Positions 1 to 64,000 of a stretch of 64,000 bases of DNA are shown here, in pieces. The notes under the pieces are model-generated. The model made no database searches. It saw nothing but the letters and a program-made list of their open reading frames with translations, and was not told the DNA's origin. Within the stretch, counting starts at the first letter, position 1. Each line of letters opens with the position of its first letter. The DNA comes from Opitutaceae bacterium TAV5 (GTDB lineage Bacteria; Verrucomicrobiota; Verrucomicrobiia; Opitutales; Opitutaceae): positions 372,001 to 436,000 of the forward strand of contig CP007053.1 of NCBI GenBank assembly GCA_000242935.3. The letters run 5' to 3'. A program made the translations under genes and the position numbers.

Positions 1-739
1 GGACGGAAAAGACACCGAACACGGTTTGCCCCCGCCTCACCGCGAGATGCGCCCCCTGCCCGTGCGGCAAGGCGGGGGCGGGTTGTTCTTCCGCTCCGGC
101 TTCGCGGCAGGCCGATTCGGCCAGGGCAAGCTCCCGCTCATCGAGAGGAAACGAACTGGCCGGATGAAGCGCGAGGCGGCCGTTGTTGCCCAGCAGCGAC
201 AGGGCGGTGGGTGCTCCGAACAGGGTGTCGGCCTGGCGGAGCGCCACGTCGACCGCTTCGTCAAGCGTGCGCGCGCTGCCCAGAGCGCGGGTCAGGTGAA
301 ACATCGCCGTGGCCTGCTGCTCCCGCTGCCTTTCCTGCTGTTCCTTCTCGCGAAGCCGGGCGGTCAGCTGACCGGCCACAATCGCCACCACAAAATACGT
401 GCCGAGAAACATGCTGTCGTGCAGATAGAGTTGGGAAAACGCCATGCGGGGGGGCACGATGACAAAATTCCACGCGACCACGCTCGCCACGCTGGCAAAG
501 AGGATCGCCCACCGGCTCACGCGCAGGCACAGCACGATCACCGCCAGCAGATAGATGTCGCCGAAGACGCGGTAATCGACCGGCACGAACCACGCGACGG
601 TCGTGATGGCCGCGATCACGAGCAACACCTCCGCATACTCGCGCCACACCGGGGGCTGGCGCGTTTCCCGGTCAATCACGTCGCCGGAGGCGTCGGGACC
701 GCTGGCCGGGATAATGGAAGGATGTAACCGGGCAGGCAC
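1..739 (-). CDS. Sensor histidine kinase, KdpD-like (DUF4118), C-terminus cut by window edge
   Basis: Reading the minus strand from about 739 to the window start gives an open frame with the plan of a KdpD-type membrane sensor. A short hydrophilic N-terminus (about 25 residues) is followed by closely packed hydrophobic segments (AEVLLVIAAITTVAWF, IYLLAVIVLCL, WAILFASVASVVAWNFVIV, and TYFVVAIVAGQL after the YLHDSMF loop), typical of the DUF4118 four-helix domain. A charged coiled linker (ARLREKEQQERQREQQ) and a GAF-like region (FHLTRALGSARTLDEAVDVAL...) come next. The kinase core would lie beyond base 1. The start is uncertain: no ATG precedes the first membrane segment, and GTG at 739 is the best in-frame candidate although its ribosome site is poor. 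The KdpD Usp/KdpD N-terminal domain is absent. A role in potassium or osmotic sensing is family inference only. Confidence 0.6.
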   Translation of the reverse strand, partial: MPARLHPSIIPASGPDASGDVIDRETRQPPVWREYAEVLLVIAAITTVAWFVPVDYRVFGDIYLLAVIVLCLRVSRWAILFASVASVVAWNFVIVPPRMAFSQLYLHDSMFLGTYFVVAIVAGQLTARLREKEQQERQREQQATAMFHLTRALGSARTLDEAVDVALRQADTLFGAPTALSLLGNNGRLALHPASSFPLDERELALAESACREAGAEEQPAPALPHGQGAHLAVRRGQTVFGVFSV

Positions 740-832
740 TGGACGACATCTTACAAGCGGTATCCGGCGTGCTGTCCATGTCGCATTTGGCGAACGTGCC
801 GGTCGGAGTAATTGGAAAGTGGTGAATAAAAA

Positions 833-906
833 GTGGCACGGGCATCCTTGCCCGTGGACGGCGCAAAGCGCCGCCTTCCGGAACACGGGCGGGAAGCCCG
901 TGCCAC
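833..906. repeat. Dispersed palindromic repeat, GGCACGGGC family, copy 1
   Basis: GTGGCACGGGCATCC at the left and GGAAGCCCGTGCCAC at the right form an inverted repeat around an inner palindrome (GGCGCAAAGCGCC). The same sequence recurs in reverse orientation at 52032-52103, and a shorter version at 1123-1195. All copies are intergenic. Confidence 0.85.
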
Positions 907-915
907 GCCGGAATC

Positions 916-1108
916 GTTCTCGTACTCTTTCTCGTTCTCTTTCTCCGGTCCGGGTTCGTTCTCCTTCTCTTTCTCCTGATCGTTCTCCTGCTCCGGCCAC
1001 TCGCACGGCACTCGCACGGCGCGCCGCAGCACGAGTACGAGAAAGAGAAGGAGTACGAGAATGAGTACGATCCGGAGAAAAAGTGAGAGAACGAGAAAGA
1101 GTAAGAGT
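916..1108. repeat. Long inverted repeat of TTCTC/GAGAA units
   Basis: The left arm (916 to about 995) is almost pure pyrimidine built from TTCTCG/TTCTCC hexamers. The right arm (1028-1108) is its imperfect reverse complement (GAGTACGAGAAAGAG...). A roughly 32-base GC-rich loop separates them. A transcript through here could form a very long hairpin. Confidence 0.75.
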
Positions 1109-1122
1109 GGAGGCGGGCGGGA

Positions 1123-1195
1123 CGCCCGCAGAACACGGGCTGGAAGCCCGTGCCACTTCATGGGCAAGGATGCCCATGCCACCACCACTTCCGAT
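1123..1195. repeat. Dispersed palindromic repeat, GGCACGGGC family, copy 2 (short)
   Basis: It contains GAACACGGGCTGGAAGCCCG and GGGCAAGGATGCCCATGCCA, then CACTTCCGATT. These blocks are found in a different order in the copy at 52015-52137. Each block is itself a hairpin. Confidence 0.75.
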
Positions 1196-1220
1196 TACAC
1201 TCCGGCCTCCCGCCGGCGCA

Positions 1221-2627
1221 TCATTTTCTGGCCGGCTCCAGCGAGTAGCCGTCCTTGCGGTCGAGCATCGCCCAGCCGGCGGCGGCAAGTTCGGCGCGGA
1301 GAGCGTCGGCGGCGGCGAAATCCTTTTTCTGTTTGGCGGCCCAGCGCTTTTCGGCGAGGGCGGTGACGTCGGCAGGCGCCTCGGCGGCAGGGGCCGCAGG
1401 CGGGGGCGCGAGATCGAAGCCGAAGGCGTGCAGGACGACGCGGTCGAAGGCGGCGAGGTCGCCGTGCGTGGCGGGTTTGTGGTCGTAGCTGTTGATCTCG
1501 CCGAAAAGCGCGCCGAGGGCGGCGGGGGTGTTGAGGTCTTCGTGAAGGGCGACGAGGACGGCGTCGAACCGGGCGCTGGCGGGGGCGGCAGGGTGGGTGT
1601 TGCGCTTTTCGAGCCGGGCGCGGAAGGCGCGGAGCGTGGCGAGGGCTTTCTCGGCGGCGTGGAGCGAATCGAGCGTGAAGTTGAGCTGCTTGCGCGGGTG
1701 GCCGGCGAGGAGCGCGTAGCGGAGCGCGGCCGGGGTGTGCCCCATCCCGCGGAGCTGGTCGAGCGTGTAGAGGTTGTTGAGCGACTTGCTCATCTTCTTG
1801 CCGTCCACGAGGAGGTGCTCGCTGTGATACCAGTGGTGCGCGAAGAGGGTGCCGTTGCAGCACTGGCTCTGGGCGATTTCGTTTTCGTGGTGCGGGAAGA
1901 GGAGATCCACCCCGCCGGTGTGCAGGTCGATGGTGTCGCCGAGGTGTTTTTTGCTCATGGCGCTGCACTCGATGTGCCAGCCGGGCCGGCCCTGGCCCCA
2001 AGGGCTGGGCCAGAAAACGTCGCCGTCCTCGGGCTTGTGCGCTTTCCAGAGCGCGAAGTCGGAGCCGTCTTCCTTCTCGTCGGCATCGTGGGCGGCCTTG
2101 GCGGCGGCGAGGGCGGAGCCGGGTTTGAGCTCGCGTTCCTTCACGCGGGAGAGCGCGCCGTAGCCGGGAAAGGAGCTGACCTTGAAATACACGGAGCCGT
2201 CGGCGGCGCGGTAGGCGTGGCCCTTGCGCTCGAGGACGGCGATCATGTCGATCTGCTCGGGGATGTGCGTGGTGGCGGCGGGCTCGACGTGCGGCGGCAG
2301 GCAGCCGAGCGCGGCGCAGTCGGCGTGAAATTTTTCCGTCCACTGGCGGGTGACGTCGGCCAGCGCGCGGTGCTCCTCGCGGGAGCGGCGGATGGTCTTG
2401 TCGTCGACGTCGGTGAGGTTGCGCACGTGGCGGACTTTTTCCGGCCCGAATTCGATCTCGAGCAGGCGGCGGAGGAGGTCATTCACGACAAAAGTCCGGA
2501 AGTTGCCGATGTGGGCAGCCGCGTAGACGGTGGGGCCGCAGTTGTAGAAACGGAAAACGCCGTCGGGCTGCGAGGGACGGAGTTCGCGGGTTTCGCGGGA
2601 GAGGGAGTCGTGAAGGCGGATGGCCAT
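1221..2627 (-). CDS. cysS: Cysteinyl-tRNA synthetase
   Basis: Class I aminoacyl-tRNA synthetase that charges tRNA-Cys in the cytoplasm. The 468-residue product has the expected landmarks. Cys30 (YNCGPTVY), Cys221 (GWHIECS) and the His pair at 246-247 (LFPHHENE) supply the zinc ligands that recognise cysteine. HIGN at 39-42 is the family form of HIGH, and KMSKS is at 278-282. The length is usual for bacterial CysRS. I chose the ATG at 2627 (MAIRLHDS), which matches the normal distance to the YNCGPT motif; an in-frame upstream start at 2690 would add 21 residues not expected in the family. The C-terminal anticodon-binding region is Ala/Lys-rich. The gene is monocistronic, with the repeat-rich spacer downstream. 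Confidence 0.97.
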   Translation of the reverse strand: MAIRLHDSLSRETRELRPSQPDGVFRFYNCGPTVYAAAHIGNFRTFVVNDLLRRLLEIEFGPEKVRHVRNLTDVDDKTIRRSREEHRALADVTRQWTEKFHADCAALGCLPPHVEPAATTHIPEQIDMIAVLERKGHAYRAADGSVYFKVSSFPGYGALSRVKERELKPGSALAAAKAAHDADEKEDGSDFALWKAHKPEDGDVFWPSPWGQGRPGWHIECSAMSKKHLGDTIDLHTGGVDLLFPHHENEIAQSQCCNGTLFAHHWYHSEHLLVDGKKMSKSLNNLYTLDQLRGMGHTPAALRYALLAGHPRKQLNFTLDSLHAAEKALATLRAFRARLEKRNTHPAAPASARFDAVLVALHEDLNTPAALGALFGEINSYDHKPATHGDLAAFDRVVLHAFGFDLAPPPAAPAAEAPADVTALAEKRWAAKQKKDFAAADALRAELAAAGWAMLDRKDGYSLEPARK

Positions 2628-2783
2628 GTGGTTCGGCAGAAAAAAAACAGAAAAAGCGGAAACCGGGCGGGAAAAGGCGTGAAAGGACAAAATCGCTAAC
2701 AGGTTTCGCGCGTGAGCGGAAAGGGGATTTTTGCAGGAAGCGGCCGGCGGGCGCAGGAAATTCGCCGCAAACGGTTCGGAACA

Positions 2784-2815
2784 AAGAAAAGCCCCGCCGG
2801 TATTTCACGGCAGGG
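2784..2815 (-). terminator. Rho-independent terminator after the gre-like gene
   Basis: On the minus strand GCCCTGCCG and CGGCGGGGC pair around a short loop and are followed by TTTTCTTT. It lies about 58 bases past the stop codon of the GreA-like gene. Confidence 0.7.
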
Positions 2816-2872
2816 CAGGAGGAGGAAGAGCTGTCGAAGGGTCGCGCCGGAAGGAACCGGCCGCGGAACCAA

Positions 2873-4723
2873 TCAGCTCGCGGTCGCGTAACGGCGGATA
2901 CCGGTCACGGTGTACGACTCCTCGGCGGCGCCGATCTTGACCTTGACGGTGTCACCGGAACGTTTGCCGAGCAGCGCCTGGCCGAGCGGCGTCTTGTAGG
3001 CGATGATGTTCTGCTCGGGCACGCTGTCCCAGGCGCCGAGAAGCGTATAGGTGACGGTCTTGCCGGTGGAGCCGATCTTGAGGTCGACGATGTTGCCGAC
3101 ACCGATGCTGTCGGCGGGAGCGTCCTTGAAATCGGTGATGCGGGCGCGGCTGAGGTCTTTTTCCAGGAGGGCCTTCTGGGCCATGAGGATCTGCTGGTCC
3201 TGCTTGGCCATCTTGTACTCGGAGTTTTCCTTCAGGTCGCCGTGCTCGCGGGCGGTGGCGATGGCCTTGCTGTTCTCCGGGATTTTTTTGGAAACGATGG
3301 TCTCGTACTCCTCGCGCTTGCGCTCGTAGCTCTCGCGGGAGACGAGGAGTTGCTCTTCCTTGCCCTCGGCGTCGCCGGCGACGAGCGACTGGATGGAGGG
3401 GAACAGCTTGATGAAACGGGCGAGGAGCGACTTCTTGGTGAGATCCTCGAAACCCTGGTTGAGGAGGAGCGTGTTGGCGAGATCGCGGGCCGTCTCGGTG
3501 TCGGCCGCCGCGAGGAGGTCGGGGATGAGCTCGGTGTCGTCGCTGAGGATTTCGGCGAGCGGGATGCGGCGGGCGCTGGCGGCCTGGAGGGCCTCGTAGT
3601 CGATCGCGTAAAAGACAGAGCTGAGCAGGCGCGGCGTGATGAGCTCGCCGAGGATGCGCGCGAATTTCTTGGAGTGGCGGTTCTTGACGATCCAGAGGAG
3701 GACGGGAGCGCGGAGGTTTTGCTCGATCTGCCAGCGCTTGAGCGAGTCGGCGAGCTCGTCGCCGTAGCCGTTCTCGACGAGGAAGTTGATGCACTCGGTG
3801 GTGAACTTGCCCTGCGAGATCTTGAGGAGGTTGAAAATGATGTCGCGGTGCTCGATCGGGAAGGTCTCCTTGATGAGTTCGAGCAGGCGGGACTGGAACT
3901 GCACGGGAATCGTCTCGACGATGTGCGGCAGGTCGCGGGCGTTGGCGATGAGCGAGGACTGCGTGGGCTCGAAGGTGGCGGGGTCCTGGCCGGCGAGTTT
4001 GGCGAGTTCGTCGCGCACGGAGGCGCCGTAGAGGCGTTCGGCAGGCGTGAGCTGGTTGGAATCCTTGACCGCGGCGGCGATGCCGGTGAGCACGGCCTGG
4101 ATGGTCTCGGGGTTGGTGCCCTTCTTGTCGGCGGCGGCGAGGAGCTCCTCGGCGAGCTTGATGCGGCGGCGGGCGGAACGGGTGCCGTTGAAGAACTCGA
4201 GGATTTCATCCTCGTTGGAAATGGGCGTCTCGCGGATGTAATAACACTCGGTTTTCTTGAGCGGCAGGCCGACGCGGGGGTCCTTGAGGACGATCTTTTT
4301 GGCGGAGCTCCACCAGCGCTTGAACTTCTCCGCGCCCACGACCTGGGCGAGGACGGACTCGATTTCGATGCCGGTGGCGGCCTGATTCGGATAGGCCTCG
4401 AGGCCCTCGACGAAGAGCTGCGCGGGGTCCTCGGCGATGAGCTTGTTGATTTTTTCGGTCTCGGTCTGCTTGCGGACGAGAAGGTGGTTGGCGGGCAGGA
4501 CCTCGAGCGTCTTGACGCAGAAGACCGGGTCCATCGGATGACCTTTCTTGCCTTCGAAATCGATAATAAGGCGCTGCTTGTCAGCGTCATACGACTGGAT
4601 CTGGCCGAATCCCCAGCTCGAGTGGATGCACCAGGAGCCGGATTTCATGGTCTCCAGCTTGGCTTTGGCCGTTTTCAGGGCCGGGTTCTTGGCGATCAGC
4701 GCAGCAACGTCTTCCGTAGTCAT
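2873..4723 (-). CDS. GreA/GreB-type transcription elongation factor with long N-terminal extension
   Basis: The C-terminal 160 residues are a clear GreA module. The coiled coil carries the tip motif REHGDLKENSEYKMAKQ (the acidic D and E that in GreA reach into RNA polymerase to stimulate cleavage of backtracked RNA), followed by an FKBP-like domain (VGNIVDLKIGSTGKTVTYTL...GQALLGKRSGDTV). The first 450 or so residues are a mostly helical, Ala/Leu/Glu-rich region that I do not recognise. Normal GreA is about 158 residues, so this 616-residue protein is almost four times longer. An ATG at 4723 (MTTEDVAALI) was preferred to a GTG at 4756. A strong terminator follows. A role in transcript cleavage is well supported by the tip residues; the function of the extension is unknown. 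Confidence 0.88.
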   Translation of the reverse strand: MTTEDVAALIAKNPALKTAKAKLETMKSGSWCIHSSWGFGQIQSYDADKQRLIIDFEGKKGHPMDPVFCVKTLEVLPANHLLVRKQTETEKINKLIAEDPAQLFVEGLEAYPNQAATGIEIESVLAQVVGAEKFKRWWSSAKKIVLKDPRVGLPLKKTECYYIRETPISNEDEILEFFNGTRSARRRIKLAEELLAAADKKGTNPETIQAVLTGIAAAVKDSNQLTPAERLYGASVRDELAKLAGQDPATFEPTQSSLIANARDLPHIVETIPVQFQSRLLELIKETFPIEHRDIIFNLLKISQGKFTTECINFLVENGYGDELADSLKRWQIEQNLRAPVLLWIVKNRHSKKFARILGELITPRLLSSVFYAIDYEALQAASARRIPLAEILSDDTELIPDLLAAADTETARDLANTLLLNQGFEDLTKKSLLARFIKLFPSIQSLVAGDAEGKEEQLLVSRESYERKREEYETIVSKKIPENSKAIATAREHGDLKENSEYKMAKQDQQILMAQKALLEKDLSRARITDFKDAPADSIGVGNIVDLKIGSTGKTVTYTLLGAWDSVPEQNIIAYKTPLGQALLGKRSGDTVKVKIGAAEESYTVTGIRRYATAS

Positions 4724-4972
4724 GTAAAGTCGGGTTTTCTTGAATGAATTGGTCACTTAAGCGGAGCGTGGCGGGCTGTGTCAATCCAACGACTTGGGAT
4801 GATCGCCGGCAGGCCGGGCGCGTATTTTCCGGGGGTCGCGGGACCGGTTCGCATCAAGCGTCTTGCACCGCGCGGGCGGGGTGTGCGTTATGGTGTGTTC
4901 ATTTTTTGTCCGCCTCCCGCTCCTCCCGCGCGCCACCCGGCATCTCCCGCACACCACCCTGCTTCCACCGTC

Positions 4973-5755
4973 ATGTCCTCGACCATTTTCACCATCGCCA
5001 ACCAGAAAGGCGGCGTCGGCAAGACCACGACCGCCGTCAATCTCTCCGCCGCCCTCGCCGAGAAAAAGATTCCCACGCTCCTCATCGACCTCGATCCGCA
5101 GGCCAATGCCACCAGCGCCATCGGCGTCGAGAAACAGGAAGGCCGCAGCCTGTACGGTCCGCTGCGCGGCGAGAGCACGGCGCTCGAGATGATCACCGGG
5201 ACGGCGTACCCGCACCTCTCGCTGATCCCCTGCGAGGAAGACCTCGCCGCCGCCGAGATCGAGATCGCCCAGTCCGAAAACTACCTCGCCCGCCTTCGCA
5301 CCATCCTGGAACCCGTGCGCGCCAGCGACCGGTTCCGCGCCATCATCATCGACTGCCCCCCTTCGATGGGCATGCTCTCGATGAACAGCCTCGCCGCCGC
5401 CGATTACCTGCTCATCGCGCTCCAGTGCGAATACATGGCGCTGGAGGGCCTCGGCCAGATCCTGCGCAACGTCGAACGCATCAAGGACGCCGGCGTCAAC
5501 GGCGGCCTCGAACTGGGAGGCATCGTCATGACGATGTTCGACATCCGCACCAACCTCTCGCGGCAGGTCGTGGACGAGGTGAAGCAGCACCTGCCCGACA
5601 AGATTTTCAACACCGTGATCCCGCGCACCGTGCGCCTGAGCGAGGCGCCGAGCTTCGGCAAGACGATCTTCGCCTACGACCCGTCCTCGCCCGGCTCCAC
5701 CGCCTACCGGTTTCTGGCGAAGGAAGTGATCCAGCGCTTTCAGTTGAAATCCTGA
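4973..5755 (+). CDS. parA: ParA/Soj-family chromosome-partitioning ATPase
   Basis: 260-residue cytoplasmic P-loop ATPase of the MinD/ParA class. The deviant Walker A box KGGVGKTT is at 12-19, with the signature lysine (Lys12) next to the catalytic loop. Walker B/switch regions are visible as LLIDLDPQANAT and IIIDCPPSMGMLSMNSL. RTVRLSEAPSFGKTI near the C-terminus is typical of Soj. The ATG at 4973 directly precedes the core; an upstream in-frame start at 4778 would add a Pro/Ala-rich stretch. No parB or parS site is seen nearby, so the partner is presumably elsewhere. It diverges from the GreA-like gene, so 4724-4972 should hold both promoters. Confidence 0.93.
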   Translation: MSSTIFTIANQKGGVGKTTTAVNLSAALAEKKIPTLLIDLDPQANATSAIGVEKQEGRSLYGPLRGESTALEMITGTAYPHLSLIPCEEDLAAAEIEIAQSENYLARLRTILEPVRASDRFRAIIIDCPPSMGMLSMNSLAAADYLLIALQCEYMALEGLGQILRNVERIKDAGVNGGLELGGIVMTMFDIRTNLSRQVVDEVKQHLPDKIFNTVIPRTVRLSEAPSFGKTIFAYDPSSPGSTAYRFLAKEVIQRFQLKS

Positions 5756-5796
5756 ACGAGGCCGGCCGCCCCTCCCCGGCGGGGGAACGGCTCCCG

Positions 5797-7077
5797 TCAT
5801 GATAACGCCGTCCGGGCAACCAGATCGGCCACGCGGGCGAAGGCCACGTCGGGGCGTCCTCCGTGCACCGTTGTCGTGAAACAGATCAATTCGTCGCCGA
5901 CGCAAAACTGCGGGTGGGGATGAACATGATAGCGGGCATCGGAGGGCCGCGCCGCAGGTTGCCTGCTGACGATGTCGATGTCACGCCCGCTTTCGAGATT
6001 TACAAACGTCACGCGCCAGCCGCTGGCTCCGCCGTCGTCGGCAACCGGGCTGTCGAGCACCAGCGCGGTGTCGGTGGCGTTGCTATGCGCGTGGGCAAGC
6101 AGCGGATGCGGCCAGACCAGATCCGCTCGCGGATTCCTGGCGCCACCGGCCGCCTGCGCCGCCAGCACGTCGGCCAGCGCCACGCGCTCCACTCCGCGGT
6201 TGTAGTGAATGTACCAGATATGGCGCCCGTCGGCGCTCCACCATTCGTGGCCGTGACGGGAACGCCGGTCCGGATTGCCGTGCAGGACACGTTCGCCGGA
6301 CAGCGTCGGGACGGCTTGAGGATACACAGGAAACGGAGCCTCGCCTCGCCGGAGCAGCCACATGCGGTTGCGATAACGGTGCACCGCGCCGGACGCGCCA
6401 TCCGTGTAATGATCATTTGCATACAGGATCAGGCCAGCGTCGGCCGGGCAGGCCTGGGCATGGTTGAAATTGTCGTTGGCGATCGTATGCGCGTGCCAGA
6501 TATCACCCTCACCAATCTCGCCGACCTCGTCGACTCCCCTGCCGCGGAGAGGCGCGAGACCGCCATACCAGGTGTTGCCGATCTTCGCATCGAAGGCAAA
6601 GGCCCGTCCATCGGACGTCCGCGTGAGGTGCGTGGCGATGCGATGAACCTCGCGCCCGCGAAGGAACCCGGGGGCGAAACGACATGCCAGGCGGGCGTGA
6701 TCGGCCGGATCGGGCAAACGCGTCCAGATACCGGTTTCGTTGCACCAGTAAACGTTCCCCGTCGCGGCGTCGATCCAGGGGGAAGCGTGCGTGAACTGCG
6801 TCTCGGGAAAATGATGAATCCGGTGTTTTTCGAAATCGGCAACCCCCAGGGTACGCCCGCCATGCGCACTGCCGGCGGGAGGAAACGCGCAATAAAACCA
6901 GAGGAAACGCGAGTCGTCCGACAGGCTCGGGTTGACGTAATAGAACGACTGCCGGAGCGGCGCCTCGCGTCGGCCCTCCGTCGCCGGAGACCCGGCAAGG
7001 ATGAAGCTTTCGATTCCCGTTGCCGGATCGGTGTGCCGGACAAAAAGCGGGGATTGCAGGAGGGTATCCGTATTCAT
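5797..7077 (-). CDS. Oligogalacturonate-lyase-like beta-propeller protein
   Basis: 426 residues without a signal peptide, so probably cytoplasmic. The sequence has repeating propeller blades (SLSDDSRFLWFY, WWSADGRHIWYIHYN) and conserved histidines (HGHEWW and YHVHPHPQF) of the kind that bind metal in the oligogalacturonide lyase family (Pectate_lyase22). That family cleaves short pectic oligomers by beta-elimination. Family assignment rests on fold and motifs; the substrate is not proven. It is the last gene of cassette A, starting 7 bases after the stop of the upstream glycosidase gene, so it is very likely co-transcribed. A cytoplasmic enzyme after two secreted glycosidases fits extracellular cutting followed by intracellular finishing. 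Confidence 0.65.
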   Translation of the reverse strand: MNTDTLLQSPLFVRHTDPATGIESFILAGSPATEGRREAPLRQSFYYVNPSLSDDSRFLWFYCAFPPAGSAHGGRTLGVADFEKHRIHHFPETQFTHASPWIDAATGNVYWCNETGIWTRLPDPADHARLACRFAPGFLRGREVHRIATHLTRTSDGRAFAFDAKIGNTWYGGLAPLRGRGVDEVGEIGEGDIWHAHTIANDNFNHAQACPADAGLILYANDHYTDGASGAVHRYRNRMWLLRRGEAPFPVYPQAVPTLSGERVLHGNPDRRSRHGHEWWSADGRHIWYIHYNRGVERVALADVLAAQAAGGARNPRADLVWPHPLLAHAHSNATDTALVLDSPVADDGGASGWRVTFVNLESGRDIDIVSRQPAARPSDARYHVHPHPQFCVGDELICFTTTVHGGRPDVAFARVADLVARTALS

Positions 7078-7084
7078 TTGTCTA

Positions 7085-9253
7085 CTACCTAACCAGTTCG
7101 TAAGCCAGTTGCACGCCGTCGGGTGTCACCGTCTCCATCCGGAGTTGCCAGCTGTCACCGGCAGCCGAAACGGTATGAACAAGCGCAACTTCACGCAACC
7201 GCTTCCCCGATGCGTCCACCGCCCACGCGCGCCAGGCATCGCCGGAAGCGAGCTTCAGGTCGAGCGTCGCCGATCCGCGTCGCACGAGGTGGGGGAGATT
7301 GCCCCACACCTCGACAAGGCGACGATCCCCGTCGGCGAAAGTCATCCCCGAAGGCAGCGCATCGGTGAGATGCAGGACAAGGATGCGGCTGCTCTCCGCA
7401 AGCGGGCGGGACTCCGGATCCACCGAAACGACGGCGATCGCGCCGAATGACGGCCCGTTGCCGGCGATGACATGTTCACCTTTGACCGAGGCCCCCGCCG
7501 GCAAGCTGAAAAGTTCGCTGCGCGGCGTGACGACGCGCAGGGTGCCGGCGTCGGTGCGCATGTCGATCTGCCCGGTGTCGCTGACGAACCGGCGCTGCGT
7601 GGCGATTGAATTTTCCGACGCCGCAGTTGTCGCATAAGCGGCGACGGAGAGAGGAGCCGCGTCACCGGTGTGGGAACCGATACGCTTGACCAAGCCCCAA
7701 TAGGAAAATCCGTCGGGAAAAGGTTTCCCGATTTCGGAAAACGCCTCTTCCGGGTGGACGGCATAACTGACGGCCCCACGGGCGGGTGCGATATCGCCGC
7801 GCAGGAAAAGGAGGGCTCCCAGACGGTCGGCGAGGAGGTTGACCGGATCGCACGCGATCGAGAACCGGCTGTCCGCACCGCCTTCGAGCGCGGTTTTCCG
7901 GCTGGAAGCATACTGGAAATTGTAGAGCGCGTCCCAGTCCTGGAGGCTGGCGTAGGCCGGCATGACGACGGCCCCTTCGGCACGATAGCCATTGGGACGG
8001 CAATAATTGAACTCGGTCACGGTAAAGGGCTTCCCGAACACGCGTGTCGGCATGATCGCGCGCGGCGCAAAGGCCGCGCCGGCACCCGGACCATACGGAC
8101 GCGATGCGGGAGCCGCCGTCAGCGCCGGGTCTCCGCGGATGGCGCTGAACTGGGTGTGCGCTTGCGGAAGTCGCCAGCCTCCTTTCGGGAAGACGGGATG
8201 ATCCCAGTACTGGTGGTTGTCCACATAATCGTAGTGTTCCCTTGCATACGCGAGTCCCTGGACCGTGCGATGATTGGAGCCCGTGAGCAGGGCTTTGACA
8301 CCGATCCCGCGGAGGTATTCGGCCATACGGCGATCCGCGCGGATGCACTGCTCAAAGACAAACCGGTTGTACGCCACGGCCTCTTTTTCACCGGTCTCTC
8401 CGGCCGGGATGGCGGCGGCGTTCTCCGGAAGTTTGCGCCATGCTTCAAAGGCGCGCCGGTACAACGGAGCCAGTTCACCGTAGTGAACCCGGGCGTACGG
8501 AGAGTCCTCGTTGATCGGGCAGATCCCGATCAGGGCGGGATCTTCGGCCCAGGTCAGGCCGGTGTACGGGTTGCGCCGGGCAAGGAGATTTTTTGCATAG
8601 CGCGCCCACGTGGCAAACGCGGCGTCGGAGACCGGCACCAGCCCCTTGAACACATACTTCGAGGATGGCTTCAGGCCAAATTCGGCCCACTCGTCGTCGC
8701 GGAAACCGCGTTCGGAGTAGAGATCGATATTGAGGTAGAGCCCGTGTTTCTTGAGCGCGCCAACGAAGTAGTCGAGCCGGTCGAGCCGGGCCGGATCGAG
8801 TTCGTATGATTTCCCGCCCTTGCGCACGAGCAGGGCGTCGAAGTGATGCAATCGCACCGTGTTGTAGCCGGAACGGGCCAGCCGTGCGGCCAGACGATCC
8901 GCTTCGTCCCGTTCGGGGAAATTGGCCGTGCCGCAAAGATTGACTCCCCAGAAACGCACCCGGCTTCCCGGTTTCCCGGAAAATTCGAAGTGTCCTCCGG
9001 GAGTGGCGACGAGCGGCCCGAACTTCCCGGCGGGCGCGTCGATGAGAGCCGAAAAATCAAAAACTCCACCGGGCTCGATTTCGAGCGTATGCTCGTAGGG
9101 TGCCCAGGTGGAGTCGGGGGCGATCTGCAGGGGGATGCGAGAAGAGGAAACAGGCAGGGCCGATGGCGCCGCCATGATCGGAGCGATTCCGCTGGTCAGG
9201 CAGAGAAGGTGACAGCACGCGATTTTCGCCCGGAGGAGAGGGATGTTACTCAT
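7085..9253 (-). CDS. Secreted clan GH-A glycoside hydrolase
   Basis: 722 residues. An N-terminal hydrophobic stretch ending near APIMAAPSA looks like a signal peptide. A short beta-rich region (FDFSALIDAPAGKFG...RFWGVNLCG) leads into a TIM barrel: ARSGYNTVRLHHFD, GLYLNIDLYSE, the acid/base candidate Glu in IGICPINEDSP and the nucleophile candidate Glu in FTVTEFNY. This is the clan GH-A pattern (GH5-like), followed by a C-terminal beta-sandwich. I cannot name the family or substrate. Its ATG lies inside the end of the GH30 gene (8-base overlap ATGAGTAA), which implies translational coupling. The pair sits in cassette A, probably under the divergent LacI regulator. Confidence 0.8.
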   Translation of the reverse strand: MSNIPLLRAKIACCHLLCLTSGIAPIMAAPSALPVSSSRIPLQIAPDSTWAPYEHTLEIEPGGVFDFSALIDAPAGKFGPLVATPGGHFEFSGKPGSRVRFWGVNLCGTANFPERDEADRLAARLARSGYNTVRLHHFDALLVRKGGKSYELDPARLDRLDYFVGALKKHGLYLNIDLYSERGFRDDEWAEFGLKPSSKYVFKGLVPVSDAAFATWARYAKNLLARRNPYTGLTWAEDPALIGICPINEDSPYARVHYGELAPLYRRAFEAWRKLPENAAAIPAGETGEKEAVAYNRFVFEQCIRADRRMAEYLRGIGVKALLTGSNHRTVQGLAYAREHYDYVDNHQYWDHPVFPKGGWRLPQAHTQFSAIRGDPALTAAPASRPYGPGAGAAFAPRAIMPTRVFGKPFTVTEFNYCRPNGYRAEGAVVMPAYASLQDWDALYNFQYASSRKTALEGGADSRFSIACDPVNLLADRLGALLFLRGDIAPARGAVSYAVHPEEAFSEIGKPFPDGFSYWGLVKRIGSHTGDAAPLSVAAYATTAASENSIATQRRFVSDTGQIDMRTDAGTLRVVTPRSELFSLPAGASVKGEHVIAGNGPSFGAIAVVSVDPESRPLAESSRILVLHLTDALPSGMTFADGDRRLVEVWGNLPHLVRRGSATLDLKLASGDAWRAWAVDASGKRLREVALVHTVSAAGDSWQLRMETVTPDGVQLAYELVR

Positions 9254-10625
9254 TCTCGATAAAAGTGGTCACGGATGCCGCCGGAATCATGACGGTGGCC
9301 TTGCCGCTGACGACGGGAATCGTCGCGAGAGCCGCCAGATCCTCCGTGTCGCTGGTCCGCCAGGCCGAAAGCTCCGTGCCGATTACTCCGGTTATGGTCG
9401 TTGATATTTCATTACTGCCGTTGTTGATCACCACAAGCGCGGCCTGCCCCGCTCCGTTTTTCCCGGCCACGGCGACGAGGTCGGCGGTCCCGGATACGGC
9501 CGCCAGAAATCGCGTGTCGCCGGGACGCAGCCAGCGCGCATACTGGCCCAGCACGTAGAGGCGCTTGTTGACCGACCAGGCGTCGTCCGCTTCCAGATTG
9601 ATCAGGCTCTGGCCGGATGAGGTCCGGGCAACCGCCCACCAGTGAAGCCACCCCCGCTCGTTTTTCTTCAGGCTCGCGGCAATCATGTTGGCCCAGCGCA
9701 AACCGTCCGTCATCGAGGGATCGTTGGCTCCGGTCTCGCATACCTCCGTATTGATGACCGGCTTGCCGCGGGCGTTGATATTGAAATCGCTTCCGTAGCT
9801 GTGAGTGGGGACGAAATCCAGCTTTTCGATCGTCGTCGCACTCAGGGGTGTCACGTATTGATGGGTCACATACCGGCCCGATCCTTCGGGCGCGCCGACC
9901 AGCACTCCCTGATCGAGGTCGTGGACGGCGTCGGCAACCCTGGCGGCAACGATATCCAAGGCCGTGGTCGTGTAGAGACAACTGGCCCAGGTCGCATTGG
10001 TGTTGGGCTCGTTCTGGACGCTTACCCACTTCACCGGGATACCGAAGACGTTGCGGTAGTGGTCGACCCAGGTTTTGATGTAGTCGGCAAACTTGTCGTA
10101 ATTTTCTTCCGCGAGATAACCGCCGTTGGCAGGCGATCCGTTGGTTTTCATCCAGCCCGGCGGACTCCAGGGCACGGCATAAAACTGCGTCACCCCTCGT
10201 GCGATGGCTTCTTCGGCGAACCAGCGTTGATACTCGTCCGTCTCCCAGTCCCAGACGCCATCGGCCGGCAGGCAGGTCGTCTGCACCGGGTCTTCCGCTT
10301 CCGTGAAAGGATTGATCTCCAGACGGACGATCGAGAGGCCGGCGCCGCCGGATGTCGTGCCGAACAGCTTGTCCAGTATCGCCGCCCGCGTGGTCGCGTT
10401 GTAGTCGTTATAAAGCGTGGCAACCGGATCATTGGCCGATGCGCCGAATCCCCAAAACGTCTGGTACGTGGTGCTGCGGGTAAGCGTGACAGAAGCCGCC
10501 CCGAGGGCAATTCCGGCGGATGAGAGAAACCCGGCGAACGCCGCCAGGACCGGAATGGCGAAAGACAGGGCCGGGTTTCCGGCGCGGAGGAACCTGACGC
10601 GGCAACGACCGGAATCAGTATTCAT
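9246..10625 (-). CDS. Secreted GH30-family glycoside hydrolase
   Basis: 459 residues with a signal peptide (hydrophobic FAIPVLAAFAGFLSSAGIALGA). GH30 hallmarks: the opening strand TYQTFWGFGASANDP, RLEINPFTEAED, YAVPWSPPGWMKTNGS, the acid/base Glu in VSVQNEPN and the nucleophile Glu in VINTEVCETG. A C-terminal beta-sandwich follows (ALVVINNGSNEISTTITG...), as usual in the family. GH30 enzymes act on glucuronoxylan, beta-1,6-glucan or galactan, or glucosylceramide; motifs alone do not decide which. It starts 24 bases after the pseudopilin gene and overlaps the next glycosidase by 8 bases. Confidence 0.88.
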   Translation of the reverse strand: MNTDSGRCRVRFLRAGNPALSFAIPVLAAFAGFLSSAGIALGAASVTLTRSTTYQTFWGFGASANDPVATLYNDYNATTRAAILDKLFGTTSGGAGLSIVRLEINPFTEAEDPVQTTCLPADGVWDWETDEYQRWFAEEAIARGVTQFYAVPWSPPGWMKTNGSPANGGYLAEENYDKFADYIKTWVDHYRNVFGIPVKWVSVQNEPNTNATWASCLYTTTALDIVAARVADAVHDLDQGVLVGAPEGSGRYVTHQYVTPLSATTIEKLDFVPTHSYGSDFNINARGKPVINTEVCETGANDPSMTDGLRWANMIAASLKKNERGWLHWWAVARTSSGQSLINLEADDAWSVNKRLYVLGQYARWLRPGDTRFLAAVSGTADLVAVAGKNGAGQAALVVINNGSNEISTTITGVIGTELSAWRTSDTEDLAALATIPVVSGKATVMIPAASVTTFIENE

Positions 10626-10649
10626 TATAAAATTACATCCGGGGTGAAC

Positions 10650-11384
10650 TCAGTAATGGATAAAAACATTCCGCTCCCTGATCTGCCCTTTGGTAAAAGT
10701 GCGGACCGAGGCGTCTCCCATGACGGCGTTGAACTTGTCGCCATGACGAAAACGGAAGTAGGCGGTCGCGGAATCGTCCTTGTCCGGTCCGTCCGGGAGA
10801 ACGGTGTCGGCCGTGGCGACGGTGTTGCTGGACGGCGAAAGGTTGGCGATGCTGCCAAACCCGCCGAAATAGATCCCGGCACAGGCCGGCCACTGGTCGC
10901 CGGAATCGGCGGGACGCTGGTTGGCATCGGCAAACAACATCGTCTCCGTGGGGCGGGTGAGCATTTCCGGTCTTGTGCGAGGTGTGGTTCCGGTTCCGTT
11001 GACCAACACATACGGATTGGCGGCGTAACTGCGGTTGATCGACCCGTCGAGGCGAATGCTTCGCCCCGCACACTCGACAACCGGCCCCCCGGTGCGTTTC
11101 TGGAATGTCGTCTGCGCGTTTGGATACAGGTACGGCGCCAGCTCGTAGGTCCAGAACTCGTTGTTGCAGGTAGGAAACGTCTTGTTGTCCTGGGCGTACA
11201 GATGCGTGCAGATGCCGATCTGGCGAAGGTTGCTTTTGCACTGGGCGCTGCGCGCAGACTCGCGCACCTTGCTGACGGTGGGGATGATGATGGCGGCAAG
11301 GATGCCGATGATCGCAATGACCGTGAGAAGTTCGATCAGGGTGAACGCAGTGCTGCGTCGGAAGGAATGTGCGGAGTTTTTCAT
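10650..11384 (-). CDS. Pseudopilin-like protein, H-X9-DG class (cassette A)
   Basis: 244 residues. After a short basic leader comes the type IV prepilin cleavage and N-methylation motif FTLIELLTVIAIIGILAA with Glu at mature position 5, giving one long hydrophobic helix. The rest is a globular domain with paired cysteines (ECAGRS, WPACAG). Near the C-terminus HGDKFNAVMGDAS is a variant of the H-X9-DG motif seen in this class. It would be processed by prepilin peptidase and held in the inner membrane or built into a pilus-like fibre; those components are not in this window. The start at 11384 puts a normal leader before the cleavage site. It is second in the cassette A operon. Confidence 0.88.
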   Translation of the reverse strand: MKNSAHSFRRSTAFTLIELLTVIAIIGILAAIIIPTVSKVRESARSAQCKSNLRQIGICTHLYAQDNKTFPTCNNEFWTYELAPYLYPNAQTTFQKRTGGPVVECAGRSIRLDGSINRSYAANPYVLVNGTGTTPRTRPEMLTRPTETMLFADANQRPADSGDQWPACAGIYFGGFGSIANLSPSSNTVATADTVLPDGPDKDDSATAYFRFRHGDKFNAVMGDASVRTFTKGQIRERNVFIHY

Positions 11385-11439
11385 ATGGGATGCAGGTTTC
11401 CTGTTTTCGGGGAGAATGAAGAATGAAGCCGGTCCGGTT

Positions 11440-12399
11440 TCAGCGCCCGGCAGACCGGCGGCGGCGCATTGCGATGCCCGCGGCAAGCACACCGGCTCCG
11501 ACAAGAGCGGAGACTGCCGCCGGTTCGGGAATCTGGGAAATGAGCAACTCACCCTGGCCGAGGCGCGAATTGGAGAGGCGCACTTCGTCGATGGCACCAT
11601 TCCACGCATCACCCGTGCCTTGGGTCGAGGTGTCTCCGATGGTGAAACGCTGGTTGGTGTTACCGATCGTCGTGAAGGAATGCGCAACACTGGCGGTTTG
11701 CATTCCGGTACCGGCAGTCAGATCCTGAACGTAGAAGGTCGCGCCTGCGGAGGTCTTGTCGAGAAGGTCCATGGCAAAAGCTACGTAGTAATCATGTCCT
11801 GCAGTGATGCTGAGGCCGGAGTCCAGCGATTCCCAGGTGGAAGACGTGCTTCCCCATGCTCCGCCTTGTTGCGACTGATACTGGAAAAGGAGCGTGCCGC
11901 TGCTGCCAACAAGGAATGACCAGCTGGTGCCACCGGCGGTATTGCCACGCCTGGACGCGATCGTGGCGGCAGTGGCATCGGCGCGATTCACGAAGGCTTC
12001 GACAGTAATGGCATTGGTGAGCGTAAAGGCGGGGGAATCATTCACTCCGTAGTAGTATCCCCGTCCGGTTTTTTTCAAGGCCCCGGCATTGGCATTGCCA
12101 TCAATGCTGGCCGGAAACGCATAACCGGGGGAACCCGGATCGTTGCGATCGATGGCATAGCCGAACGAGGAGCCTCCATAGCTGGAGCCGAGCAGGGAGA
12201 GGGTCAGATTGTTCCCCGAAGAGTCGGCAGTGACCTTCCCCTCTTCAAAGCGCCAGTAACCGATAGTGTCGGCATGGGAGCGCGTGCAGATAAAGACAAC
12301 GGCAAGGAGAGTAATGGCACAAACAAGACATTGCCGGAAATGACCGGAGAAGCGGACAAGAGCATGATAACGGCAACCTGGGACGAGCATGGTATTCAT
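11440..12399 (-). CDS. LamG/concanavalin-like surface protein with PEP-CTERM anchor
   Basis: 319 residues: signal peptide (FRQCLVCAITLLAVVFICTRSHA), a jelly-roll domain of the LamG type (IGYWRFEEG..., ITVEAFVNRADA..., WNGAIDEVRLSNSRLGQGEL), then a PEP-CTERM tail: IPEP motif, hydrophobic helix, RRRR. Exosortase would cut at the PEP motif and release or anchor the protein at the outer surface. It probably binds carbohydrate. It is the first gene of the cassette A operon and diverges from the LacI regulator; the 113-base gap between them should carry the control sites. Confidence 0.87.
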   Translation of the reverse strand: MNTMLVPGCRYHALVRFSGHFRQCLVCAITLLAVVFICTRSHADTIGYWRFEEGKVTADSSGNNLTLSLLGSSYGGSSFGYAIDRNDPGSPGYAFPASIDGNANAGALKKTGRGYYYGVNDSPAFTLTNAITVEAFVNRADATAATIASRRGNTAGGTSWSFLVGSSGTLLFQYQSQQGGAWGSTSSTWESLDSGLSITAGHDYYVAFAMDLLDKTSAGATFYVQDLTAGTGMQTASVAHSFTTIGNTNQRFTIGDTSTQGTGDAWNGAIDEVRLSNSRLGQGELLISQIPEPAAVSALVGAGVLAAGIAMRRRRSAGR

Positions 12400-12495
12400 G
12401 AGAATTTGGCGTGGTTTTTCGGGTTGGCCCGAGAACGGGGCGGTGTCTGTGTCAGGTTTTGACTCGTGGACCGGATACGCTCAAGAAGTCCGTTC

Positions 12496-12509
12496 CGTAA
12501 ATCGTTACG
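12496..12509. promoter_or_regulatory. Candidate operator CGTAA-N4-TTACG before the LacI gene of cassette A
   Basis: A perfect interrupted palindrome (CGTAA ATCG TTACG) ends 3 bases before the LacI start codon and lies in the divergent gap to the cassette A operon. Binding there would block translation or transcription start of the regulator. Only one copy was found, so this is a suggestion. Confidence 0.4.
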
Positions 12510-12512
12510 CCT

Positions 12513-13577
12513 ATGGTCACCCTCAAGCAAATCGCCAGCCAGGCCGGCACCACCATCGCCACGGTGTCGCGTGCGTTGCGCGGCGCGCCGGACATCTCGG
12601 CGGAGCGGAAGGCCGAAATCCGGCAGATCGCCCGTGAACTGGGCTACCGGCGCAACCCGAACGTATCCGCCCTGATGCGACATATCCGGCAGGGACGGCG
12701 AGAACTGCCCCACAAGGCCACGGTGGCGTTGTTGCTCACGCACTCCCTTCCGCCAGCGGAGGCACGCCGGGATCTGGTGTTCGTCAACCGCCGTTTCCTC
12801 GGCATGGAACGGCGGCTCGCAGAGCGCGGCTACCGGCCGGCGACATTCTGGTACAACGATCCCGATTGCCCGCCCGCGCGACTCAACAGGATTCTCCGCG
12901 CCCGCGGCATCCGCGGCCTGGCGCTGATGCTGTTTGCCCAGCCGGGCATTACCATCGAACTCGACTGGGAAAAATTCACCGTGGCCACACAGAGCGATTT
13001 CTCGGTGGGACCGTCGCTGCATCGTGTGGCCGAGGACTATTTCGCCAATACGGCAACGGCCATGATCCACCTGTGGAAAAGCGGCTGCCGCCGGATTGGC
13101 CTGGCCTACAAGGCGACCCATGTGCCCAGCGCCCGTTTCCGGATCACGGCGGCCTTCCGGAGATTCATCGAACTCGGAGGCGAGACCGACGCGATCAACA
13201 CGCGCTCCCGTCCACGTCCACACCAGCTTGCAATCCACATCCCGCCCGCCGGCCAATGGACGGAGCAGGCGTTCATGACCTGGTTTCGCCGCGAGAAACC
13301 CGACGCCATCCTCACCTTCGACTGGGGCGACATCCCCGGCTGGCTCGCCAGGGCCGGGGTGCGCGTGCCCGACGATGTCAGCATCGCCGTGCTCAACCGC
13401 TGCCCGAGCGCTCCCGAATTTTCCGGTATCGACCCGGAACCCGAACGGCTCGGCGCCACCTCCGTCGATCTCGTCATCGAACAGCTCGAAAGCAACGAAA
13501 CCGGCCTGCCCGAAAATCCCAAAATCCTCACCCTCCCCGGCCGCTGGGTCGAGGGCCGGACCACAAGACCCGCCTAA
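12513..13577 (+). CDS. LacI-family transcriptional regulator (cassette A)
   Basis: 354 residues. The N-terminal helix-turn-helix and hinge are plain: VTLKQIASQAGTTIATVSRALRG, then GYRRNPNVSALM. The remainder is a periplasmic-binding-protein-like sugar-sensing domain with the usual C-terminal region (RVPDDVSIAVLNR, SVDLVIEQL). It is a paralogue of the LacI protein at 41948-42988; both share RARGI, the VIEQ segment and the ending GxWVxGxT. It diverges from the five-gene polysaccharide operon and most likely represses it until a sugar released by those enzymes is present. Confidence 0.9.
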   Translation: MVTLKQIASQAGTTIATVSRALRGAPDISAERKAEIRQIARELGYRRNPNVSALMRHIRQGRRELPHKATVALLLTHSLPPAEARRDLVFVNRRFLGMERRLAERGYRPATFWYNDPDCPPARLNRILRARGIRGLALMLFAQPGITIELDWEKFTVATQSDFSVGPSLHRVAEDYFANTATAMIHLWKSGCRRIGLAYKATHVPSARFRITAAFRRFIELGGETDAINTRSRPRPHQLAIHIPPAGQWTEQAFMTWFRREKPDAILTFDWGDIPGWLARAGVRVPDDVSIAVLNRCPSAPEFSGIDPEPERLGATSVDLVIEQLESNETGLPENPKILTLPGRWVEGRTTRPA

Positions 13578-13656
13578 GCCCCCCCTCCCCCCCTGTTTGC
13601 GAACCTCATCACCGCCCCTTGCCAAAACGCCGCAGGCGCTCCAACGTTGGCTCTTC

Positions 13657-14316
13657 ATGCATTTCGACAATCTCCAGACCAGCCTCTCCGCTCCCCTTCC
13701 CCGTCTCGATGACGACGACGATGATGACGACGACGCCAAAGGCGACGAAGCCCTCAGGAAAAACGCCGCGCCCGTCGCCGCCCTCATCCAGAAAAAATTC
13801 CTGGATCAACGGAAGATTTTCCTCTGGGGCGCCGTCACCGACGAATCCGCCAAGGACATCACCGAAAAACTCCTCTACCTCGAAGCCATCGCGCCCGGGA
13901 AAGAAATCACCTTCTACATCAACTCTCCCGGCGGCTCGATCACGGCCGGCATGGCGGTCTACGACACCATGCAACTCGTCTCCTCGCCCATCACGGTCGT
14001 CGTCACCGGCATGGCCGCCTCCATGGGATCGATCCTTCTCTCCGGCGCGAAAAAGGGCCGCCGCCTCCTCTATCCCCATTCGCGCGTTCTCATCCACCAG
14101 CCGCTCATCTCGGGCCGTTTCATCGGCCCGGCCACGGATATCAACATCCAGGCCCAGGAAATGGAGAAGCTCCGCGCCGAGCTCAACCAGATCCTCGCCG
14201 ACGCGTCCGGCCAGCCGATCGAACGGATCAACAAGGACACCGATCGCGATTTTTACCTGAACGCGAAAGAAGCCATCGAGTACGGTCTCGCCGACCGGAT
14301 CATCGAAAAACTGTAG
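13657..14316 (+). CDS. clpP: ATP-dependent Clp protease proteolytic subunit
   Basis: 219 residues. The catalytic triad is complete: Ser122 in GMAASMGS, His147 in RVLIHQPL, Asp194 in NKDTDRD. INSPGGSITAGMAVYD is the standard handle region. ClpP forms the proteolytic barrel fed by ClpA/ClpX-type ATPases; no such partner gene is adjacent. Unusual: the N-terminus, normally short and cleaved, is about 30 residues longer and contains nine aspartates in a row (18-26) encoded by mixed GAT/GAC codons. The ATG at 13657 is the natural start, because upstream in-frame sequence lies inside the lacI gene. Confidence 0.95.
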   Translation: MHFDNLQTSLSAPLPRLDDDDDDDDDAKGDEALRKNAAPVAALIQKKFLDQRKIFLWGAVTDESAKDITEKLLYLEAIAPGKEITFYINSPGGSITAGMAVYDTMQLVSSPITVVVTGMAASMGSILLSGAKKGRRLLYPHSRVLIHQPLISGRFIGPATDINIQAQEMEKLRAELNQILADASGQPIERINKDTDRDFYLNAKEAIEYGLADRIIEKL

Positions 14317-14502
14317 GCAAAGCGGTGCGGCATTCGCCGCCCCCCCTTTACCGTCGAAGGTCGTAAGTCGTAAAGTCGGCAAGTCGGCAAGTCACCACTG
14401 CGCGCTTCGCGCGCATCCCTTAAGATTTGGTCGCGCAGCGACCAGGACTCGACCTTCGACTTTCGGACCTTCGACACTTTCCCCCCACTCTCTCCCCTCC
14501 CC

Positions 14503-14985
14503 ATGGACAAAGAATACCTGCGCGCCGCCATCATCCGTCAACTCGAAGCCGAGCTCGACACGCAGATTCGCGCCGCCCGCGACTCGCACGACGAAGCCAC
14601 CAGCGAGGAGAGCAAACCGGAAAACAAGTACGACATGCACTCGCAGGAAGCCGCCTATCTCGCCGAAGGCCAAGCCCGGCTCGCCGGCGAACTCGCCTCC
14701 GCCATCGAAGCCTGGCGCACCCTGCCGCTGCCCGCCGGCGGCACGCACGTCGCCACCGGCTCCCTCGTCGTGCTCGAGGACGGCTCCGGCAAGCTCCACC
14801 GCTATTTCCTCGGTCCGCAACGCGGCGGACTTTCCGTCGAAACCGGCGATGGCGAGATCACCGTGCTGACGCCTACCGCTCCGCTCGGCCGCCAGTTGCT
14901 CGGCCGCGTCCCCGGCGATTCCGTCCCGCTCCCCGGACGCCGGCCGGCGACCGCCAGCGCGGCCCGGATCGTGCACATCGCGTAG
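14503..14985 (+). CDS. Small GreA/GreB-like protein
   Basis: 160 residues, the length of ordinary GreA. The N-terminal half is a charged helical region (KEYLRAAIIRQLEAELDTQI..., ENKYDMHSQEAAYLAEGQARLAGEL) that probably forms a coiled coil. The C-terminal half resembles the FKBP-like GreA domain (VATGSLVVLEDGSGKLHRYFLGP, LTPTAPLGRQLLGRVPGDSV). The GDLKEN tip motif is missing; the corresponding region reads SEESKPENKYD, so cleavage stimulation is doubtful and it may act like Rnk or Gfh factors that bind polymerase without cleaving RNA. The ATG at 14503 follows the spacer after clpP. Confidence 0.75.
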   Translation: MDKEYLRAAIIRQLEAELDTQIRAARDSHDEATSEESKPENKYDMHSQEAAYLAEGQARLAGELASAIEAWRTLPLPAGGTHVATGSLVVLEDGSGKLHRYFLGPQRGGLSVETGDGEITVLTPTAPLGRQLLGRVPGDSVPLPGRRPATASAARIVHIA

Positions 14986-15273
14986 CGGTGAAGGAATGAC
15001 GGCGGCGGGTGTGATCGCGACGGATGGGAAATCACTGACTCCTGCGCCGAAAATTTCACACGAAAGGGCGTCCGGCACGTAGCTGCGAACGTGACGGAGC
15101 GCAGCAGCGCGGAGATGGCATCGCCGCAGGCGATGGCCCGAAGGGCTGGGCGTGGCAACGCCCACAATTCGCAGGTTCCGGGTGCTCGCCGGCCTGCCAG
15201 CCTGCGAACTTACGTTCGCAGCTACACCGGCTGCCGGTATCCCCCTTCGCCGGGCAAGTGGCCCAGCCGACCC
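14986..15273. repeat. Intergenic region with inverted repeat GTAGCTGCGAACGT
   Basis: A perfect 14-bp inverted pair, GTAGCTGCGAACGT at 15079-15092 and its complement at 15212-15225, encloses GC-rich sequence with smaller palindromes such as GGCGTGGCAACGCC. Related elements occur at 20784-20807 and 55509-55574. No gene is seen here. It lies between the convergent small gre-like gene and asd. Confidence 0.75.
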
Positions 15274-16323
15274 TCAGCCGGCTGCGACCGCCTCGGCGTT
15301 CGGCCAGAGGATGCCTTCGCGGATCATGAGCTCGGCATTCTGCACGGCGTTGAGCGCGGCGCCCTTCCAGAGATTGTCGCCGCTGACCCAGAAGCTGAGG
15401 CCGTTGTCGAACGCCGTATCGATGCGCAGGCGGCCCACGCCACACTTCACCTTTTCGGCAAAGTCGAGCGGCGTCGGATACTTTTTGTTCGCCACGTCAT
15501 CGACGAGCACCGCGCCCGGGAACGCCTCGATCGCGGCACGCGCCTTGGCGATGCTCACCGGACGCTCGAACTCCGCGCTCACCGAAATCGAGTGCGCCCG
15601 CACCACCGGCACACGCACCGTGGTGGCGGACACCTTCAGACCGGGCAGGCCCATGATCTTGCGGCTCTCCTGCGCCATCTTCGTTTCCTCGCCGGTGTAG
15701 CCGGTGGCGTCGAACGTATCGATTTGCGGGATACAGTTGAACGCGATCTGGTACGGGTAAACCGTGTGCACGACCGGCTCGCCCTTCACGTAAGCCTGGA
15801 TCTGCGCCTCGAGTTCGCGCACGGCCTCCGCGCCCGTGCCGGACACGGACTGGTAGGTGGAAATGATCACGCGCTTCAGGCCAAACGCCTGGTGCAGCGG
15901 CCAGAGCCCCATGAGCATGATGGCCGTCGAACAGTTCGGGTTGGCGATGATGCCGTTGTGCGTGCGCAGCTTTTCCGGATTGATCTCCGGGATGACGAGC
16001 GGAATGTCGGGCTCCATGCGCAGCGCCGAACTCTTGTCGATCACCACGCAGCCGGCGGCGACGGCATCCCTGGCCAGCGCGCGCGTCACGGAGCCGCCCG
16101 CCGCGAAAAACGCGAGGTCGACGCCCTCGAACACGCCCGGCTTCGCCTCTTCCACCGTGTACTTTTTGCCGTCCCGCTCGATGATCTTGCCCGCCGAACG
16201 CGCCGAGGCGAAAAGCCGCAACGACTTCATGGGGAAGGCCCGCTCCTGCAAGAGGCGGACCAACTCTTGACCGACGGCACCCGTGGCGCCGACGATACCG
16301 ACTACTGGCAAACGATTATTCAC
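15274..16323 (-). CDS. asd: Aspartate-semialdehyde dehydrogenase
   Basis: Reduces aspartyl phosphate to aspartate semialdehyde with NADPH, the branch step toward lysine/diaminopimelate, threonine and methionine. In the 349-residue product GATGAVG (12-18) is the dinucleotide-binding loop, Cys131 in NPNCSTA is the active-site nucleophile, and TYQSVSGTGAEAVRELEAQ is a family signature. The start is a GTG at 16323 with AAGGAG eight bases upstream, much better than any upstream ATG. It is divergent from the L,D-transpeptidase gene with the two first codons almost touching. Linking diaminopimelate supply to a peptidoglycan enzyme makes functional sense but may be coincidental. Confidence 0.95.
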   Translation of the reverse strand: MNNRLPVVGIVGATGAVGQELVRLLQERAFPMKSLRLFASARSAGKIIERDGKKYTVEEAKPGVFEGVDLAFFAAGGSVTRALARDAVAAGCVVIDKSSALRMEPDIPLVIPEINPEKLRTHNGIIANPNCSTAIMLMGLWPLHQAFGLKRVIISTYQSVSGTGAEAVRELEAQIQAYVKGEPVVHTVYPYQIAFNCIPQIDTFDATGYTGEETKMAQESRKIMGLPGLKVSATTVRVPVVRAHSISVSAEFERPVSIAKARAAIEAFPGAVLVDDVANKKYPTPLDFAEKVKCGVGRLRIDTAFDNGLSFWVSGDNLWKGAALNAVQNAELMIREGILWPNAEAVAAG

Positions 16324-16324
16324 G

Positions 16325-16858
16325 ATGGATTCTCCTTTGGAACGGATGATGCAAACAAGCGGCCGTCTCGGCATCAAGCCTTCAGAACGGCTGCTGGTCG
16401 TGCGTATCGACACACAAACGATGCAGTTTTTTCACCGGGGCAACCTCCTCCGCAGCTTCGTGATCTCCACCTCGCGGCGCCCGCCGAGCAACGTGAAGGA
16501 CAGTCTCGGCACTCCGCGCGGCCTGCATGAAATTTCCGAACGGATCGGCGCCGGCCAGCCGCCCGGCATGGTATTCAAGGGACGCGTTCCGACCGGCCGC
16601 CATTTTTCCGAACTGCCCGATGCCGACCAGCGTCCCAACTTGATCACCAGCCGCATCCTGCGCCTGCGCGGCCTCGAACCGGGTGTCAACCGGGGGGGCG
16701 ATGTCGATACCTGGGAACGGCTCGTCTACATCCACGGCACCAACCAGGAAAGCGGCCTCGGCACTCCGATGAGCCACGGCTGCGTGCTCATGCGCAACCT
16801 GGAGATCATCGGGCTTTACGAGGAGGTGCGGGCCGGCGATCTGGTGTGGATCGAGTGA
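16325..16858 (+). CDS. L,D-transpeptidase, YkuD domain
   Basis: About 177 residues. The catalytic signature of the YkuD fold is present: HGTNQESGLGTPMSHGCVLM, with the nucleophilic Cys in SHGC and the conserved upstream His. TPRGLHEISERIG is a typical inner strand. These enzymes make 3-3 crosslinks in peptidoglycan or attach lipoproteins. No signal peptide is evident from the chosen start, which is odd for a periplasmic enzyme. The start is uncertain: ATG at 16325 lies one base from the asd start and has no ribosome site, while ATGs at 16346 and 16349 follow GGAACGG and may be the true ones. Confidence 0.82.
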   Translation: MDSPLERMMQTSGRLGIKPSERLLVVRIDTQTMQFFHRGNLLRSFVISTSRRPPSNVKDSLGTPRGLHEISERIGAGQPPGMVFKGRVPTGRHFSELPDADQRPNLITSRILRLRGLEPGVNRGGDVDTWERLVYIHGTNQESGLGTPMSHGCVLMRNLEIIGLYEEVRAGDLVWIE

Positions 16859-16928
16859 AGCGGAGAGGCAGCACGGACGGACACGATGCTTGATCCTGTG
16901 AGCGGACCTGGGCACCTTGTGATTAGCC

Positions 16929-17177
16929 ATGAATGCCACTCTCAGGATTCGCAAGATCGGTCATTCGCTCGGAGTTATCCTGCCCGAAGACGTGCTCGGA
17001 TATTTTAATGCCAAAGAAGGCGATACCTTTTTACCGACCAGCGGCACGGACAAGAGCGGACGGCTGATGATTGCGGATGAGGGAACAATCCGTCAAATGG
17101 CGATCGTTGAAGATCTTGATCGTCGGTATCACAACACGCTCAAAGAACTTGCCAAAGGTCCGGACGGAACCTCCTGA
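16929..17177 (+). CDS. AbrB/MazE-type DNA-binding protein (antitoxin-like), apparently orphan
   Basis: 82 residues. The first 45 residues fit the swapped-hairpin AbrB fold: ATLRIRKIGHSLGVILPEDVL...GDTFLP, with the IGxSLGVxLP motif of MazE/AbrB antitoxins. The C-terminal half (IRQMAIVEDLDRRYHNTLKELAK) is helical, as in antitoxins that grip a partner toxin of the Doc or MazF type. No toxin follows: the next gene is on the opposite strand, 15 bases away, and nothing upstream fits. It may be a solitary antitoxin remnant or a simple regulator. Confidence 0.72.
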   Translation: MNATLRIRKIGHSLGVILPEDVLGYFNAKEGDTFLPTSGTDKSGRLMIADEGTIRQMAIVEDLDRRYHNTLKELAKGPDGTS

Positions 17178-17192
17178 CGTTGTTTTGCTTCC

Positions 17193-18938
17193 TCACTTCT
17201 TCGGCGCCGTGACCGCCGCGGGTGCGGAGTCCGGCCTGGGCGGCGGCGGGGGTTTGGGTGGCGGCGGTGCGGTCAACTCCTTGTATTCGCTTTCCCACCG
17301 TGCGGCCTGGGTGAAATCGAGCGCCTTTTTTGCGATGGCCGGACCCTGTTTCAGCAGGCCCGTCCGCACCGCCTTCGACAGCCCCGGCAACTCCGGCAGG
17401 CGGGAAAACAGCTCGTATCCCGCCTTGGTTTCTCCGGCCTCCTGGAGCAGGGCCGCTCCTTCGGCAAACATCGGCGCGTCCACGGGACGGATGCTCTGAA
17501 ACAGCGAGAGCACCCCGAGCGTGCGTTTCGCGGCTTCCGTTTTCTCCGCGCTCCCGGCGGCGTCCGCCTTGGCCGCATCGAGCTGCATTCTTCCGATCGC
17601 GAGAATCAGCGGCAGGGCCGGATCACGCCGCAGTTGCGCCTGCCCGACGGCCAGCGCCTCGTCGGTCTTGCCGGCTGCCGCCAGCAAGCGCATGCGCCGG
17701 ATCACGAGGTAGGGGACGAGTTCCGGCGGGAGATCGGCGCGCCGTTGCCATTGCGATTCCACATCGGCCGCGAACGGACGGTACAGCGGATCGCCCACCA
17801 GGATGGCCTGCCAGCTCAGTGCCGCCAGCGAGTAAAACGCCGCCTCGCCCAGCGGCTTGCCCGCCAGCAGCGCCTCCAGCAACAGGTGCGGCTGGTGCGT
17901 GAATTGCAGGTACGGTTCGTAAACGTTGCCCACCGTGGCGGTGACGCCGCGCGCGACAAACGGTCCCGTCCATCCCGCGTCCGGCCTGCGCAGCGTGGCC
18001 GCCGAAAAGCTGTGGATGTGCAGCGCGATCGCGCCCGGCGGGAAGCGGAAACCTTTTTCGAGAAACGGTCCGTTGATGTGGCCCGCATACCAGCCGAAGT
18101 AGAGCGCCGGCGCATCGAGGCGGGCGCTGGCCGGCAGGGTGCCGCGCGCGCGGTCCACGGCCAGGTCGTAGCCGAGCGGCGCGAGCTGTTTGACCGTCTC
18201 CTCCAGCCACTGGTCGCCCTGCTTGTGCGGCCCGCCGATGTCGACGTAGGCGCGGCCGATCAGTCCGTCATGCTCGGCCTTGAGCGCGTTGTCCACCAGC
18301 GCCCGCGCGGCCTCGGGCGTCGGCCCGTCGAGCCGGCCCGTGATGACGACGCCCGCGCGTTGCAGTGACGACGGCTCCTTCACGTTGAAGAGCGGATTGG
18401 CCAGAAACCCCGCGGTCCGGTAGCCGCTCGCGGCGAGCAGCGCCAGTTCGCTGTCCACCGCCGCGTTGTTGGCCTGGAACGGTCCGCCTCCTCCGGCCGC
18501 CCCCGCCGCCGTCGCCGCAGGGTTGTTGGCCACGCGCAGGGGCACGCCGCGGCACACGACCAGCGCAGCGATGGTATGACCGGAAATCGCATATTTGACC
18601 CGGCCCAGCTCGTCCTCCTCGTCCGCGGTGATGGCATCGATCCACTTCCTCTGCACGAGTTCTGCCTGCAACGGCTTGTAGATCGTATCGACAAAGTCAC
18701 GCCACGTGATCGTCTCCTTCGCCGGCATCGGCAACGCGATGATGTTCGCCTCCGGCACCTTCCGGGCCTCCGCATAATGCCGGGCCAACTCGACCGAATC
18801 GGGGACGTCGCTGTTGGCGAGGATGACGACCACCCGCCCGTCCGTATCTTCCGCCGCCAGCATCGGCCGGCAGCACAGGGCAAAGGCGGTAACGAAAACG
18901 ACAACCGCGGCGGCAAAAGTCATCCGGAGGCATGGCAT
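17193..18938 (-). CDS. Secreted TIGR03790-family protein
   Basis: 581 residues. A signal peptide (MTFAAAVVVFVTAFALCC...MLAAE) is followed by the features I associate with the TIGR03790 family of unknown function: VVVILANSDVPDSVELARHYAEARKVPEANIIALP, a WRDFVDTIYKPL region, and LYFGWYAGHINGPF with GAIALHIHSFSAATLR. The C-terminal third is helical and TPR-like, ending in a Pro-rich tail (APPPPKPPPPPRP). The ATG at 18938 was chosen because it puts the signal peptide at the N-terminus; longer frames add 74 residues of unlikely sequence. It converges with the AbrB-like gene. The role is unknown. Confidence 0.82.
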   Translation of the reverse strand: MPCLRMTFAAAVVVFVTAFALCCRPMLAAEDTDGRVVVILANSDVPDSVELARHYAEARKVPEANIIALPMPAKETITWRDFVDTIYKPLQAELVQRKWIDAITADEEDELGRVKYAISGHTIAALVVCRGVPLRVANNPAATAAGAAGGGGPFQANNAAVDSELALLAASGYRTAGFLANPLFNVKEPSSLQRAGVVITGRLDGPTPEAARALVDNALKAEHDGLIGRAYVDIGGPHKQGDQWLEETVKQLAPLGYDLAVDRARGTLPASARLDAPALYFGWYAGHINGPFLEKGFRFPPGAIALHIHSFSAATLRRPDAGWTGPFVARGVTATVGNVYEPYLQFTHQPHLLLEALLAGKPLGEAAFYSLAALSWQAILVGDPLYRPFAADVESQWQRRADLPPELVPYLVIRRMRLLAAAGKTDEALAVGQAQLRRDPALPLILAIGRMQLDAAKADAAGSAEKTEAAKRTLGVLSLFQSIRPVDAPMFAEGAALLQEAGETKAGYELFSRLPELPGLSKAVRTGLLKQGPAIAKKALDFTQAARWESEYKELTAPPPPKPPPPPRPDSAPAAVTAPKK

Positions 18939-19150
18939 GGCCGCGCACCCTAAGAAAAAAAAACCGCGAGTGAAGGCTGAAGCCGTCCGCGCCACGGGGG
19001 GGAGGGGCGGGCGAAATCTTCTCCGGGCGCGACCGCATCCCTTCCCGGCAAAAACCCGCACACAGAAAACTCCTGCTTGCATTGTGCCTTTCCTCCCTTC
19101 GTGGTGCATCTTTTCGACTTCGACCGACCACACTGTCACGCACCGCATCC

Positions 19151-20728
19151 ATGTCCGCACCCACTGGCAACCGCACCGCCACCACCGTCGCCGCCGGCGA
19201 CAGCACCACCGGCATCGTCTACCTTGTCGGCGCCGGCCCCGGCGACCTCGGCCTCGTCACCTTTCGCGCCCGGGAGCTCATTGCCGCGGCCGATGTTCTT
19301 GTCTACGATTATCTCGTCCATCCCGAGCTCGTAAAATGGTGCCGCCCCGAATGCCGGATCATCTACGTGGGCAAGAAAGCCGGTTTTCATTCCGTGCCGC
19401 AGGAGCAGATCGAGGAAATCCTCGTCGAGCACGCCCGCGCCGGCCGCCACGTGGTGCGGCTCAAGGGCGGCGATCCTTTCGTTTTCGGCCGCGGCGGCGA
19501 GGAAGCCCGCACGCTCGCGCGCAACGGCATCCCGTTCGAAATCGTGCCCGGCGTCACCGCCGCGCTCGCCGCCGGCGCCTACGCCGGCATCCCGCTCACC
19601 CACCGCAACACCAATTCCGCCGCCCTGCTCCTCACCGGTCACGAGGACCCGACCAAGGGAGAACTCCTCCTCGACTGGCGTTCCTACGGCTCGCTCAAAA
19701 ACACCACCCTCGCCATCTACATGGGCATGGGCCATCTCCGCCATATCATGCAGGAACTGGTTGCCGGCGGACTCGCTCCCGACACGCCCGCGGCCGTCGT
19801 CCAGTGGGCTTCGCTCGGACGCCAGCGCAGTGTCGCCGCCACGGCCGCCACCCTCGCCGACCGCGTGGAAGAGGCCGGCCTGAGCTCGCCCGCCATTATT
19901 TTTGTCGGCGAAACCGTCCGCCAGCACGAGGCCATCGACTGGTTCGAAAAACTCCCGCTCTTCGGCCGCCGCATCGCCATCACGCGCACCCGCGACCAGA
20001 ACAGCGAACTGCGCGAGAAACTCGAACTCCTCGGCGCCGAAGTGCTCGAACTCCCGCTCATCACCGTGAGCAAGGACGTCGACAAGCACTCCCTCGTCGA
20101 AATCCTCGCCGAACTCGGCCACTACGACTGGATCGTGTTCACCAGCGCCAACGGCGTGCGTTTTTTCTTCGAGGAGTTTTTCAAGGGTTTTGACGACATC
20201 CGCGCCCTCGGGCTGCTCCGCTTCGCCTGCATCGGCAAGGCCACGGCGCGCGAGATCGAAAAACACCACATCAAGGTCGAGTGCATGCCCGATTCCGCCA
20301 CCGGCGAATCGCTCGCCGATGCGCTCGTCGAGACCGGCAGCCTCGACAGCGCCAAGGTCATCGTCGTCACCGGCAACCTCAACCGCGACGCCCTGGTCAA
20401 AAAGCTCGAAGCCGCCAGCGCCATCGTCGACCGCCTTCCTCTCTACAAGACCGAGCGCACCGACTTGACCGACGATCCCGTGGCCGATGATTTTCGCCAG
20501 CGCGGGGCCGATGCCATCCTCTTCGCCAGTTCCTCCGCGGTGCAGTCTTTCGTAAAACAATCCGCCTCGCTGCAACTCGCGCCCGACGCGCAGCGCCCGC
20601 TTGCCGGCAGCATCGGCGAACTCACCAGCCAGACGATGCGCGAAGCCGGCATCGCCGTGGATTTTTCACCGGCGAAGCCCAGCCTCGACGCCCTCATCGA
20701 AGTCCTCCGGGAACGTCTGGCCAGGTAA
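19151..20728 (+). CDS. Fused uroporphyrinogen-III C-methyltransferase and uroporphyrinogen-III synthase
   Basis: 525 residues combining two tetrapyrrole enzymes. Residues about 20-265 are SUMT/CobA: VYLVGAGPGDLGLVT, the SAM loop VVRLKGGDPFVFGRGGEEA, and VPGVTAALAAGAYAGIPLTHR. Residues about 275-525 are HemD: RRIAITRTRDQNSELREKLELLGAEV, IVFTSANGVRFFF, ILFASSSAVQSF. HemD closes and inverts hydroxymethylbilane into uroporphyrinogen III; SUMT methylates it to precorrin-2 for siroheme or cobalamin. Fusions of this order are known in several phyla. The ATG at 19151 begins a short Thr/Ala-rich leader. No other heme gene is adjacent. Confidence 0.92.
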   Translation: MSAPTGNRTATTVAAGDSTTGIVYLVGAGPGDLGLVTFRARELIAAADVLVYDYLVHPELVKWCRPECRIIYVGKKAGFHSVPQEQIEEILVEHARAGRHVVRLKGGDPFVFGRGGEEARTLARNGIPFEIVPGVTAALAAGAYAGIPLTHRNTNSAALLLTGHEDPTKGELLLDWRSYGSLKNTTLAIYMGMGHLRHIMQELVAGGLAPDTPAAVVQWASLGRQRSVAATAATLADRVEEAGLSSPAIIFVGETVRQHEAIDWFEKLPLFGRRIAITRTRDQNSELREKLELLGAEVLELPLITVSKDVDKHSLVEILAELGHYDWIVFTSANGVRFFFEEFFKGFDDIRALGLLRFACIGKATAREIEKHHIKVECMPDSATGESLADALVETGSLDSAKVIVVTGNLNRDALVKKLEAASAIVDRLPLYKTERTDLTDDPVADDFRQRGADAILFASSSAVQSFVKQSASLQLAPDAQRPLAGSIGELTSQTMREAGIAVDFSPAKPSLDALIEVLRERLAR

Positions 20729-21383
20729 CAAGGGACGTTCAGGAAATTACACGTGTCTGCAGCGGCAGGAATGCCGCTTCTCCGTAGCTGCGAACGTAAG
20801 TTCGCAGGCATCCGTTTTCTTTTCAGCCTTTCAGCCTTTTACTGTTGGGAACCGCTCATCTTCGCTAATTTGCGCTAATCCCGATCCTCGATCGTCGCGG
20901 CACGCGATGGAAACCGCTTCTTCCCCGGACGGTTACTGTATCCGGATTCAGAAGATCGGGAACCGCTAAAGTACGCTGAAGAACGCTAAAATCGAACCGG
21001 GAGAGACCGACAACCGCGCTGCATTCGGGAGGTTCCAAAAATTGAACAGAAGGCAACAAAGAGAACGAAGAACAACCAGGGAAGCAGACGCCCAAATGTT
21101 TTTGATTTCACACAAAGGCCGCAAAGGACGCGAAGAAGGTAACTGGCAATCCTTTGCGCTCTTTGCGGCCTTGGTGTAAAAATCTGAAGGCTTTGGTATA
21201 ATTCATGGCCTTCTTCATTTTCCCTTCGTTACCTTTGTTTCCTTCTGTTCAAAAATGAATTTTTAGAACCTCCCATTCTTCAATCATGGATTCCCTGATA
21301 CAACTACGCCGCAACCCAGGTTTTCCGGGATCGAATTAGCGAAGATCAGCGCAGATTAGCGGCCCCCCCCCGCCCGCCAACCG
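20729..21383. other. Gene-free region with nested repeats
   Basis: About 650 bases without a credible gene. In order: an AGCGGCAGGAATGCCGCT hairpin (about 20761-20778), a short CTGCGAAC/GTTCGCAG palindrome (20784-20807), and a nested element whose outermost arms are ATCTTCGCTAATT (20858-20870) and its complement (21334-21346), enclosing the composite repeat at 21028-21274. Confidence 0.8.
21028..21274. repeat. Composite nested inverted repeat, copy A
   Basis: The outer arms contain TTGAACAGAAGGCAAC and, at the right end, CCTTCTGTTCAA with matching flanks (GGAGGTTC / GAACCTCC). The inner arms are TTTCACACAAAGGCCGCAAAGG (left) and CTTTGCGGCCTTGGTGTAAA (right), separated by GACGCGAAGAAGGTAACTGG. 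The same nested arrangement recurs at 54203-54500, and the inner part alone at 55606-55709. Confidence 0.85.
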
Positions 21384-22298
21384 TCAGCCTTTCGGAAACG
21401 CTTCCAGCAACGCCTTCACCGGCACGCCGATCCTCCCCCGCTGCCAGGCCACCACCAGGTCCCACTTGGCCGACGCATCCGCCAGCGGACGAAATACCAC
21501 GCCCGGCACCCGCGTTTCCTTCGCGAACCCCGGCGTGAACGCCACCGCGCCCTCCGTGACCACCGTCGCCAGCCCGTGAACCAGGCTGTCCACATCCTGC
21601 AAAAAGCGCGGCCGGAAACCCGCCCGCCGGCACAACTGCACAATCCACTGGTTGTGCCCCGGCAAATCCTTGTCCGGCGCTCCGACAAAAAGCTCCTCCC
21701 GCAGATCCTTCAGACGCACCGGCGATGAACCGGCCGCCAGCGGATGCTGCTCCGCCAGCGCCACCAGCACTGGCAGCACGGCCAGCCGGCGCACATAAAA
21801 CTCCCGCGACAGAAACGTCCCCACATTGCCCGTCAGCGCGACGTCGATCTCGCCCTTGCGCAGCGCCTCGATCTGCTCGCCCGGGGACAGATCGCGCAAC
21901 ATCACCTTCACCTCCGGATGCTCCTTGCGCAGCGTCGCCAGCGCCGGGTTCAGAAACTCCGGCGCCGCCGACATCAGATAACCGATCCGCAGACTCGCGC
22001 TCTGCCCGCGGGCCAGCATCCGCGCCTCGTCCACCACGCGGTCGACCCGCTCCAGCAGCGGGCGTATCCCGTCCAGCACGACGTGGCCGGTCGCCGTGAG
22101 CGCCACGCCGCCGGGGCTGCGTTCCAGCAGCCGCCCGCCGATGTGGTGCTCCAGCGCCTGCATCTGGCGGGTCAGCGTCGACTGGGAGACGCGCAGCCGC
22201 TCGGCCGCCTTGTTCAGGCTGCCGTGCTCCGCGATGGAGATGAACGAGCGGAAAAGGTCGAGATTCACAAAGGGCGGCAGGATATGCGCCCTCCGCAT
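21384..22298 (-). CDS. LysR-family transcriptional regulator
   Basis: About 304 residues. The N-terminal winged helix is canonical: NLDLFRSFISIAEHGSLNKAAERLRVSQSTLTRQMQALE. The C-terminal part is the two-lobed effector domain (SLRIGYLMSAAPEFLNPALATLRKEHPEVKV...). It is divergent from the dioxygenase/Ohr/esterase genes, the usual arrangement for a LysR activator and its target, so it likely responds to a quinone, peroxide or similar electrophile. Start choice: ATG at 22298 with a weak GGGATGG upstream; a GTG at 22268 (VNLDLF) would give the textbook N-terminus and is a real alternative. Confidence 0.9.
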   Translation of the reverse strand: MRRAHILPPFVNLDLFRSFISIAEHGSLNKAAERLRVSQSTLTRQMQALEHHIGGRLLERSPGGVALTATGHVVLDGIRPLLERVDRVVDEARMLARGQSASLRIGYLMSAAPEFLNPALATLRKEHPEVKVMLRDLSPGEQIEALRKGEIDVALTGNVGTFLSREFYVRRLAVLPVLVALAEQHPLAAGSSPVRLKDLREELFVGAPDKDLPGHNQWIVQLCRRAGFRPRFLQDVDSLVHGLATVVTEGAVAFTPGFAKETRVPGVVFRPLADASAKWDLVVAWQRGRIGVPVKALLEAFPKG

Positions 22299-22402
22299 TA
22301 CGGCAAGCCATCCCGCGCAGTAGGCGTTCCCTGCCGCCGGTGGTATCGTGAGGACCTTCATTCATCAGCCCGATCCGGAAAATCACGATCCGACCACCCG
22401 TC

Positions 22403-23389
22403 ATGAACACACCCGCACCACACACCACCACCGGCATCCATCACGTCACCGCCATCGCCGGAGACCCGCAAACCAATGTGGATTTCTACACCGGCCTGCT
22501 CGGCCTGCGTCTCGTCAAGAAGACCGTCAACTTCGACGATCCGTCCGCCTGGCATCTCTACTACGGCGACGAAACCGGCTCGCCCGGCAGCATCGTCACT
22601 TTCTTTTTCTGGCCCGACCTCGCCGTGCGCGGTCGCGTGGGCGCAGGGCAAACCACCGCGCTCGTTTTCTCGGCTCCGGCCACCGCGCTCGCCTGGTGGC
22701 AGGAGCGGTTGCAAGCCCATCGCATCGCCGCCCGGCGCCGCACGCGTTTCGGCGAAGAGGTGCTCGCCTTCGCCGATCCCGACGGCATCCCGGTTGAAAT
22801 CGTCGCCGTCGATGGCGACACCCGCACAGGCTGGAGCGACCGCGGCAGCGACATCCCGCCGGAGCGCGCCTTGCGCGGCCTGCACACCGCCGAGCTCACC
22901 GTCCGCGATGCCCGGCCCACCGAAAAGCTCTTGATTGGCGAGATGGGCTACCGGCTCGTACGCCGGGAAGGCGCCCGCGCCCGCTACGAATCCGGCTCCG
23001 GCGGTCCCGGCCACTACGCCGATGTCATCGACGCGCCTGCCGCGCCGGCAGGCGCCGGCGGGGTGGGCACGATCCATCACATCGCCTGGCGCGCGCCCGA
23101 CGACGAGACCGAACTCGCTCTCCAGGCGCGACTCCACGCCGCCGGCTACCAGGTGTCGCCCGTGCGCGACCGCCAGTATTTCCGTTCCGTCTACTACCGC
23201 GAACACGGCGGCATCCTCTTCGAGATCGCCACCGACGTTCCCGGATTTGCTATCGACGAGTCTATCGATTCACTGGGGACGACTCTCCGGCTTCCGCCGC
23301 AATTCGAACATGCCCGCGAAGCCATCCGGCAAGCCCTGCCTCCCATCGAGGCAGCCCGGAAAAAGTCTGTCTCTCCCGCGGCCCGCTGA
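22403..23389 (+). CDS. Ring-cleaving dioxygenase, glyoxalase fold (MhqO-like)
   Basis: 328 residues with two vicinal-oxygen-chelate modules. The first begins GIHHVTAIAGDPQTNVDFYTGLLGLRLVKKTVNFDDP and the second contains TVRDARPTEKLL and TIHHIAWRAPDDETE. The metal ligands expected in this family are visible: the His of GIHHVT, the His of IHHIAW, and the Glu of GILFEIATD. Relatives such as Bacillus MhqO are induced by quinones and cleave hydroquinone-type rings. It is the first gene of a three-gene set with an Ohr-like protein and an alpha/beta hydrolase, and is divergent from the LysR gene. The exact substrate is not shown by the sequence. Confidence 0.87.
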   Translation: MNTPAPHTTTGIHHVTAIAGDPQTNVDFYTGLLGLRLVKKTVNFDDPSAWHLYYGDETGSPGSIVTFFFWPDLAVRGRVGAGQTTALVFSAPATALAWWQERLQAHRIAARRRTRFGEEVLAFADPDGIPVEIVAVDGDTRTGWSDRGSDIPPERALRGLHTAELTVRDARPTEKLLIGEMGYRLVRREGARARYESGSGGPGHYADVIDAPAAPAGAGGVGTIHHIAWRAPDDETELALQARLHAAGYQVSPVRDRQYFRSVYYREHGGILFEIATDVPGFAIDESIDSLGTTLRLPPQFEHAREAIRQALPPIEAARKKSVSPAAR

Positions 23390-23453
23390 CCGGGCGACTG
23401 CGTTTCCATTCCCGTATCCGATCCCGACAACCCGATTCCATCACACACACGTC

Positions 23454-23876
23454 ATGAAAATCCTCTACAAAACCGAATCCTCCGCCACCGGCGGCCGCGA
23501 AGGCCAGGCCGCCACGACCGACGGACGTCTCTCCGTCAAACTCTCCTCTCCCCGCGAACTTGGCGGCGACGGCGGCCCGGGCACCAATCCCGAGCAACTC
23601 TTCGCTTCCGGCTATTCGGCCTGCTTCCTCGGTGCGCTCAAGTTTGTCGCCGGCAAGGCCGGCACCCGCATCCCGCCCGAAGCCCGCGTCACCGCCACGG
23701 TCGGCATCGGTCCGCGTGACGATGGCCAGGGTTTCGGCCTCGAAGTCTCGCTCGCCATCAGCGTGCCGGGCGTCGAACGCGCCACGGTCGAAAAACTCGT
23801 CGAGCAGGCCCATGTGGTTTGCCCGTACTCGCACGCCACTCGCGGCAACATTCCCGTCGAGCTGAAGGTAGTCTGA
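23454..23876 (+). CDS. Ohr-type organic hydroperoxide resistance protein
   Basis: 140 residues, the usual Ohr length. The two redox cysteines are in place: Cys in YSACFLGALK and Cys in VVCPYSHATRGN, with GTNPEQLFASG just upstream, the OsmC/Ohr signature. Ohr reduces organic and fatty-acid hydroperoxides in the cytoplasm using a lipoylated protein. It follows the dioxygenase gene by 64 bases and precedes the esterase by 31, so the three are probably one transcript. Confidence 0.93.
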   Translation: MKILYKTESSATGGREGQAATTDGRLSVKLSSPRELGGDGGPGTNPEQLFASGYSACFLGALKFVAGKAGTRIPPEARVTATVGIGPRDDGQGFGLEVSLAISVPGVERATVEKLVEQAHVVCPYSHATRGNIPVELKVV

Positions 23877-23907
23877 CCACACCCGCCCTCCCGTTTCACT
23901 CGCTCCC

Positions 23908-24540
23908 ATGAACCGCCATGACATTTCCGCCACGGTTCGCTTCGGTCCTTCACCGGAGCGTGCCCGCGGCGCGATCATCCTGCTCCACGGACGCGGCTCC
24001 TCGGGGCGCCAGATCGCCCGGCTCGCCGATTCGCTGACGGCCGCAGGCGTCGCGTTTCTCGCGCCCTCGGCCCTGCACGGCACCTGGTATCCGCACCGGT
24101 TTCTCGCTCCGCTTGCCGACAACGAACCCTTTTTGTCCGACGCCCTCGCGCTCATCGAGCACCTCGTTGGCGAAACGCTGGCCGCCGGCATCCCGACCGA
24201 ACGGATCGGGCTGGCGGGATTTTCGCAAGGAGCCTGCCTCGCGCTCGAGTATGCGCTCCGGCATCCGCGCCGCTACGGGTTTGTCGCCGGACTGAGCGGC
24301 GCCCTGATCGGCCCGCCCGACACGCCGCGTCCTGCGGTCAATCTTTTCCAGACACCGGTCCTGCTCGCCTGCTCGGCGGACGACGACCATATCCCGGCCG
24401 ATTACGTCGACCGGAGCGCGGAGACCTTCGCGTGGTCCGGCGCCAGCGTGACCCGGCACATCCTCCCCGGCAGTGCCCACACGGTTTTCCCGGAAGAGAT
24501 CGCGTGGATCAACGACCGGCTCGCCACCTGGCAGGACTGA
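23908..24540 (+). CDS. Alpha/beta hydrolase, carboxylesterase/phospholipase type (MhqD-like)
   Basis: 210 residues. Single-domain alpha/beta hydrolase with the oxyanion motif LLHGRGSSG, nucleophile elbow GFSQGACLA (Ser), Asp in CSADDDHIP and His in GSAHTVFPEE, the triad order of the carboxylesterase family that includes YpfH and MhqD. No signal peptide. In Bacillus, MhqD sits in the same quinone-induced regulon as MhqO, and the gene order here repeats that pairing, which supports a shared detoxification role. The substrate is unknown. Confidence 0.9.
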   Translation: MNRHDISATVRFGPSPERARGAIILLHGRGSSGRQIARLADSLTAAGVAFLAPSALHGTWYPHRFLAPLADNEPFLSDALALIEHLVGETLAAGIPTERIGLAGFSQGACLALEYALRHPRRYGFVAGLSGALIGPPDTPRPAVNLFQTPVLLACSADDDHIPADYVDRSAETFAWSGASVTRHILPGSAHTVFPEEIAWINDRLATWQD

Positions 24541-24666
24541 TTTCGCCACGCCTGCTGCCCCGTCGGTCCCGGCGCGGGGAAGCAGGACTGTTTTCCGGTT
24601 TTCGACGACGGACGGCAGCCGTATCATTTTTTCACGCACGCCGGCTATGGGAATCTCCCGCAACGC

Positions 24667-25062
24667 CTATTTTCGCGAACGCAGACGCCGGATAAACTGC
24701 CGCTCTTCCTCCGGCGGCAAAACACCCGCCACCATATGACCGGCGATCTGGCGCACCGCGGCCTGCCCGGGAGCGCCGAGCGGCAATTCACTGCAAAGCC
24801 TGCGAATGATAACAACGAACGTATTACCGTTGTAGAACAGAAACGGAGACAGGCGGTGACATTCCTTGCAAAGAACCGCCAGCTCGGCGAAGTGCATCCT
24901 GCCTGCCTTACGCGCATTTTCCCATGCAGTTGATGCTGCCTCATACCCGCCTTCGCTCGTACACCCATGCTGGGCATTCCCTTCCGCGCAGAGGGCCGCA
25001 TTGATGGCGATCACCGATTCCCAAGGAAGCCCGGCGAGCCAACCCCTTTCGTAACCGCTCAT
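24667..25062 (-). CDS. Hypothetical protein, second gene of a coupled pair
   Basis: 131 residues, not recognised. Features: Trp- and Cys-bearing sequence with a CKECH pair-like motif near the middle (MHFAELAVLCKECHRLSP), which might bind metal but has only two close cysteines plus a histidine; a hydrophobic stretch NTFVVIIRRLCSEL; and a charged end EEERQFIRRLRSRK. Its ATG overlaps the stop of the upstream gene by four bases (ATGA), a sign of translational coupling. The composition looks like real protein and the opposite strand offers nothing better. A toxin-antitoxin-like arrangement is possible but unproven. Confidence 0.55.
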   Translation of the reverse strand: MSGYERGWLAGLPWESVIAINAALCAEGNAQHGCTSEGGYEAASTAWENARKAGRMHFAELAVLCKECHRLSPFLFYNGNTFVVIIRRLCSELPLGAPGQAAVRQIAGHMVAGVLPPEEERQFIRRLRSRK

Positions 25063-25286
25063 CCTTTTGAGCGGGAAATCCGTCGCGATGTCTTTTTGGC
25101 GGCACTGATCTCGGCCACTCCGGCGCTACGCATAAAACCAACGCCTGTTTTGGCAAAGACAGGTTCAGCCATAAAGCGGTGCCGGATTTTCAGACCTTCA
25201 TCGATGAACTCCGAAAGGGGAATATGCACCTCATCCCTGGGCGCGGCTTTTCTGGCAAGACGGGGCTGTTTGGCGCGAGTGGACAT
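25059..25286 (-). CDS. Small basic hypothetical protein, first gene of a coupled pair
   Basis: 75 residues from ATG at 25286 (MSTRAKQPRLARKAAPRD). It is strongly basic at both ends (AAKKTSRRISRSKG) with a more normal middle (VHIPLSEFIDEGLKIRHRFMAEPVFAKTG). No family recognised. The start could be 30 bases further upstream. Its small size, charge and 4-base overlap with the following 131-residue gene resemble two-gene regulatory or addiction modules. The pair diverges from the small GntR gene of cassette B. Confidence 0.5.
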   Translation of the reverse strand: MSTRAKQPRLARKAAPRDEVHIPLSEFIDEGLKIRHRFMAEPVFAKTGVGFMRSAGVAEISAAKKTSRRISRSKG

Positions 25287-25512
25287 GGTTTGAAAATGAC
25301 AGCAAACATGCCGCACCGGCCTCGTGCACGCAAGCTGTGATGCTCATCTCTCCGGGAAGAATGCGAAAAAAAACGGCATCAAATATGATATTGGAGACCA
25401 ATCCATTGCTGGACGTGTCTAGCATCACGGCGCTTTTCTTTTCCGGGACGCGAATGCAGCGTGTCGGGCAACTCCTCCCGAACCCCGTTTCGGAAACCTG
25501 AAAACCAGCCAG

Positions 25513-25791
25513 ATGCCCGCCGCCGCCAGTCTTCGTCCCGCTCACGCTCTCCCGTCGCTACCGGAGCTGCCTCCACGCCAACAGGTGGACACCCTGATCC
25601 GCGGCTGGATCACGTCCGGCGAATACGCTCCCGGCGACATGATTCCGACCGCCCGCGACATCGCGCGTCTCTGCAACGACGTCAGCGAGCCCACCGTCCG
25701 CCGCGCAATCAAGACCCTCATCGCCGAAGGCCTCCTCCGCGGCGCCCGGGGCAAGGGTGTCTACGTCCGCATGAAACCTGCAAAAGCCTGA
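25513..25791 (+). CDS. Small GntR-type winged-helix regulator without effector domain
   Basis: 92 residues that consist of little more than the GntR DNA-binding domain: DTLIRGWITSGEYAPGDMIPTARDIARLCNDVSEPTVRRAIKTLIAEGLLRGARGKGVYV. The usual ligand-binding C-terminal domain is absent, so sensing would need a partner or dimer interface. It stands 78 bases before the PEP-CTERM gene in the same direction and is the only regulator near cassette B, so it likely controls that cassette. Confidence 0.85.
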   Translation: MPAAASLRPAHALPSLPELPPRQQVDTLIRGWITSGEYAPGDMIPTARDIARLCNDVSEPTVRRAIKTLIAEGLLRGARGKGVYVRMKPAKA

Positions 25792-25869
25792 ACGCTTCCC
25801 GCACCGCGCCATCTGCCCCCGTCCTTTTTCGTCCGTCCACCATCCAACCCGAACCTCCTCCATCCTGTC

Positions 25870-26574
25870 ATGTACCTGTTCAAAATCACCCTCGCTCTGG
25901 CCGCCTCCTGCGCGGCTTTCGCCTCACTGGCCAATGGCGCACTCGTCATCACCGCCGATGACATAACCAACAACTCCTATACCTTCAGCATTTCCTTCGA
26001 CGACCTCGTCGATAACGCCAAGTTTTCGGACGCGCTGTATTCCAGCTCCAACATCTTTGGAGCTAATACCGAAAGCTCCGGGACTAACGAACGCCGCTAT
26101 GTGACTCCCGAGCAGGGGCAGACAACAGCGTCTTTTATAATCGCGTTCGATTTTTCGCAGACGGGCTACGCGATAACCGATTTTTCTATCAAGGATTCCC
26201 TCTACATCAATAACACCGGCAGCGGTACTATCCGGGGTGAGTCATTGTGGACAACCGATCTGGCAGACCCCGGAACCCAAATCCGGGTAATCGCCTCAAC
26301 AGGTACACCGCAAAGTTCGGCATCCACCAAATCCTATACCCTCACGGAAACATCCGGCATCGTGTATTACGTCGTCAATTTCACCGCCACCAACACGACA
26401 TTTGCCGCAAAAAACACCCAATGGAGCCGAGGTGGCCCGGGCGCATCCCCTTTCGAGATAACCCTGAATCTCACTCCTTCCCAAGTGCCGGAACCCTCCA
26501 CTTATGCTCTCCTTGCAGGCGGACTCGGTCTCGCTACTGCGCTGCTCTGGCGGCGTCGGACAAACCGGCACTGA
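25870..26574 (+). CDS. Secreted PEP-CTERM protein (cassette B)
   Basis: 234 residues. Signal peptide (LFKITLALAASCAAFASLANGA), a beta-rich, Ser/Thr/Asn-rich body without recognised domain, then the exosortase tail VPEPSTYALLAGGLGLATAL followed by LWRRR. It is likely sorted to the cell surface. Its AT-content and codon use are a little higher than the flanking housekeeping genes, like the rest of cassette B. First structural gene of the cassette. Confidence 0.87.
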   Translation: MYLFKITLALAASCAAFASLANGALVITADDITNNSYTFSISFDDLVDNAKFSDALYSSSNIFGANTESSGTNERRYVTPEQGQTTASFIIAFDFSQTGYAITDFSIKDSLYINNTGSGTIRGESLWTTDLADPGTQIRVIASTGTPQSSASTKSYTLTETSGIVYYVVNFTATNTTFAAKNTQWSRGGPGASPFEITLNLTPSQVPEPSTYALLAGGLGLATALLWRRRTNRH

Positions 26575-26666
26575 ACAGAAAATAATATTTCACCAACCAC
26601 TCGTTCCGTTCACGCATCCGCCCCGCCCAATCCAGACCGCCCACTCCCCTCCTCTTTCGATTTGCC

Positions 26667-27431
26667 ATGAAACCCGTAATCTCCCGCCCGAATATTCTCG
26701 CGCGTGCTTTCACCTGCTGTGCATCCGCCATGTTGGCTGTTCTGCCAATCGTTGTCACGACTACTGCGACGGCCGGCACCGGGATCCTCATCGAGGAAAC
26801 CTTCATCGGCAAAACTCCGGGCGCTTTCAATGGCGCGCCCTCCGGCAAGGGTAAACTCGGCGTATGGCGCGGACCCGTCGACCATCTCTTCGGCTCTGTC
26901 GAAATCATCACCGACGATGATACCTCCTCGTCCGTGCTTGCCATTCGTGATACCGGTCCAGATGCAAATCAGGGTCCATCGGTCCGCATCGACTGGCCTC
27001 CTGTGAAATCAGGTGACGCCGGCACTGTCGTAGTTGAATTCAAATACAAAACGCTGCCTCCTGCCAGTGACGCCGATGCGTCTTCCGCCAATTACCGCAC
27101 CGACATCTACATAGGCGGAGCCTGGGCCAAGGCTATCGCCACCATCGTCCTCGAACGCGGCCGCATCGGACTGCACGATGGCAAAAAGGTCACCACCCTC
27201 GGCAGATACATCCCGAACCGGTGGCAATCCTTCCATCTGGAGGTGGACACTGCCGCCCGCACTTTCAGCCTGAAAATCGACGATCGCCCCGTCGCCAACA
27301 AACTTCCCTGGGTGAATCAGGAAAGCCCCGGCTTCAGCAATGTCTCTATCCGCAGTGACATGTCTCCCACCGCCCGCAACGGCGAGATTGTCCTTCTCCT
27401 TTCAGATCTGAAAGTCTCAACACAAAACTGA
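26667..27431 (+). CDS. Secreted protein with concanavalin-like fold (cassette B)
   Basis: 254 residues with a signal peptide (about 1-36, ending TATAG). The body has the strand pattern of a jelly-roll sugar-binding domain: LIEETFIGKTPGAF, VVVEFKYKTLP, NRWQSFHLEVDTAARTFSLKIDD, FSNVSIRSD. There is no PEP-CTERM tail and no catalytic motif. It is placed between the PEP-CTERM protein and the pseudopilin, and a comparable non-catalytic secreted protein lies before the pseudopilin of cassette C (43154-43813). Binding of the target glycan is a reasonable guess. Confidence 0.72.
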   Translation: MKPVISRPNILARAFTCCASAMLAVLPIVVTTTATAGTGILIEETFIGKTPGAFNGAPSGKGKLGVWRGPVDHLFGSVEIITDDDTSSSVLAIRDTGPDANQGPSVRIDWPPVKSGDAGTVVVEFKYKTLPPASDADASSANYRTDIYIGGAWAKAIATIVLERGRIGLHDGKKVTTLGRYIPNRWQSFHLEVDTAARTFSLKIDDRPVANKLPWVNQESPGFSNVSIRSDMSPTARNGEIVLLLSDLKVSTQN

Positions 27432-27453
27432 TCAACCTCCTCTCTTCCGACAG

Positions 27454-28134
27454 ATGAACACCCCGACTCCGGCCTGCGCCATCCCCCCCCTCTCCGCCCG
27501 CCTTCATGACAAGGAGGCCTTCACCCTGATCGAATTGCTCACCGTTATCGCCATCATCGGCATTCTTGCCGCCATTCTGATTCCGGTAACCGGGACCGTA
27601 CGAGAAAAAGCCAAAAAGGCTCAATGCGTCAGCAACCTTCACCAGATCGGCATCGGTCTCCTCGCTTACGCCAACGATAACAAAGCCGGTCGTCTTCCCC
27701 GCGGTCATCCAACCGAAGGGCGCACGTTGTGGGACACCTATGCGAGCGGTGATCCTCGCGGTGCCGCCGGCCTGGGCGCACTCCAATACGATGGATACCT
27801 CGGAGGCATCGCCGGCATAGAAGTCCGGGGCGACAAACGCTCACGCATTTTTGACTGCCCCTCCCGGTTATCCGGAGCGTGGGACAGCGACGTCAACTGG
27901 GGCGACTACTATTATAACTTCACTTTTACCCGCTACACCGACGCCCCGCAAGGCGCGCTGCTCCACAACATCGATCCGGGTCAGGCCATTGCTTTCGATT
28001 TCGTCCCTGCCGCCCTCACTCCCGTCCATGATCGCGAAAGCAGTGTCAATGTTCTCTATATCGATGGCTCCGTCAAGGCACTGACCAAAGATAAATTCAA
28101 AACGACCAATCGCATAACCGCTTTCGACAAATAA
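27454..28134 (+). CDS. Pseudopilin-like protein, H-X9-DG class (cassette B)
   Basis: 226 residues. A 22-residue leader ends at the prepilin site before FTLIELLTVIAIIGILAAIL, with Glu5. The signal helix is almost identical to those of the other two pseudopilins in the window. The globular part has a conserved Cys pair region (QCVSNLHQIGIGL, DCPSRLSG), and the C-terminal motif here is HDRESSVNVLYIDGS, a longer-spaced form of H-X9-DG. It starts 22 bases after the previous gene and precedes the large glycosidase. Confidence 0.88.
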   Translation: MNTPTPACAIPPLSARLHDKEAFTLIELLTVIAIIGILAAILIPVTGTVREKAKKAQCVSNLHQIGIGLLAYANDNKAGRLPRGHPTEGRTLWDTYASGDPRGAAGLGALQYDGYLGGIAGIEVRGDKRSRIFDCPSRLSGAWDSDVNWGDYYYNFTFTRYTDAPQGALLHNIDPGQAIAFDFVPAALTPVHDRESSVNVLYIDGSVKALTKDKFKTTNRITAFDK

Positions 28135-28203
28135 CCGGTTGCATGCCTGCGCGTTGTTTATCCTGTCATCCGTTCCCGGCGTATTCACATTTTCATTGCT
28201 GTC

Positions 28204-30762
28204 ATGACTCTCATTCTGTTTCGCCTCGCCAGGGAGGCCGGGCTTGTCATCGCCCTTTCTGTCGCGCTTGGCGTCAACTGCCTGAATGCTGCGACACTGG
28301 AACTTCCCGATCGTAGCATCCATGTTGCCAGACCAGGCGAATCTGTAGGAGTGATCATCCGTGATCTGCCCGCGCCGGATTCGACGGCAACCGACTTCCC
28401 CAACCTCGCTTTCATCGTCAAAGACTGGCTCGGCAACGCAACCACCGTTCCGCTCGCCGCCGTTTCCGCGGATGGCGACACCATCCGCGCCCGATTTTCG
28501 CCTCCCTTCCTCGGCTGGATGGAGATTACGTTGGCTGTCGACGGCCAACGCCAGACCAATGCCAGCGCCCGTACGCGTCTTGTCATCATTCCGGAAACCA
28601 GGAGCAAGGGTGCTTACTTTCGTTATGGCCTGTCCGATCACTCGATGACGCTCGGTGGCTCCATCCGGGAAAAGGCTCTCTCGCTCATGGATGCCCTCGG
28701 TGTGGACATCGCCCGTGAAGAACCCTCCTGGCACCGCGTCAAGGCCGGCCCCGAGGCCCCTTGGGATTTTGCCCGTGCCGACCGGATGCTCGCAGACTAT
28801 ACCGCACGCGGTATCGAGATGCAGGCCATCCTCGACTACGGAGTGCCGTGGGCAACCACCGCCGCCAATTCCGGAGACGCCCGTCGCACCATGCCGCAAA
28901 TGGAGCCCTGGCTCGACTACGTGCGCACCACCGTCGGCCGCTACAAAGACCGCATCCGCTACTGGGAAATCTGGAACGAACCCGACATCGGCTTCTGGAA
29001 AAGCACAACCGCCCAATATGTGGAACTCTTCGACCGCACCAGCGCCGAGATCGCCCGCATCCATCCCGATGCCATCATCATGAACGGCGGCCTCGCGATG
29101 GTCTCGCGCCAGCCCAATCCCCGTTTTGTCGAAGATTTCATCACCGCCGCCAACCCCGCTCACTGGCACGCTCGCGCCTGGCACGACTACAACACCTTCG
29201 GCCAGCTCATCGCCCGTCACAAACAGCATGAGACCCTCTACAAAAACCATGCCCGCGCAGAGGTCGCCGCGCTTCCCTCATGGATGAACGAAGGCGGCTA
29301 TCATACCATCGATCCCGTTAACGAAGCCGAACAGGCCCGCACCATCGTTAAAAAAATCTCCACCGCTCCAGCCTTGGGACTCGCCGCGTACTTTGTTTAT
29401 ACTACACGCGACTCCTCCAAAGACCGCCACGCCGGAGCCGTCGCGCAGTTTTATGGCCTTGCCGATTACGACTGCCTGCCCAAACCGGCCTTCGCCGCTT
29501 ACAACCGGCTCATCGCCGAAACCGCCCACCTTCGCTACACACCCCCTCCCGCACCTCTCGATCCCGCCGTCAACGATGGCCTCTGGCAACACCTCTATGC
29601 CGCGCCTCCCGCACCTGGAAGCACGCTCGTAAACGCCGACGCCCCCCATACTCTTGTCATCTGGCGCGAAGGCGCAGGACGGCAAAGCCCCGTCTGGCTT
29701 CACTGGCCCGACACTCACGCCACCGATGCGGTTGACCTCATGGGAAATCCTGTCGACCTCACCCCCCTCGGCAACGGAACCGTGCTCAATCTCGGCAACA
29801 ACCCTGTTTACATTCACCTGAAGGGCGCTCCCGCCTATCCCGAATCCAAAGCCCTTCTCCACCTCCCCGATCTGCTCTCGCTCGTTCCCGGCAGAGAGCC
29901 GTCCGAACTGGACATCCGCCTCGACAATCCGACGTCCGCTCCCCTCGCCTGTCGCGTACAACTCGCTGCAGACAACCCTGCGCTCGACATCGGTGTGTCG
30001 CTCGCACCGGTCATTCTCGCCCCGGGAGCAAACCAGTCACTCCGGCTCCCTGTTGCCATCCCGGCCAATGCGGCCAACCTCTCACGAGGGCAACTGGGCA
30101 TCACGCTCACAGCCGACAAAATCGCTGGCGAGATCACTGCGATCGTGCCCTACGAAGTCGCCCGCATTCTTGTTCTCGAAAAATCGTCCGGGTTCTCCCT
30201 TGGCACACGCTCCGACATCCACAACCTCCATGAAGGCCAAGCCAATCCGGCCATGGAGTGGAAAGGCTCCGAAGACCTCAGCGCGAACGGCCAGTGGAGC
30301 GTCACCTCCGATGCGCTCACCCTCACGGTCAGCGTTACCGACCAGACGCATCATCAGCCCAACCAGCGTGACACGCTCTGGCAGGCCGACAGCCTGCAGT
30401 TTGCCTTCCGGGCCAATGATTCGCAGACAGACCATCTCGAACTCGTACTCGCCCTCCGCGACGAAAGTCTTTCCCAAGGATGGGTGCTCAACGCCCCCGA
30501 ATGGACTCGCCTCGGAAAAGGTGATCTCGACGGCCAGGCCGTTTTCAACGTTACACGCACCGGCACGATTACCACCTACAAGCTCACTCTCCCCTGGCGT
30601 TCGCTCGGTTACGACAAGCTGCCCGTCGGCGCATCATGGCGCGCCAGCTTCATCGTCAATGATGACGACGGAGCTGGCCGCAAACAGTGGCTGCAGTTCT
30701 CACCGGGCATCGGAGATTCGAAGGATCCGCAAAAATACCCGCTCTTCATTTGCAGACCCTGA
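28204..30762 (+). CDS. Large secreted clan GH-A glycoside hydrolase with C-terminal CBM9-like domain
   Basis: 852 residues. Signal peptide (VIALSVALGVNCLNAA); a beta-sandwich N-terminal domain to about 130; a TIM barrel whose acid/base is the Glu of YWEIWNEPDIGFW and whose nucleophile candidate is the Glu of LPSWMNEGGYHTID, resembling GH39-type enzymes. After the barrel come beta-sandwich domains, and the last 190 residues (NPAMEWKGSEDLSANGQWSV..., DSLQFAF, ASFIVNDDDG) resemble the CBM9/DOMON-like sugar-binding fold. The family cannot be fixed from motifs alone. It is the terminal gene and only enzyme of cassette B. Confidence 0.82.
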   Translation: MTLILFRLAREAGLVIALSVALGVNCLNAATLELPDRSIHVARPGESVGVIIRDLPAPDSTATDFPNLAFIVKDWLGNATTVPLAAVSADGDTIRARFSPPFLGWMEITLAVDGQRQTNASARTRLVIIPETRSKGAYFRYGLSDHSMTLGGSIREKALSLMDALGVDIAREEPSWHRVKAGPEAPWDFARADRMLADYTARGIEMQAILDYGVPWATTAANSGDARRTMPQMEPWLDYVRTTVGRYKDRIRYWEIWNEPDIGFWKSTTAQYVELFDRTSAEIARIHPDAIIMNGGLAMVSRQPNPRFVEDFITAANPAHWHARAWHDYNTFGQLIARHKQHETLYKNHARAEVAALPSWMNEGGYHTIDPVNEAEQARTIVKKISTAPALGLAAYFVYTTRDSSKDRHAGAVAQFYGLADYDCLPKPAFAAYNRLIAETAHLRYTPPPAPLDPAVNDGLWQHLYAAPPAPGSTLVNADAPHTLVIWREGAGRQSPVWLHWPDTHATDAVDLMGNPVDLTPLGNGTVLNLGNNPVYIHLKGAPAYPESKALLHLPDLLSLVPGREPSELDIRLDNPTSAPLACRVQLAADNPALDIGVSLAPVILAPGANQSLRLPVAIPANAANLSRGQLGITLTADKIAGEITAIVPYEVARILVLEKSSGFSLGTRSDIHNLHEGQANPAMEWKGSEDLSANGQWSVTSDALTLTVSVTDQTHHQPNQRDTLWQADSLQFAFRANDSQTDHLELVLALRDESLSQGWVLNAPEWTRLGKGDLDGQAVFNVTRTGTITTYKLTLPWRSLGYDKLPVGASWRASFIVNDDDGAGRKQWLQFSPGIGDSKDPQKYPLFICRP

Positions 30763-31284
30763 TACAGATTTCCAGGACCCGGAAGAAGCCTTTCACCAAG
30801 GCCACCCCCTCTGGAGAAAACCTCTGAGTACCGATCACCGGAGCCACTAGCCCGCCCCTTCACCGCAGCACCCGGTAAACCACTCCCTGCCCACTGCGCC
30901 CGCAACCGCCGCACCACCTCCGCCGGTTCCTTATCCGTAAACGCCACTGAACTTCCCCCGCTTGACCCACGCATGGTCATCCGCATGGCTATGCCGCCAT
31001 GAAAACGCGCACCGTCTCCAAGGCAAAAGCCGGGGGTCCCATCATCGCACGCCAGATCATCAACCCCCCAAAAAACCTCCTCGTGCAGACCTCAGCCGGT
31101 TGCATCGGGACGATTCCCTGTGACATCCCCGCCCATGTGTCGCCGGCTGAAAAGGGCGACTTCCGGTATTCGGAAAATGCGATTCGCCAAGCCAACACCT
31201 TCGGGGAGACTTTATGAATCTCCAGCCCCGGAGCATCCTTTTTATCAGGCACGATAAAATCCTCCTCCCGCAGGAAGACAGATT
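30763..31284. other. Intergenic region with decayed gene fragment
   Basis: About 520 bases between the large glycosidase and the RhuM gene. It contains the degraded dihydrofolate-reductase-like fragment at 30860-30948. Two overlapping small frames (30999-31217 plus, 30989-31252 minus) are open but neither resembles a known protein, and at most one could be real. Confidence 0.7.
30860..30948 (-). pseudogene. Decayed fragment of the dihydrofolate-reductase-like gene at 32336
   Basis: Three blocks match the intact gene in order and orientation: 30860-30882 with 32337-32359, 30882-30900 with 32431-32449, and 30901-30930 with 32613-32642, with looser similarity after that. The intervening roughly 70 and 160 bases are missing. 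It is therefore a partial copy with internal deletions, lying on the other side of the RhuM gene. Confidence 0.78.
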
Positions 31285-32307
31285 ATGAACGACCACGAAT
31301 CCCCACCGCCGGACAGCCAGTTCATTCTCTATCAGGACAAGAACGGCAACACCGGCGTCAACGTCCGCTTCGAGGGAGAAACCGTCTGGCTGTCCCAACA
31401 ACAGTTGTCGGAACTTTATGGCACCTCCCGCCCGAATGTGACGATGCACATCAAAAACATCTTTTCAGACGGCGAATTGCGCGAGAATTCAGTTTGTAAG
31501 AAATTCTTACAGACTGCCGCCGACGGGAAAAGCTACGAGGTTCTGTTCTACAACCTCGATATGATTATTTCGCTCGGTTACCGTATCAATTCCAAGGTCG
31601 CCACCAGATTCCGCCAATGGGCCACCGTCCGATTGCGGGAATACATCATAAAAGGTTTTGCGATGGACGACGACCGCATGAAAAACCTCGGCGGCGGTGG
31701 CTATTGGAAGGAACTCCTTGAACGCATCCGCGACATCCGCGCCAGCGAAAAGGTTTTTTATCGCCAGATTCTGGACATCTATGCCACCAGCATTGACTAC
31801 GATCCGAACGCCGACGAATCCGTTGCCTTCTTCAAAAAAGTTCAGAACAAGATCCATTACGCCGTCCACGGGCACACAGCCGCCGAAGTGATATACAATC
31901 GCGCCGATGCGGAAAAAGACTTCATGGGGCTGATGTCGTTCGCCGGAAACAGACCGCACCTTGCGGACGCGGTAGTTGCCAAAAATTACCTGACCTCGCC
32001 CGAATTGCGCGCGCTCGGGCAGCTTGTATCCGGGTATCTGGATTTTGCCGAACGACAGGCGGAACGCCATGCGCCGATGACAATGCGCGACTGGGCAAAA
32101 CATCTCGACAGGATTCTGACGGCGACCGGCGAACGTCTCCTGCCCGATGCGGGGAGCGTCAGTCACGAGCAAGCCGTCAAAAAAGCGAAATCCGAGTATG
32201 TGAAATATCAGGCGCGAACACTCAGCGATGTCGAAAAATCCTACCTCGCCAGCCTCAAGATCATCGAAACGTCCGCCAAAAAAAATGTCAGGAAAGGACC
32301 TCCGTGA
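31285..32307 (+). CDS. rhuM: RhuM-family protein
   Basis: 340 residues. The N-terminal half carries the family hallmarks: GETVWLSQQQLSELYGTSRPNVTMHIKNIF (a KilA-N/helix-turn-helix-like stretch) and YNLDMIISLGYRINSKVATRFRQWATVRLREYI. The C-terminal half has SIDYDPNADESVAFFKKVQNKIHYAVHGHTAAEVI and ends in a lysine-rich tail. RhuM proteins were named in Salmonella pathogenicity islands and are common on mobile DNA and near defence genes; their biochemical role is not settled. Here it stands alone between a decayed and an intact copy of the same dihydrofolate-reductase-like gene, which fits an acquired insert. Confidence 0.92.
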   Translation: MNDHESPPPDSQFILYQDKNGNTGVNVRFEGETVWLSQQQLSELYGTSRPNVTMHIKNIFSDGELRENSVCKKFLQTAADGKSYEVLFYNLDMIISLGYRINSKVATRFRQWATVRLREYIIKGFAMDDDRMKNLGGGGYWKELLERIRDIRASEKVFYRQILDIYATSIDYDPNADESVAFFKKVQNKIHYAVHGHTAAEVIYNRADAEKDFMGLMSFAGNRPHLADAVVAKNYLTSPELRALGQLVSGYLDFAERQAERHAPMTMRDWAKHLDRILTATGERLLPDAGSVSHEQAVKKAKSEYVKYQARTLSDVEKSYLASLKIIETSAKKNVRKGPP

Positions 32308-32335
32308 GTCCTTCTTGAAAAACGCCGGAGAATCC

Positions 32336-32953
32336 TCACCGCCGCACCCGGTAAACCACGCCCAGCGCCCCGCTCGTACCCGTGCCCAACGGCGCCGCTT
32401 TCACCAGTTCCAGCCGCACATCCAGCAAAAACTCCCTGCCCACTGCGCCGGCTCCGTCTGCGCCGCGTGTCGGCCCTGACGCCAGCGGGGTGCCGGAGCC
32501 GAAAATCCGTGGCTCGATCGTCACCGATATCTCGTCCACCAGCCCCGCCGCCAGAAAAGCCCCGTAGACCTGCCCCCCGCCGAGCAGTGCGCAGCGTTGC
32601 AGGCCCGCCTCCCGCAACCGCCGCACCACCTCCGCCGGTTCCTCCGCCGTAAAGGCCAGCGGCGCTCGCCCCGCCTCCCCGACGACATCCACGCCGACGC
32701 CGACACGCGCCTCCGCCGCATGCCGTCCCGGCTCTCGCGTCAGCACCACGCGCCGCAAATCCGGCCGTGCCTCGATCCGCAGCCGTTCACGCGAGGCCTC
32801 CCATGTTACCCGGCCCATAATGCAGGCGTCGGACTCACGCAAAAATTGGCGAAAATGGATTTTATCGTCCTCCGACGTGAACGAATCCCCGCCCTTCCCA
32901 TGCCGGGTTATCCACCCATCCAGCGACTGCGCAGCCAAAAGCGTTACGACCAT
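32336..32953 (-). CDS. Dihydrofolate-reductase-family protein (RibD C-terminal domain)
   Basis: 205 residues. The NADPH-binding fold of the RibD reductase family is visible: VTLLAAQSLDGWITR at the start, CIMGRVTWEA, GLQRCALLGGGQVYGAFLAAGLVDEISVTIEPRIFGSGTPL. Standalone members reduce pyrimidine or folate-like compounds, but the substrate is usually unknown. No riboflavin gene is adjacent. It converges on rhuM with 28 bases between stops, and a broken copy of its 3' half is found at 30860-30948. Confidence 0.88.
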   Translation of the reverse strand: MVVTLLAAQSLDGWITRHGKGGDSFTSEDDKIHFRQFLRESDACIMGRVTWEASRERLRIEARPDLRRVVLTREPGRHAAEARVGVGVDVVGEAGRAPLAFTAEEPAEVVRRLREAGLQRCALLGGGQVYGAFLAAGLVDEISVTIEPRIFGSGTPLASGPTRGADGAGAVGREFLLDVRLELVKAAPLGTGTSGALGVVYRVRR

Positions 32954-33125
32954 GCCTCAGTCTGGCAGAGACCGGTATCGGCGCAAGTTCGCCGATAAAA
33001 GGTTTAGAATATCCATTAATAAAAACTTCCTCCATCCCCGGTTCTTTCTCAAAGTCCAGCCGTTTCCGATTGCGGAGCGTCGGCCGGATCGGCCGTTTCC
33101 GCATCACTGCCACGACTAAAAAAAC

Positions 33126-34142
33126 ATGAAAAAAGCGCTCATCACCGGCATCACTGGCCAGGACGGCTCCTATCTTGCCGAGCTCCTGCTCGAAAAAGGC
33201 TACGAAGTTCACGGCATCATCCGCCGCGCCTCCACGTTCAACACCGACCGCATCGACCACCTTTACAAGGACCCGCACGTCAACGGCGTGAAGATGTTTC
33301 TCCACTACGGCGACCTCACCGATTCCGTGCAGATGGTGAAGCTGCTCTACGATCTCAAGCCCGACGAGATCTACAACCTCGGCGCGCAGTCCCACGTCCG
33401 CGTGTCCTTCGACGTGCCCGAGTACACCGGCGATGTCGACGGCCTCGGCGCCCAGCGCATCCTCGAAGCCATCCGCGAAGCCGGCCTCGTCAAAAAAGTC
33501 CGCTACTACCAGGCCTCCTCCTCCGAAATGTTCGGCAAGGTACAACAAGTGCCGCAGACCGAGGTCACGCCCTTCTGGCCGCGCTCGCCCTACGGTTGCG
33601 CCAAGGTTTACGCCTACTGGCTCACCGTCAACTACCGCGAGTCCTACAATCTCCACGCCTCCAACGGCATTCTTTTCAACCACGAGTCCCCGCGCCGCGG
33701 CGAGACGTTCGTCACCCGCAAGATCACCCGCGCCGCCACCCGCATCAAGATGGGCCTCCAGGAGGCGCTCTACATGGGCAACCTCGATGCCAAGCGCGAC
33801 TGGGGCTTCGCGAAAGAATACGTCGAGATGATGTGGCTCATGCTCCAGCAGGACAAACCCGACGACTACGTCGTGGCCACCAACGAGACCCATACGGTGA
33901 AAGAGTTCATCCAGGAGTCTTTCGGCATGCTCGGCCTCGACTGGGAAAAGTACGTCAAGTACGACCCCCGTTACGAACGCCCCGCCGAGGTTGAACTCCT
34001 CATCGGCGACCCTGCCAAGGCCCGCAAGCAACTCGGCTGGGAGCCCAAGGTCCGCTTCAAGGAACTCGTCAGGATCATGGTCGACGCCGACCTCGAACTC
34101 GCCAAGCGCGAAGCCCAGATCGCCAAACTGCCGAGGCCGTAA
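33126..34142 (+). CDS. gmd: GDP-mannose 4,6-dehydratase
   Basis: 338 residues, short-chain dehydrogenase fold. NADP-binding [35 protein letters not shown], active-site [10 protein letters not shown] with the Tyr/Lys pair in [12 protein letters not shown], and [16 protein letters not shown] are all classic GMD motifs. It converts GDP-mannose to the 4-keto-6-deoxy intermediate used by the next enzyme to make GDP-L-fucose. The epimerase/reductase gene follows in the same direction, 350 bases away, separated by a nested repeat. Confidence 0.97.
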
Positions 34143-34169
34143 ACGCCCACCGGAGACAGAATTATCCGG

Positions 34170-34460
34170 ACCACAGATTTCACTGATTTCCACGGATAAG
34201 GATGCGGAAAGGAGGCCCACGAAACACACGAAATGACACGAAAGAAAATACTTGGGACCAACGACTCAAAGCTTCCGGATTTTCACACAAAGACCGCGAA
34301 GGGCGCAAAGGTTTGTTTTTCAGGAGCTTCGCGATCTCTGCGATCTTTGTGTAAATCACAAGCAGCAGGAACACCGGGTGTAATCCGGTGGATTGATTTT
34401 CGTGTCATTTCGTGTGTTTCGTGGGCATTTTGATCCGTGCCAATCCGTGCAATCTGTGGT
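34170..34460. repeat. Triple-nested inverted repeat between gmd and fcl
   Basis: Three pairs of arms lie inside each other. The outer pair is at 34170-34197 and 34433-34460 (ACCACAGATTTCACTG... and its complement). The middle pair, at 34215-34243 and 34398-34426, is a perfect 29-bp inverted repeat (CCACGAAACACACGAAAT core). The inner pair, at about 34281-34301 and 34330-34355, has the CACACAAAGACCGCGAAG type found in the composite repeats at 21028 and 54203. Nothing else occupies this gap. Confidence 0.9.
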
Positions 34461-34493
34461 TAAAAACTGACTACGACTCTTTTTAATTTCCCG

Positions 34494-35432
34494 ATGAAAA
34501 TCTACATTGCAGGTCACCACGGCATGGTCGGCGGCGCGCTCGTCCGGCGCTTCTCGCGCGAGGCCGGCGCCGAAATCGTCGTCCGCACCCGTCGCGAACT
34601 CGATCTCACCAGCCAGGCCGCCGTCGACGCCTTCTACGCCGAACAAAAACCCGACGTCGCCATCATCGCCGCCGCCAAGGTCGGCGGTATCCACGCCAAC
34701 AATACATATCCGGCCGGGTTTTTGTACGACAACCTCGCCATCGCCGCCAACACCCTTCACGGCGCGTACAAGGCCGGCGTAAAACGCGTGCTCTTCCTCG
34801 GCAGTTCCTGCATCTACCCCAAACACGCCCCGCAGCCGATGCCCGAGGACTGCCTCCTCACCGGCTCGCTCGAACCGACCAACGAAGCCTACGCCATCGC
34901 CAAGATCACCGGACTGAAACTCTGCCAGTACTACCGCAAACAGTACGGCGTGCTCTTCCATTCGGCGATGCCCACCAACCTCTACGGACCGGGCGACAAC
35001 TACCATCCGCAAAACTCGCACGTCCTCCCCGCGCTCATCCGCCGTTTTCACGAAGCGAAGGCCGCCGGCGCGCCCGAGGTCGTGGCCTGGGGCACGGGCA
35101 CACCCATGCGCGAGTTCCTGCACGTGGACGACCTCGCCGACGCCTGCGCCTTCCTCCTCGGCCTCGATAACCCGCCCGACTGGATCAACGTCGGCACCGG
35201 CGTGGATGTGACCATCCGCGAGCTCACCGAAACCGTCGCCTCGGTTGTCGGCTATGCGGGCAAGATCACCTGGGACCCGACCAAACCCGACGGCACCCCG
35301 CGCAAGCTCATGGATGTTTCCCGCCTCGCCGGTCTCGGCTGGCGCGCCGCCATCGACCTGCGCACCGGCATCGGGAAGACCTACGCCAGCTTCCTGACCG
35401 AACTCGCCTCCGGCCGCCTGCGGGCGGTGTGA
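34494..35432 (+). CDS. fcl: GDP-L-fucose synthase (3,5-epimerase/4-reductase)
   Basis: 312 residues. NADPH loop [15 protein letters not shown], the fucose-synthase stretch [23 protein letters not shown], active-site [14 protein letters not shown] with Tyr/Lys in [15 protein letters not shown], and [30 protein letters not shown] are diagnostic. It completes GDP-L-fucose from the gmd product, supplying fucose for surface glycans or exopolysaccharide. The start ATG at 34494 is well defined. No glycosyltransferase is adjacent. Confidence 0.97.
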
Positions 35433-35525
35433 GCGGCGGGAGCCGAAGCCCGGCTGATATCTGCCTGTTGAAAATATGTTTCCGGAAGCTCCGACGTCCG
35501 CCGGAGCCCCTGGAACAGGGTGTAG

Positions 35526-37796
35526 TTACTCTTTGACTACGTCCACCGCGATGTCATCCAGCCCGGAGCCCGCGATCTCCAGTGAATCGGGCGCAGGGCC
35601 GACGGCCCGCTTGAAATCGACCCGCGTCCGGCCGATCCCTCTGTTTTCCAGGCGAAAGGCCCGCTGCGTCAAGGCCAGCGGCGGCAGGGTGGCGGTTAAC
35701 GGGAACCGGCCGGGTTCCGCGGCCGCCTCCGCCGGAGCCCCCGGCTGGCGGATCAGCAGTTTCCCGGCGTTGGCGCCGGATACCGCGCCCCGGTTCACCC
35801 GGACGGTCACCGCCTTCGGCCCTGTCGCCTGCAAACGTACGGTGGTCTGGCCGGCTGCATCGGTCCAGGTGACGGCTTCGACGCCGGGAGCGATTTCACG
35901 GATCGTGATTTTTACCGGATCGACCGGCGCTTCGCCGAATCGGTCAGCCCATCCGCCATCGGCGGGAACGGGTATCGGATTGAGCCGGTTTTCAACCAGA
36001 GCGCGCTGCGCGGCCGGAACCGTCTTTTCGAGGCGGTTTTTCTCCCATATCAGGATCGGGCTGTCCATCAGCGTGGCGCTATGGATCACATTGGGCAGGC
36101 CTTCGGGATCGGAGACGGGCACGGCCCAATGGTTGCGTCCGAATTTGGCAATGCCCACCGAGCCCTGCCAGTCACCCGTGAGGCCATAGTCGGGCAGTGC
36201 GCTGGAAAGAAACGCGCGCGCATCCTTCGGCTGCGGAGGGTAGAGGAAGGCCATCGTCGGCTTGTGCGCGAGCCAGCGGGTATCGGCCCGCGCCGCGCGC
36301 CCGAACGTCGCCAGCCACTCTTCCTGGCGAGGATCGTGCTGGAGATCGAAGACCGTCCAGTTGTTGTCGCCGACGCCGGCCTGCAAGCCGATGCCGAACA
36401 TGAAAACCCCCTTCGCCCCCATCTCCAGCAGGCGGTTCATGTCGTCGTGCAACTGCTGACGATTGCGGAAAACGATGTGCTTGTCGTGCCAGTGGATCGG
36501 ATTGCTTTCCGTGACCAGACTCCAGACCGGTTGCGGATTCTGCGCGACCTCGCCCCAGGTGGCGGCACCGTTGAAATAAGCGAGCTCTTCGCCCGTGCCG
36601 TAGGCCTCCATGCCGAGGCCGTCGATGCCGCGGGTACCGCGTTCGTTGACCCAGAGACGCGAGGACTGCCCATGGCGCTTGGCCACGATCGGCACGTCAA
36701 AGACGCTCCGGAAATGAGCCGTGACGGAAGCCACCCGGCGGCGCAGGAAGACTTCGCGAACCTCGCACATGTCGAGCCACATGCGGGAGCGGCTCATTTC
36801 AACGGCGAACGTTTTCCCGGTCGAGTCATTGACCACGTATCCGGCGTTCCACCACGAAGATTTCGCCTCTCCGCTGACGAGAGGGACGAGTTGCGCCGCC
36901 TCGGCGAAAGTATTGAGTGATGCCGGAGGCAAACCCCACGCGGAAATCAGAGCCGGCACCGTTTCGTAACGCTCTTGCATCCATGCGACAAAAGCCGCCC
37001 GCCATTCGTCGGATGTCGGCAGAAAATTACGTGGAGGGCCGTATTCGTTGGCAATGGGGTCGATGAGAAAGCGGAAGTTGGGTCCGGGCTTGAGTTGTTT
37101 GAGAAACTCGGTCCGGTGGGCGGGGTTTTCCATGATCCAGCGTTTGGTTCCGCTGCGGACGACAAATTTCACGTCCACGCCGCCGGGGTGCCGGTTTTTG
37201 ATTTCGACGGCGAACCCCTCTTTGCCGCCCTCGATGCGACCGGTCTTGATAAGCGAGCCACTCACCGTGCCGATGATGGCATACCAGGCCTGCAACGTTT
37301 CGTCGTCCTTGAGCGTTTCGGCGGCCTTGGGTTTGAACTCGACCTTGCCGGGAGTCTCGGAATGGACGAGGCCCTGGTCGGCGGAAATCAGGTAACCGGG
37401 TTCGAAGGTCTGGCTCGTGGAGGCAAGCTGAAGTCCATAGCGAAAACCGAGCGTCTCGAAAAGATCAAGGAGACGCTGGGTGTGTTCGACCGGACGACTC
37501 CAGACCGAGTTCAGGTACATGTCTTCGATGCCATGCTGGCGAGCGGTTTCCAGCATCTGGCGATCGAGTGCGAAATTGGCGTCGGTGGTGCGATAAAGAT
37601 AACGCGGGATGATCATCGCTCCAAACGGGATGTAGGGGGCGTCGTCCCAGATGAGAGTATTGTTCTCGTCGACATGCCACGCGTGGGCCTTGCCGTCGCG
37701 GTCGGTGTAAGTGCCGGCGGAGGCGGCGGAATTCGCGGAGGCGCCGGGAACGGCGCACAGGAGAAGAGCAAGAAGGGGGAGCAGGGCAGGTTTCAT
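35526..37796 (-). CDS. Secreted GH42-like glycosidase, stand-alone form (cassette C)
   Basis: 756 residues. Signal peptide (MKPALLPLLALLLCAVPGASA), then a TIM-barrel enzyme: YIPFGAMIIPRYL, LQLASTSQTFEPGY, FRFLIDPIANEYGPPRNFLP (Glu of NEY as acid/base candidate), VDGLGMEAYGTGEELAYFNG-type segment (here IDGLGMEAYGTG), and TESNPIHWHD (nucleophile candidate). The C-terminal part is beta-rich. It aligns along almost its whole length with the last 720 or so residues of the protein at 45195-48593. A clan GH-A enzyme near GH42 is the best description; the family is uncertain. An ACGTTAG operator lies 52 bases before its start codon. Confidence 0.8.
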   Translation of the reverse strand: MKPALLPLLALLLCAVPGASANSAASAGTYTDRDGKAHAWHVDENNTLIWDDAPYIPFGAMIIPRYLYRTTDANFALDRQMLETARQHGIEDMYLNSVWSRPVEHTQRLLDLFETLGFRYGLQLASTSQTFEPGYLISADQGLVHSETPGKVEFKPKAAETLKDDETLQAWYAIIGTVSGSLIKTGRIEGGKEGFAVEIKNRHPGGVDVKFVVRSGTKRWIMENPAHRTEFLKQLKPGPNFRFLIDPIANEYGPPRNFLPTSDEWRAAFVAWMQERYETVPALISAWGLPPASLNTFAEAAQLVPLVSGEAKSSWWNAGYVVNDSTGKTFAVEMSRSRMWLDMCEVREVFLRRRVASVTAHFRSVFDVPIVAKRHGQSSRLWVNERGTRGIDGLGMEAYGTGEELAYFNGAATWGEVAQNPQPVWSLVTESNPIHWHDKHIVFRNRQQLHDDMNRLLEMGAKGVFMFGIGLQAGVGDNNWTVFDLQHDPRQEEWLATFGRAARADTRWLAHKPTMAFLYPPQPKDARAFLSSALPDYGLTGDWQGSVGIAKFGRNHWAVPVSDPEGLPNVIHSATLMDSPILIWEKNRLEKTVPAAQRALVENRLNPIPVPADGGWADRFGEAPVDPVKITIREIAPGVEAVTWTDAAGQTTVRLQATGPKAVTVRVNRGAVSGANAGKLLIRQPGAPAEAAAEPGRFPLTATLPPLALTQRAFRLENRGIGRTRVDFKRAVGPAPDSLEIAGSGLDDIAVDVVKE

Positions 37797-37847
37797 GGTG
37801 ACCGAAAAGAAGTGTTTGATGACGACCGGCAGGGCCATGCTTTTCCA

Positions 37848-37863
37848 ACGTTAGTCCTAACGT
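37848..37863. promoter_or_regulatory. LacI-type operator, site 1
   Basis: Perfect palindrome ACGTTAG TC CTAACGT upstream of the stand-alone glycosidase gene (starts 37796). It is one of four copies in cassette C. Confidence 0.85.
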
Positions 37864-37937
37864 AAATTTTGACTTTCCGTTCACGGAACCGATGAAAAGC
37901 ACTCCCTCTCCCGCACCCGGCGACACCGCGACCGGCT

Positions 37938-40430
37938 TCACTCATAAGCAGCAGTCGCCAGATCATGAACCCCATGTGCCCCATGGAGCCCGGAAAAAAC
38001 ACACGAAAACTCACCGGTCACAATACGAAGTTCTTCGCCTGGCAGGCGCACGCGGGCGGCCACGCCCGGCGGTAGCAGCAGGCTGGCGCGGATCGTGCCC
38101 GCGTCGCCGTTGAGGCCGCGTTCCCAGGTGGAGCGGATGAGACCGTGCGGCGTGGGCACCGCCACCTCGGCGTGGTCGCCGTGGAAAACCGGATGCCAAT
38201 CGATCTCCCGCCATGCGGGCGCAGTCTGCGTGATGCCGCCGAGCGTCCGCATGAGATGAAAAAGCGGATGTGCGGACCACGCATGCGAATGACTCTCCTC
38301 GCCACGCCGTGGAGAAAACAGCTCCCATGTCGTGCCGTGCTCCGCCATCGGGAGCCAGCGGTCCTTGATAAACGCAACCACCTCTTCGCCGTGACCGCGG
38401 CCGATGAGCAGCGAGAAGACGTAAGTGATCCAGTAGGCGGAGGGTATCGCCCTGGCAGCGGAAGCGGGGAGCCGTTCCTGCTCGCCGCGAATGAAGGGGA
38501 GCAGGATTTTCTCCAGGATGGCCTGCTCGTCGATCCCGTCGACCTCTTCCAGACCGGCGACAAGGGCGAGCGTCTGCGTGTGCAGGCTGGTGGTGGATAC
38601 GGATATTCCTTCCGTATCGAAACCGTCGCAAAGGAAACCCTCCTCCGTAACCAGAGGGCGGAGGGCATGGCGAAGCCGGGCAGCCCAGGCGTCGAGCGGC
38701 GCGGCCTCGTCCGGCAAACCGGCGTGACGGTGGAGAATGGCCAGTTTTTCGAGGGCGATGAGGAGCCAGAGATTATAAACGGCGGGGGAGCCTTCCTTGC
38801 CCAGCTCCGTCCAGTCGAGGAAGAGCCAGAAACGTTCGTCGTGCCGGAGGAGACCTGTCCGCGAGTCAGTGTGCTCCCGGAAATAGGCGAGAGCGCGCCG
38901 CACGGTTTCGCGATGCGTGGTCAGCGGCTCGGTGGAACCGGTCTGCCAATAATAGTCCCACAGCGTGAGAAACCAGATGAGCGTGAAATCGGGCAGGATG
39001 CAGCCATGAGCCATCGTCGGGGCGTGCCCGTAGGTGAGGCCGTCGGGCGTCGTCTGGTGCGCGATCTGGGCAATGCCGCGCCGGAAAAGGCGGGCATCGT
39101 CAACCAGATGAAACGTGTTCCAGGCCTGCACGCGCGCATCGCCCCACCACTGGGCCTGTTCGCGCCAGGGCGTGTCCACATAGGCATCGAGCGAACAGCA
39201 TTGCTGCGTCCAGGCGCAGGCTTCCCAAATGCGGTCAAGCGTGGCGTCGGAACTGAGGAAGCGGCCTGCGCGGCGGCTTTCGAGCGGGTAGCCGATCCAG
39301 TCGAGGCTGACTTCGATTTGCAGATCGTCCCTCAGCGCGTCGCGCACCGTGAGATCGAGATAACGAAAACCGTAGTGATGGAAAAACCGATACGTGAAAT
39401 CGCCGGCCCGGCAGACAAGCCGGTCGCCAAATGCCATCCGGCACCAGGTCGGGTCGTATTGGTCGATGGTGAGCGTATCGGCATCGATCGTCTCGCCGAG
39501 GTGCGTGTCGATGATCTCGCCGCCGCCGGCGCCGCGGATCGTCAGGACGAGGCTGCCCACAACGGTACGGCCAAAATCGAAAAGGAAGCTGCGATAACGT
39601 CCCGCCCCTCCCCCCCCCTCCCCCTGTGGTTTGCGCATTTCGCTGACCCTGTGCGAACGATCCTCGCCGCGCCGGAGGGCCACGACATCGCGCACATCGG
39701 GATAACCGGTGGCGCAAAGCCCTTCGCTACTGCCGAGCAGTGCAGCCGGGACGATGGAGCGTTCCACGAGTTGCGGGATGCCGCGCGGTTCCAGGGAAAA
39801 CCAGGGGGCGCAGTTCCAGCGAAGCGCCTCGGGCACGAGCCAGTCGCCGTCATCGAAATCGGGCGCAGTCCAGTCGGCGTTTCCAGAGGCATCGGCAGAC
39901 ACAGGCGCACTGCGCAGGTCAATATGCTCCTGCGGGAAAAGCTGGATGCTGGACGTGACGGTGTCGCGTGTGACGCCGGGCTGGCGAATGGTTTTCCAGG
40001 TCGTATCGCTGCCGATCACGACACCCGCGTCCTCCCAGCGGGCGGCGACGAGCAGGCCGGCAAAACCCTGGCTCACATACTGGAAGGTGCCGAAGCCCGG
40101 ATTCCAGGCGCGGACGGCGATCACGTTGCGCCCGGGTTGCAGATGCGCGGCGATGTCGATTTCGTCATAAGGCCACGACTCCTGATAGCCGCGCGCAGGT
40201 CCGCGGGCGACAAAGATACCATTGACGAAAAGGCGATAGGACTGATCGGCCGTGATAAACAGCGGAGCCTGCTCCGGGAGGGAAACGGAGCGCGCAGGCA
40301 ATTCGAAGACCTTGCGAAACAGGGCGTAGCCGTTGCGGATATCCCACTGATGATTTTCCGGCCAGATCCATCGCGCATGGCCGAAAATGCGAGCTTCACG
40401 AGCGGGACCGGTGACGGATTCGTTTGTCAT
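37938..40430 (-). CDS. Alpha-L-rhamnosidase-like enzyme, GH78 type
   Basis: 830 residues without signal peptide, so intracellular. It begins with beta-sandwich modules (ARWIWPENHQWDIRNGYALFRKVFELP, YRLFVNGIFVARGPARGY, DEIDIAAHLQPGRNVIAVRAWNPG) and goes on to an (alpha/alpha)6 barrel containing YVDTPWREQAQWWGDARVQ, the counterpart of the GH78 catalytic DxxxRxE...GD motif, and FWLFLDWTELGKEG. GH78 removes alpha-L-rhamnose from pectin fragments or glycosides. It follows the beta-strand/PEP-CTERM gene by 79 bases and is likely co-transcribed with it under operator site 2. It would process rhamnosides imported after outside cleavage. Confidence 0.87.
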   Translation of the reverse strand: MTNESVTGPAREARIFGHARWIWPENHQWDIRNGYALFRKVFELPARSVSLPEQAPLFITADQSYRLFVNGIFVARGPARGYQESWPYDEIDIAAHLQPGRNVIAVRAWNPGFGTFQYVSQGFAGLLVAARWEDAGVVIGSDTTWKTIRQPGVTRDTVTSSIQLFPQEHIDLRSAPVSADASGNADWTAPDFDDGDWLVPEALRWNCAPWFSLEPRGIPQLVERSIVPAALLGSSEGLCATGYPDVRDVVALRRGEDRSHRVSEMRKPQGEGGGGAGRYRSFLFDFGRTVVGSLVLTIRGAGGGEIIDTHLGETIDADTLTIDQYDPTWCRMAFGDRLVCRAGDFTYRFFHHYGFRYLDLTVRDALRDDLQIEVSLDWIGYPLESRRAGRFLSSDATLDRIWEACAWTQQCCSLDAYVDTPWREQAQWWGDARVQAWNTFHLVDDARLFRRGIAQIAHQTTPDGLTYGHAPTMAHGCILPDFTLIWFLTLWDYYWQTGSTEPLTTHRETVRRALAYFREHTDSRTGLLRHDERFWLFLDWTELGKEGSPAVYNLWLLIALEKLAILHRHAGLPDEAAPLDAWAARLRHALRPLVTEEGFLCDGFDTEGISVSTTSLHTQTLALVAGLEEVDGIDEQAILEKILLPFIRGEQERLPASAARAIPSAYWITYVFSLLIGRGHGEEVVAFIKDRWLPMAEHGTTWELFSPRRGEESHSHAWSAHPLFHLMRTLGGITQTAPAWREIDWHPVFHGDHAEVAVPTPHGLIRSTWERGLNGDAGTIRASLLLPPGVAARVRLPGEELRIVTGEFSCVFSGLHGAHGVHDLATAAYE

Positions 40431-40509
40431 TAATTACCAGATACAATTTGCCGCCACCCTTATTACATGGCGGCGGCAAATATTGGAGAGGAACAGGCAA
40501 ATGGACGGA

Positions 40510-41853
40510 TCAGGCTTCCCGGACCCCGCGGCGGCGATTGCGGATCATGCCGGCCGCGAGAAGCACAGCGCCACCGAGCAAGGCGATCGTGGTGGCAGGT
40601 TCGGGAATGGCATAAGAGTTGACGAGAATGCCGGTCGCTTCGCTGAACATCCAGTTGCCCCTCGTCCAGATACCGCTACCCGAGGCGGTCTCCGTGAAGC
40701 TGCCCCCGAGAATCGAAAGCGTGAAGCTGTCACCATAGGTCGAGGCCAGCGAGGTGGCGACGATTTGCCAGGAGCCGTCCCCGGTGGTGACGGCGGAGGC
40801 GTCGAGGTTGAAAGTCCCGTTGAAGGCGGCTTCTCCATCGCCGATCACCTGATTGCTGGCGGCATCGGTCAGATAGAAGGTCAGCGAACCGGTGTCGCCG
40901 AGCTCGAAGGTGGAGTTGGCGGCGATCGTGGTATTGCCACGATAGGTATTGGCACCGGTGAGCCGGAGGCCGCTGTCCGCAAGGGTCGCCAGCTTGCCGG
41001 CTCCGGAGATGACTCCGGAGATTTCCAGTGTGCGCCCGCTTTGCGTCGCCCCGGCGTTGAGAGTGGAGGTGGCGTTGCTGATGGCCACGTTGCCCGCCCA
41101 GATCGCGTTGGATGCTGTGCTGGAGGAGATGAGGTTCTCGGAACGATTGCCGTCCACCACCGTCAGGGAGTTTCCGGAAATGGTCAGTCCATTGATATCG
41201 AGCGTCCTCGCGGTAGTCCCTGCCTGATACCCGACAATCCGCACGCTGGTTCCGGTGCCCAGTGCATTTGCGTTGGTGAGCCTGACGGTGCCTCCCAAGT
41301 TGCTGCCGTTGCCGATCGAAATCTGAGTGCCAAAAGTGTTTGCCCCTCCAAGCACCAGCAACTCGCCGGCTCCCAGATTCATATTGGTCACGGCCGTCAC
41401 GATGTTTGAATTTATGGTCATGATGCCGGAGTCGGCCCGCACGCCCGCAGCAGTGGTGAGGGTCAGGGTGCCGCCTGAAAGCGTGTAATTGGCGACCGCG
41501 CTTGAAGCGTTTTGGTATTGCCGGACGCTGGCCGCGGTCACACCCGCCCCGTCGATGGTCACGGTGAAATCCCCGGCGGGAGTGCCGGCGGGTCCACTAC
41601 CGCCTCCGCCGCCAAACATGGCGCCGTCCGCATTGCTCGTCCAGGCAGTCCGCGCTGTCCCGGCAGAGGTGTCGGCGGTCCAGTTCACGTTTGTCTCATT
41701 CCAGACTCCGTCGCCGTTCTGCGCGCCGGCATCGTCTGACAAATCCCACACTTTAGTTGCCGCGCCGAGGGGAAGGGACATTACGGCAAGAGCAAACGCC
41801 AGCAGGCCGGAGGCAAGGGCGCGCGAAGCAGGACAGGTTTTTTCGGGTTTCAT
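40510..41853 (-). CDS. Autotransporter-type beta-strand protein with PEP-CTERM anchor (cassette C)
   Basis: 447 residues. Signal peptide (SGLLAFALAVMSLPLGAA), then beta-helix-like repeats with the passenger-associated strand pattern (GAGELLVLGGANTFGTQISIGNG, LRLTGANTYRGNTTIAANSTF), Gly/Thr/Asn-rich throughout. It ends with a PEP-CTERM tail: IPEPATTIALLGGAVLLAAG then RNRRR. The same beta-strand module, without the tail, is the N-terminus of the large protein at 45195-48593. The start at 41853 places the signal peptide correctly; an upstream start at 41940 would fall on the operator. Operator site 2 lies 86 bases upstream. Confidence 0.87.
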   Translation of the reverse strand: MKPEKTCPASRALASGLLAFALAVMSLPLGAATKVWDLSDDAGAQNGDGVWNETNVNWTADTSAGTARTAWTSNADGAMFGGGGGSGPAGTPAGDFTVTIDGAGVTAASVRQYQNASSAVANYTLSGGTLTLTTAAGVRADSGIMTINSNIVTAVTNMNLGAGELLVLGGANTFGTQISIGNGSNLGGTVRLTNANALGTGTSVRIVGYQAGTTARTLDINGLTISGNSLTVVDGNRSENLISSSTASNAIWAGNVAISNATSTLNAGATQSGRTLEISGVISGAGKLATLADSGLRLTGANTYRGNTTIAANSTFELGDTGSLTFYLTDAASNQVIGDGEAAFNGTFNLDASAVTTGDGSWQIVATSLASTYGDSFTLSILGGSFTETASGSGIWTRGNWMFSEATGILVNSYAIPEPATTIALLGGAVLLAAGMIRNRRRGVREA

Positions 41854-41938
41854 GATCGGATCGGATTCAGGGTTGTTGCAGACGGGTGAAGAGGTATCGA
41901 GAATCTCCCGACAGCTCCCTCCGCTCGAATCCTTTTTC

Positions 41939-41954
41939 ACGTTAGCCCTAACGT
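41939..41954. promoter_or_regulatory. LacI-type operator, site 2
   Basis: Perfect palindrome ACGTTAG CC CTAACGT. It overlaps the TAG stop codon of the lacI gene and lies upstream of the beta-strand/PEP-CTERM gene and the rhamnosidase gene. Confidence 0.87.
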
Positions 41955-42988
41955 GCCCGTTTCCGGACTTTCGCCTTGCGGGCCGTCGTGCCGTCCACCC
42001 AGTAACCTCGTGTCATCACCGTCTTGGGCTCCCTGGGCACGCCGTGCTCGTTATGATGGATCTGCTCGATGACGAGCTCCACCGCGGTGCTCCCGATCAG
42101 AAGGTTGTTCTGGTTGATGCCGGAATACCACGCGTGGTTGCTTTGCAGGTTGAGGCTGGCCAGCCCGACGTCGGCAGGAGCGCGCAGCCCCATGCCGCGC
42201 ATCCAGTCGCGTACGATCGGATGCAGCGTGAGCACCACGTCGGGCTCCCATTCCCGGAACCACTCGGCAAACCCTTCCTCGTGATCGTCGCTCCAGAAAA
42301 ACACCGGGATGCGCCTCACCGTGGGCAGCAGCGGAAAAAACGACATGAAACCGCCGGCCAGACGGTTTTCCGAGTGGTCGTTGTCCTCATGCCGGATCGC
42401 CATCCCGATACGTTGGTAACCGCGCGCCGTCAATGACTCCACCGCCAGGCTGACCGCGTGGAAATGATCGTTCACCGCCCGGTGCAACGACACGCTCTTG
42501 TAGGAGTAACCGATGGACGCGCAGGCAAACCCCGACCAGTCGAACTCCAGCTCCGGCGCATGCAGCGGCAACGGATCGAGGATCACACCGGGGATGCCGC
42601 GTGCGCGCAGCATGCCGCGCATCCGCGCCGGCGTCATTCCCGACTCCGCGAGTGAAAACCGTTCCAGCTTGTAGCCCAGAGCCGCCGCCCGGTCCGCCGC
42701 GCCCTTGTAGAGCTCCCCCAAAAACGACCAGCGCTCGAAAATCTCCTCGGCGTGATTGGTGAGGAACGCAAGGGTCGGCGCACTCTTGGACATCCTGGCA
42801 CTGCGCAACTGGGCCATCAGGGCCGAAACCAGCGGATTGGGCCGGTAACCGAGCTCGTCCGCGATCTTCCGGATACGGGCGCACGTCACTGGCGGAATGC
42901 TCGGATGATTCTTGAGCGCGCGGGATACGGTCATGAGCGAAACGCCGGCGCGTGTCGCTATTGTCTGCATGGTTGGAGCTTCTGGCAT
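41948..42988 (-). CDS. LacI-family transcriptional regulator (cassette C)
   Basis: 346 residues. DNA-binding head MQTIATRAGVSLMTVSRALKNHPSI with hinge LGYRPNPLVSALMAQ, then a sugar-binding-protein-like core ending ...TAVELVIEQIHHNEHG and GYWVDGTTARK. It is a paralogue of the regulator at 12513. The four identical-type palindromes in this region (one in front of this gene itself) make it the likely repressor of all cassette C units, with negative autoregulation. The start at 42988 leaves the usual six residues before the helix-turn-helix. Its last codons overlap operator site 2. Confidence 0.92.
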   Translation of the reverse strand: MPEAPTMQTIATRAGVSLMTVSRALKNHPSIPPVTCARIRKIADELGYRPNPLVSALMAQLRSARMSKSAPTLAFLTNHAEEIFERWSFLGELYKGAADRAAALGYKLERFSLAESGMTPARMRGMLRARGIPGVILDPLPLHAPELEFDWSGFACASIGYSYKSVSLHRAVNDHFHAVSLAVESLTARGYQRIGMAIRHEDNDHSENRLAGGFMSFFPLLPTVRRIPVFFWSDDHEEGFAEWFREWEPDVVLTLHPIVRDWMRGMGLRAPADVGLASLNLQSNHAWYSGINQNNLLIGSTAVELVIEQIHHNEHGVPREPKTVMTRGYWVDGTTARKAKVRKRAR

Positions 42989-43034
42989 GGCGGCAGGTGA
43001 TTGGGCGGAAAGATACGCCTGGGGCGTCGTTTTT

Positions 43035-43050
43035 ACGTTAGGAATAACGT
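43035..43050. promoter_or_regulatory. LacI-type operator, site 3
   Basis: ACGTTAG GA ATAACGT, one mismatch from a perfect palindrome. It sits between lacI (starts 42988, minus) and the divergent secreted-protein/pseudopilin pair (starts 43154, plus), so it can control both. Confidence 0.8.
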
Positions 43051-43153
43051 GAAAAAGGAATGGCGAGTGAACAAGCCCTGATCAACGTATTTTGCAACAA
43101 GTCACCCGGCCTCGCTCCCCTTTTTTTCATCCATCCCCTGTCATCCGCCTGTC

Positions 43154-43813
43154 ATGTCATCCTCCCGCCATCTCCTCCTCCGAATACTGCCCGTTCTTGC
43201 GCTCGCTCCGATCCTGAGCGCGGTCGCGCACGCCGACGCCCTCCTGGTAGAGGATCCTCTCAATGCCGACTCCGGCTGGATGCTGGCGGGAGCGCCGGCC
43301 ATCCGGTTCCGGACGGATCCGGCAAAGCCTTCACCCACCCCGAGTCCCGATTCGTATATCGTCGCCTGGAACGGCGAGAGGAAGCCTCTCGTTCGCGGCG
43401 TCGTGAAATACTTCGACGATGTAAAACTCCAGCCCGGGACCTGGGTGGTTTCATTTTATGTCGGCCATGCCGAAAACCGCCCGTTCCCGGAAAACATAGA
43501 AACCGTGCAACTGCTCGCCGACAGCAATGGCGATTACAAACCCGGCGCCTGGTTCGACTACACCGAGCGCGTCGTCAATGGCGTCACCGTGCAGGCCGCA
43601 AACACGCCTCCCGAAAAGGGTCAATGGACGAAATGGACCTGCACTTTCACGGTGGCCTCCGGCGCCAGAACTGCCGGCGGTCGCCCGGCCATCGGGAAAA
43701 CCCTCGGTTTCATGTTCATGACCCGGCTTCCTCCCAATCACGGCTTCCTCTTCGACCACCTCACCGTCCGGTTCACTCCGGCAGATGCATCCGGAACCGC
43801 CGGTACTCCCTGA
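43154..43813 (+). CDS. Secreted protein of unknown function (cassette C)
   Basis: 219 residues with a signal peptide (LLLRILPVLALAPILSAVAHA). The body looks like a single beta-sandwich module: LLVEDPLNADSGWMLAG, VVKYFDDVKLQPGTWVVSFYVGH, NIETVQLLADSNGD, KWTCTFTVASGAR, TLGFMFMTRLPPNHGFLFDHLTVRF. That pattern is common to carbohydrate-binding modules. No catalytic motif and no PEP-CTERM tail. It is followed 18 bases later by the pseudopilin gene, paralleling cassette B. Operator site 3 lies 104 bases upstream. Confidence 0.75.
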   Translation: MSSSRHLLLRILPVLALAPILSAVAHADALLVEDPLNADSGWMLAGAPAIRFRTDPAKPSPTPSPDSYIVAWNGERKPLVRGVVKYFDDVKLQPGTWVVSFYVGHAENRPFPENIETVQLLADSNGDYKPGAWFDYTERVVNGVTVQAANTPPEKGQWTKWTCTFTVASGARTAGGRPAIGKTLGFMFMTRLPPNHGFLFDHLTVRFTPADASGTAGTP

Positions 43814-43831
43814 CCAATTCAAAACCTCCCC

Positions 43832-44542
43832 ATGAAAATCACATCGACTCGCCCTGCCACCACCAGCGCCCGCAACGGGTTCACGCTGATCGAGCTCCTC
43901 ACCGTCATCGCCATCATCGGCATCCTCGCCGGGATTCTGATCCCCGTGGTCGGCAAGGTGAGAAAAACCGCAAGGACCGCGCAGTGCGCCAGCAACATGC
44001 GGCAGATCGCCAGCGCCGTCCTCATTTATGCCACCGGAAACAGGGACGAGCTGCCCGATTTCCGCAACCCGCCCAACAACCGGAATCGCTGGGACTACGT
44101 CGCCCTGCGCGCCGTCAAGGAAATCGCCCAAAGCACGGACGTGCCCGCCTACTCCACATTGATCCACTGTCCCTCCGACGACCGGCCTCTCGAGGGGAAG
44201 CCGCGTTCCTACGGTTACAATCCGTTTTTGCTTTCAAATAATCGCGACAAGACAGGCCCGGCTCCGGTCGCCGCCTCGCAGACGACCGGACAGTCCGGTA
44301 TCAGACTTTCCGATATTTCCACACCTTCGCAGATGGCCATGCTGATGGAGAAAGCCACCGGAGGAGGCACTCCGCCCACGTCCTTCAATGTGTATCCCAA
44401 CGATACCTGGCTCTGGCAGGACAGCATTATCGATTCACACGATGGTTTTTCCAATGTCGCTTTTTGCGACGGAAGCGTTCGTCGGATTCCGATCAGTTTG
44501 CTCGGGAACGAATTTCGGAATCGTTATGTTTACAGGAAATAA
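43832..44542 (+). CDS. Pseudopilin-like protein, H-X9-DG class (cassette C)
   Basis: 236 residues. The leader ends before FTLIELLTVIAIIGILAGIL (Glu5). The C-terminal motif HDGFSNVAFCDGSVRRI is an exact H-X9-DG. Conserved Cys positions (QCASNMRQIASAV, IHCPSDDRP) match the other two pseudopilins. One such protein occurs in each of the three cassettes. It is likely processed by prepilin peptidase; whether it joins a secretion pseudopilus or stays as a membrane-anchored binding protein is unknown. Confidence 0.9.
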   Translation: MKITSTRPATTSARNGFTLIELLTVIAIIGILAGILIPVVGKVRKTARTAQCASNMRQIASAVLIYATGNRDELPDFRNPPNNRNRWDYVALRAVKEIAQSTDVPAYSTLIHCPSDDRPLEGKPRSYGYNPFLLSNNRDKTGPAPVAASQTTGQSGIRLSDISTPSQMAMLMEKATGGGTPPTSFNVYPNDTWLWQDSIIDSHDGFSNVAFCDGSVRRIPISLLGNEFRNRYVYRK

Positions 44543-45194
44543 CGCCCCGGATCATATCCCTTCGGTTTGTACCCGAATAGTGCCTCCAATCTTCCTGTCT
44601 GTCGGCTGACGGTCGTCCGCTCGCCTACACCGCGGCACGCGCCCCGATGGCCAGCGCCTCGGGCACGCGGAGAGGGCGATCTTCCCGGAGCTCGCCAAGC
44701 GCTACTCCTGCCGGAAAGCCGTCAGCCCTGTGTGTACCGTAAATCACCGCACTGACCAAGTGGCCGCCTGCACTCGTATCTGATTTCTTACGACATGAGG
44801 CCATTGCGTTTTACCGCGCACCCTCCGCGCAGGCACCCTGGCGAAAGGAGCCTCCTCCGGCGCTTCCAGCGGGATTGCCGCGATCATGATCAACCCTGAC
44901 GGCGACAACACCCGCGTCGTTTCTCCCGGGACCCATACCCGTCTCGCGTCCGCCAATACCAGGCATCCCCTTTCCCGGGCCGCCATCACGTCCACCGCGA
45001 TCCTCGCGGTGCAGCGCGAAGTTGCCTGCACTCGCGCCGGAGCCCAGCACTCCCTCCCGGACCCGGCGCGACGTGCCGGCTCATCGGCAGCGCGCCGGAG
45101 CCGCCGCAACCCCAACCGGCCGGCAAAGGCGTACGCGCGAAGGTGCCCGTTCCTTCACCGCCGGTACCGGAATCCAGAGGGAGCCGGCGGTGGA
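44543..45194. other. Gene-poor region, possibly gene debris
   Basis: About 650 bases between the pseudopilin gene and the large fused glycosidase (convergent). No intact gene recognised. The minus strand retains protein-like stretches in more than one frame (see 44625-45115). No strong repeat was noticed. Confidence 0.6.
44625..45115 (-). pseudogene. Possible remnant of an unidentified gene
   Basis: On the minus strand one frame (about 45115-44744) reads coherently in part (VDVMAARERGCLVLADARRV, RVLSPSGLIMIAAIPLE), and another frame then continues with IYGTHRADGFPAGVALGELR and LRVPEALAIGARAAV before a TAG at 44625-44627. A frameshifted, decayed enzyme gene would look like this, but the family is not recognised and chance open frames in high-GC DNA cannot be excluded. 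A 59-residue ORF from ATG 44804 is the alternative reading of the last part. Confidence 0.35.
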
Positions 45195-48100
45195 TCAGAG
45201 TTGTTCCACCACCAGATCGGCCGGGGCGATTCCGATAACCTCCGCCGCTTCAGGGGAAGGACCCACAACCTCGGAGAACTCCACGCGGGTGCGTCCCATC
45301 GCGACGTTTTCGAGGATAAAATCCTTCAACTCCAGTTCGGCTGCGGGAAGTTCGATCGTCACGGGCAGGGTGACTACCGACGGTGCACTTTCGCCCGGTT
45401 GCTGCACCCGCACTTCGCCCTGGGCAACGGCGGTGCTGCTGATGCGGATGGTCACCGCCCCGGTGTTCTTCGCCATCAGGCGTATTTGTGTGCGGCCTTC
45501 CGCATCCGTCCATGTCACGGCCTGGACATCCGTCGCCACATCGGAGACGGAGACTGGCACAGGCGTCGCCGGAGCGGAGGAGAACGACGACGACCACGCC
45601 GCTGGCACCGTGATCGGGTTCGCCTTCACGTTGGCCACTGCACGATCCGTCGCCGGCACAAAACCGAGCAGCGCTGCCTCGCGGGCGAGTATCGGACTGT
45701 CGAGGACAGTCTGGCTGTGCAGCACGAAAGGCAATCCGTCGGGATCGAACACCGGCGCCGCCCAGTGTGAACTCCCGAACCGGGCGATGCCCGTGGTACC
45801 GCTCCAGTATCCGCTCAGGCCGTAATCCGGCAGCGATTGCAGGAGGAAGGCGCTCGCCTCGCGATTGCGAACCGGGAATACGTGGGCGAGCCGTGGCCGG
45901 ACGCCGAGCCAGTCGTCACGCCGGGCGCGTGCGGCGCGGCCGAAAGTCGCCAGCCATTCCATCTGCCGCGGGTCGTGCTGGAGATCGAAAATGGTCCAGT
46001 TGTAGTCCGTGTTGCTGGAGCTCAGACCGATCCCGAACATAAAAACGCCTCGCGATCCCATCTGGAGCAGCCGGTTCAGATCCGCGTACATGGTCGTGCG
46101 CTGCTGGTAGGCGATCCAGGTGTTGGACCACTCCGAGGCATTGTATTCGGTGGTCAGGCACCAGATCGGCGCCGGGTTTTGCTCGACGTCGGCATACGTG
46201 GCCACGCCATTGTAGTAGGCGAGCTTCGTACCCGTGCCATAGGTTTCCATCCCCAGTCCGTCGAGGCCGCGCACGCCGGGATCGTTGATATAGACGCGGG
46301 AAGACTCGCCGTGCCGCTTGGCCACAATCGGCACGTCGACTACCGCTCGCAGCGCCGCGCACACCGCGGCCACGCGCTGGCGAAGGAAATCGTCGCGCGC
46401 CTCGCACATGTCCAGCCACATACGGGAAACCGACATGTCCACCGGATGGAGCGTGCCGGTGTCGTCGCTGATGGCATAGCCGTCCTCGACCCAGGATGAC
46501 GTCGTTTCCCCGCTGAACAGGGGCACGAGCACCGCCGCCTCGCCAAAGCTGGCCACCGAAGACGGATCCAGCCCCCACGCATCGCGCAGAGCGGTGATGC
46601 CCGGGTAACGGCCCGCAAGCCACGTGGCGAATGCCGTCCGCCATACGGATGACGACGGGAGAAAATTCCGGGGTGCGGGGTATTCGTTGGAAACGGGATC
46701 GACGAGAAACCGGAAATTCGGCCCGAGGTTGACTGTCTGCAAAAAGGCCACCTGGGCAGCCGGATCAGCGACGATCCAGCGCTTCGTGCCGGACCGGATC
46801 GCGAACTTCACCTGCGCCCCGCCCGCCGGCACCGTTGCCACGTTGACAACGAAACCGGTGTTGTCGGCCGTAATCCCGCCCGAGTCGATGACTGCGCCGG
46901 TAGCCGTTTCCACCACCACATACCAGGCATCCATCGTTTCCCCGGTCGGCAAGGCGGTGACGGCCGACGGCGCGTAAGTGACCGGGCCCGGCGCCGTCAC
47001 GGTGATCACACTGCCGGCAGCACCCACGGCATAACCGGGTTCGGCCGTGGTGGCGGTCTGCGCCAGTTGCAGCCCGTAGTGGAATCCCGATTCCTCGAAC
47101 AAGGCGATGATCCGGTTGGTTCTCGCCACCGAGCCGGCCCAGACGGAATTGAGGTAAATGTCCTCGACGCCATGCGCGCGCGCCGCCTGGAGGATGCGCA
47201 CGTCGTCCTGGTAAGCGCCCTCGCTGCCGTGGCGAAGATAGCGTGAAATGAATTGTCCGCCGAACGGAATGTAGGGCTCGCCTTCCCAGATGAGCGTGTG
47301 GTTCCGGTCCACGCTCCACGGATGCGGGTTGCCGTCACCGTCAATATACACGCCGACGGAACCGCCGCGGCTGAGGAGGCCGGTGCTTTCGACAAACGTC
47401 CAGCCATCGCAGGTCCACACGCCATCGGTGGTTTCCGTGAAGTCCGCTCCGGGAGAGCCTGCGAGCGAAAGGCCGAAGTGCGGTCCGTAAGACGCGGCCA
47501 CCGTCGCATCCACGAGTTGCCAGCCCCCGCCGGCCGGACTGGCGCCGGAAACATCAATGACAAAACGCCCGTCAAAAACAGCCGTGCCGCTGCCCGTAAC
47601 GAGGCCGGAGTTCCGGCCCGCCAGGGCAAAGGTCAACGAACCGGTTTCGACCAAGGTGAGCGTGCCGTTTTCACCGAGGATGGTATTGCCGGTGTACGTG
47701 TTGGCGCCGGAGAGAACGAGATGCCCATTCCCGGGAACACCGAGTTTGCCCGGGCCGGAGATCACGCCGGAAATTTCCAGCGACCGCCCGGCCGCCATCG
47801 CGCCCGCGTCGAGAAGCGAACTGACGCTGTTGAGCGTGACGTTGCCGGTGAGGACCGCGTCCGTGGCCGGATGCGAGGAGACCAGCCTGGCGCTTCTGCC
47901 GCTGTCGACATAGATCCGGTTCGGGACGGTCAGGCCGTTGATGTCGAGCGTTTGTCCGCTGCTCGACACCATCCGCACCGTGCTGCTGCCGAGTGCGCCC
48001 GGATTGGCGAGCTTCACGACGCCGGTCAGACCGGTGCCGTTGCCGAGTGAAACCTGTGCGCCCAATGTGTTGCTTCCGGTCAGCAGCAACGTGGCGCCGG

Positions 48101-48593
48101 CAGCGGCGCTGAGGTTCATGTTCGTCACCGCCGTGGTGATGGCTGCATCGATGGTCAGCGTGCCGCGGTCCACGCGCACGCCTCCTGCATGCGTCAGCGC
48201 CAGCGACCCTCCCTGGATGACAAAGTCGGCGGCAGCGCTTCCCTCCAACTGGAGTTGCCGGACATTGTACGCGCTCACGCCGGCGGCATCGACGGTCACG
48301 GTAAAGGTGCCGGCCGGAGAACCGGCGAGCTGCGCATTCCGGCCGCCGCCGAACCAGGCAATCTTGCCGCTGGTCCAGACCACGGGCGCGGTACCGTCGG
48401 AGCCGTCCACCGACCAGTTGGCGGCAGCACCACTCCAGTTGCCATCGGCATTTTGCGCGCCGACGGTGGTGGCGGTATCCCAGACAAATTCCCCGTCGGC
48501 GAGGAGCGATGCCGGGGCGAACAAAAATCCGGTCAGTGACAGGACTGCAAAAATGCCGCGAACGGCATGTGGCAGGGTTTTCGGGTCTTTCAT
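45195..48593 (-). CDS. Giant secreted protein: beta-strand module fused to GH42-like glycosidase (cassette C)
   Basis: 1132 residues. Signal peptide (GIFAVLSLTGFLFAPASLLA). Residues about 35-410 match the beta-strand protein at 40510 (TVDAAGVSAYNVRQLQ, ITTAVTNMNLSAAAGATLLL, LVLSGANTYTGNTILGENGTL). From about 420 the sequence becomes the same glycosidase as at 35526: NHTLIWEGEPYIPFGGQFISRYL, FRFLVDPVSNEYPAPRNFLP (acid/base Glu candidate), LDGLGMETYGTGTKLAYYNG, TEYNASEW (nucleophile candidate). There is no PEP-CTERM tail. Two separate genes elsewhere in the cassette thus appear here as one polypeptide, suggesting the beta-strand domain presents the enzyme on the surface. The start at 48593 is chosen for the signal peptide. 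Operator site 4 is 91 bases upstream. Confidence 0.85.
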   Translation of the reverse strand: MKDPKTLPHAVRGIFAVLSLTGFLFAPASLLADGEFVWDTATTVGAQNADGNWSGAAANWSVDGSDGTAPVVWTSGKIAWFGGGRNAQLAGSPAGTFTVTVDAAGVSAYNVRQLQLEGSAAADFVIQGGSLALTHAGGVRVDRGTLTIDAAITTAVTNMNLSAAAGATLLLTGSNTLGAQVSLGNGTGLTGVVKLANPGALGSSTVRMVSSSGQTLDINGLTVPNRIYVDSGRSARLVSSHPATDAVLTGNVTLNSVSSLLDAGAMAAGRSLEISGVISGPGKLGVPGNGHLVLSGANTYTGNTILGENGTLTLVETGSLTFALAGRNSGLVTGSGTAVFDGRFVIDVSGASPAGGGWQLVDATVAASYGPHFGLSLAGSPGADFTETTDGVWTCDGWTFVESTGLLSRGGSVGVYIDGDGNPHPWSVDRNHTLIWEGEPYIPFGGQFISRYLRHGSEGAYQDDVRILQAARAHGVEDIYLNSVWAGSVARTNRIIALFEESGFHYGLQLAQTATTAEPGYAVGAAGSVITVTAPGPVTYAPSAVTALPTGETMDAWYVVVETATGAVIDSGGITADNTGFVVNVATVPAGGAQVKFAIRSGTKRWIVADPAAQVAFLQTVNLGPNFRFLVDPVSNEYPAPRNFLPSSSVWRTAFATWLAGRYPGITALRDAWGLDPSSVASFGEAAVLVPLFSGETTSSWVEDGYAISDDTGTLHPVDMSVSRMWLDMCEARDDFLRQRVAAVCAALRAVVDVPIVAKRHGESSRVYINDPGVRGLDGLGMETYGTGTKLAYYNGVATYADVEQNPAPIWCLTTEYNASEWSNTWIAYQQRTTMYADLNRLLQMGSRGVFMFGIGLSSSNTDYNWTIFDLQHDPRQMEWLATFGRAARARRDDWLGVRPRLAHVFPVRNREASAFLLQSLPDYGLSGYWSGTTGIARFGSSHWAAPVFDPDGLPFVLHSQTVLDSPILAREAALLGFVPATDRAVANVKANPITVPAAWSSSFSSAPATPVPVSVSDVATDVQAVTWTDAEGRTQIRLMAKNTGAVTIRISSTAVAQGEVRVQQPGESAPSVVTLPVTIELPAAELELKDFILENVAMGRTRVEFSEVVGPSPEAAEVIGIAPADLVVEQL

Positions 48594-48683
48594 GGGTTTT
48601 TCAGGGTTCCGGGGCGGAAGCGGAAGAAAATCGAGTCGATCACGAAAATCCCGCGTCACCGTGATCGTCTCCACACCTTTTTA

Positions 48684-48699
48684 ACGTTAGCCCTAACGT
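48684..48699. promoter_or_regulatory. LacI-type operator, site 4
   Basis: Perfect palindrome ACGTTAG CC CTAACGT, identical to site 2, upstream of the fused beta-strand/glycosidase gene. Confidence 0.87.
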
Positions 48700-48766
48700 C
48701 GAAACCACCGCGAGGCCGCGCAACGAACGGATAGCAAGGAACCCGGCCTCCCGCCTCTTCCTGGTA

Positions 48767-48814
48767 CCCGGGACAGGGATCGAACCTGCACGCCTTGCGG
48801 CAAGGGCTTCTAAG
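48767..48814 (-). repeat. Partial tRNA-Leu copy: probable attachment-site duplicate
   Basis: 48 bases identical to 50743-50790, i.e. the part of tRNA-Leu running from the anticodon loop to the 3' acceptor stem. Identity stops abruptly at 48814 inside the anticodon loop. This is the footprint of integration at the 3' end of a tRNA gene. The DNA between the copies would be the element. Confidence 0.85.
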
Positions 48815-49056
48815 GTCGTAATTTAGGTAATTAACCCACTTAAACCAACCCAAACCCAATAAGACTAACACTTGCCCATTAGAAGGTTAAGAAAGACGAA
48901 AAGAATCTTCGATTTTTCTTTCTCGACCCCATTTTTGCCCTTTTTTTGAGTCCGAGTATAGAAGGGAGTATAGAAATGTATCCATAAATAGGATACTTAA
49001 TATCCTGTTCGGCGAGTTCCTTTCTCGCCACTCCGAAAACATGACTCCCGGGCGTC

Positions 49057-50631
49057 TCATCCTTCGGCATCTTCTACCCCACCCTGTCCCGGGCGAGGCT
49101 TAAAAACGTCCCCGTAAGCCGCCTCGATTTGAGCAACCTCCGAATCCGTCAATTCCCTGAACCGCTGTTTGCGTTTGTTGCTGGAGAGCGCGCCTCCGTT
49201 TTCATGCACCCTGGACAGCAAGTCCGCCAGGCGGGCGTCCGGCATGTCCACCACCTGCTTCGCTTTTCGCCAAAGCTCGTCGTAGCTCACCAGGAAGTTC
49301 ACTTCCTCCGGCACCATCTGCACCGCCTTGTCCATCGCCCGCCCCAGATACTCGACCTGGGGCGTCAGGTCGGGATAACGCCAGACCCACGCCGCTTCGT
49401 CCGGGTTGGTGACCGCAAGCGCACCGCCATCCGCAAGCGTGTAACGGGCAACCTCCCCCACCACGGTCGAATATGCCTCCAGTGTCCGATCATACGCCGC
49501 CATGTCCTCCAGAATCGCGGCCGACACCGGCAATGCCATGCCGCCCGGCACCACGCCCCGTCGCACCAGCGTATCGTGAATCAGAAACCGATGAATGCGC
49601 CCGTTTCCATCCTCGAACGGGTGATGAAACACGAAGCCGAATGCCGCCACCGTCGCCTGCGCCACCGGCTCGGCAACCGCCAGCCGGGCCGCGGCGCTGG
49701 CCAGACCGGCCATCAACTCCGGCAACAAAGCCGGCGGCGGACTCACGTAGTGCACCACCGGCTCCCATCGCACATTGCCGCCCACGTAATTCTGGTTGGT
49801 GCGAAAGCCCTCCGCCGCATAACGCGGATCGACGATCACCCGCTGCAATTGCGTCAGCCTCGCCTCGGAAAGCGTCTCCTCGACCGACAACCGCCCCGCC
49901 TGCTCCAGCGTGGCGATGAAACGCTGCACGCGTTCCACGGATGGCGCCTCCCGCTCGATCTCGAAAGACGACCTGGTTTCCTTGCGATAAAGATACTGCA
50001 ACGCGCGCTTGAGCAGTCCGGAGCTTTCGCCTCCACCCACCGCTCGCGCCACCTCTCCCGCCCAATCGCGCGTCAACGCCGCTTGCGCCAGCGGCGTCCG
50101 CTCAATGGTCGGACTGTAGTCGCGACCGCCCAGCAAATTGTCCTCCACCTTCCAGCGAACCACCCGTTGTGGAGCGCCGGTCACCATGCGCGTCTCATCC
50201 AGAAGCGGAACATATTTGCCCCCGATGGCCTGCGCGTCCGGCAGCAGGCCGATGATCTCCCGGCCGGTCAGCAACTCATAGAGATACCCGATCCGGCGAG
50301 CATACGCCCCGGTCGGCGACGCCGCCACGTAGGACGCAACCACCCCGGGCTCTATCCGGGCAAAGGTCTCCGCCAGCAACCCCAGGTGCACCGTCTCATG
50401 CTTCATCGCGAACGCGACATGACCCAGCATGCCGTCGCCTGCCTCCGGAGCATAAATCAAAGGTAAAGTTCGCTCGATCCGCAGCACGCCACGATCATCT
50501 TCGGTGACTTCGCGGTCCCGCGCTCCCGCCACGCAGGTTCTCCGGCGCAGAATCGTGTCGGGGGCGCCCACAAAACGCGCCAACGCCAGGTTTCCGACCT
50601 CCTGTCGGGATTCTTTTTCAGCAATGGCCAT
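49057..50631 (-). CDS. Fic-domain protein
   Basis: 524 residues. The AMP-transferase motif is intact: HPFEDGNGRIHRFLIH (about residue 340), with the catalytic His and the nucleotide-binding GNGR. The N-terminal 200 residues are helical (MKHETVHLGLLAETFARIEP, TGAYARRIGYLYELLTG) and the C-terminus is helical and charged. Fic proteins transfer AMP or related groups to targets, acting as toxins, regulators or effectors. No inhibitory antitoxin gene (short protein with S/TxxxE/DG) is adjacent; an inhibitory helix could be internal. The start is ATG at 50631; the TTG further upstream is unlikely. It is the only clear gene of the tRNA-flanked element. Confidence 0.9.
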   Translation of the reverse strand: MAIAEKESRQEVGNLALARFVGAPDTILRRRTCVAGARDREVTEDDRGVLRIERTLPLIYAPEAGDGMLGHVAFAMKHETVHLGLLAETFARIEPGVVASYVAASPTGAYARRIGYLYELLTGREIIGLLPDAQAIGGKYVPLLDETRMVTGAPQRVVRWKVEDNLLGGRDYSPTIERTPLAQAALTRDWAGEVARAVGGGESSGLLKRALQYLYRKETRSSFEIEREAPSVERVQRFIATLEQAGRLSVEETLSEARLTQLQRVIVDPRYAAEGFRTNQNYVGGNVRWEPVVHYVSPPPALLPELMAGLASAAARLAVAEPVAQATVAAFGFVFHHPFEDGNGRIHRFLIHDTLVRRGVVPGGMALPVSAAILEDMAAYDRTLEAYSTVVGEVARYTLADGGALAVTNPDEAAWVWRYPDLTPQVEYLGRAMDKAVQMVPEEVNFLVSYDELWRKAKQVVDMPDARLADLLSRVHENGGALSSNKRKQRFRELTDSEVAQIEAAYGDVFKPRPGQGGVEDAEG

Positions 50632-50637
50632 GCGTCG

Positions 50638-50698
50638 AAAAACGATCAGAATCGCCAATTTTCAATTAAAATTGGCCACCTCCGTCCAAAAACGATCA
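50638..50698. promoter_or_regulatory. Palindrome and direct repeats upstream of the Fic gene
   Basis: A perfect 9-bp inverted repeat, GCCAATTTT (CAATT) AAAATTGGC, at 50654-50676, is bracketed by direct copies of AAAAACGATCA at 50638-50648 and 50688-50698, 50 bases apart. It is located just before the Fic start and is a candidate operator or promoter region. Confidence 0.6.
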
Positions 50699-50740
50699 AT
50701 TCGACAATGCTCTTTCCGAGGCGGTGGGGGGGGGAGGGGG

Positions 50741-50821
50741 TGCCCGGGACAGGGATCGAACCTGCACGCCTTGCGGCAAGGGCTTCTAAGACCCTCGTGT
50801 CTGCCATTCCACCACCCGGGC
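50741..50821 (-). tRNA. tRNA-Leu, anticodon UAG
   Basis: On the minus strand the acceptor stem GCCCGGG pairs with CCCGGGC. The anticodon stem AGGGT/GCCCT encloses the loop CTTAGAA (anticodon TAG), the long variable arm TGCCGCAAGGCG marks a class II tRNA, and GGTTCGATCC is the T loop. The discriminator is A, and CCA does not appear to be fully encoded. The 3' part is duplicated at 48767-48814. Confidence 0.92.
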
Positions 50822-51061
50822 CCGGGTCTGGATACCCGCCGAAAATGGCCGGGGCCGCATGGCCTGAGCAAGCGCGGAATCCATCCGGCAACTCCCGCTC
50901 CCCGCCTGCCCGCCGGATTCGCCCGGCGCCCTCCCCCTCCGGCGATCCATTCCCGAAATTTTTCATTCTCCGCTCTCGCCCCCTTTTCGCAAAATTGGCA
51001 AAGTCGCGGCTTCGTTCCTTTTCACAGCAGCAGCAGGCTCGCTCACTTCACCTGCACCACC

Positions 51062-51613
51062 ATGCATTCTTTCCGCTCCCGCGCGGACACTGTTACCAGG
51101 GCGCCCTCACACGCCTTCCATCTCGCCTTCCTCACCAACGCTCGCCGGCTCCGCGCCGTCGTCCGCGTGATCCAGGCGAACACCAACACCAACTACATCA
51201 CGCACTCGGAAGTCATCGAGCACCGCGCGGAACATACCCGCCGCTGGGCCCACTTCCGGCGCTCGCTGCTCGCCGACGACATCCGTCGCGCCATCCACCG
51301 GCAGCGGCGCGGCGAAGGCGGCGTGCTCGTCGCCACCCGCGGACGCAGCATCGTCGGCGTGGCCGTGCTGCTCTTCGACCTCAAGCACCGCTACGGCATC
51401 GTCGAGGACATCGTCATCAACGAAAAACACCGCGGCAACGGCATCGGCCACCGGTTGCTCGACGAAAGCGTCCGGCTGATGCGCGATGCCGAACTGGAAA
51501 ACGTCATCCTCGAGTCGGGCATCCGCAACGAATCCGCCCACGCCTTCTTCCGCCGTCACGGCTTTCGCGAGGCGGCCATCATGTTTCTCCGGCGGCTCGA
51601 AACCCCCGACTAG
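51062..51613 (+). CDS. GNAT-family N-acetyltransferase
   Basis: 183 residues. A basic N-terminal stretch is followed by the GNAT core: VGVAVLLFDLKHRYGIVEDIVINEKHRGNGIGHRLLDESVRLM (the acetyl-CoA binding R/Q-x-x-G-x-G/A loop is HRGNGIG), then ENVILESGIRNESAHAFFRRHGFREAAIMFLRRL. It transfers an acetyl group to an amine; the substrate is unknown. It converges on the ferredoxin gene with a shared terminator between them. Confidence 0.88.
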   Translation: MHSFRSRADTVTRAPSHAFHLAFLTNARRLRAVVRVIQANTNTNYITHSEVIEHRAEHTRRWAHFRRSLLADDIRRAIHRQRRGEGGVLVATRGRSIVGVAVLLFDLKHRYGIVEDIVINEKHRGNGIGHRLLDESVRLMRDAELENVILESGIRNESAHAFFRRHGFREAAIMFLRRLETPD

Positions 51614-51647
51614 ACCGGGGCGACTGCTCTGTTTTCCGCCCGCAAAA

Positions 51648-51676
51648 AACCCGCGGCCAAAACAAAACCGCGGGTT
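51648..51676. terminator. Bidirectional terminator
   Basis: AACCCGCGG and CCGCGGGTT form a 9-bp stem around an A-rich loop, with an A-run before the left arm. It is placed between the convergent acetyltransferase and ferredoxin genes. Confidence 0.78.
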
Positions 51677-51706
51677 CGCTCATCCAGGTTGCAGGCGGGA
51701 ATTGCC

Positions 51707-51943
51707 TCACTCGTCGCCGTCGTTGCCGATCGCCTCGACCGGGCATCCCTCGAGAGCTTCCATGCACTGGGCAATGTCTTCCTCGGTGGTCGGCTGGGCT
51801 TTCACGAAAGAGTAACCTCCGTCGTCATAGCGCGAGAAAAAATTCGGCGCCGTCTCGCGGCAGAGATCACAATCAATGCACTGCGAATCGACATAGAATT
51901 TTCCAGCGGAATTCTGTTCCCACTTGTCTGCTTTGTTGGCCAT
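51707..51943 (-). CDS. Ferredoxin, single 4Fe-4S cluster
   Basis: 78 residues. Cluster ligands CIDCDLC near the middle and a fourth Cys in the CP close to the C-terminus (EGCPVEAIGND) make a single-cluster ferredoxin of the short bacterial type; the acidic surface is usual. It carries electrons for an unknown partner. The ATG at 51943 (MANKADKWEQ) was chosen over an upstream in-frame start. Confidence 0.92.
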   Translation of the reverse strand: MANKADKWEQNSAGKFYVDSQCIDCDLCRETAPNFFSRYDDGGYSFVKAQPTTEEDIAQCMEALEGCPVEAIGNDGDE

Positions 51944-52255
51944 ACGTAACGGCGAGCAAAGAGCCTCCGTCCGCCCTGTCAAGATGGCTTCGGTCCAGGC
52001 CCGTCAACCGGTGCAATCGGAAGTGAGGGTGGCACGGGCTTCCAGTCCGTGTTCCGGAAGGCGGCGCTTCGCGCCGTCCACGGGCAAGGATGCCCGTGCC
52101 ACTTTTTCTGCCAATCCGGCATTCACCACTTCCGATTGGACCCCTCCCCCCCCCCACCCCGGGATTCTGGTTGCCGGTCTCCGGCCGGTCTCTTTGGTAG
52201 AGTGTTTCGGTCACTCGCCATCGTCACATCCCGGCGTCCCGCCATCTCTCATCCC
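51944..52255. other. Spacer containing a large palindromic repeat
   Basis: About 310 bases between the divergent ferredoxin and PfkB genes. Most of it is the GGCACGGGC-family repeat at 52015-52137. Promoters for both genes must lie around or within it. Confidence 0.75.
52015..52137. repeat. Dispersed palindromic repeat, GGCACGGGC family, copy 3
   Basis: The outer inverted pair AATCGGAAGTG (52015-52025) and CACTTCCGATT (52127-52137) frames the inner hairpins GGCACGGGCTTCC, GGCGGCGCTTCGCGCC and GGGCAAGGATGCCC. It is the inverse-orientation equivalent of 833-906 and shares blocks with 1123-1195. Confidence 0.85.
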
Positions 52256-53392
52256 ATGTCATTCCAGCAACGCGCTCTCCAGGAACTCGCCGCCGCCCGC
52301 GCCTCCGCCCGCCCGGGCCAGAAAAACGTCGTCGTCGGTCTCGACGGTTTTGTCGACACCATCGTCACTCCGGTCGCCCAGCGCACCGGCCAGGGCGACG
52401 CGTTCACCGCCATCGGGACGATCACCGAATTCGGCCAGCGTGTGCTCAGCGCCGCCGGCAAGAGCACCAATATCGAATTCTTCCCGCGCATGGAAAAACT
52501 CGGCGGGAACGGCCCCATCATGGCCAACGCCCTCCTTGCCGCCGGCTCCGCCCTCACCTACATCGGCGCCCTCGGCAAGGACGATGCCATCCACCCCGTT
52601 TTCGCGGACATGGCCGCCCGCTCCCGGGTCATCAGCCTTTGCGCCCCGGCCGCCACCACCGCCGTCGAATTCCTCGACGGCAAGCTCATGCTCGGCCAGA
52701 TGAAGTCTCTCGACGAAATCACCTGGGCCAAGCTCGCCGAAAAACCCGGCGAAGACGAACTCCTCCGCATCCTCGCCGCCGCCGATCTCGTGGCCCTCGT
52801 CAACTGGACCATGATCCCCAACATGACCGGCGTCTTCACCGAACTCGCCGACCGCGTCCTCCCGAAACTCCCCGCCCGCCCGTCCGGAGCCCCCGCCCGC
52901 ATTTTTTTCTTCGACCTGGCCGACCCCGAGAAACGCTCCGCCCACGACCTCGTCGACGCCCTCGCCGCCATTGCCCGCTTCGAGCAGCACGGCCAGGTCA
53001 CGCTGGGCCTCAACTTCAAGGAGGCCCAGCAGGTTTACGCCGCGCTCGGGCTCGGCGTCAGCGAAGGCGATGATGAACAGAATCTCCGCCAGACCGCCTC
53101 GGCCATCCGCCAGAAACTCGCTCTCTCCACGGTTGTCGTCCACCCGCGCGCCTCGGCCGCCTGCGCCACCGCCGACGGGGATTTCTGGGTGCCCGGCCCC
53201 TTCTGCGAAAAACCGCTCATCACCACCGGCGCCGGCGACCACTTCAATGCCGGTTTCACCCATGGCCAGCTCCTCGGCCTCAGTCCCGAGGCCTGCCTCG
53301 TGACCGGCGTGTGCACCTCCGGCCACTACGTGCGCAGCGCCCACAGCCCCTCGCTCGCCGACCTCGAAACATTCCTCGCCCGCTGGCGCTAA
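52256..53392 (+). CDS. PfkB-family carbohydrate/nucleoside kinase
   Basis: 378 residues. Ribokinase-fold features: KNVVVGLDGFVDTIV, KLGGNGPIMANALLAAGSALTYIGALGKDD (substrate-binding lid region) and the ATP-site motif ITTGAGDHFNAGFTHGQLLGL with catalytic Asp of GAGD. The protein is longer than most PfkB kinases and the substrate is not evident. The ATG at 52256 precedes the core by the usual distance. tmk follows 38 bases after its stop. Confidence 0.88.
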   Translation: MSFQQRALQELAAARASARPGQKNVVVGLDGFVDTIVTPVAQRTGQGDAFTAIGTITEFGQRVLSAAGKSTNIEFFPRMEKLGGNGPIMANALLAAGSALTYIGALGKDDAIHPVFADMAARSRVISLCAPAATTAVEFLDGKLMLGQMKSLDEITWAKLAEKPGEDELLRILAAADLVALVNWTMIPNMTGVFTELADRVLPKLPARPSGAPARIFFFDLADPEKRSAHDLVDALAAIARFEQHGQVTLGLNFKEAQQVYAALGLGVSEGDDEQNLRQTASAIRQKLALSTVVVHPRASAACATADGDFWVPGPFCEKPLITTGAGDHFNAGFTHGQLLGLSPEACLVTGVCTSGHYVRSAHSPSLADLETFLARWR

Positions 53393-53430
53393 ATCCCTCA
53401 TCCTCCCGCTTACATTCACCCTTACTCGAC

Positions 53431-54105
53431 GTGCCTCTCAAAAAACACATACCAACCGGCAAACTCATCTCGCTCGAAGGGCCCGAAGGCTGTGGCAAGT
53501 CCACCCAGATCGCCCGCCTGGCCAAACACATCCAGCTCCTCGGCCGCGATGTCTTCTGCACGCGCGAACCCGGCGGCACCGAAATCGGCGAACAGGTCCG
53601 CAACATCATCGTCCACAACTCCAAAGGTGACGAGATGACCGCCGAGACCGAGCTCCTCCTCTTCGCCGCCTCGCGCGCCCAGCTCGTGCGCGAAGTCATC
53701 GCCCCCGCCCTGCTCCGCGGCGAAATCGTCCTCAGCGACCGGTTTCTCGATTCGTCGACCGTTTACCAGGGCGTGGCCCGCAACCTCGCGATGGACCCGG
53801 TCAACCTGATCAACCAGTTCGCCGTCGGCAACGTCATGCCCGACCTCACGATCATCATCGACGTGCCGCCCGACGTCAGCCTCGCCCGCATCCACCAGCG
53901 CGCCTCCGACCTGCCCGACCGCATGGAGCGCGAGAACATCGACTTCTACAACAAGGTGCGCGAAGGCTACCTGCTCCTCGCCAAGGGCCTCCCCCGCAAG
54001 TTCCTCGTCGTGGACGGCACGCAGACCGAGGACGAAGTCGAACATTTCATCTGGGACGAAGTCCAGAAGCTCCTCGTCCAGCCCACCGTCGACGCAGTCA
54101 GCTGA
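53431..54105 (+). CDS. tmk: Thymidylate kinase
   Basis: 224 residues. P-loop GPEGCGKST, the TMP-binding REPGGTEIGEQVRNIIV, DRFLDSSTVYQG, and a lid-like RASDLPDRMERENIDFY region identify TMP kinase, which makes dTDP for DNA synthesis. The start is a GTG at 53431 (then PLKKHIPTGKLISLEG); an upstream ATG would run back into the PfkB gene. In many bacteria tmk is followed by holB; here holB also follows, but 420 bases of repeat DNA separate them. Confidence 0.95.
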   Translation: MPLKKHIPTGKLISLEGPEGCGKSTQIARLAKHIQLLGRDVFCTREPGGTEIGEQVRNIIVHNSKGDEMTAETELLLFAASRAQLVREVIAPALLRGEIVLSDRFLDSSTVYQGVARNLAMDPVNLINQFAVGNVMPDLTIIIDVPPDVSLARIHQRASDLPDRMERENIDFYNKVREGYLLLAKGLPRKFLVVDGTQTEDEVEHFIWDEVQKLLVQPTVDAVS

Positions 54106-54525
54106 AAAAGGCGGAAAGCTGAAAACCTGAAGGCGGAAAAGAACGAGTCGCGCACTCTCTCTCCCGTGCGTTCCGGAATTTCGCCTTCAATCTTCAGCTA
54201 TCGGGAACATCCAAAAATTGAACAGAAGGCAACGAAGGGAACGAAGAACAACCAGGGACGCTTACCGTTCATTCCTGTTTAACTTTCTTAAAACAAATAA
54301 TACCGGTGCCCTGAATGTTTTTGACTTTACACAAAGATCGCGAAGAGCGCGAAGAGCAGAATTATCAATTCTTTGCGTTGTTTGCGCCCTTTGTGTAAAA
54401 ATCTGAAGGTTTCGGAATGTTGGTATAACTTCTTGTTCAGGGCCTTCTTTGTTTTCACCTTCGTTTCCTTCTGTTCAAAAATGAATTTCTAGAACGTCCC
54501 TCTCCGCTTTCAGGCTTTTTTCCGC
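54106..54525. other. Spacer holding composite repeat copy B
   Basis: No gene. The first part shows a short inverted tract of the AAGGCGGAAAG type, and the bulk is the composite nested inverted repeat (54203-54500) that separates tmk from holB. Confidence 0.8.
54203..54500. repeat. Composite nested inverted repeat, copy B
   Basis: Same plan as copy A at 21028-21274: outer arms with TTGAACAGAAGGCAACGAAGG and its counterpart ending CCTTCTGTTCAA, inner arms GACTTTACACAAAGATCGCGAAG and GCGCCCTTTGTGTAAAAATC. It is 51 bases longer than copy A, with extra sequence between the outer and inner left arms (TTACCGTTCATTCCTG...). Confidence 0.85.
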
Positions 54526-55512
54526 ATGTCTCACGCTTCCCTTCCCTGGCCCGCTTCCGTTGACGGCACGCCTGCCATCGCGGTCATCGAGCGCGCCATC
54601 GAACGCCGCCGGCTCTCGCACAGCCTTCTCGTCACCGGCCCCGATCACGACCTGCTCGCCGCCGTCGCGCTCACCCTCGCCGACCGGCTGCTCAACTCCC
54701 CCGAACTTCCCCCCGCCTCGCACCGCCCCGTCCATGCCGACACCGGCAACCACCCCGATCTCTTCGAACTGCGCCCCGCCGGCAAGATGCGCCAGATCGG
54801 CGCCGAAGCCACCCGCGAGCTCATCGGCAAGGTCCAGGTGTCCGCCACCGCCGCCCACTGCAAGGTCGCCATCATCCACGAGTGCGACCGCATGCACGTC
54901 TCCGCCGCCAACATTTTCCTGAAAACCCTCGAGGAGCCGCCCGCCAACACCACGCTCCTGCTGCTCACCTCGCGCCCCTACTCGCTGCTCCCGACGATCC
55001 GCAGCCGTTGCCTCAATTTCCGCTTCCCCGCCACCGGCGAACGTCCCGCGCCCGACGGCTGGGAAGCATGGAAGGAGGACTACCGCTCCTGGCTCGGCCG
55101 GCTCTCCCAGGGCGTTGCCGACAAAAAAACCGTGGCCGACGCGATCTTCGCCGCCTGCGGCCTCACCGCCCGTTTCGGAGCGATCCTCGATTTCGCCACC
55201 GCCGATCTCTGGAAAAAGGAAAAGGCGGGACTGCCCGAAGACCTGAAGGAAGACGAACGCGAGGCCATCGAGACCGGCCTGTCCAAGGGCCTGCGTGCCC
55301 GGCTCTTCGCCGACATCGAGCAAGTCACCAGCGCCTTCGCCCGCCAGGCGCTCCTCGCCGGCAACCTCGCCATGCGCCATTCGGTGGCCGAGGCCATCTC
55401 GCAACTCGAGCACAAGGTCGGCCTCCTCAATCTCAACCTCGACGAATCCGCCGCGCTGGAAGCGTTCCTCCTCCAGTCGCTCCGCATCTGGACACGGCGC
55501 CCCGCCGCGTAG
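54526..55512 (+). CDS. holB: DNA polymerase III delta-prime subunit (clamp loader)
   Basis: 328 residues. AAA+ clamp-loader relatedness: LSHSLLVTGPDHDLLAAVALTLADRLL (a degenerate P-loop, as in delta-prime), HPDLFELRPAGKMRQIGAEATRELI, VAIIHECDRMHVSAANIFLKTLEEPPANTTLLLLTSRPYSLLPTIRSRC with the SRC motif of the clamp-loader family. It helps load the beta clamp at the replication fork. The absence of a functional Walker A and of the zinc-binding cysteines matches delta-prime rather than gamma/tau. It follows tmk. Confidence 0.9.
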   Translation: MSHASLPWPASVDGTPAIAVIERAIERRRLSHSLLVTGPDHDLLAAVALTLADRLLNSPELPPASHRPVHADTGNHPDLFELRPAGKMRQIGAEATRELIGKVQVSATAAHCKVAIIHECDRMHVSAANIFLKTLEEPPANTTLLLLTSRPYSLLPTIRSRCLNFRFPATGERPAPDGWEAWKEDYRSWLGRLSQGVADKKTVADAIFAACGLTARFGAILDFATADLWKKEKAGLPEDLKEDEREAIETGLSKGLRARLFADIEQVTSAFARQALLAGNLAMRHSVAEAISQLEHKVGLLNLNLDESAALEAFLLQSLRIWTRRPAA

Positions 55513-55574
55513 CTGCAAACGTGAGTTCGCAGGGCCCGGGCGTACGGCGGCCTGCGAACTCACGTTCGCAGCCA
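55509..55574. repeat. Inverted repeat CTGCGAACGTGAGTTCGCAG family
   Basis: The left arm at 55509-55533 and right arm at 55551-55574 (CCTGCGAACTCACGTTCGCAG) form a long hairpin with a GC loop just after holB. Each arm is itself palindromic (CTGCGAAC/GTTCGCAG). Related to the elements at 15079-15225 and 20784-20807. Confidence 0.82.
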
Positions 55575-55605
55575 TGCGGGTCCTTCCCGTATCATACCAG
55601 CGTCC

Positions 55606-55709
55606 CGAATGTTTTTGATTTTACACCAAGGCCGCAAAGGACGCGAAGAAGGTAACTGGCAATCCTTTGCGCTCTTTGCGGCCTTGGTGTAAAAATCCGA
55701 AGGCTTTGG
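55606..55709. repeat. Inner element of the composite repeat, copy C
   Basis: Contains TTTTACACCAAGGCCGCAAAGG and its complement CTTTGCGGCCTTGGTGTAAA, separated by the same GACGCGAAGAAGGTAACTGG linker as copy A. It lacks the outer TTGAACAGAAGG arms, showing that the inner element exists independently. Located after holB. Confidence 0.85.
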
Positions 55710-55719
55710 GGCTTTGGTA

Positions 55720-56913
55720 TCATCTCGGCAAATACGTGCCGCACGATTCGCGCACCACCAGCCGCGGCGCGACGAAGAAACTGCAGACCGGGGCCAGCGG
55801 ATCGGCGATGCGGCGCAGCATCGCATCAAACGCCACCGCCGCAATCTCGTCGCATGGCTGGTGCACCGTCGTCAGCGGCACGGCCATCAGCGTGGCGTAG
55901 CGTACATCGTCGAAGCCCACCACCCGCAAATCGTGCGGCACCCTCACCCCCGCCCGCAGCAATGTCTGCAACAGCTCCGCGGCCGTCCGGTCGTTGGCGC
56001 AGATGCATGCCTCCGGTTTGCGTTTCAGCAGGCTGCTCTTCACGAATGCCGCATCGGACGGATCGCCCTCGATCACGCCCCCGGCGCCCCATTCCAGCCC
56101 GGCTCCGACCAGCGCCTCCCGCACGCCCGTGATCCGTGCCGCCACCGTCGCCGCCGACATCGGCCTCGTGAAAAACGTCACGCGCCGGCACCCCAGTTTC
56201 AACAGATGCGAGGCCACCAGATGGCCGGCGGCCACGTTGTCCATCCCCACCACATCGAAAGCCCCACGATGCGGGAAACGCTCCATGTCGCGATCCACCA
56301 GCACGAGCGGGATGCCCGCCTGCCGGAACTTTTCGCCGATCCGGTGATTCACCTCCGCCTGTTGCCGCGAGAGCTCCAGCGGAGCGAAAAAAACGCCGCC
56401 CACCTTGCGCTCGATAAACTCCTCGCACAAGCGCTCCGCCTGCGCCAGCTCCGCGGCCTCCCGCGCTTCCTGCCCCTCCCCCGCCCTCTCCTCCCCGGCT
56501 CCTTTTCCGCTTCCCCGATCGCGTCCGCGCGCGCTGCTCCACTGCACCGCAAAATCCTGCGTGCGCGCGAGACTCGCGAGCTGCCCGCAGATCATTTCGA
56601 AAATCTCCGTCGTTTCCCACTGCGGGATCAACAAGCCGAGTTGCCGCTGCCCCGCCGCCGCCAGCGGCTTTTCCACCACAAACGACCCCGCCCCGGCCCG
56701 CCGCTCCACCAGTCCCGACAATACCAGCTCCTTCAACGCCCGCGCCGCCGTCGGCCGCGACACGCCAAACCGCTTCACCAGCGCCGACTCGCTCGGCAAC
56801 CGCTGCCCGGCTCCGTAATCACCGGCCAGTATCCGGTCTTTCAGCGAGTTAAATATCTGGCTGTACTTTGTTTGCTCCGTTCCGGAGGCAGATGGTTCAA
56901 GGTTTGCTGTCAT
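55720..56913 (-). CDS. Transcriptional regulator with GntR head and LacI-type sugar domain
   Basis: 397 residues. GntR-type winged helix (YSQIFNSLKDRILAGDYGAGQRLPSESALVKRFGVSRPTAARALKELVLSGLVERRAGAGSFVV) joined to a periplasmic-binding-protein-like domain (LGLLIPQWETTEIFEMICGQLA..., FFAPLELSRQ, PLVLVDRDMERFP, VGMDNVAAGHLVASHLLKLGCRRVTFF, VVGFDDVRYATLMAVPLTTVHQP). This hybrid is the AraR type. An unusual 30-residue Gly/Glu/Ala/Arg-rich insertion (about 130-160) interrupts the sugar domain. It is divergent from the sugar transporter and fructokinase-like genes and probably represses them. The ATG at 56913 follows AGGAGGTG by 11 bases; a GTG at 56925 is the alternative. Confidence 0.9.
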   Translation of the reverse strand: MTANLEPSASGTEQTKYSQIFNSLKDRILAGDYGAGQRLPSESALVKRFGVSRPTAARALKELVLSGLVERRAGAGSFVVEKPLAAAGQRQLGLLIPQWETTEIFEMICGQLASLARTQDFAVQWSSARGRDRGSGKGAGEERAGEGQEAREAAELAQAERLCEEFIERKVGGVFFAPLELSRQQAEVNHRIGEKFRQAGIPLVLVDRDMERFPHRGAFDVVGMDNVAAGHLVASHLLKLGCRRVTFFTRPMSAATVAARITGVREALVGAGLEWGAGGVIEGDPSDAAFVKSSLLKRKPEACICANDRTAAELLQTLLRAGVRVPHDLRVVGFDDVRYATLMAVPLTTVHQPCDEIAAVAFDAMLRRIADPLAPVCSFFVAPRLVVRESCGTYLPR

Positions 56914-56987
56914 GACATGTAACACCTCCTGCTCTGTCAGGAATATGACCGTAATCCAGTCATTTTATTTGTCATGTTTTACTGACA
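56909..56987. promoter_or_regulatory. Candidate operator region between regulator and sugar transporter
   Basis: A 10-bp perfect palindrome TGTCATGACA (56909-56918) overlaps the regulator start codon. CTGTCAG (56933-56939) and CTGACAG (56981-56987) form an inverted pair. The TGTCA half-site recurs near 56970. These could be binding sites of the AraR-type regulator. Confidence 0.45.
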
Positions 56988-57100
56988 GGACGTTTGCTGG
57001 CCTCAGTTACAAAAAGCACCCACACCGGTTCCCCACTTCCTCCGCCCTCTGCGCTCTCCGTCTCCGGTGTTCCCTTCTTCCCTGTCACCCGACACCCGTC

Positions 57101-58582
57101 ATGCAACCCGCCTCCCACCCGACCTCCATCCTGCCTCTTCCCGGAGCGGCCCCGGCCGCCCCTGCCTCGCCCAACCGGTTTCTGCTGACCTGCGCGCTTG
57201 TCGCCGCGCTCGGCGGGCTCCTCTTCGGCTTCGACACCGTCGTCATCTCCGGCGCCCAGGCGCAACTGAAGGAAAAATTTGCGCTCTCCGGATTCATGCA
57301 GGGCTTCATGACGGCCTCCGCCCTCATCGGCACCGTCATCGGCTCGCTCATCGCCGGCAAGCCCGGCGATCTCTACGGGCGCCGCCGCTGCCTCGCCTGG
57401 TCCGGCATCCTCTTCTTCGTTTCCGCCGTCGGCTGCGGTCTTGCGTGGGATTTCCGGTCGCTCATCGCCTTCCGCATTGTCGGTGGGCTCGGCATCGGCG
57501 CCTCCACCGTGATCTGTCCGCTCTATCTCGCCGAAATTTCTCCGGCGCAATGGCGCGGGCGGCTCGGCGCGTTTTTCCAGTTCAACATCGTTCTCGGCAT
57601 CCTCCTCGCCTTCCTCTCCAACTACCTCATCGGCCTGCTCGATACCGGCGCGATCGAGTGGCGCGTGAAACTTGGCGTCGAGGCGTTCCCCGCCCTCGCC
57701 TTCTGGCTCCTGCTCCGGGGCATCCCGGAAAGCCCGCGCTGGCTCGTCATGCGCGGCCGCCCCGACGAGGCCCGCGAAATCCTGCAACAAACCGGCGCCG
57801 CCGACACCGATGCGCAAGTCGCAGCCATTCAGGCCTCCCTTCACGAGGAAACCTCCGCACAACAACTCCGCGAACCGCTCTTCCGCCGCCTTCACGCCCT
57901 CCCCGTCTTCCTCGCCGTGTCCGTCGCCATGTTCAACCAGCTCGACGGCATCAACGCCCTCCTCTACTATCTCAACCCCATTTTCGCGATGGCCGGCTTC
58001 GACAAGGTCTCCGGCGATCTCCAGTCCGTCGTCATCGGTGTCATGAACCTCGTGTTCACCATGCTCGGCATGGCGATCATCGACCGCGTGGGCCGCAAGC
58101 CGCTGCTTGTCGCTGGCGCCATCGGCACCGGGCTCTGCCTGATCGGCGTGGCCTGGATTTTCCAGATCAACCGCTTCCAGGGCGCGCTTGTGTATCTTCT
58201 GGTCGGCTACATCGCCTGCCATGCCTTCAGCCAGGGCGCCGTCATCTGGGTGTATATCAGCGAAATTTTTCCCAACACCGTCCGCGCCAAGGGCCAGGCG
58301 CTCGGCAGCTTCACCCACTGGATCATGGCCGCCGCCATCTCGTGGGTCTTCCCGATCTTCGCCAAAAACGCCGGCGAACCGGGCGCAGGCCTCCCGTTCT
58401 GGTTTTTCGCCGCGATGATGGCGCTGCAGGTGGTTGTCGTGCTACGTTACTTCCCCGAAACCAAAGGCGTGCCGCTCGAAGAAATGCAGGCCCGTCTCCG
58501 GCGGGGCCCACGACAGGATTTTCAAACCGGATGCCGCGAAACACACGAGAAAACACGCCAGACCCTGTCCCCCGAATCCTGA
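57101..58582 (+). CDS. Sugar porter of the major facilitator superfamily
   Basis: 493 residues, about twelve membrane helices. Sugar-porter motifs are clear: GGLLFGFDTVVISGA in helix 1, GDLYGRRR in the first loop, GGLGIGASTVICPLYLAEISPAQWRG, IPESPRWLVMRGR before the central loop, VAMFNQLDGINALLYYLNPIF in helix 7, and the closing FPETKGVPLEE. It imports a monosaccharide (glucose, fructose, xylose or similar) by proton symport. The ATG at 57101 begins a short Pro/Ala-rich tail. A fructokinase-like gene follows 14 bases later, and a divergent AraR-type regulator precedes it. Confidence 0.93.
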   Translation: MQPASHPTSILPLPGAAPAAPASPNRFLLTCALVAALGGLLFGFDTVVISGAQAQLKEKFALSGFMQGFMTASALIGTVIGSLIAGKPGDLYGRRRCLAWSGILFFVSAVGCGLAWDFRSLIAFRIVGGLGIGASTVICPLYLAEISPAQWRGRLGAFFQFNIVLGILLAFLSNYLIGLLDTGAIEWRVKLGVEAFPALAFWLLLRGIPESPRWLVMRGRPDEAREILQQTGAADTDAQVAAIQASLHEETSAQQLREPLFRRLHALPVFLAVSVAMFNQLDGINALLYYLNPIFAMAGFDKVSGDLQSVVIGVMNLVFTMLGMAIIDRVGRKPLLVAGAIGTGLCLIGVAWIFQINRFQGALVYLLVGYIACHAFSQGAVIWVYISEIFPNTVRAKGQALGSFTHWIMAAAISWVFPIFAKNAGEPGAGLPFWFFAAMMALQVVVVLRYFPETKGVPLEEMQARLRRGPRQDFQTGCRETHEKTRQTLSPES

Positions 58583-58596
58583 TACAAAAACCGTCA

Positions 58597-59538
58597 ATGT
58601 TCCACCCGTTCCCCGCCATGCGATCTTTCGCCTCCGCACTCTCCGTCCGCGCCGACCTCCTGGTCTTCGGCGAACTCCTTTGGGATCTCCTGCCCTCCGG
58701 CCCGCAACCCGGAGGCGCTCCCGCCAACGTCGCCGTGCAGGCGCAAGGCATCGGCGTGGACAGCCTGCTCGTCAGCGCCGTGGGCGACGACAACCTCGGC
58801 CACGAGATGCTCGCCCGCCTCCGCGCGCAAGGCGTCCGCCTCGACGGCATCCGGACCGATCCGGAAGCTCCCACCGGCACCGTCGAGGTCACTCTTTCGG
58901 GCAACGGCATCCCGAGTTACCACATCCGGCGCGACGTGGCGTGGGACCGCATCATGGCCACGCCCGCGCTCGGCGACGCGGCGGCCTCGGCCCGGGCCTT
59001 CTGTTTCGGTTCGCTCGCGCAACGTTCGCCCGTCTCCCGCGAGGCCCTGCGCGCGCTGCTCGCACGCGTGCCGCCGGGCTGCGTCCGCTTTTTCGACGTC
59101 AACCTCCGCAAACCGCATCCCCCGCCGGAGATCATCCAGACTTCGCTGGAACACACCGATGTCCTGAAACTCAACCACGAGGAATTGCCGCTCGTCGCCC
59201 GCTGGCTCGATCTGCCCGCCGACGAAGCCGGTTTCGCCCGCGCCCTTCACCGGCGCTATCCGGTGCGGACGATTCTCCTGACCCGGGGACCGGACGGCGC
59301 GACGGTGTTCGGGAGCGATCACCCGCCCGTCGAAATCCCCGCGTCGCCGGTAAAAAAGATCATCGACACCGTCGGCGCCGGTGACGCGTTCTCCGCCGGT
59401 TTTCTCGCCGGGCTGCTGAAAGGCTTTCCGGCCGGCGAAGCCGCCGCGCTCGGCAGCGACCTCGCCGCAGAGGTCTGCCAGACCTCCGGCGCGTGGCTGC
59501 CGGCGGGAGTCGCAATGGAGGGGTACGGCTCGAAGTAA
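58597..59538 (+). CDS. Fructokinase-like PfkB kinase
   Basis: 313 residues. PfkB features: DLLVFGELLWDLLPSGPQPGGAPANVAVQAQ (sugar-binding N-terminus), LVSAVGDDNLGHEMLARLRAQGV, and IDTVGAGDAFSAGFLAGLLKG with the catalytic Asp of GAGD. FDVNLRKPH is typical of fructokinases. It phosphorylates the sugar brought in by the adjacent porter; 14 bases separate the genes. ATG at 58597 is taken; ATG at 58618 is possible. A terminator for the opposite-strand ribosomal operon lies 20 bases downstream. Confidence 0.9.
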   Translation: MFHPFPAMRSFASALSVRADLLVFGELLWDLLPSGPQPGGAPANVAVQAQGIGVDSLLVSAVGDDNLGHEMLARLRAQGVRLDGIRTDPEAPTGTVEVTLSGNGIPSYHIRRDVAWDRIMATPALGDAAASARAFCFGSLAQRSPVSREALRALLARVPPGCVRFFDVNLRKPHPPPEIIQTSLEHTDVLKLNHEELPLVARWLDLPADEAGFARALHRRYPVRTILLTRGPDGATVFGSDHPPVEIPASPVKKIIDTVGAGDAFSAGFLAGLLKGFPAGEAAALGSDLAAEVCQTSGAWLPAGVAMEGYGSK

Positions 59539-59553
59539 CTTCGGGTGTCGGCC

Positions 59554-59589
59554 AAGAAAAAGCGCCGGACCTTTTTCAGGGCCGGCGCT
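59554..59589 (-). terminator. Terminator of the rpoA-rplQ operon
   Basis: On the minus strand AGCGCCGG pairs with CCGGCGCT around a TGAAAAAG-containing loop and is followed by TTTTCTT. It lies about 40 bases past rplQ. Confidence 0.82.
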
Positions 59590-59629
59590 CGGAGGGAGAG
59601 GATGATCTCCCGATCAGACGGGAGGGTTG

Positions 59630-60154
59630 TCAGGCCTTGGGCGCTTCCGTGGCCGCTTCGGCGGCGGGAGCGGCTTCGGCAGGTGCTTCGGCAGCGGGAG
59701 CCTCGGCGGGCTTTTCAGCCTTCCTTGCGCTCTTCTTGCCCTTTGCCTTCGCCTTCTTGCCGTAGCCGGGATCGTCGGCCTTCACGAGTTCGACGAGCGC
59801 CATCCCGGCGGCATCGCCAATACGGTTGCCGAGCTTGTAAATGCGGGTGTAGCCGCCCGGACGGTTCGCAAATTCCTTCACGCCCTCGTTGAAAAGCTGC
59901 GTGACCGTGGTCTCGTCGCGGAGGTCGGAAACCGCCAGACGGCGGAGATGGATCGCATCCTTCTTCTCGGTCTTGACCGAGGCTTTCTTGGCCTTGGTGA
60001 TGACTTTTTCGACGAAAGGACGCAGGGCCTTGGCCTTGGTCAGGGTCGTCTGGATACGACCGTGGTTGAGCAGGGAAACCGCCATGTTGGCGAGCATCGC
60101 CTTGCGGTGTTCACGGGTGACGCCGAGCGAGGCGTGGTGTTTGTTGTGACGCAT
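59630..60154 (-). CDS. rplQ: Ribosomal protein L17 with Ala/Pro/Lys-rich tail
   Basis: 174 residues. L17 core: MRHNKHHASLGVTREHRKAMLANMAVSLLNHGRIQTTLTKAKALRPFVEKVITKAK and RIYKLGNRIGDAAGMALVEL. The core ends near residue 130; the last 45 or so residues are a low-complexity Lys then Ala/Glu/Pro tail (KKAKAKGKKSARKAEK, PAEAAPAAEAATEAPKA) not found in classical L17. Large-subunit protein, last gene of the alpha operon, followed by a terminator. Confidence 0.97.
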   Translation of the reverse strand: MRHNKHHASLGVTREHRKAMLANMAVSLLNHGRIQTTLTKAKALRPFVEKVITKAKKASVKTEKKDAIHLRRLAVSDLRDETTVTQLFNEGVKEFANRPGGYTRIYKLGNRIGDAAGMALVELVKADDPGYGKKAKAKGKKSARKAEKPAEAPAAEAPAEAAPAAEAATEAPKA

Positions 60155-60256
60155 GGGTGTGGTGTGTTTTTTCGGTTACGGTCCCCGGTCGGCAATCGCC
60201 TCCGCAGCGTGGAGCGGAGAGGACGGCGCGAGGACTGGAAAAGTCTGGTGTTCAGA

Positions 60257-60319
60257 GTTCAGGGTCTGGAGTTGAAAGAGCAGAGCCGGGCACGCTGGCC
60301 GCAACTCCAAACCCTGAAC
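60257..60319. repeat. Hairpin in the rpoA-rplQ gap
   Basis: GTTCAGGGTCTGGAGTTG (60257-60274) and CAACTCCAAACCCTGAAC (60302-60319) pair with one mismatch across a 27-base loop. Further copies of the CCCTGAAC word flank it. The 204-base gap between rpoA and rplQ is large for this operon and is explained by this insert. Confidence 0.75.
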
Positions 60320-60358
60320 ACCAAACCCTGAACCTCGCTGAACGGCGCGCAGCGCCGC

Positions 60359-61363
60359 TCAGGTCGTTTCCTTCTTCGTGTCGAGCAGGCGCTCGTCGAA
60401 CTTCATGCCGAGCGCGAGGCCGAGGGCTTCGAGCTTGTCCTTGATTTCGTTGAGCGACTTCTTGCCGAAGTTGCGGTACTTGAGCATCTCCTGCTCGGTC
60501 TTCATCGCCAGCTCGCCGACCGTCGTGATGTTGGCGTTGTTGAGGCAGTTGGCGGCGCGCACGGAAAGCTCGATCTCGTTGACCGACATGTTGAGGAGCT
60601 TGCGGAGCTTGTTCTGCTCCTCGCTGACCTCGCTCTGCTGGTTCTCGAATTCGTAGGCCTCGCCGCTGACGCGGTCGAACACGTCGATGTGATGCTTGAG
60701 GATCGAGGCGGACTGCTTGAGGGCGTCGTCCGGCGTGATGCGGCCGTCGGTCCAGATCTCGAGGTTGAGCTTGTCGTAATCGGTGATCTGCCCGACGCGG
60801 GTGTTTTCCACCGCGTACTTGACGAGCGTCACGGGCGAGAAGAGCGAGTCGATGGCGATGACGCCGATCGCCTGGTCTTCCTTCTTGTTCTGCTCGCCGG
60901 GATAATAACCGCGACCGGTCTTGATCTCGATTTCGGCGTTGAAGGCGCGGGCGCGATCGATGGTGCAGATGACCTGCCCGGGGTTGACGACCGTGACGTT
61001 GGCATCCGCCTGGATGTCGGCGGCGGTCACGGGCCCTTCGCGGTTCACGCGAATCTGGAGAGTGATGGGCTCGCGTTTGGTGCTGATGAGAAGCACCTTC
61101 TTGAGATTGAGCACGATGTCGGTGACATCCTCGACGACGCCGTCGATGCTCTGGAACTCGTGGTTGACCCCCTCGATCCTGATCGAGGAGATGGCCGAGC
61201 CTTCGATCGAGGAAAGAAGGACGCGACGCAGGGAATTGCCAATCGTGTGGCCGTATCCTGCTTCGAAGGGCTCGGCGATAAAGCGGGCGTAAGTATCCGA
61301 GGAGCCTTCCTCGACCTTGGTGAGTTTGTTGGGAAGTTCGAACTTTCCGAGGCGTTTGGGCAT
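60359..61363 (-). CDS. rpoA: RNA polymerase alpha subunit
   Basis: 334 residues. N-terminal assembly domain: ARFIAEPFEAGYGHTIGNSLRRVLLSSIEGSAISSIRI and the beta-contacting region; C-terminal domain LSVRAANCLNNANITTVGELAMKTEQEMLKYRNFGKKSLNEIKDKL, which binds UP elements and activators. Length and domain order are standard. Located between rpsD and rplQ as in most bacteria. Confidence 0.98.
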   Translation of the reverse strand: MPKRLGKFELPNKLTKVEEGSSDTYARFIAEPFEAGYGHTIGNSLRRVLLSSIEGSAISSIRIEGVNHEFQSIDGVVEDVTDIVLNLKKVLLISTKREPITLQIRVNREGPVTAADIQADANVTVVNPGQVICTIDRARAFNAEIEIKTGRGYYPGEQNKKEDQAIGVIAIDSLFSPVTLVKYAVENTRVGQITDYDKLNLEIWTDGRITPDDALKQSASILKHHIDVFDRVSGEAYEFENQQSEVSEEQNKLRKLLNMSVNEIELSVRAANCLNNANITTVGELAMKTEQEMLKYRNFGKKSLNEIKDKLEALGLALGMKFDERLLDTKKETT

Positions 61364-61479
61364 GGCGATAAAAATTGGTGTTTTAAGGATGTTTGAAATT
61401 CAAGCAACAGGCCCAACCCCGGAATTTGTCAATTGGGGATGGGCCTTGGTGCTCACAACTTGCGGATGTGCTCTCGGGA

Positions 61480-62088
61480 TTAGCGGGAGTAGAACTCGAC
61501 GATCAGCTGTTCGTTGATATCGGGCGCCATCTCCTCGCGGGTGGGCAGGCGGTTGACCGTGGCCTTGAAGGCTTCGGCGTTGAGCGTGAGCCATCCGGGG
61601 ACGTTGCGGGCCCGGCTTTCCTCGAGGTTGCGCTGCGCGAGCTGGCGGGAGCCGGAGGCGTTCCTGATCTCGATCTCGTCGCCGGTCTGCACGGCGTAGC
61701 TGGAGATGTCGACCTTGTGGCCGTTGACGCGGACGTGGCCGTGGTTGACGAGCTGGCGGGCGGCCGCGCGGCTGCGGGCGAAGCCGAGCAGGTACACGAT
61801 GCTGTCGAGGCGGGTTTCGAGCAGTTGCAGGAAACGTTCGCCGGTGACACCGCGTTCACGCTTGGCGGCCTCGAAGGTGCGGCGGAACTGGCGCTCGAGG
61901 AGGCCATAGGTGTAACGGAGCTTTTGCTTCTCGTTGAGGCCGGCGGCGTATTCGGAGACCTTGCGGCGGAGCTTGGGTCCGTGCTGGCCGGGAGGATACG
62001 GGCGTTTCTCGAAGGCTTTGGTGACCCCGAAGAGCGGCTGGTTGAATCGCCGGCTGAGTCGGGTGGTGGGTCCAGTATAGCGAGCCAT
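61480..62088 (-). CDS. rpsD: Ribosomal protein S4
   Basis: 202 residues. MARYTGPTTRLSRRF at the start, FGVTKAFEKRPYPPGQHG, and the S4 RNA-binding domain LETRLDSIVYLLGFARSRAAARQLVNHGHVRVNGHKVDI. It nucleates assembly of the small subunit and often represses its own operon. The zinc-binding cysteines of the alternative S4 form are absent. Confidence 0.98.
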   Translation of the reverse strand: MARYTGPTTRLSRRFNQPLFGVTKAFEKRPYPPGQHGPKLRRKVSEYAAGLNEKQKLRYTYGLLERQFRRTFEAAKRERGVTGERFLQLLETRLDSIVYLLGFARSRAAARQLVNHGHVRVNGHKVDISSYAVQTGDEIEIRNASGSRQLAQRNLEESRARNVPGWLTLNAEAFKATVNRLPTREEMAPDINEQLIVEFYSR

Positions 62089-62143
62089 GTGGTTCTGGAA
62101 TTTGAGTTTTTTGGATTAAATGGTGGAAATCGACAGCGGCCCG

Positions 62144-62728
62144 TTACACGCGGCGGCGTTTCGGGGGCCGGCAGCCGTTGTGCGGCACCGGGGTCACATC
62201 GATGATGGAGTTGATCTCAAGGCCGATCGCCTGGAGGGCGCGCACGGCGCTGTCGCGGCCGAGGCCGGGACCGGAGATGCGGATGACCACATCCTTGAGG
62301 CCGTGGGCCATGGCGTTGCGGGCGGCATCCTGGGCGACGACCTGGGCGGCATAGGCGGTGGACTTGCGGGAACCGCGGAAGTTGCACTTGCCGGCGCTGG
62401 ACCAGGCGATGACGGCGCCTTTCTGGTCGGTGATCGAGACGATGGTGTTGTTGAACGAGGCCAGGATCGTGGCGATGCCGGAGGTGACGTTCTTCGAGCC
62501 CTTGGCGCGGCGGATCTTGACGGCGCCGAGCTCTTCCTTGAGCAGCTCCTCGGCGGTGGGTTGTTTGGCGACGCCGCCGACGAGTTCGACGGGCTTTTCT
62601 GCCGGGCCAGAGCCGGCGCCGGGGGCGGCCGGAGCGGCGGTCTCTTCGGCGGCGGGTTTGGCGGCCTTGGGCGCCCGGGCGGGCTTTTCAGCAGCGGGCG
62701 TGGCGGGAACGGGCTTTTCTTCAGACAT
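62144..62728 (-). CDS. rpsK: Ribosomal protein S11 with long Ala/Pro/Lys-rich N-terminal extension
   Basis: 194 residues against about 128 for ordinary S11. The canonical core starts near residue 72 ([51 protein letters not shown]...) and ends with the normal [17 protein letters not shown]. Before it lie about 70 residues of low-complexity sequence ([20 protein letters not shown]..., [12 protein letters not shown]). The only ATG that keeps the gene in frame with the upstream spacing is at 62728, 12 bases after rpsM, so the extension appears to be translated. Confidence 0.96.
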
Positions 62729-62740
62729 GGAGATAAAGGA

Positions 62741-63118
62741 TTATTTGGCTGCTTTGGTGACGCCGACGGTGCGACGCGGACCCTTGCGGGTGCGGGCGTT
62801 GGTGGAGGTGCGCTGGCCGCGGACCGGGAGGCTGCGGCGATGGCGGATGCCACGGTAGCAACCGATGGCCTGGAGGCGCTTCAGGTTGCCGGTGAGTTCG
62901 CGGCGCAGATCGCCTTCGACGACCCACTTGTGGTCGGTGATCACCTGGAGGATCTTGTTGAGCTGTTCCTCGGTGAGGTCCTGCGCCCGCATGTCGGGGT
63001 TCAGTTCAGCTTCTTTCACGACGAGGTCGGCGCGAACCGGACCGATGCCGTAGATGTAACGGAGCGAAAAAGAGACTTTCTTCTTCGCGGGAATATCAAC
63101 GCCAAGGAGACGAGGCAT
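62741..63118 (-). CDS. rpsM: Ribosomal protein S13
   Basis: 125 residues. [73 protein letters not shown] are the standard S13 sequence (head of the small subunit, contacts tRNA). First ribosomal gene after map, normal length. Confidence 0.98.
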
Positions 63119-63209
63119 AGTGTTATTACGGGTTTACGAGTTGAAAAAATTGACGGTGGAAAAACGGAATGATCTGACGAAAAGCGGGTTTTCGGGGGGA
63201 AAACGATGG

Positions 63210-63983
63210 TCAGGCGCGCGGGATCGTGAGGATCTCGGGGCCGGCATCGGTGGTGAGCACGGTGTGTTCGTAGTGGGCGGAGGGCAGGCCGTCGGTGGTG
63301 ACCGTGGTCCAGCCGTCGCCGAGCGTCTTGATCTTGTGTCCGCCCATGTTGACCATCGGCTCGATGGCGAGGGTCATGCCCGGACGGATTTTCTCGCCGG
63401 AACCCTTGCGGCCGAAGTTCGGGATCTGCGGTTCCTCGTGCATCTCGGTGCCGACTCCGTGGCCGACCATGTCGCGGACCACGCTGAAACCGTTGGCCTC
63501 GACGTAGGTCTGGATGGCATGGGAGATGTCGCCGATGCGATTGCCGACCCTGGCCTGGGCAATGCCGATGGCGCGGGCTTCCTGGGTGATCCGGAGAAGC
63601 TTTTCCACGCGAGGCGAGATGGCGCCGACGGGCATCGTGTAGGCATTGTCACCGACGTAGCCGTTGTAGAAAACGCAGACGTCGAGGGCGATGATGTCGC
63701 CGTCACGCAGGACGCGCTTGAGCGAACCGATGCCGTGGACGACTTCCTCGTTGACGGAAAGGCAGGTGTAAGCGGGGAACGGACGGTGTCCGTGGGACTG
63801 GTAACCGTAGCAGGCGCTTTTGGCTCCGAGCCGCGCCATGCTTTCGCGCGCGGCCTGATCCAGGTCGTAGGTCGTGATGCCGGGCCGGACGAGCGTCTTG
63901 AGCTCTTCCAGCACGGTCGCGGCAATCGCACACGACTCGCGCATCCGGATGATTCCTTCCTTGTCTTTCAAGGGAATTTTCAT
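63210..63983 (-). CDS. map: Methionine aminopeptidase, type I
   Basis: 257 residues. Removes the N-terminal Met from new proteins. The metal-binding set is present: Asp in IIALDVCVF, Asp in GDNAYT, His in MVGHGVGTEMHEEP, Glu in LAIEPMVN and Glu in HYEHTVL. No N-terminal zinc-finger extension. In many bacteria map lies between secY and infA-rpmJ-rpsM; here rpsM follows after 91 bases. Its ATG overlaps the stop of the preceding frame (ATGA). Confidence 0.97.
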   Translation of the reverse strand: MKIPLKDKEGIIRMRESCAIAATVLEELKTLVRPGITTYDLDQAARESMARLGAKSACYGYQSHGHRPFPAYTCLSVNEEVVHGIGSLKRVLRDGDIIALDVCVFYNGYVGDNAYTMPVGAISPRVEKLLRITQEARAIGIAQARVGNRIGDISHAIQTYVEANGFSVVRDMVGHGVGTEMHEEPQIPNFGRKGSGEKIRPGMTLAIEPMVNMGGHKIKTLGDGWTTVTTDGLPSAHYEHTVLTTDAGPEILTIPRA

Positions 63984-64000
63984 GCGGCAACGGGAGCGGG
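63980..64000 (-). CDS. C-terminal end of an upstream gene, cut by window edge
   Basis: The last bases read PAPVAA and then TGA, overlapping the map start codon as ATGA. By operon position this could be the end of secY or adk, but six residues cannot identify it. Confidence 0.35.
   Translation of the reverse strand, partial: PAPVAA

Follow-up and report, generated by a model that had tools for sequence, protein, structure and literature searches.

A local, autoregulated LacI-family regulon very probably controls a polysaccharide cassette of Opitutaceae bacterium TAV5. This reading, put forward in the initial annotation, gained support from the exclusiveness and placement of a shared 16-bp palindrome, its conservation in TAV2, the domains of the LacI protein, and the agreement between recognition residues and operator bases. 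Judging from the family, a homodimer of the protein encoded at 41948-42988 would bind the palindrome at four promoter regions. It would repress the glycosidase, PEP-CTERM/rhamnosidase, secreted-protein/pseudopilin and fused-gene units together with its own gene, and a sugar that the target glycan probably yields would relieve the repression.

Distribution and conservation of the palindrome

In the window, the whole 64-kb stretch of DNA that was analysed, ACGTTAGNNCTAACGT occurs exactly at 37848, 41939 and 48684 and with one mismatch at 43035, which are the four positions initially proposed. With up to three mismatches, 0.65 matches were expected in the window by chance, and four or more were reached in 0 of 100 shuffles. 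There are 11 perfect palindromes of the 7+2+7 form in the window, and the operator family alone has more than two copies. A scan of the 7.42-Mb TAV5 genome with up to two mismatches, as the initial annotation had suggested, found ACGTTAGNNCTAACGT at exactly four places, all in the cassette and none with two mismatches. The pattern read backwards served as the control for the genome scans. The possibility that the motif is frequent and randomly placed was excluded, given three exact genome copies against none for the control and the location of all four sites in the cassette. Since the control was matched nine times per strand at up to two mismatches, compared with the motif's four matches, it is the exact copies and where they lie that carry the argument. 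Exact genome matches of the inner 12-mer GTTAGNNCTAAC number three, all in the cassette, against one for its control.

Each unit of the cassette was thought to carry a site in its upstream region, and the distance to the gene start is indeed 46-103 bp at all four sites, none of which is assigned a strand. Operator 1 (37848..37863; ACGTTAGTCCTAACGT) lies 51 bp upstream of the stand-alone glycosidase gene. Operator 2 (41939..41954; ACGTTAGCCCTAACGT) is located 85 bp upstream of the PEP-CTERM gene and reaches into the 3' end of lacI, whose stop codon is the TAG of the operator. Operator 3 (43035..43050; ACGTTAGGAATAACGT), which has one mismatch and a palindrome broken at one position, stands in the shared upstream region of lacI (46 bp from the start) and the divergent secreted-protein/pseudopilin pair (103 bp from the start of the secreted-protein gene); it is a candidate autoregulatory site. 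Operator 4 (48684..48699; again ACGTTAGCCCTAACGT) lies 90 bp upstream of the fused gene. As is usual for operators of the LacI/GalR family, an even 16-bp palindrome thus precedes five gene starts. Such distances fit either sign of regulation, and four sites across 10.8 kb would permit looping, so that the protein might bind as an activator or as a repressor that joins distant sites. The sequence tests used here do not separate these modes; most characterised LacI proteins are repressors, however, and we consider activation or looping unlikely.

The orthologous cassette of Geminisphaera colitermitum TAV2, whose LacI is 75-76% identical to that of TAV5, carries the operator at all three shared positions in diverged flanking DNA. 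The counterpart of operator 1 has one mismatch, that of operator 2 is exact, and operator 3 corresponds to an exact site in the intergenic region of lacI and the pseudopilin gene. Upstream of the PEP-CTERM gene, an identical 24-bp block holds the operator, and the preceding DNA does not align. Operator 4 is without a TAV2 counterpart, and TAV2 is without a second close glycosidase copy. In a metagenome-assembled genome (MAG) outside the genus, a LacI of 57% identity is preceded by an imperfect palindrome, ACGTTACCCGTAGCGT, at a distance of 54 bp from the start of the match. The basis for conservation is therefore two genomes of one genus plus this one imperfect site.

Genes of the cassette

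The gene amid the sites (41948..42988, minus strand, 346 aa) was identified as lacI in the initial annotation, and two Pfam models matched its product above their cut-offs. PF00356 (53.5 bits, cut-off 27) covers the N-terminal LacI helix-turn-helix and PF13377 (32.8 bits, cut-off 26.5) the C-terminal periplasmic-binding-protein-like ligand domain, both of which are features of the family. Residues 15-20 read LMTVSR, and the hinge reads NPLVSALM, with Leu54 present and Val at position 51.

The other proteins are of mixed character. The stand-alone glycosidase-like protein (35526..37796, minus strand, 756 aa) starts at ATG 37796 rather than at 37838 as in the list of open reading frames. No Pfam or NCBIfam family scored above cut-off for it, and it appears GH42-like around an invariant Asn250-Glu251, where a PDB profile of a beta-galactosidase matched at E 0.0031 over 44 residues only. 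Its structure model, built from three sequences, had a mean pLDDT of 44 and was too poor for use. The beta-strand-repeat PEP-CTERM protein (40510..41853, minus strand, 447 aa; 73% identical in TAV2) matched TIGR02595 with 18.5 bits (cut-off 16) and stayed below the cut-off of 19.85 for TIGR02601 with 17.8 bits. The alpha-L-rhamnosidase (37938..40430, minus strand) is GH78-type by its Pfam domains, PF17389 (92.3 bits) and PF17390 (38.6 bits). It has no operator of its own and is probably co-transcribed with the PEP-CTERM gene; because it lies 79 bp behind that gene, it would come under the control of operator 2.

On the plus strand, the small secreted protein (43154..43813, 219 aa) matched no family in the Pfam and NCBIfam profiles and had no homolog within a 22.6-kb TAV2 stretch. 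It is followed by a pseudopilin-like protein (43832..44542) with an N-methylation motif and DUF1559 (PF07963, PF07596, TIGR02532), which is 48% identical in TAV2. The fused gene (45195..48593, minus strand, start ATG 48593) combines two parts, one paralogous to the PEP-CTERM protein (47.6% identity) and the other to the glycosidase (50.7% identity), and no PEP-CTERM tail was found in it. It appears to have arisen by duplication within the genome, and it has the same operator. Among the seven cassette proteins, Pfam indicated no transporter or sugar-catabolic gene, and no domain of a SusC/SusD pair, as in polysaccharide utilization loci of the Bacteroidetes type, at E 0.01. The label of polysaccharide cassette is apt in a loose sense for this group, which comprises one GH78-type rhamnosidase, two copies of a divergent GH42-like protein, and surface and pilin-like proteins.

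Recognition residues and LacI paralogs

TAV5, a termite-gut bacterium, has at least 150 LacI genes. Drawn from TAV5 promoters and then tested elsewhere, a rule was obtained by which LacI residues 15, 16 and 20 predict operator bases -6 to -3. Two of 150 TAV5 LacI lay outside the fetched stretches and 40 of 148 gave no prediction; in this training genome, the predicted palindrome was found upstream of 22 of 108 LacI (shuffled mean 2.74). The two sets from other genomes comprised the best 30 LacI matches per genome plus 28 other-genome loci from a homologue search. Loci without a clear helix-turn-helix, with a short promoter or in duplicate were dropped (7 of 88 in set 1 and 5 of 60 in set 2), and 14 of 81 and 10 of 55, respectively, were without a prediction. 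The rule found its palindrome for 10 of 67 LacI in set 1 (shuffled mean 1.48; 0 of 5000 shuffles reached 10) and for 5 of 45 in the fresh set 2 (shuffled mean 0.84; 0 of 5000 shuffles reached 5). Its recall is accordingly low, and at least one out-of-sample match (L205) has the same site as a TAV5 LacI.

For the protein of 41948-42988, the rule pairs Arg20 with G at -6 and Met16 with TTA at -5 to -3; the predicted bases are therefore GTTA, as observed. The pairing of Arg20 with G at -6, expected in the family, is seen here as LMTVSR with acGTTAG. Across TAV5, G at -6 accompanied 14 of 53 Arg20 genes vs 3 of 62 Leu/Met20 genes (p 0.0012); the base paired with Leu or Met at position 20 is T at -6. 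The p-values for half-site word enrichment by residue class were uncorrected for many tests and were used only to find the rule. A further candidate, His25 with C at -7, had a p of 0.013 in TAV5 half-sites and was rejected after out-of-sample values of 0.48 and 1.0, with one His25 site each.

With so many LacI genes, some of which share residues 15, 16 and 20, the palindromes might be sites of a regulator encoded elsewhere, a LacI paralog or a member of another family, and the cassette LacI might be there by chance. This is very unlikely, however: no site was found beyond the cassette in the genome at up to two mismatches, the sites flank lacI in TAV5 and its ortholog in TAV2, and the outer bases differ in the site of the closest paralog that shares these residues. 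The LacI paralog at 3321665 (63% identity over query residues 4-233, identical residues 15, 16 and 20) has the site GTGCTAGTCCTAACAC, in which the core is the same as the regulon's (CTAGNNCTAA vs TTAGNNCTAA) and the outer bases are GTG vs ACG. The sequence of this GTG-type site is GTGCTAGNNCTAACAC, and a probable TAV2 ortholog (L178) keeps GTGCTAGCCCTAACAC. The pattern of the paralog at 3321665 has two genome matches, one with a single mismatch before its own gene and one with two mismatches some 60 bp in front of another LacI gene; the control has 11. The close paralog at 6113704 has one partial site, and no clear site was found in the neighbourhood of the close paralog at 3535874. When 148 TAV5 LacI were compared for own and foreign neighbourhoods, 11 upstream and 7 downstream zones beat all 143-147 foreign ones (chance expectation, about 1 per zone). 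These belong to 15 genes, among them 41948-42988, which beats the foreign neighbourhoods on both sides of the gene. By this strict test, no second copy appeared for most of the 148 genes.

That near-identical palindromes, one of them overlapping a stop codon, belong to a repeat, form a terminator hairpin or mark the end of a mobile element is scarcely credible, given that the genome holds no other copies within two mismatches, that in 7 of 7 sites (TAV5 and TAV2) the bases next to the palindrome towards the target gene form an A-rich run and not a T-run, and that the sites lie so near to gene starts.

Central bases and comparison with known LacI systems

The centre of the operator is less typical, with CG in none of the 7 TAV5 and TAV2 sites. 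In the LacI/GalR family, hinge Leu54 together with Ala51 typically reads a central CG, though this is not a defining feature. The absence of CG here may be connected with the Val that replaces Ala at hinge position 51. Where position 51 is Val, Leu, Ile or Met, 82 of 87 candidate sites were without a central CG, as were 7 of 7 in this regulon, whereas the first set had it in 5 of 11 cases with the classic Ala51-Leu54 hinge. In the small fresh set, the other hinges again had a low rate (CG in 1 of 15), but the contrast with Ala51-Leu54 was not repeated (0 of 3). An assignment of hinges to exact spacer classes was rejected, since NNCG with N48-type hinges (15 of 26) and NCWN with D48-type hinges (13 of 26) fell from the defining set to 2 of 4 and 0 of 4 in the fresh one.

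PurR-type operators are 16 bp long, with outer ACG...CGT and a central CG. The regulon site has the same length and the same outer bases, whereas PurR differs in that central CG and in its core. In the parts consulted of the RegPrecise account (PMC4052901), nearly 90% of LacI transcription factors regulate locally, and the distance upstream is 30-140 bp for more than 75% of the sites. The consensus has a CG centre in 1173 of 1303 factors; 49 are different and 29 degenerate, so that 78 of 1303 lack it. Like those local regulons, the present one has an even 16-bp palindrome at 46-103 bp and a regulator inside the regulon; unlike them, it lacks the central CG, and its host has at least 150 LacI genes vs lineage averages of at most 32. 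The LacI code of Camas, Alm and Poyatos (2010), as far as the sections consulted describe it, is restricted to the TVSR group (PMC2978694). It shares with ours the link of residues 15 and 16 to bases -5 and -4, Arg20 with G at -6 and the logic of local regulation; in TAV5, by contrast, T at -6 accompanies Leu/Met20 and most sites are without the central CG. Among the papers listed, titles and abstract openings yielded nothing on LacI expansion or LacI operators in Verrucomicrobia, and 'LacI' is absent from the main text of two TAV5 papers searched for the term.

As a regulon, the system is ordinary, a normal sugar regulon that can be read cleanly from the DNA; the at least 150 LacI genes and the missing central CG are less so. 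We tentatively suggest that TAV5 and its relatives hold a natural library of well over 100 LacI repressors with private, largely distinct operators, an extended code (residues 15, 16 and 20, with Leu/Met20 for T at -6) and a prevailing Val/Leu/Ile/Met51 hinge without the central CG, of which this regulon would be the clearest example. Our confidence in this suggestion, somewhat short of even from the outset, was lowered slightly because the Ala51 contrast was not repeated in the fresh set. TAV5 is an unusual case in that at least 150 LacI paralogs in one cell must avoid each other's sites. The missing central CG raises the question of how the hinge helix reads DNA in this group. With the recognition rule, operators in other genomes of the family can be predicted from the protein, and the rule could supply orthogonal repressor-operator pairs.

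Proposed operator sites and genes of the cassette

The initial annotation had proposed that four near-identical copies of a 16-bp palindrome (at 37848, 41939, 48684 and, with one mismatch, 43035) define a regulon around the LacI gene at 41948-42988 (minus strand, 346 aa). All four sites were confirmed as described, and a scan of the whole genome of Opitutaceae bacterium TAV5 (7,417,673 bases on two contigs, the first of 7,317,842) with up to two mismatches returned exactly these four. Since the control, the operator pattern read backwards, gave 9 matches per strand at the same tolerance, the weight rests on exact copies, of which the genome holds three for the operator and none for the control. 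TAV5, from a termite hindgut, has a published chromosome and plasmid (PMC4358385). In a sample of 150 genomes of the family, exact matches were confined to TAV5 and Geminisphaera colitermitum TAV2, the sole other genome of its genus among those compared.

The distances from the operators to the downstream starts that they would serve are 51, 85, 46/103 and 90 bp, and the lacI stop codon falls inside one operator. The regulator carries both LacI domains. A GH78-type rhamnosidase lies behind a PEP-CTERM beta-strand-repeat protein in one unit, the secreted-protein/pseudopilin pair forms a divergent unit, and a glycosidase-like protein without a Pfam family stands alone. Members of the glycosidase family turned up in 3 of the 150 genomes, in one of these only at E 6.8e-4; the family's profile matched a beta-galactosidase (GH42-type) over a short stretch around an invariant Asn-Glu pair, and 'GH42-like' is therefore a lead and not a family assignment. 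The fused gene (45195-48593), preceded by the same operator, joins paralogs of the neighbouring PEP-CTERM protein and glycosidase and looks like the product of duplication and fusion inside the cassette.

Beside the fourth operator, the 3' part of a tRNA-Leu (50739-50821) is duplicated, with 48 identical bases at 48767-48814 and 50743-50790 and a Fic-domain gene (49057-50658) between them. This arrangement resembles what a small integrated element leaves at its attachment site, and the tRNA-Arg annotated at 48762-48855 is probably a miscall of the tRNA-Leu remnant. A RhuM-family gene at 31285-32307 (PF13310, 361 bits), which adjoins nucleotide-sugar genes for a GDP-mannose dehydratase and an epimerase (33126-35432), is outside the LacI regulon.

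Conservation in TAV2

TAV2 retains the cassette, with identities of 77% for the glycosidase, 70% for the rhamnosidase, 73% for the PEP-CTERM protein, 76% for LacI and 48% for the pseudopilin; for the small secreted protein, a search of the 22.6-kb TAV2 stretch gave no homolog. All three shared operator places are occupied, twice by an exact copy and once by a copy with a single mismatch. A fourth match, with two mismatches and on a different contig, is probably due to chance (the control gave 7). Identical columns in the three intergenic regions numbered 128/244, 73/216 and 114/253. Good alignment of the PEP-CTERM region begins at the operator and continues to the start; the other two regions are more diverged, and the operator is still retained. 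Because no second close glycosidase copy was found in TAV2, the fused gene is, as far as seen, TAV5's own.

Recognition residues and operator bases

In TAV5, the LacI genes above the Pfam cut-off number at least 150, and palindromes were searched around 148 of them. Matches to PF00356 elsewhere in the family numbered 71, 48, 52 and 43 in genomes G134, G046, G133 and G122, so that LacI numbers are high in these four and in TAV5. In TAV5 promoters of 200 bp, G at -6 accompanied Arg20 in 14/53 genes, versus 3/62 with Leu/Met20 (p 0.0012), and T accompanied Leu/Met20 in 21/62, versus 8/53 with Arg20 (p 0.017). The rule derived from TAV5 assigns base -6 from residue 20 (Arg, G; Leu/Met/Tyr, T) and bases -5 to -3 from residues 15 and 16 (Met16, TTA; Gln15-Ala16, TAT; Gln15-Ser/Thr16, CAT; otherwise Ala16, TAA, and Ser/Thr16, CAA). 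It held for 22 of 108 LacI genes in this training genome (shuffled mean 2.74) and, used unchanged on other genomes, for 10/67 (mean 1.48) and 5/45 (mean 0.84), neither count being equalled in 5000 shuffles. The low recall is at least partly owed to the counting of perfect inner palindromes only. For the cassette LacI (Leu15, Met16, Arg20), itself among the 108 training genes, the rule gives GTTA, which matches the operators. A second LacI gene of the window, at 12513-13577 (residues IA, TVSR), has the palindrome CCGTAAATCGTTACG at 12495-12509, directly before its start, in agreement with the predicted GTAA.

At residues 15, 16 and 20, the 148 TAV5 proteins show 101 combinations. For 15 of the 148, a repeated palindrome of the gene's own neighbourhood outscored all foreign ones, upstream or downstream (about 2 expected by chance). 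Of the 231 pairs among the 22 rule-supported sites, 10 have at most two differences over 12 outer positions, so that operator separation is good but incomplete. A paralog sharing the cassette regulator's three residues has a near-identical core, with outer GTG versus ACG in the cassette operator, and this difference is retained in its probable TAV2 ortholog.

Operator centre and hinge

A central CG was present in 1173 of 1303 factors of a published collection (PMC4052901); the central pair is not CG in any of the seven sites of the cassette regulon in TAV5 and TAV2. With Val/Leu/Ile/Met51 hinges, it occurred in 5 of 87 candidate sites (up to 150 bp upstream of LacI genes), many of which are likely chance palindromes, weakening the comparison; since chance palindromes in the stretches examined have a central CG in 14% of cases, this non-classic group shows no CG preference. 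In the first set, the classic Ala51-Leu54 hinge had it at 5/11 sites versus 8/106 for all other hinges (p 0.0024), but this contrast was not confirmed, the fresh out-of-sample set giving 0/3 and 1/15. A finer rule from hinge type to spacer class failed replication and was rejected.

Within the limits of sequence evidence, both the four sites and the proposed LacI regulon are upheld: the cassette would be controlled by a LacI-family regulator whose operator has an uncommon centre, and its host genome is very rich in LacI genes.
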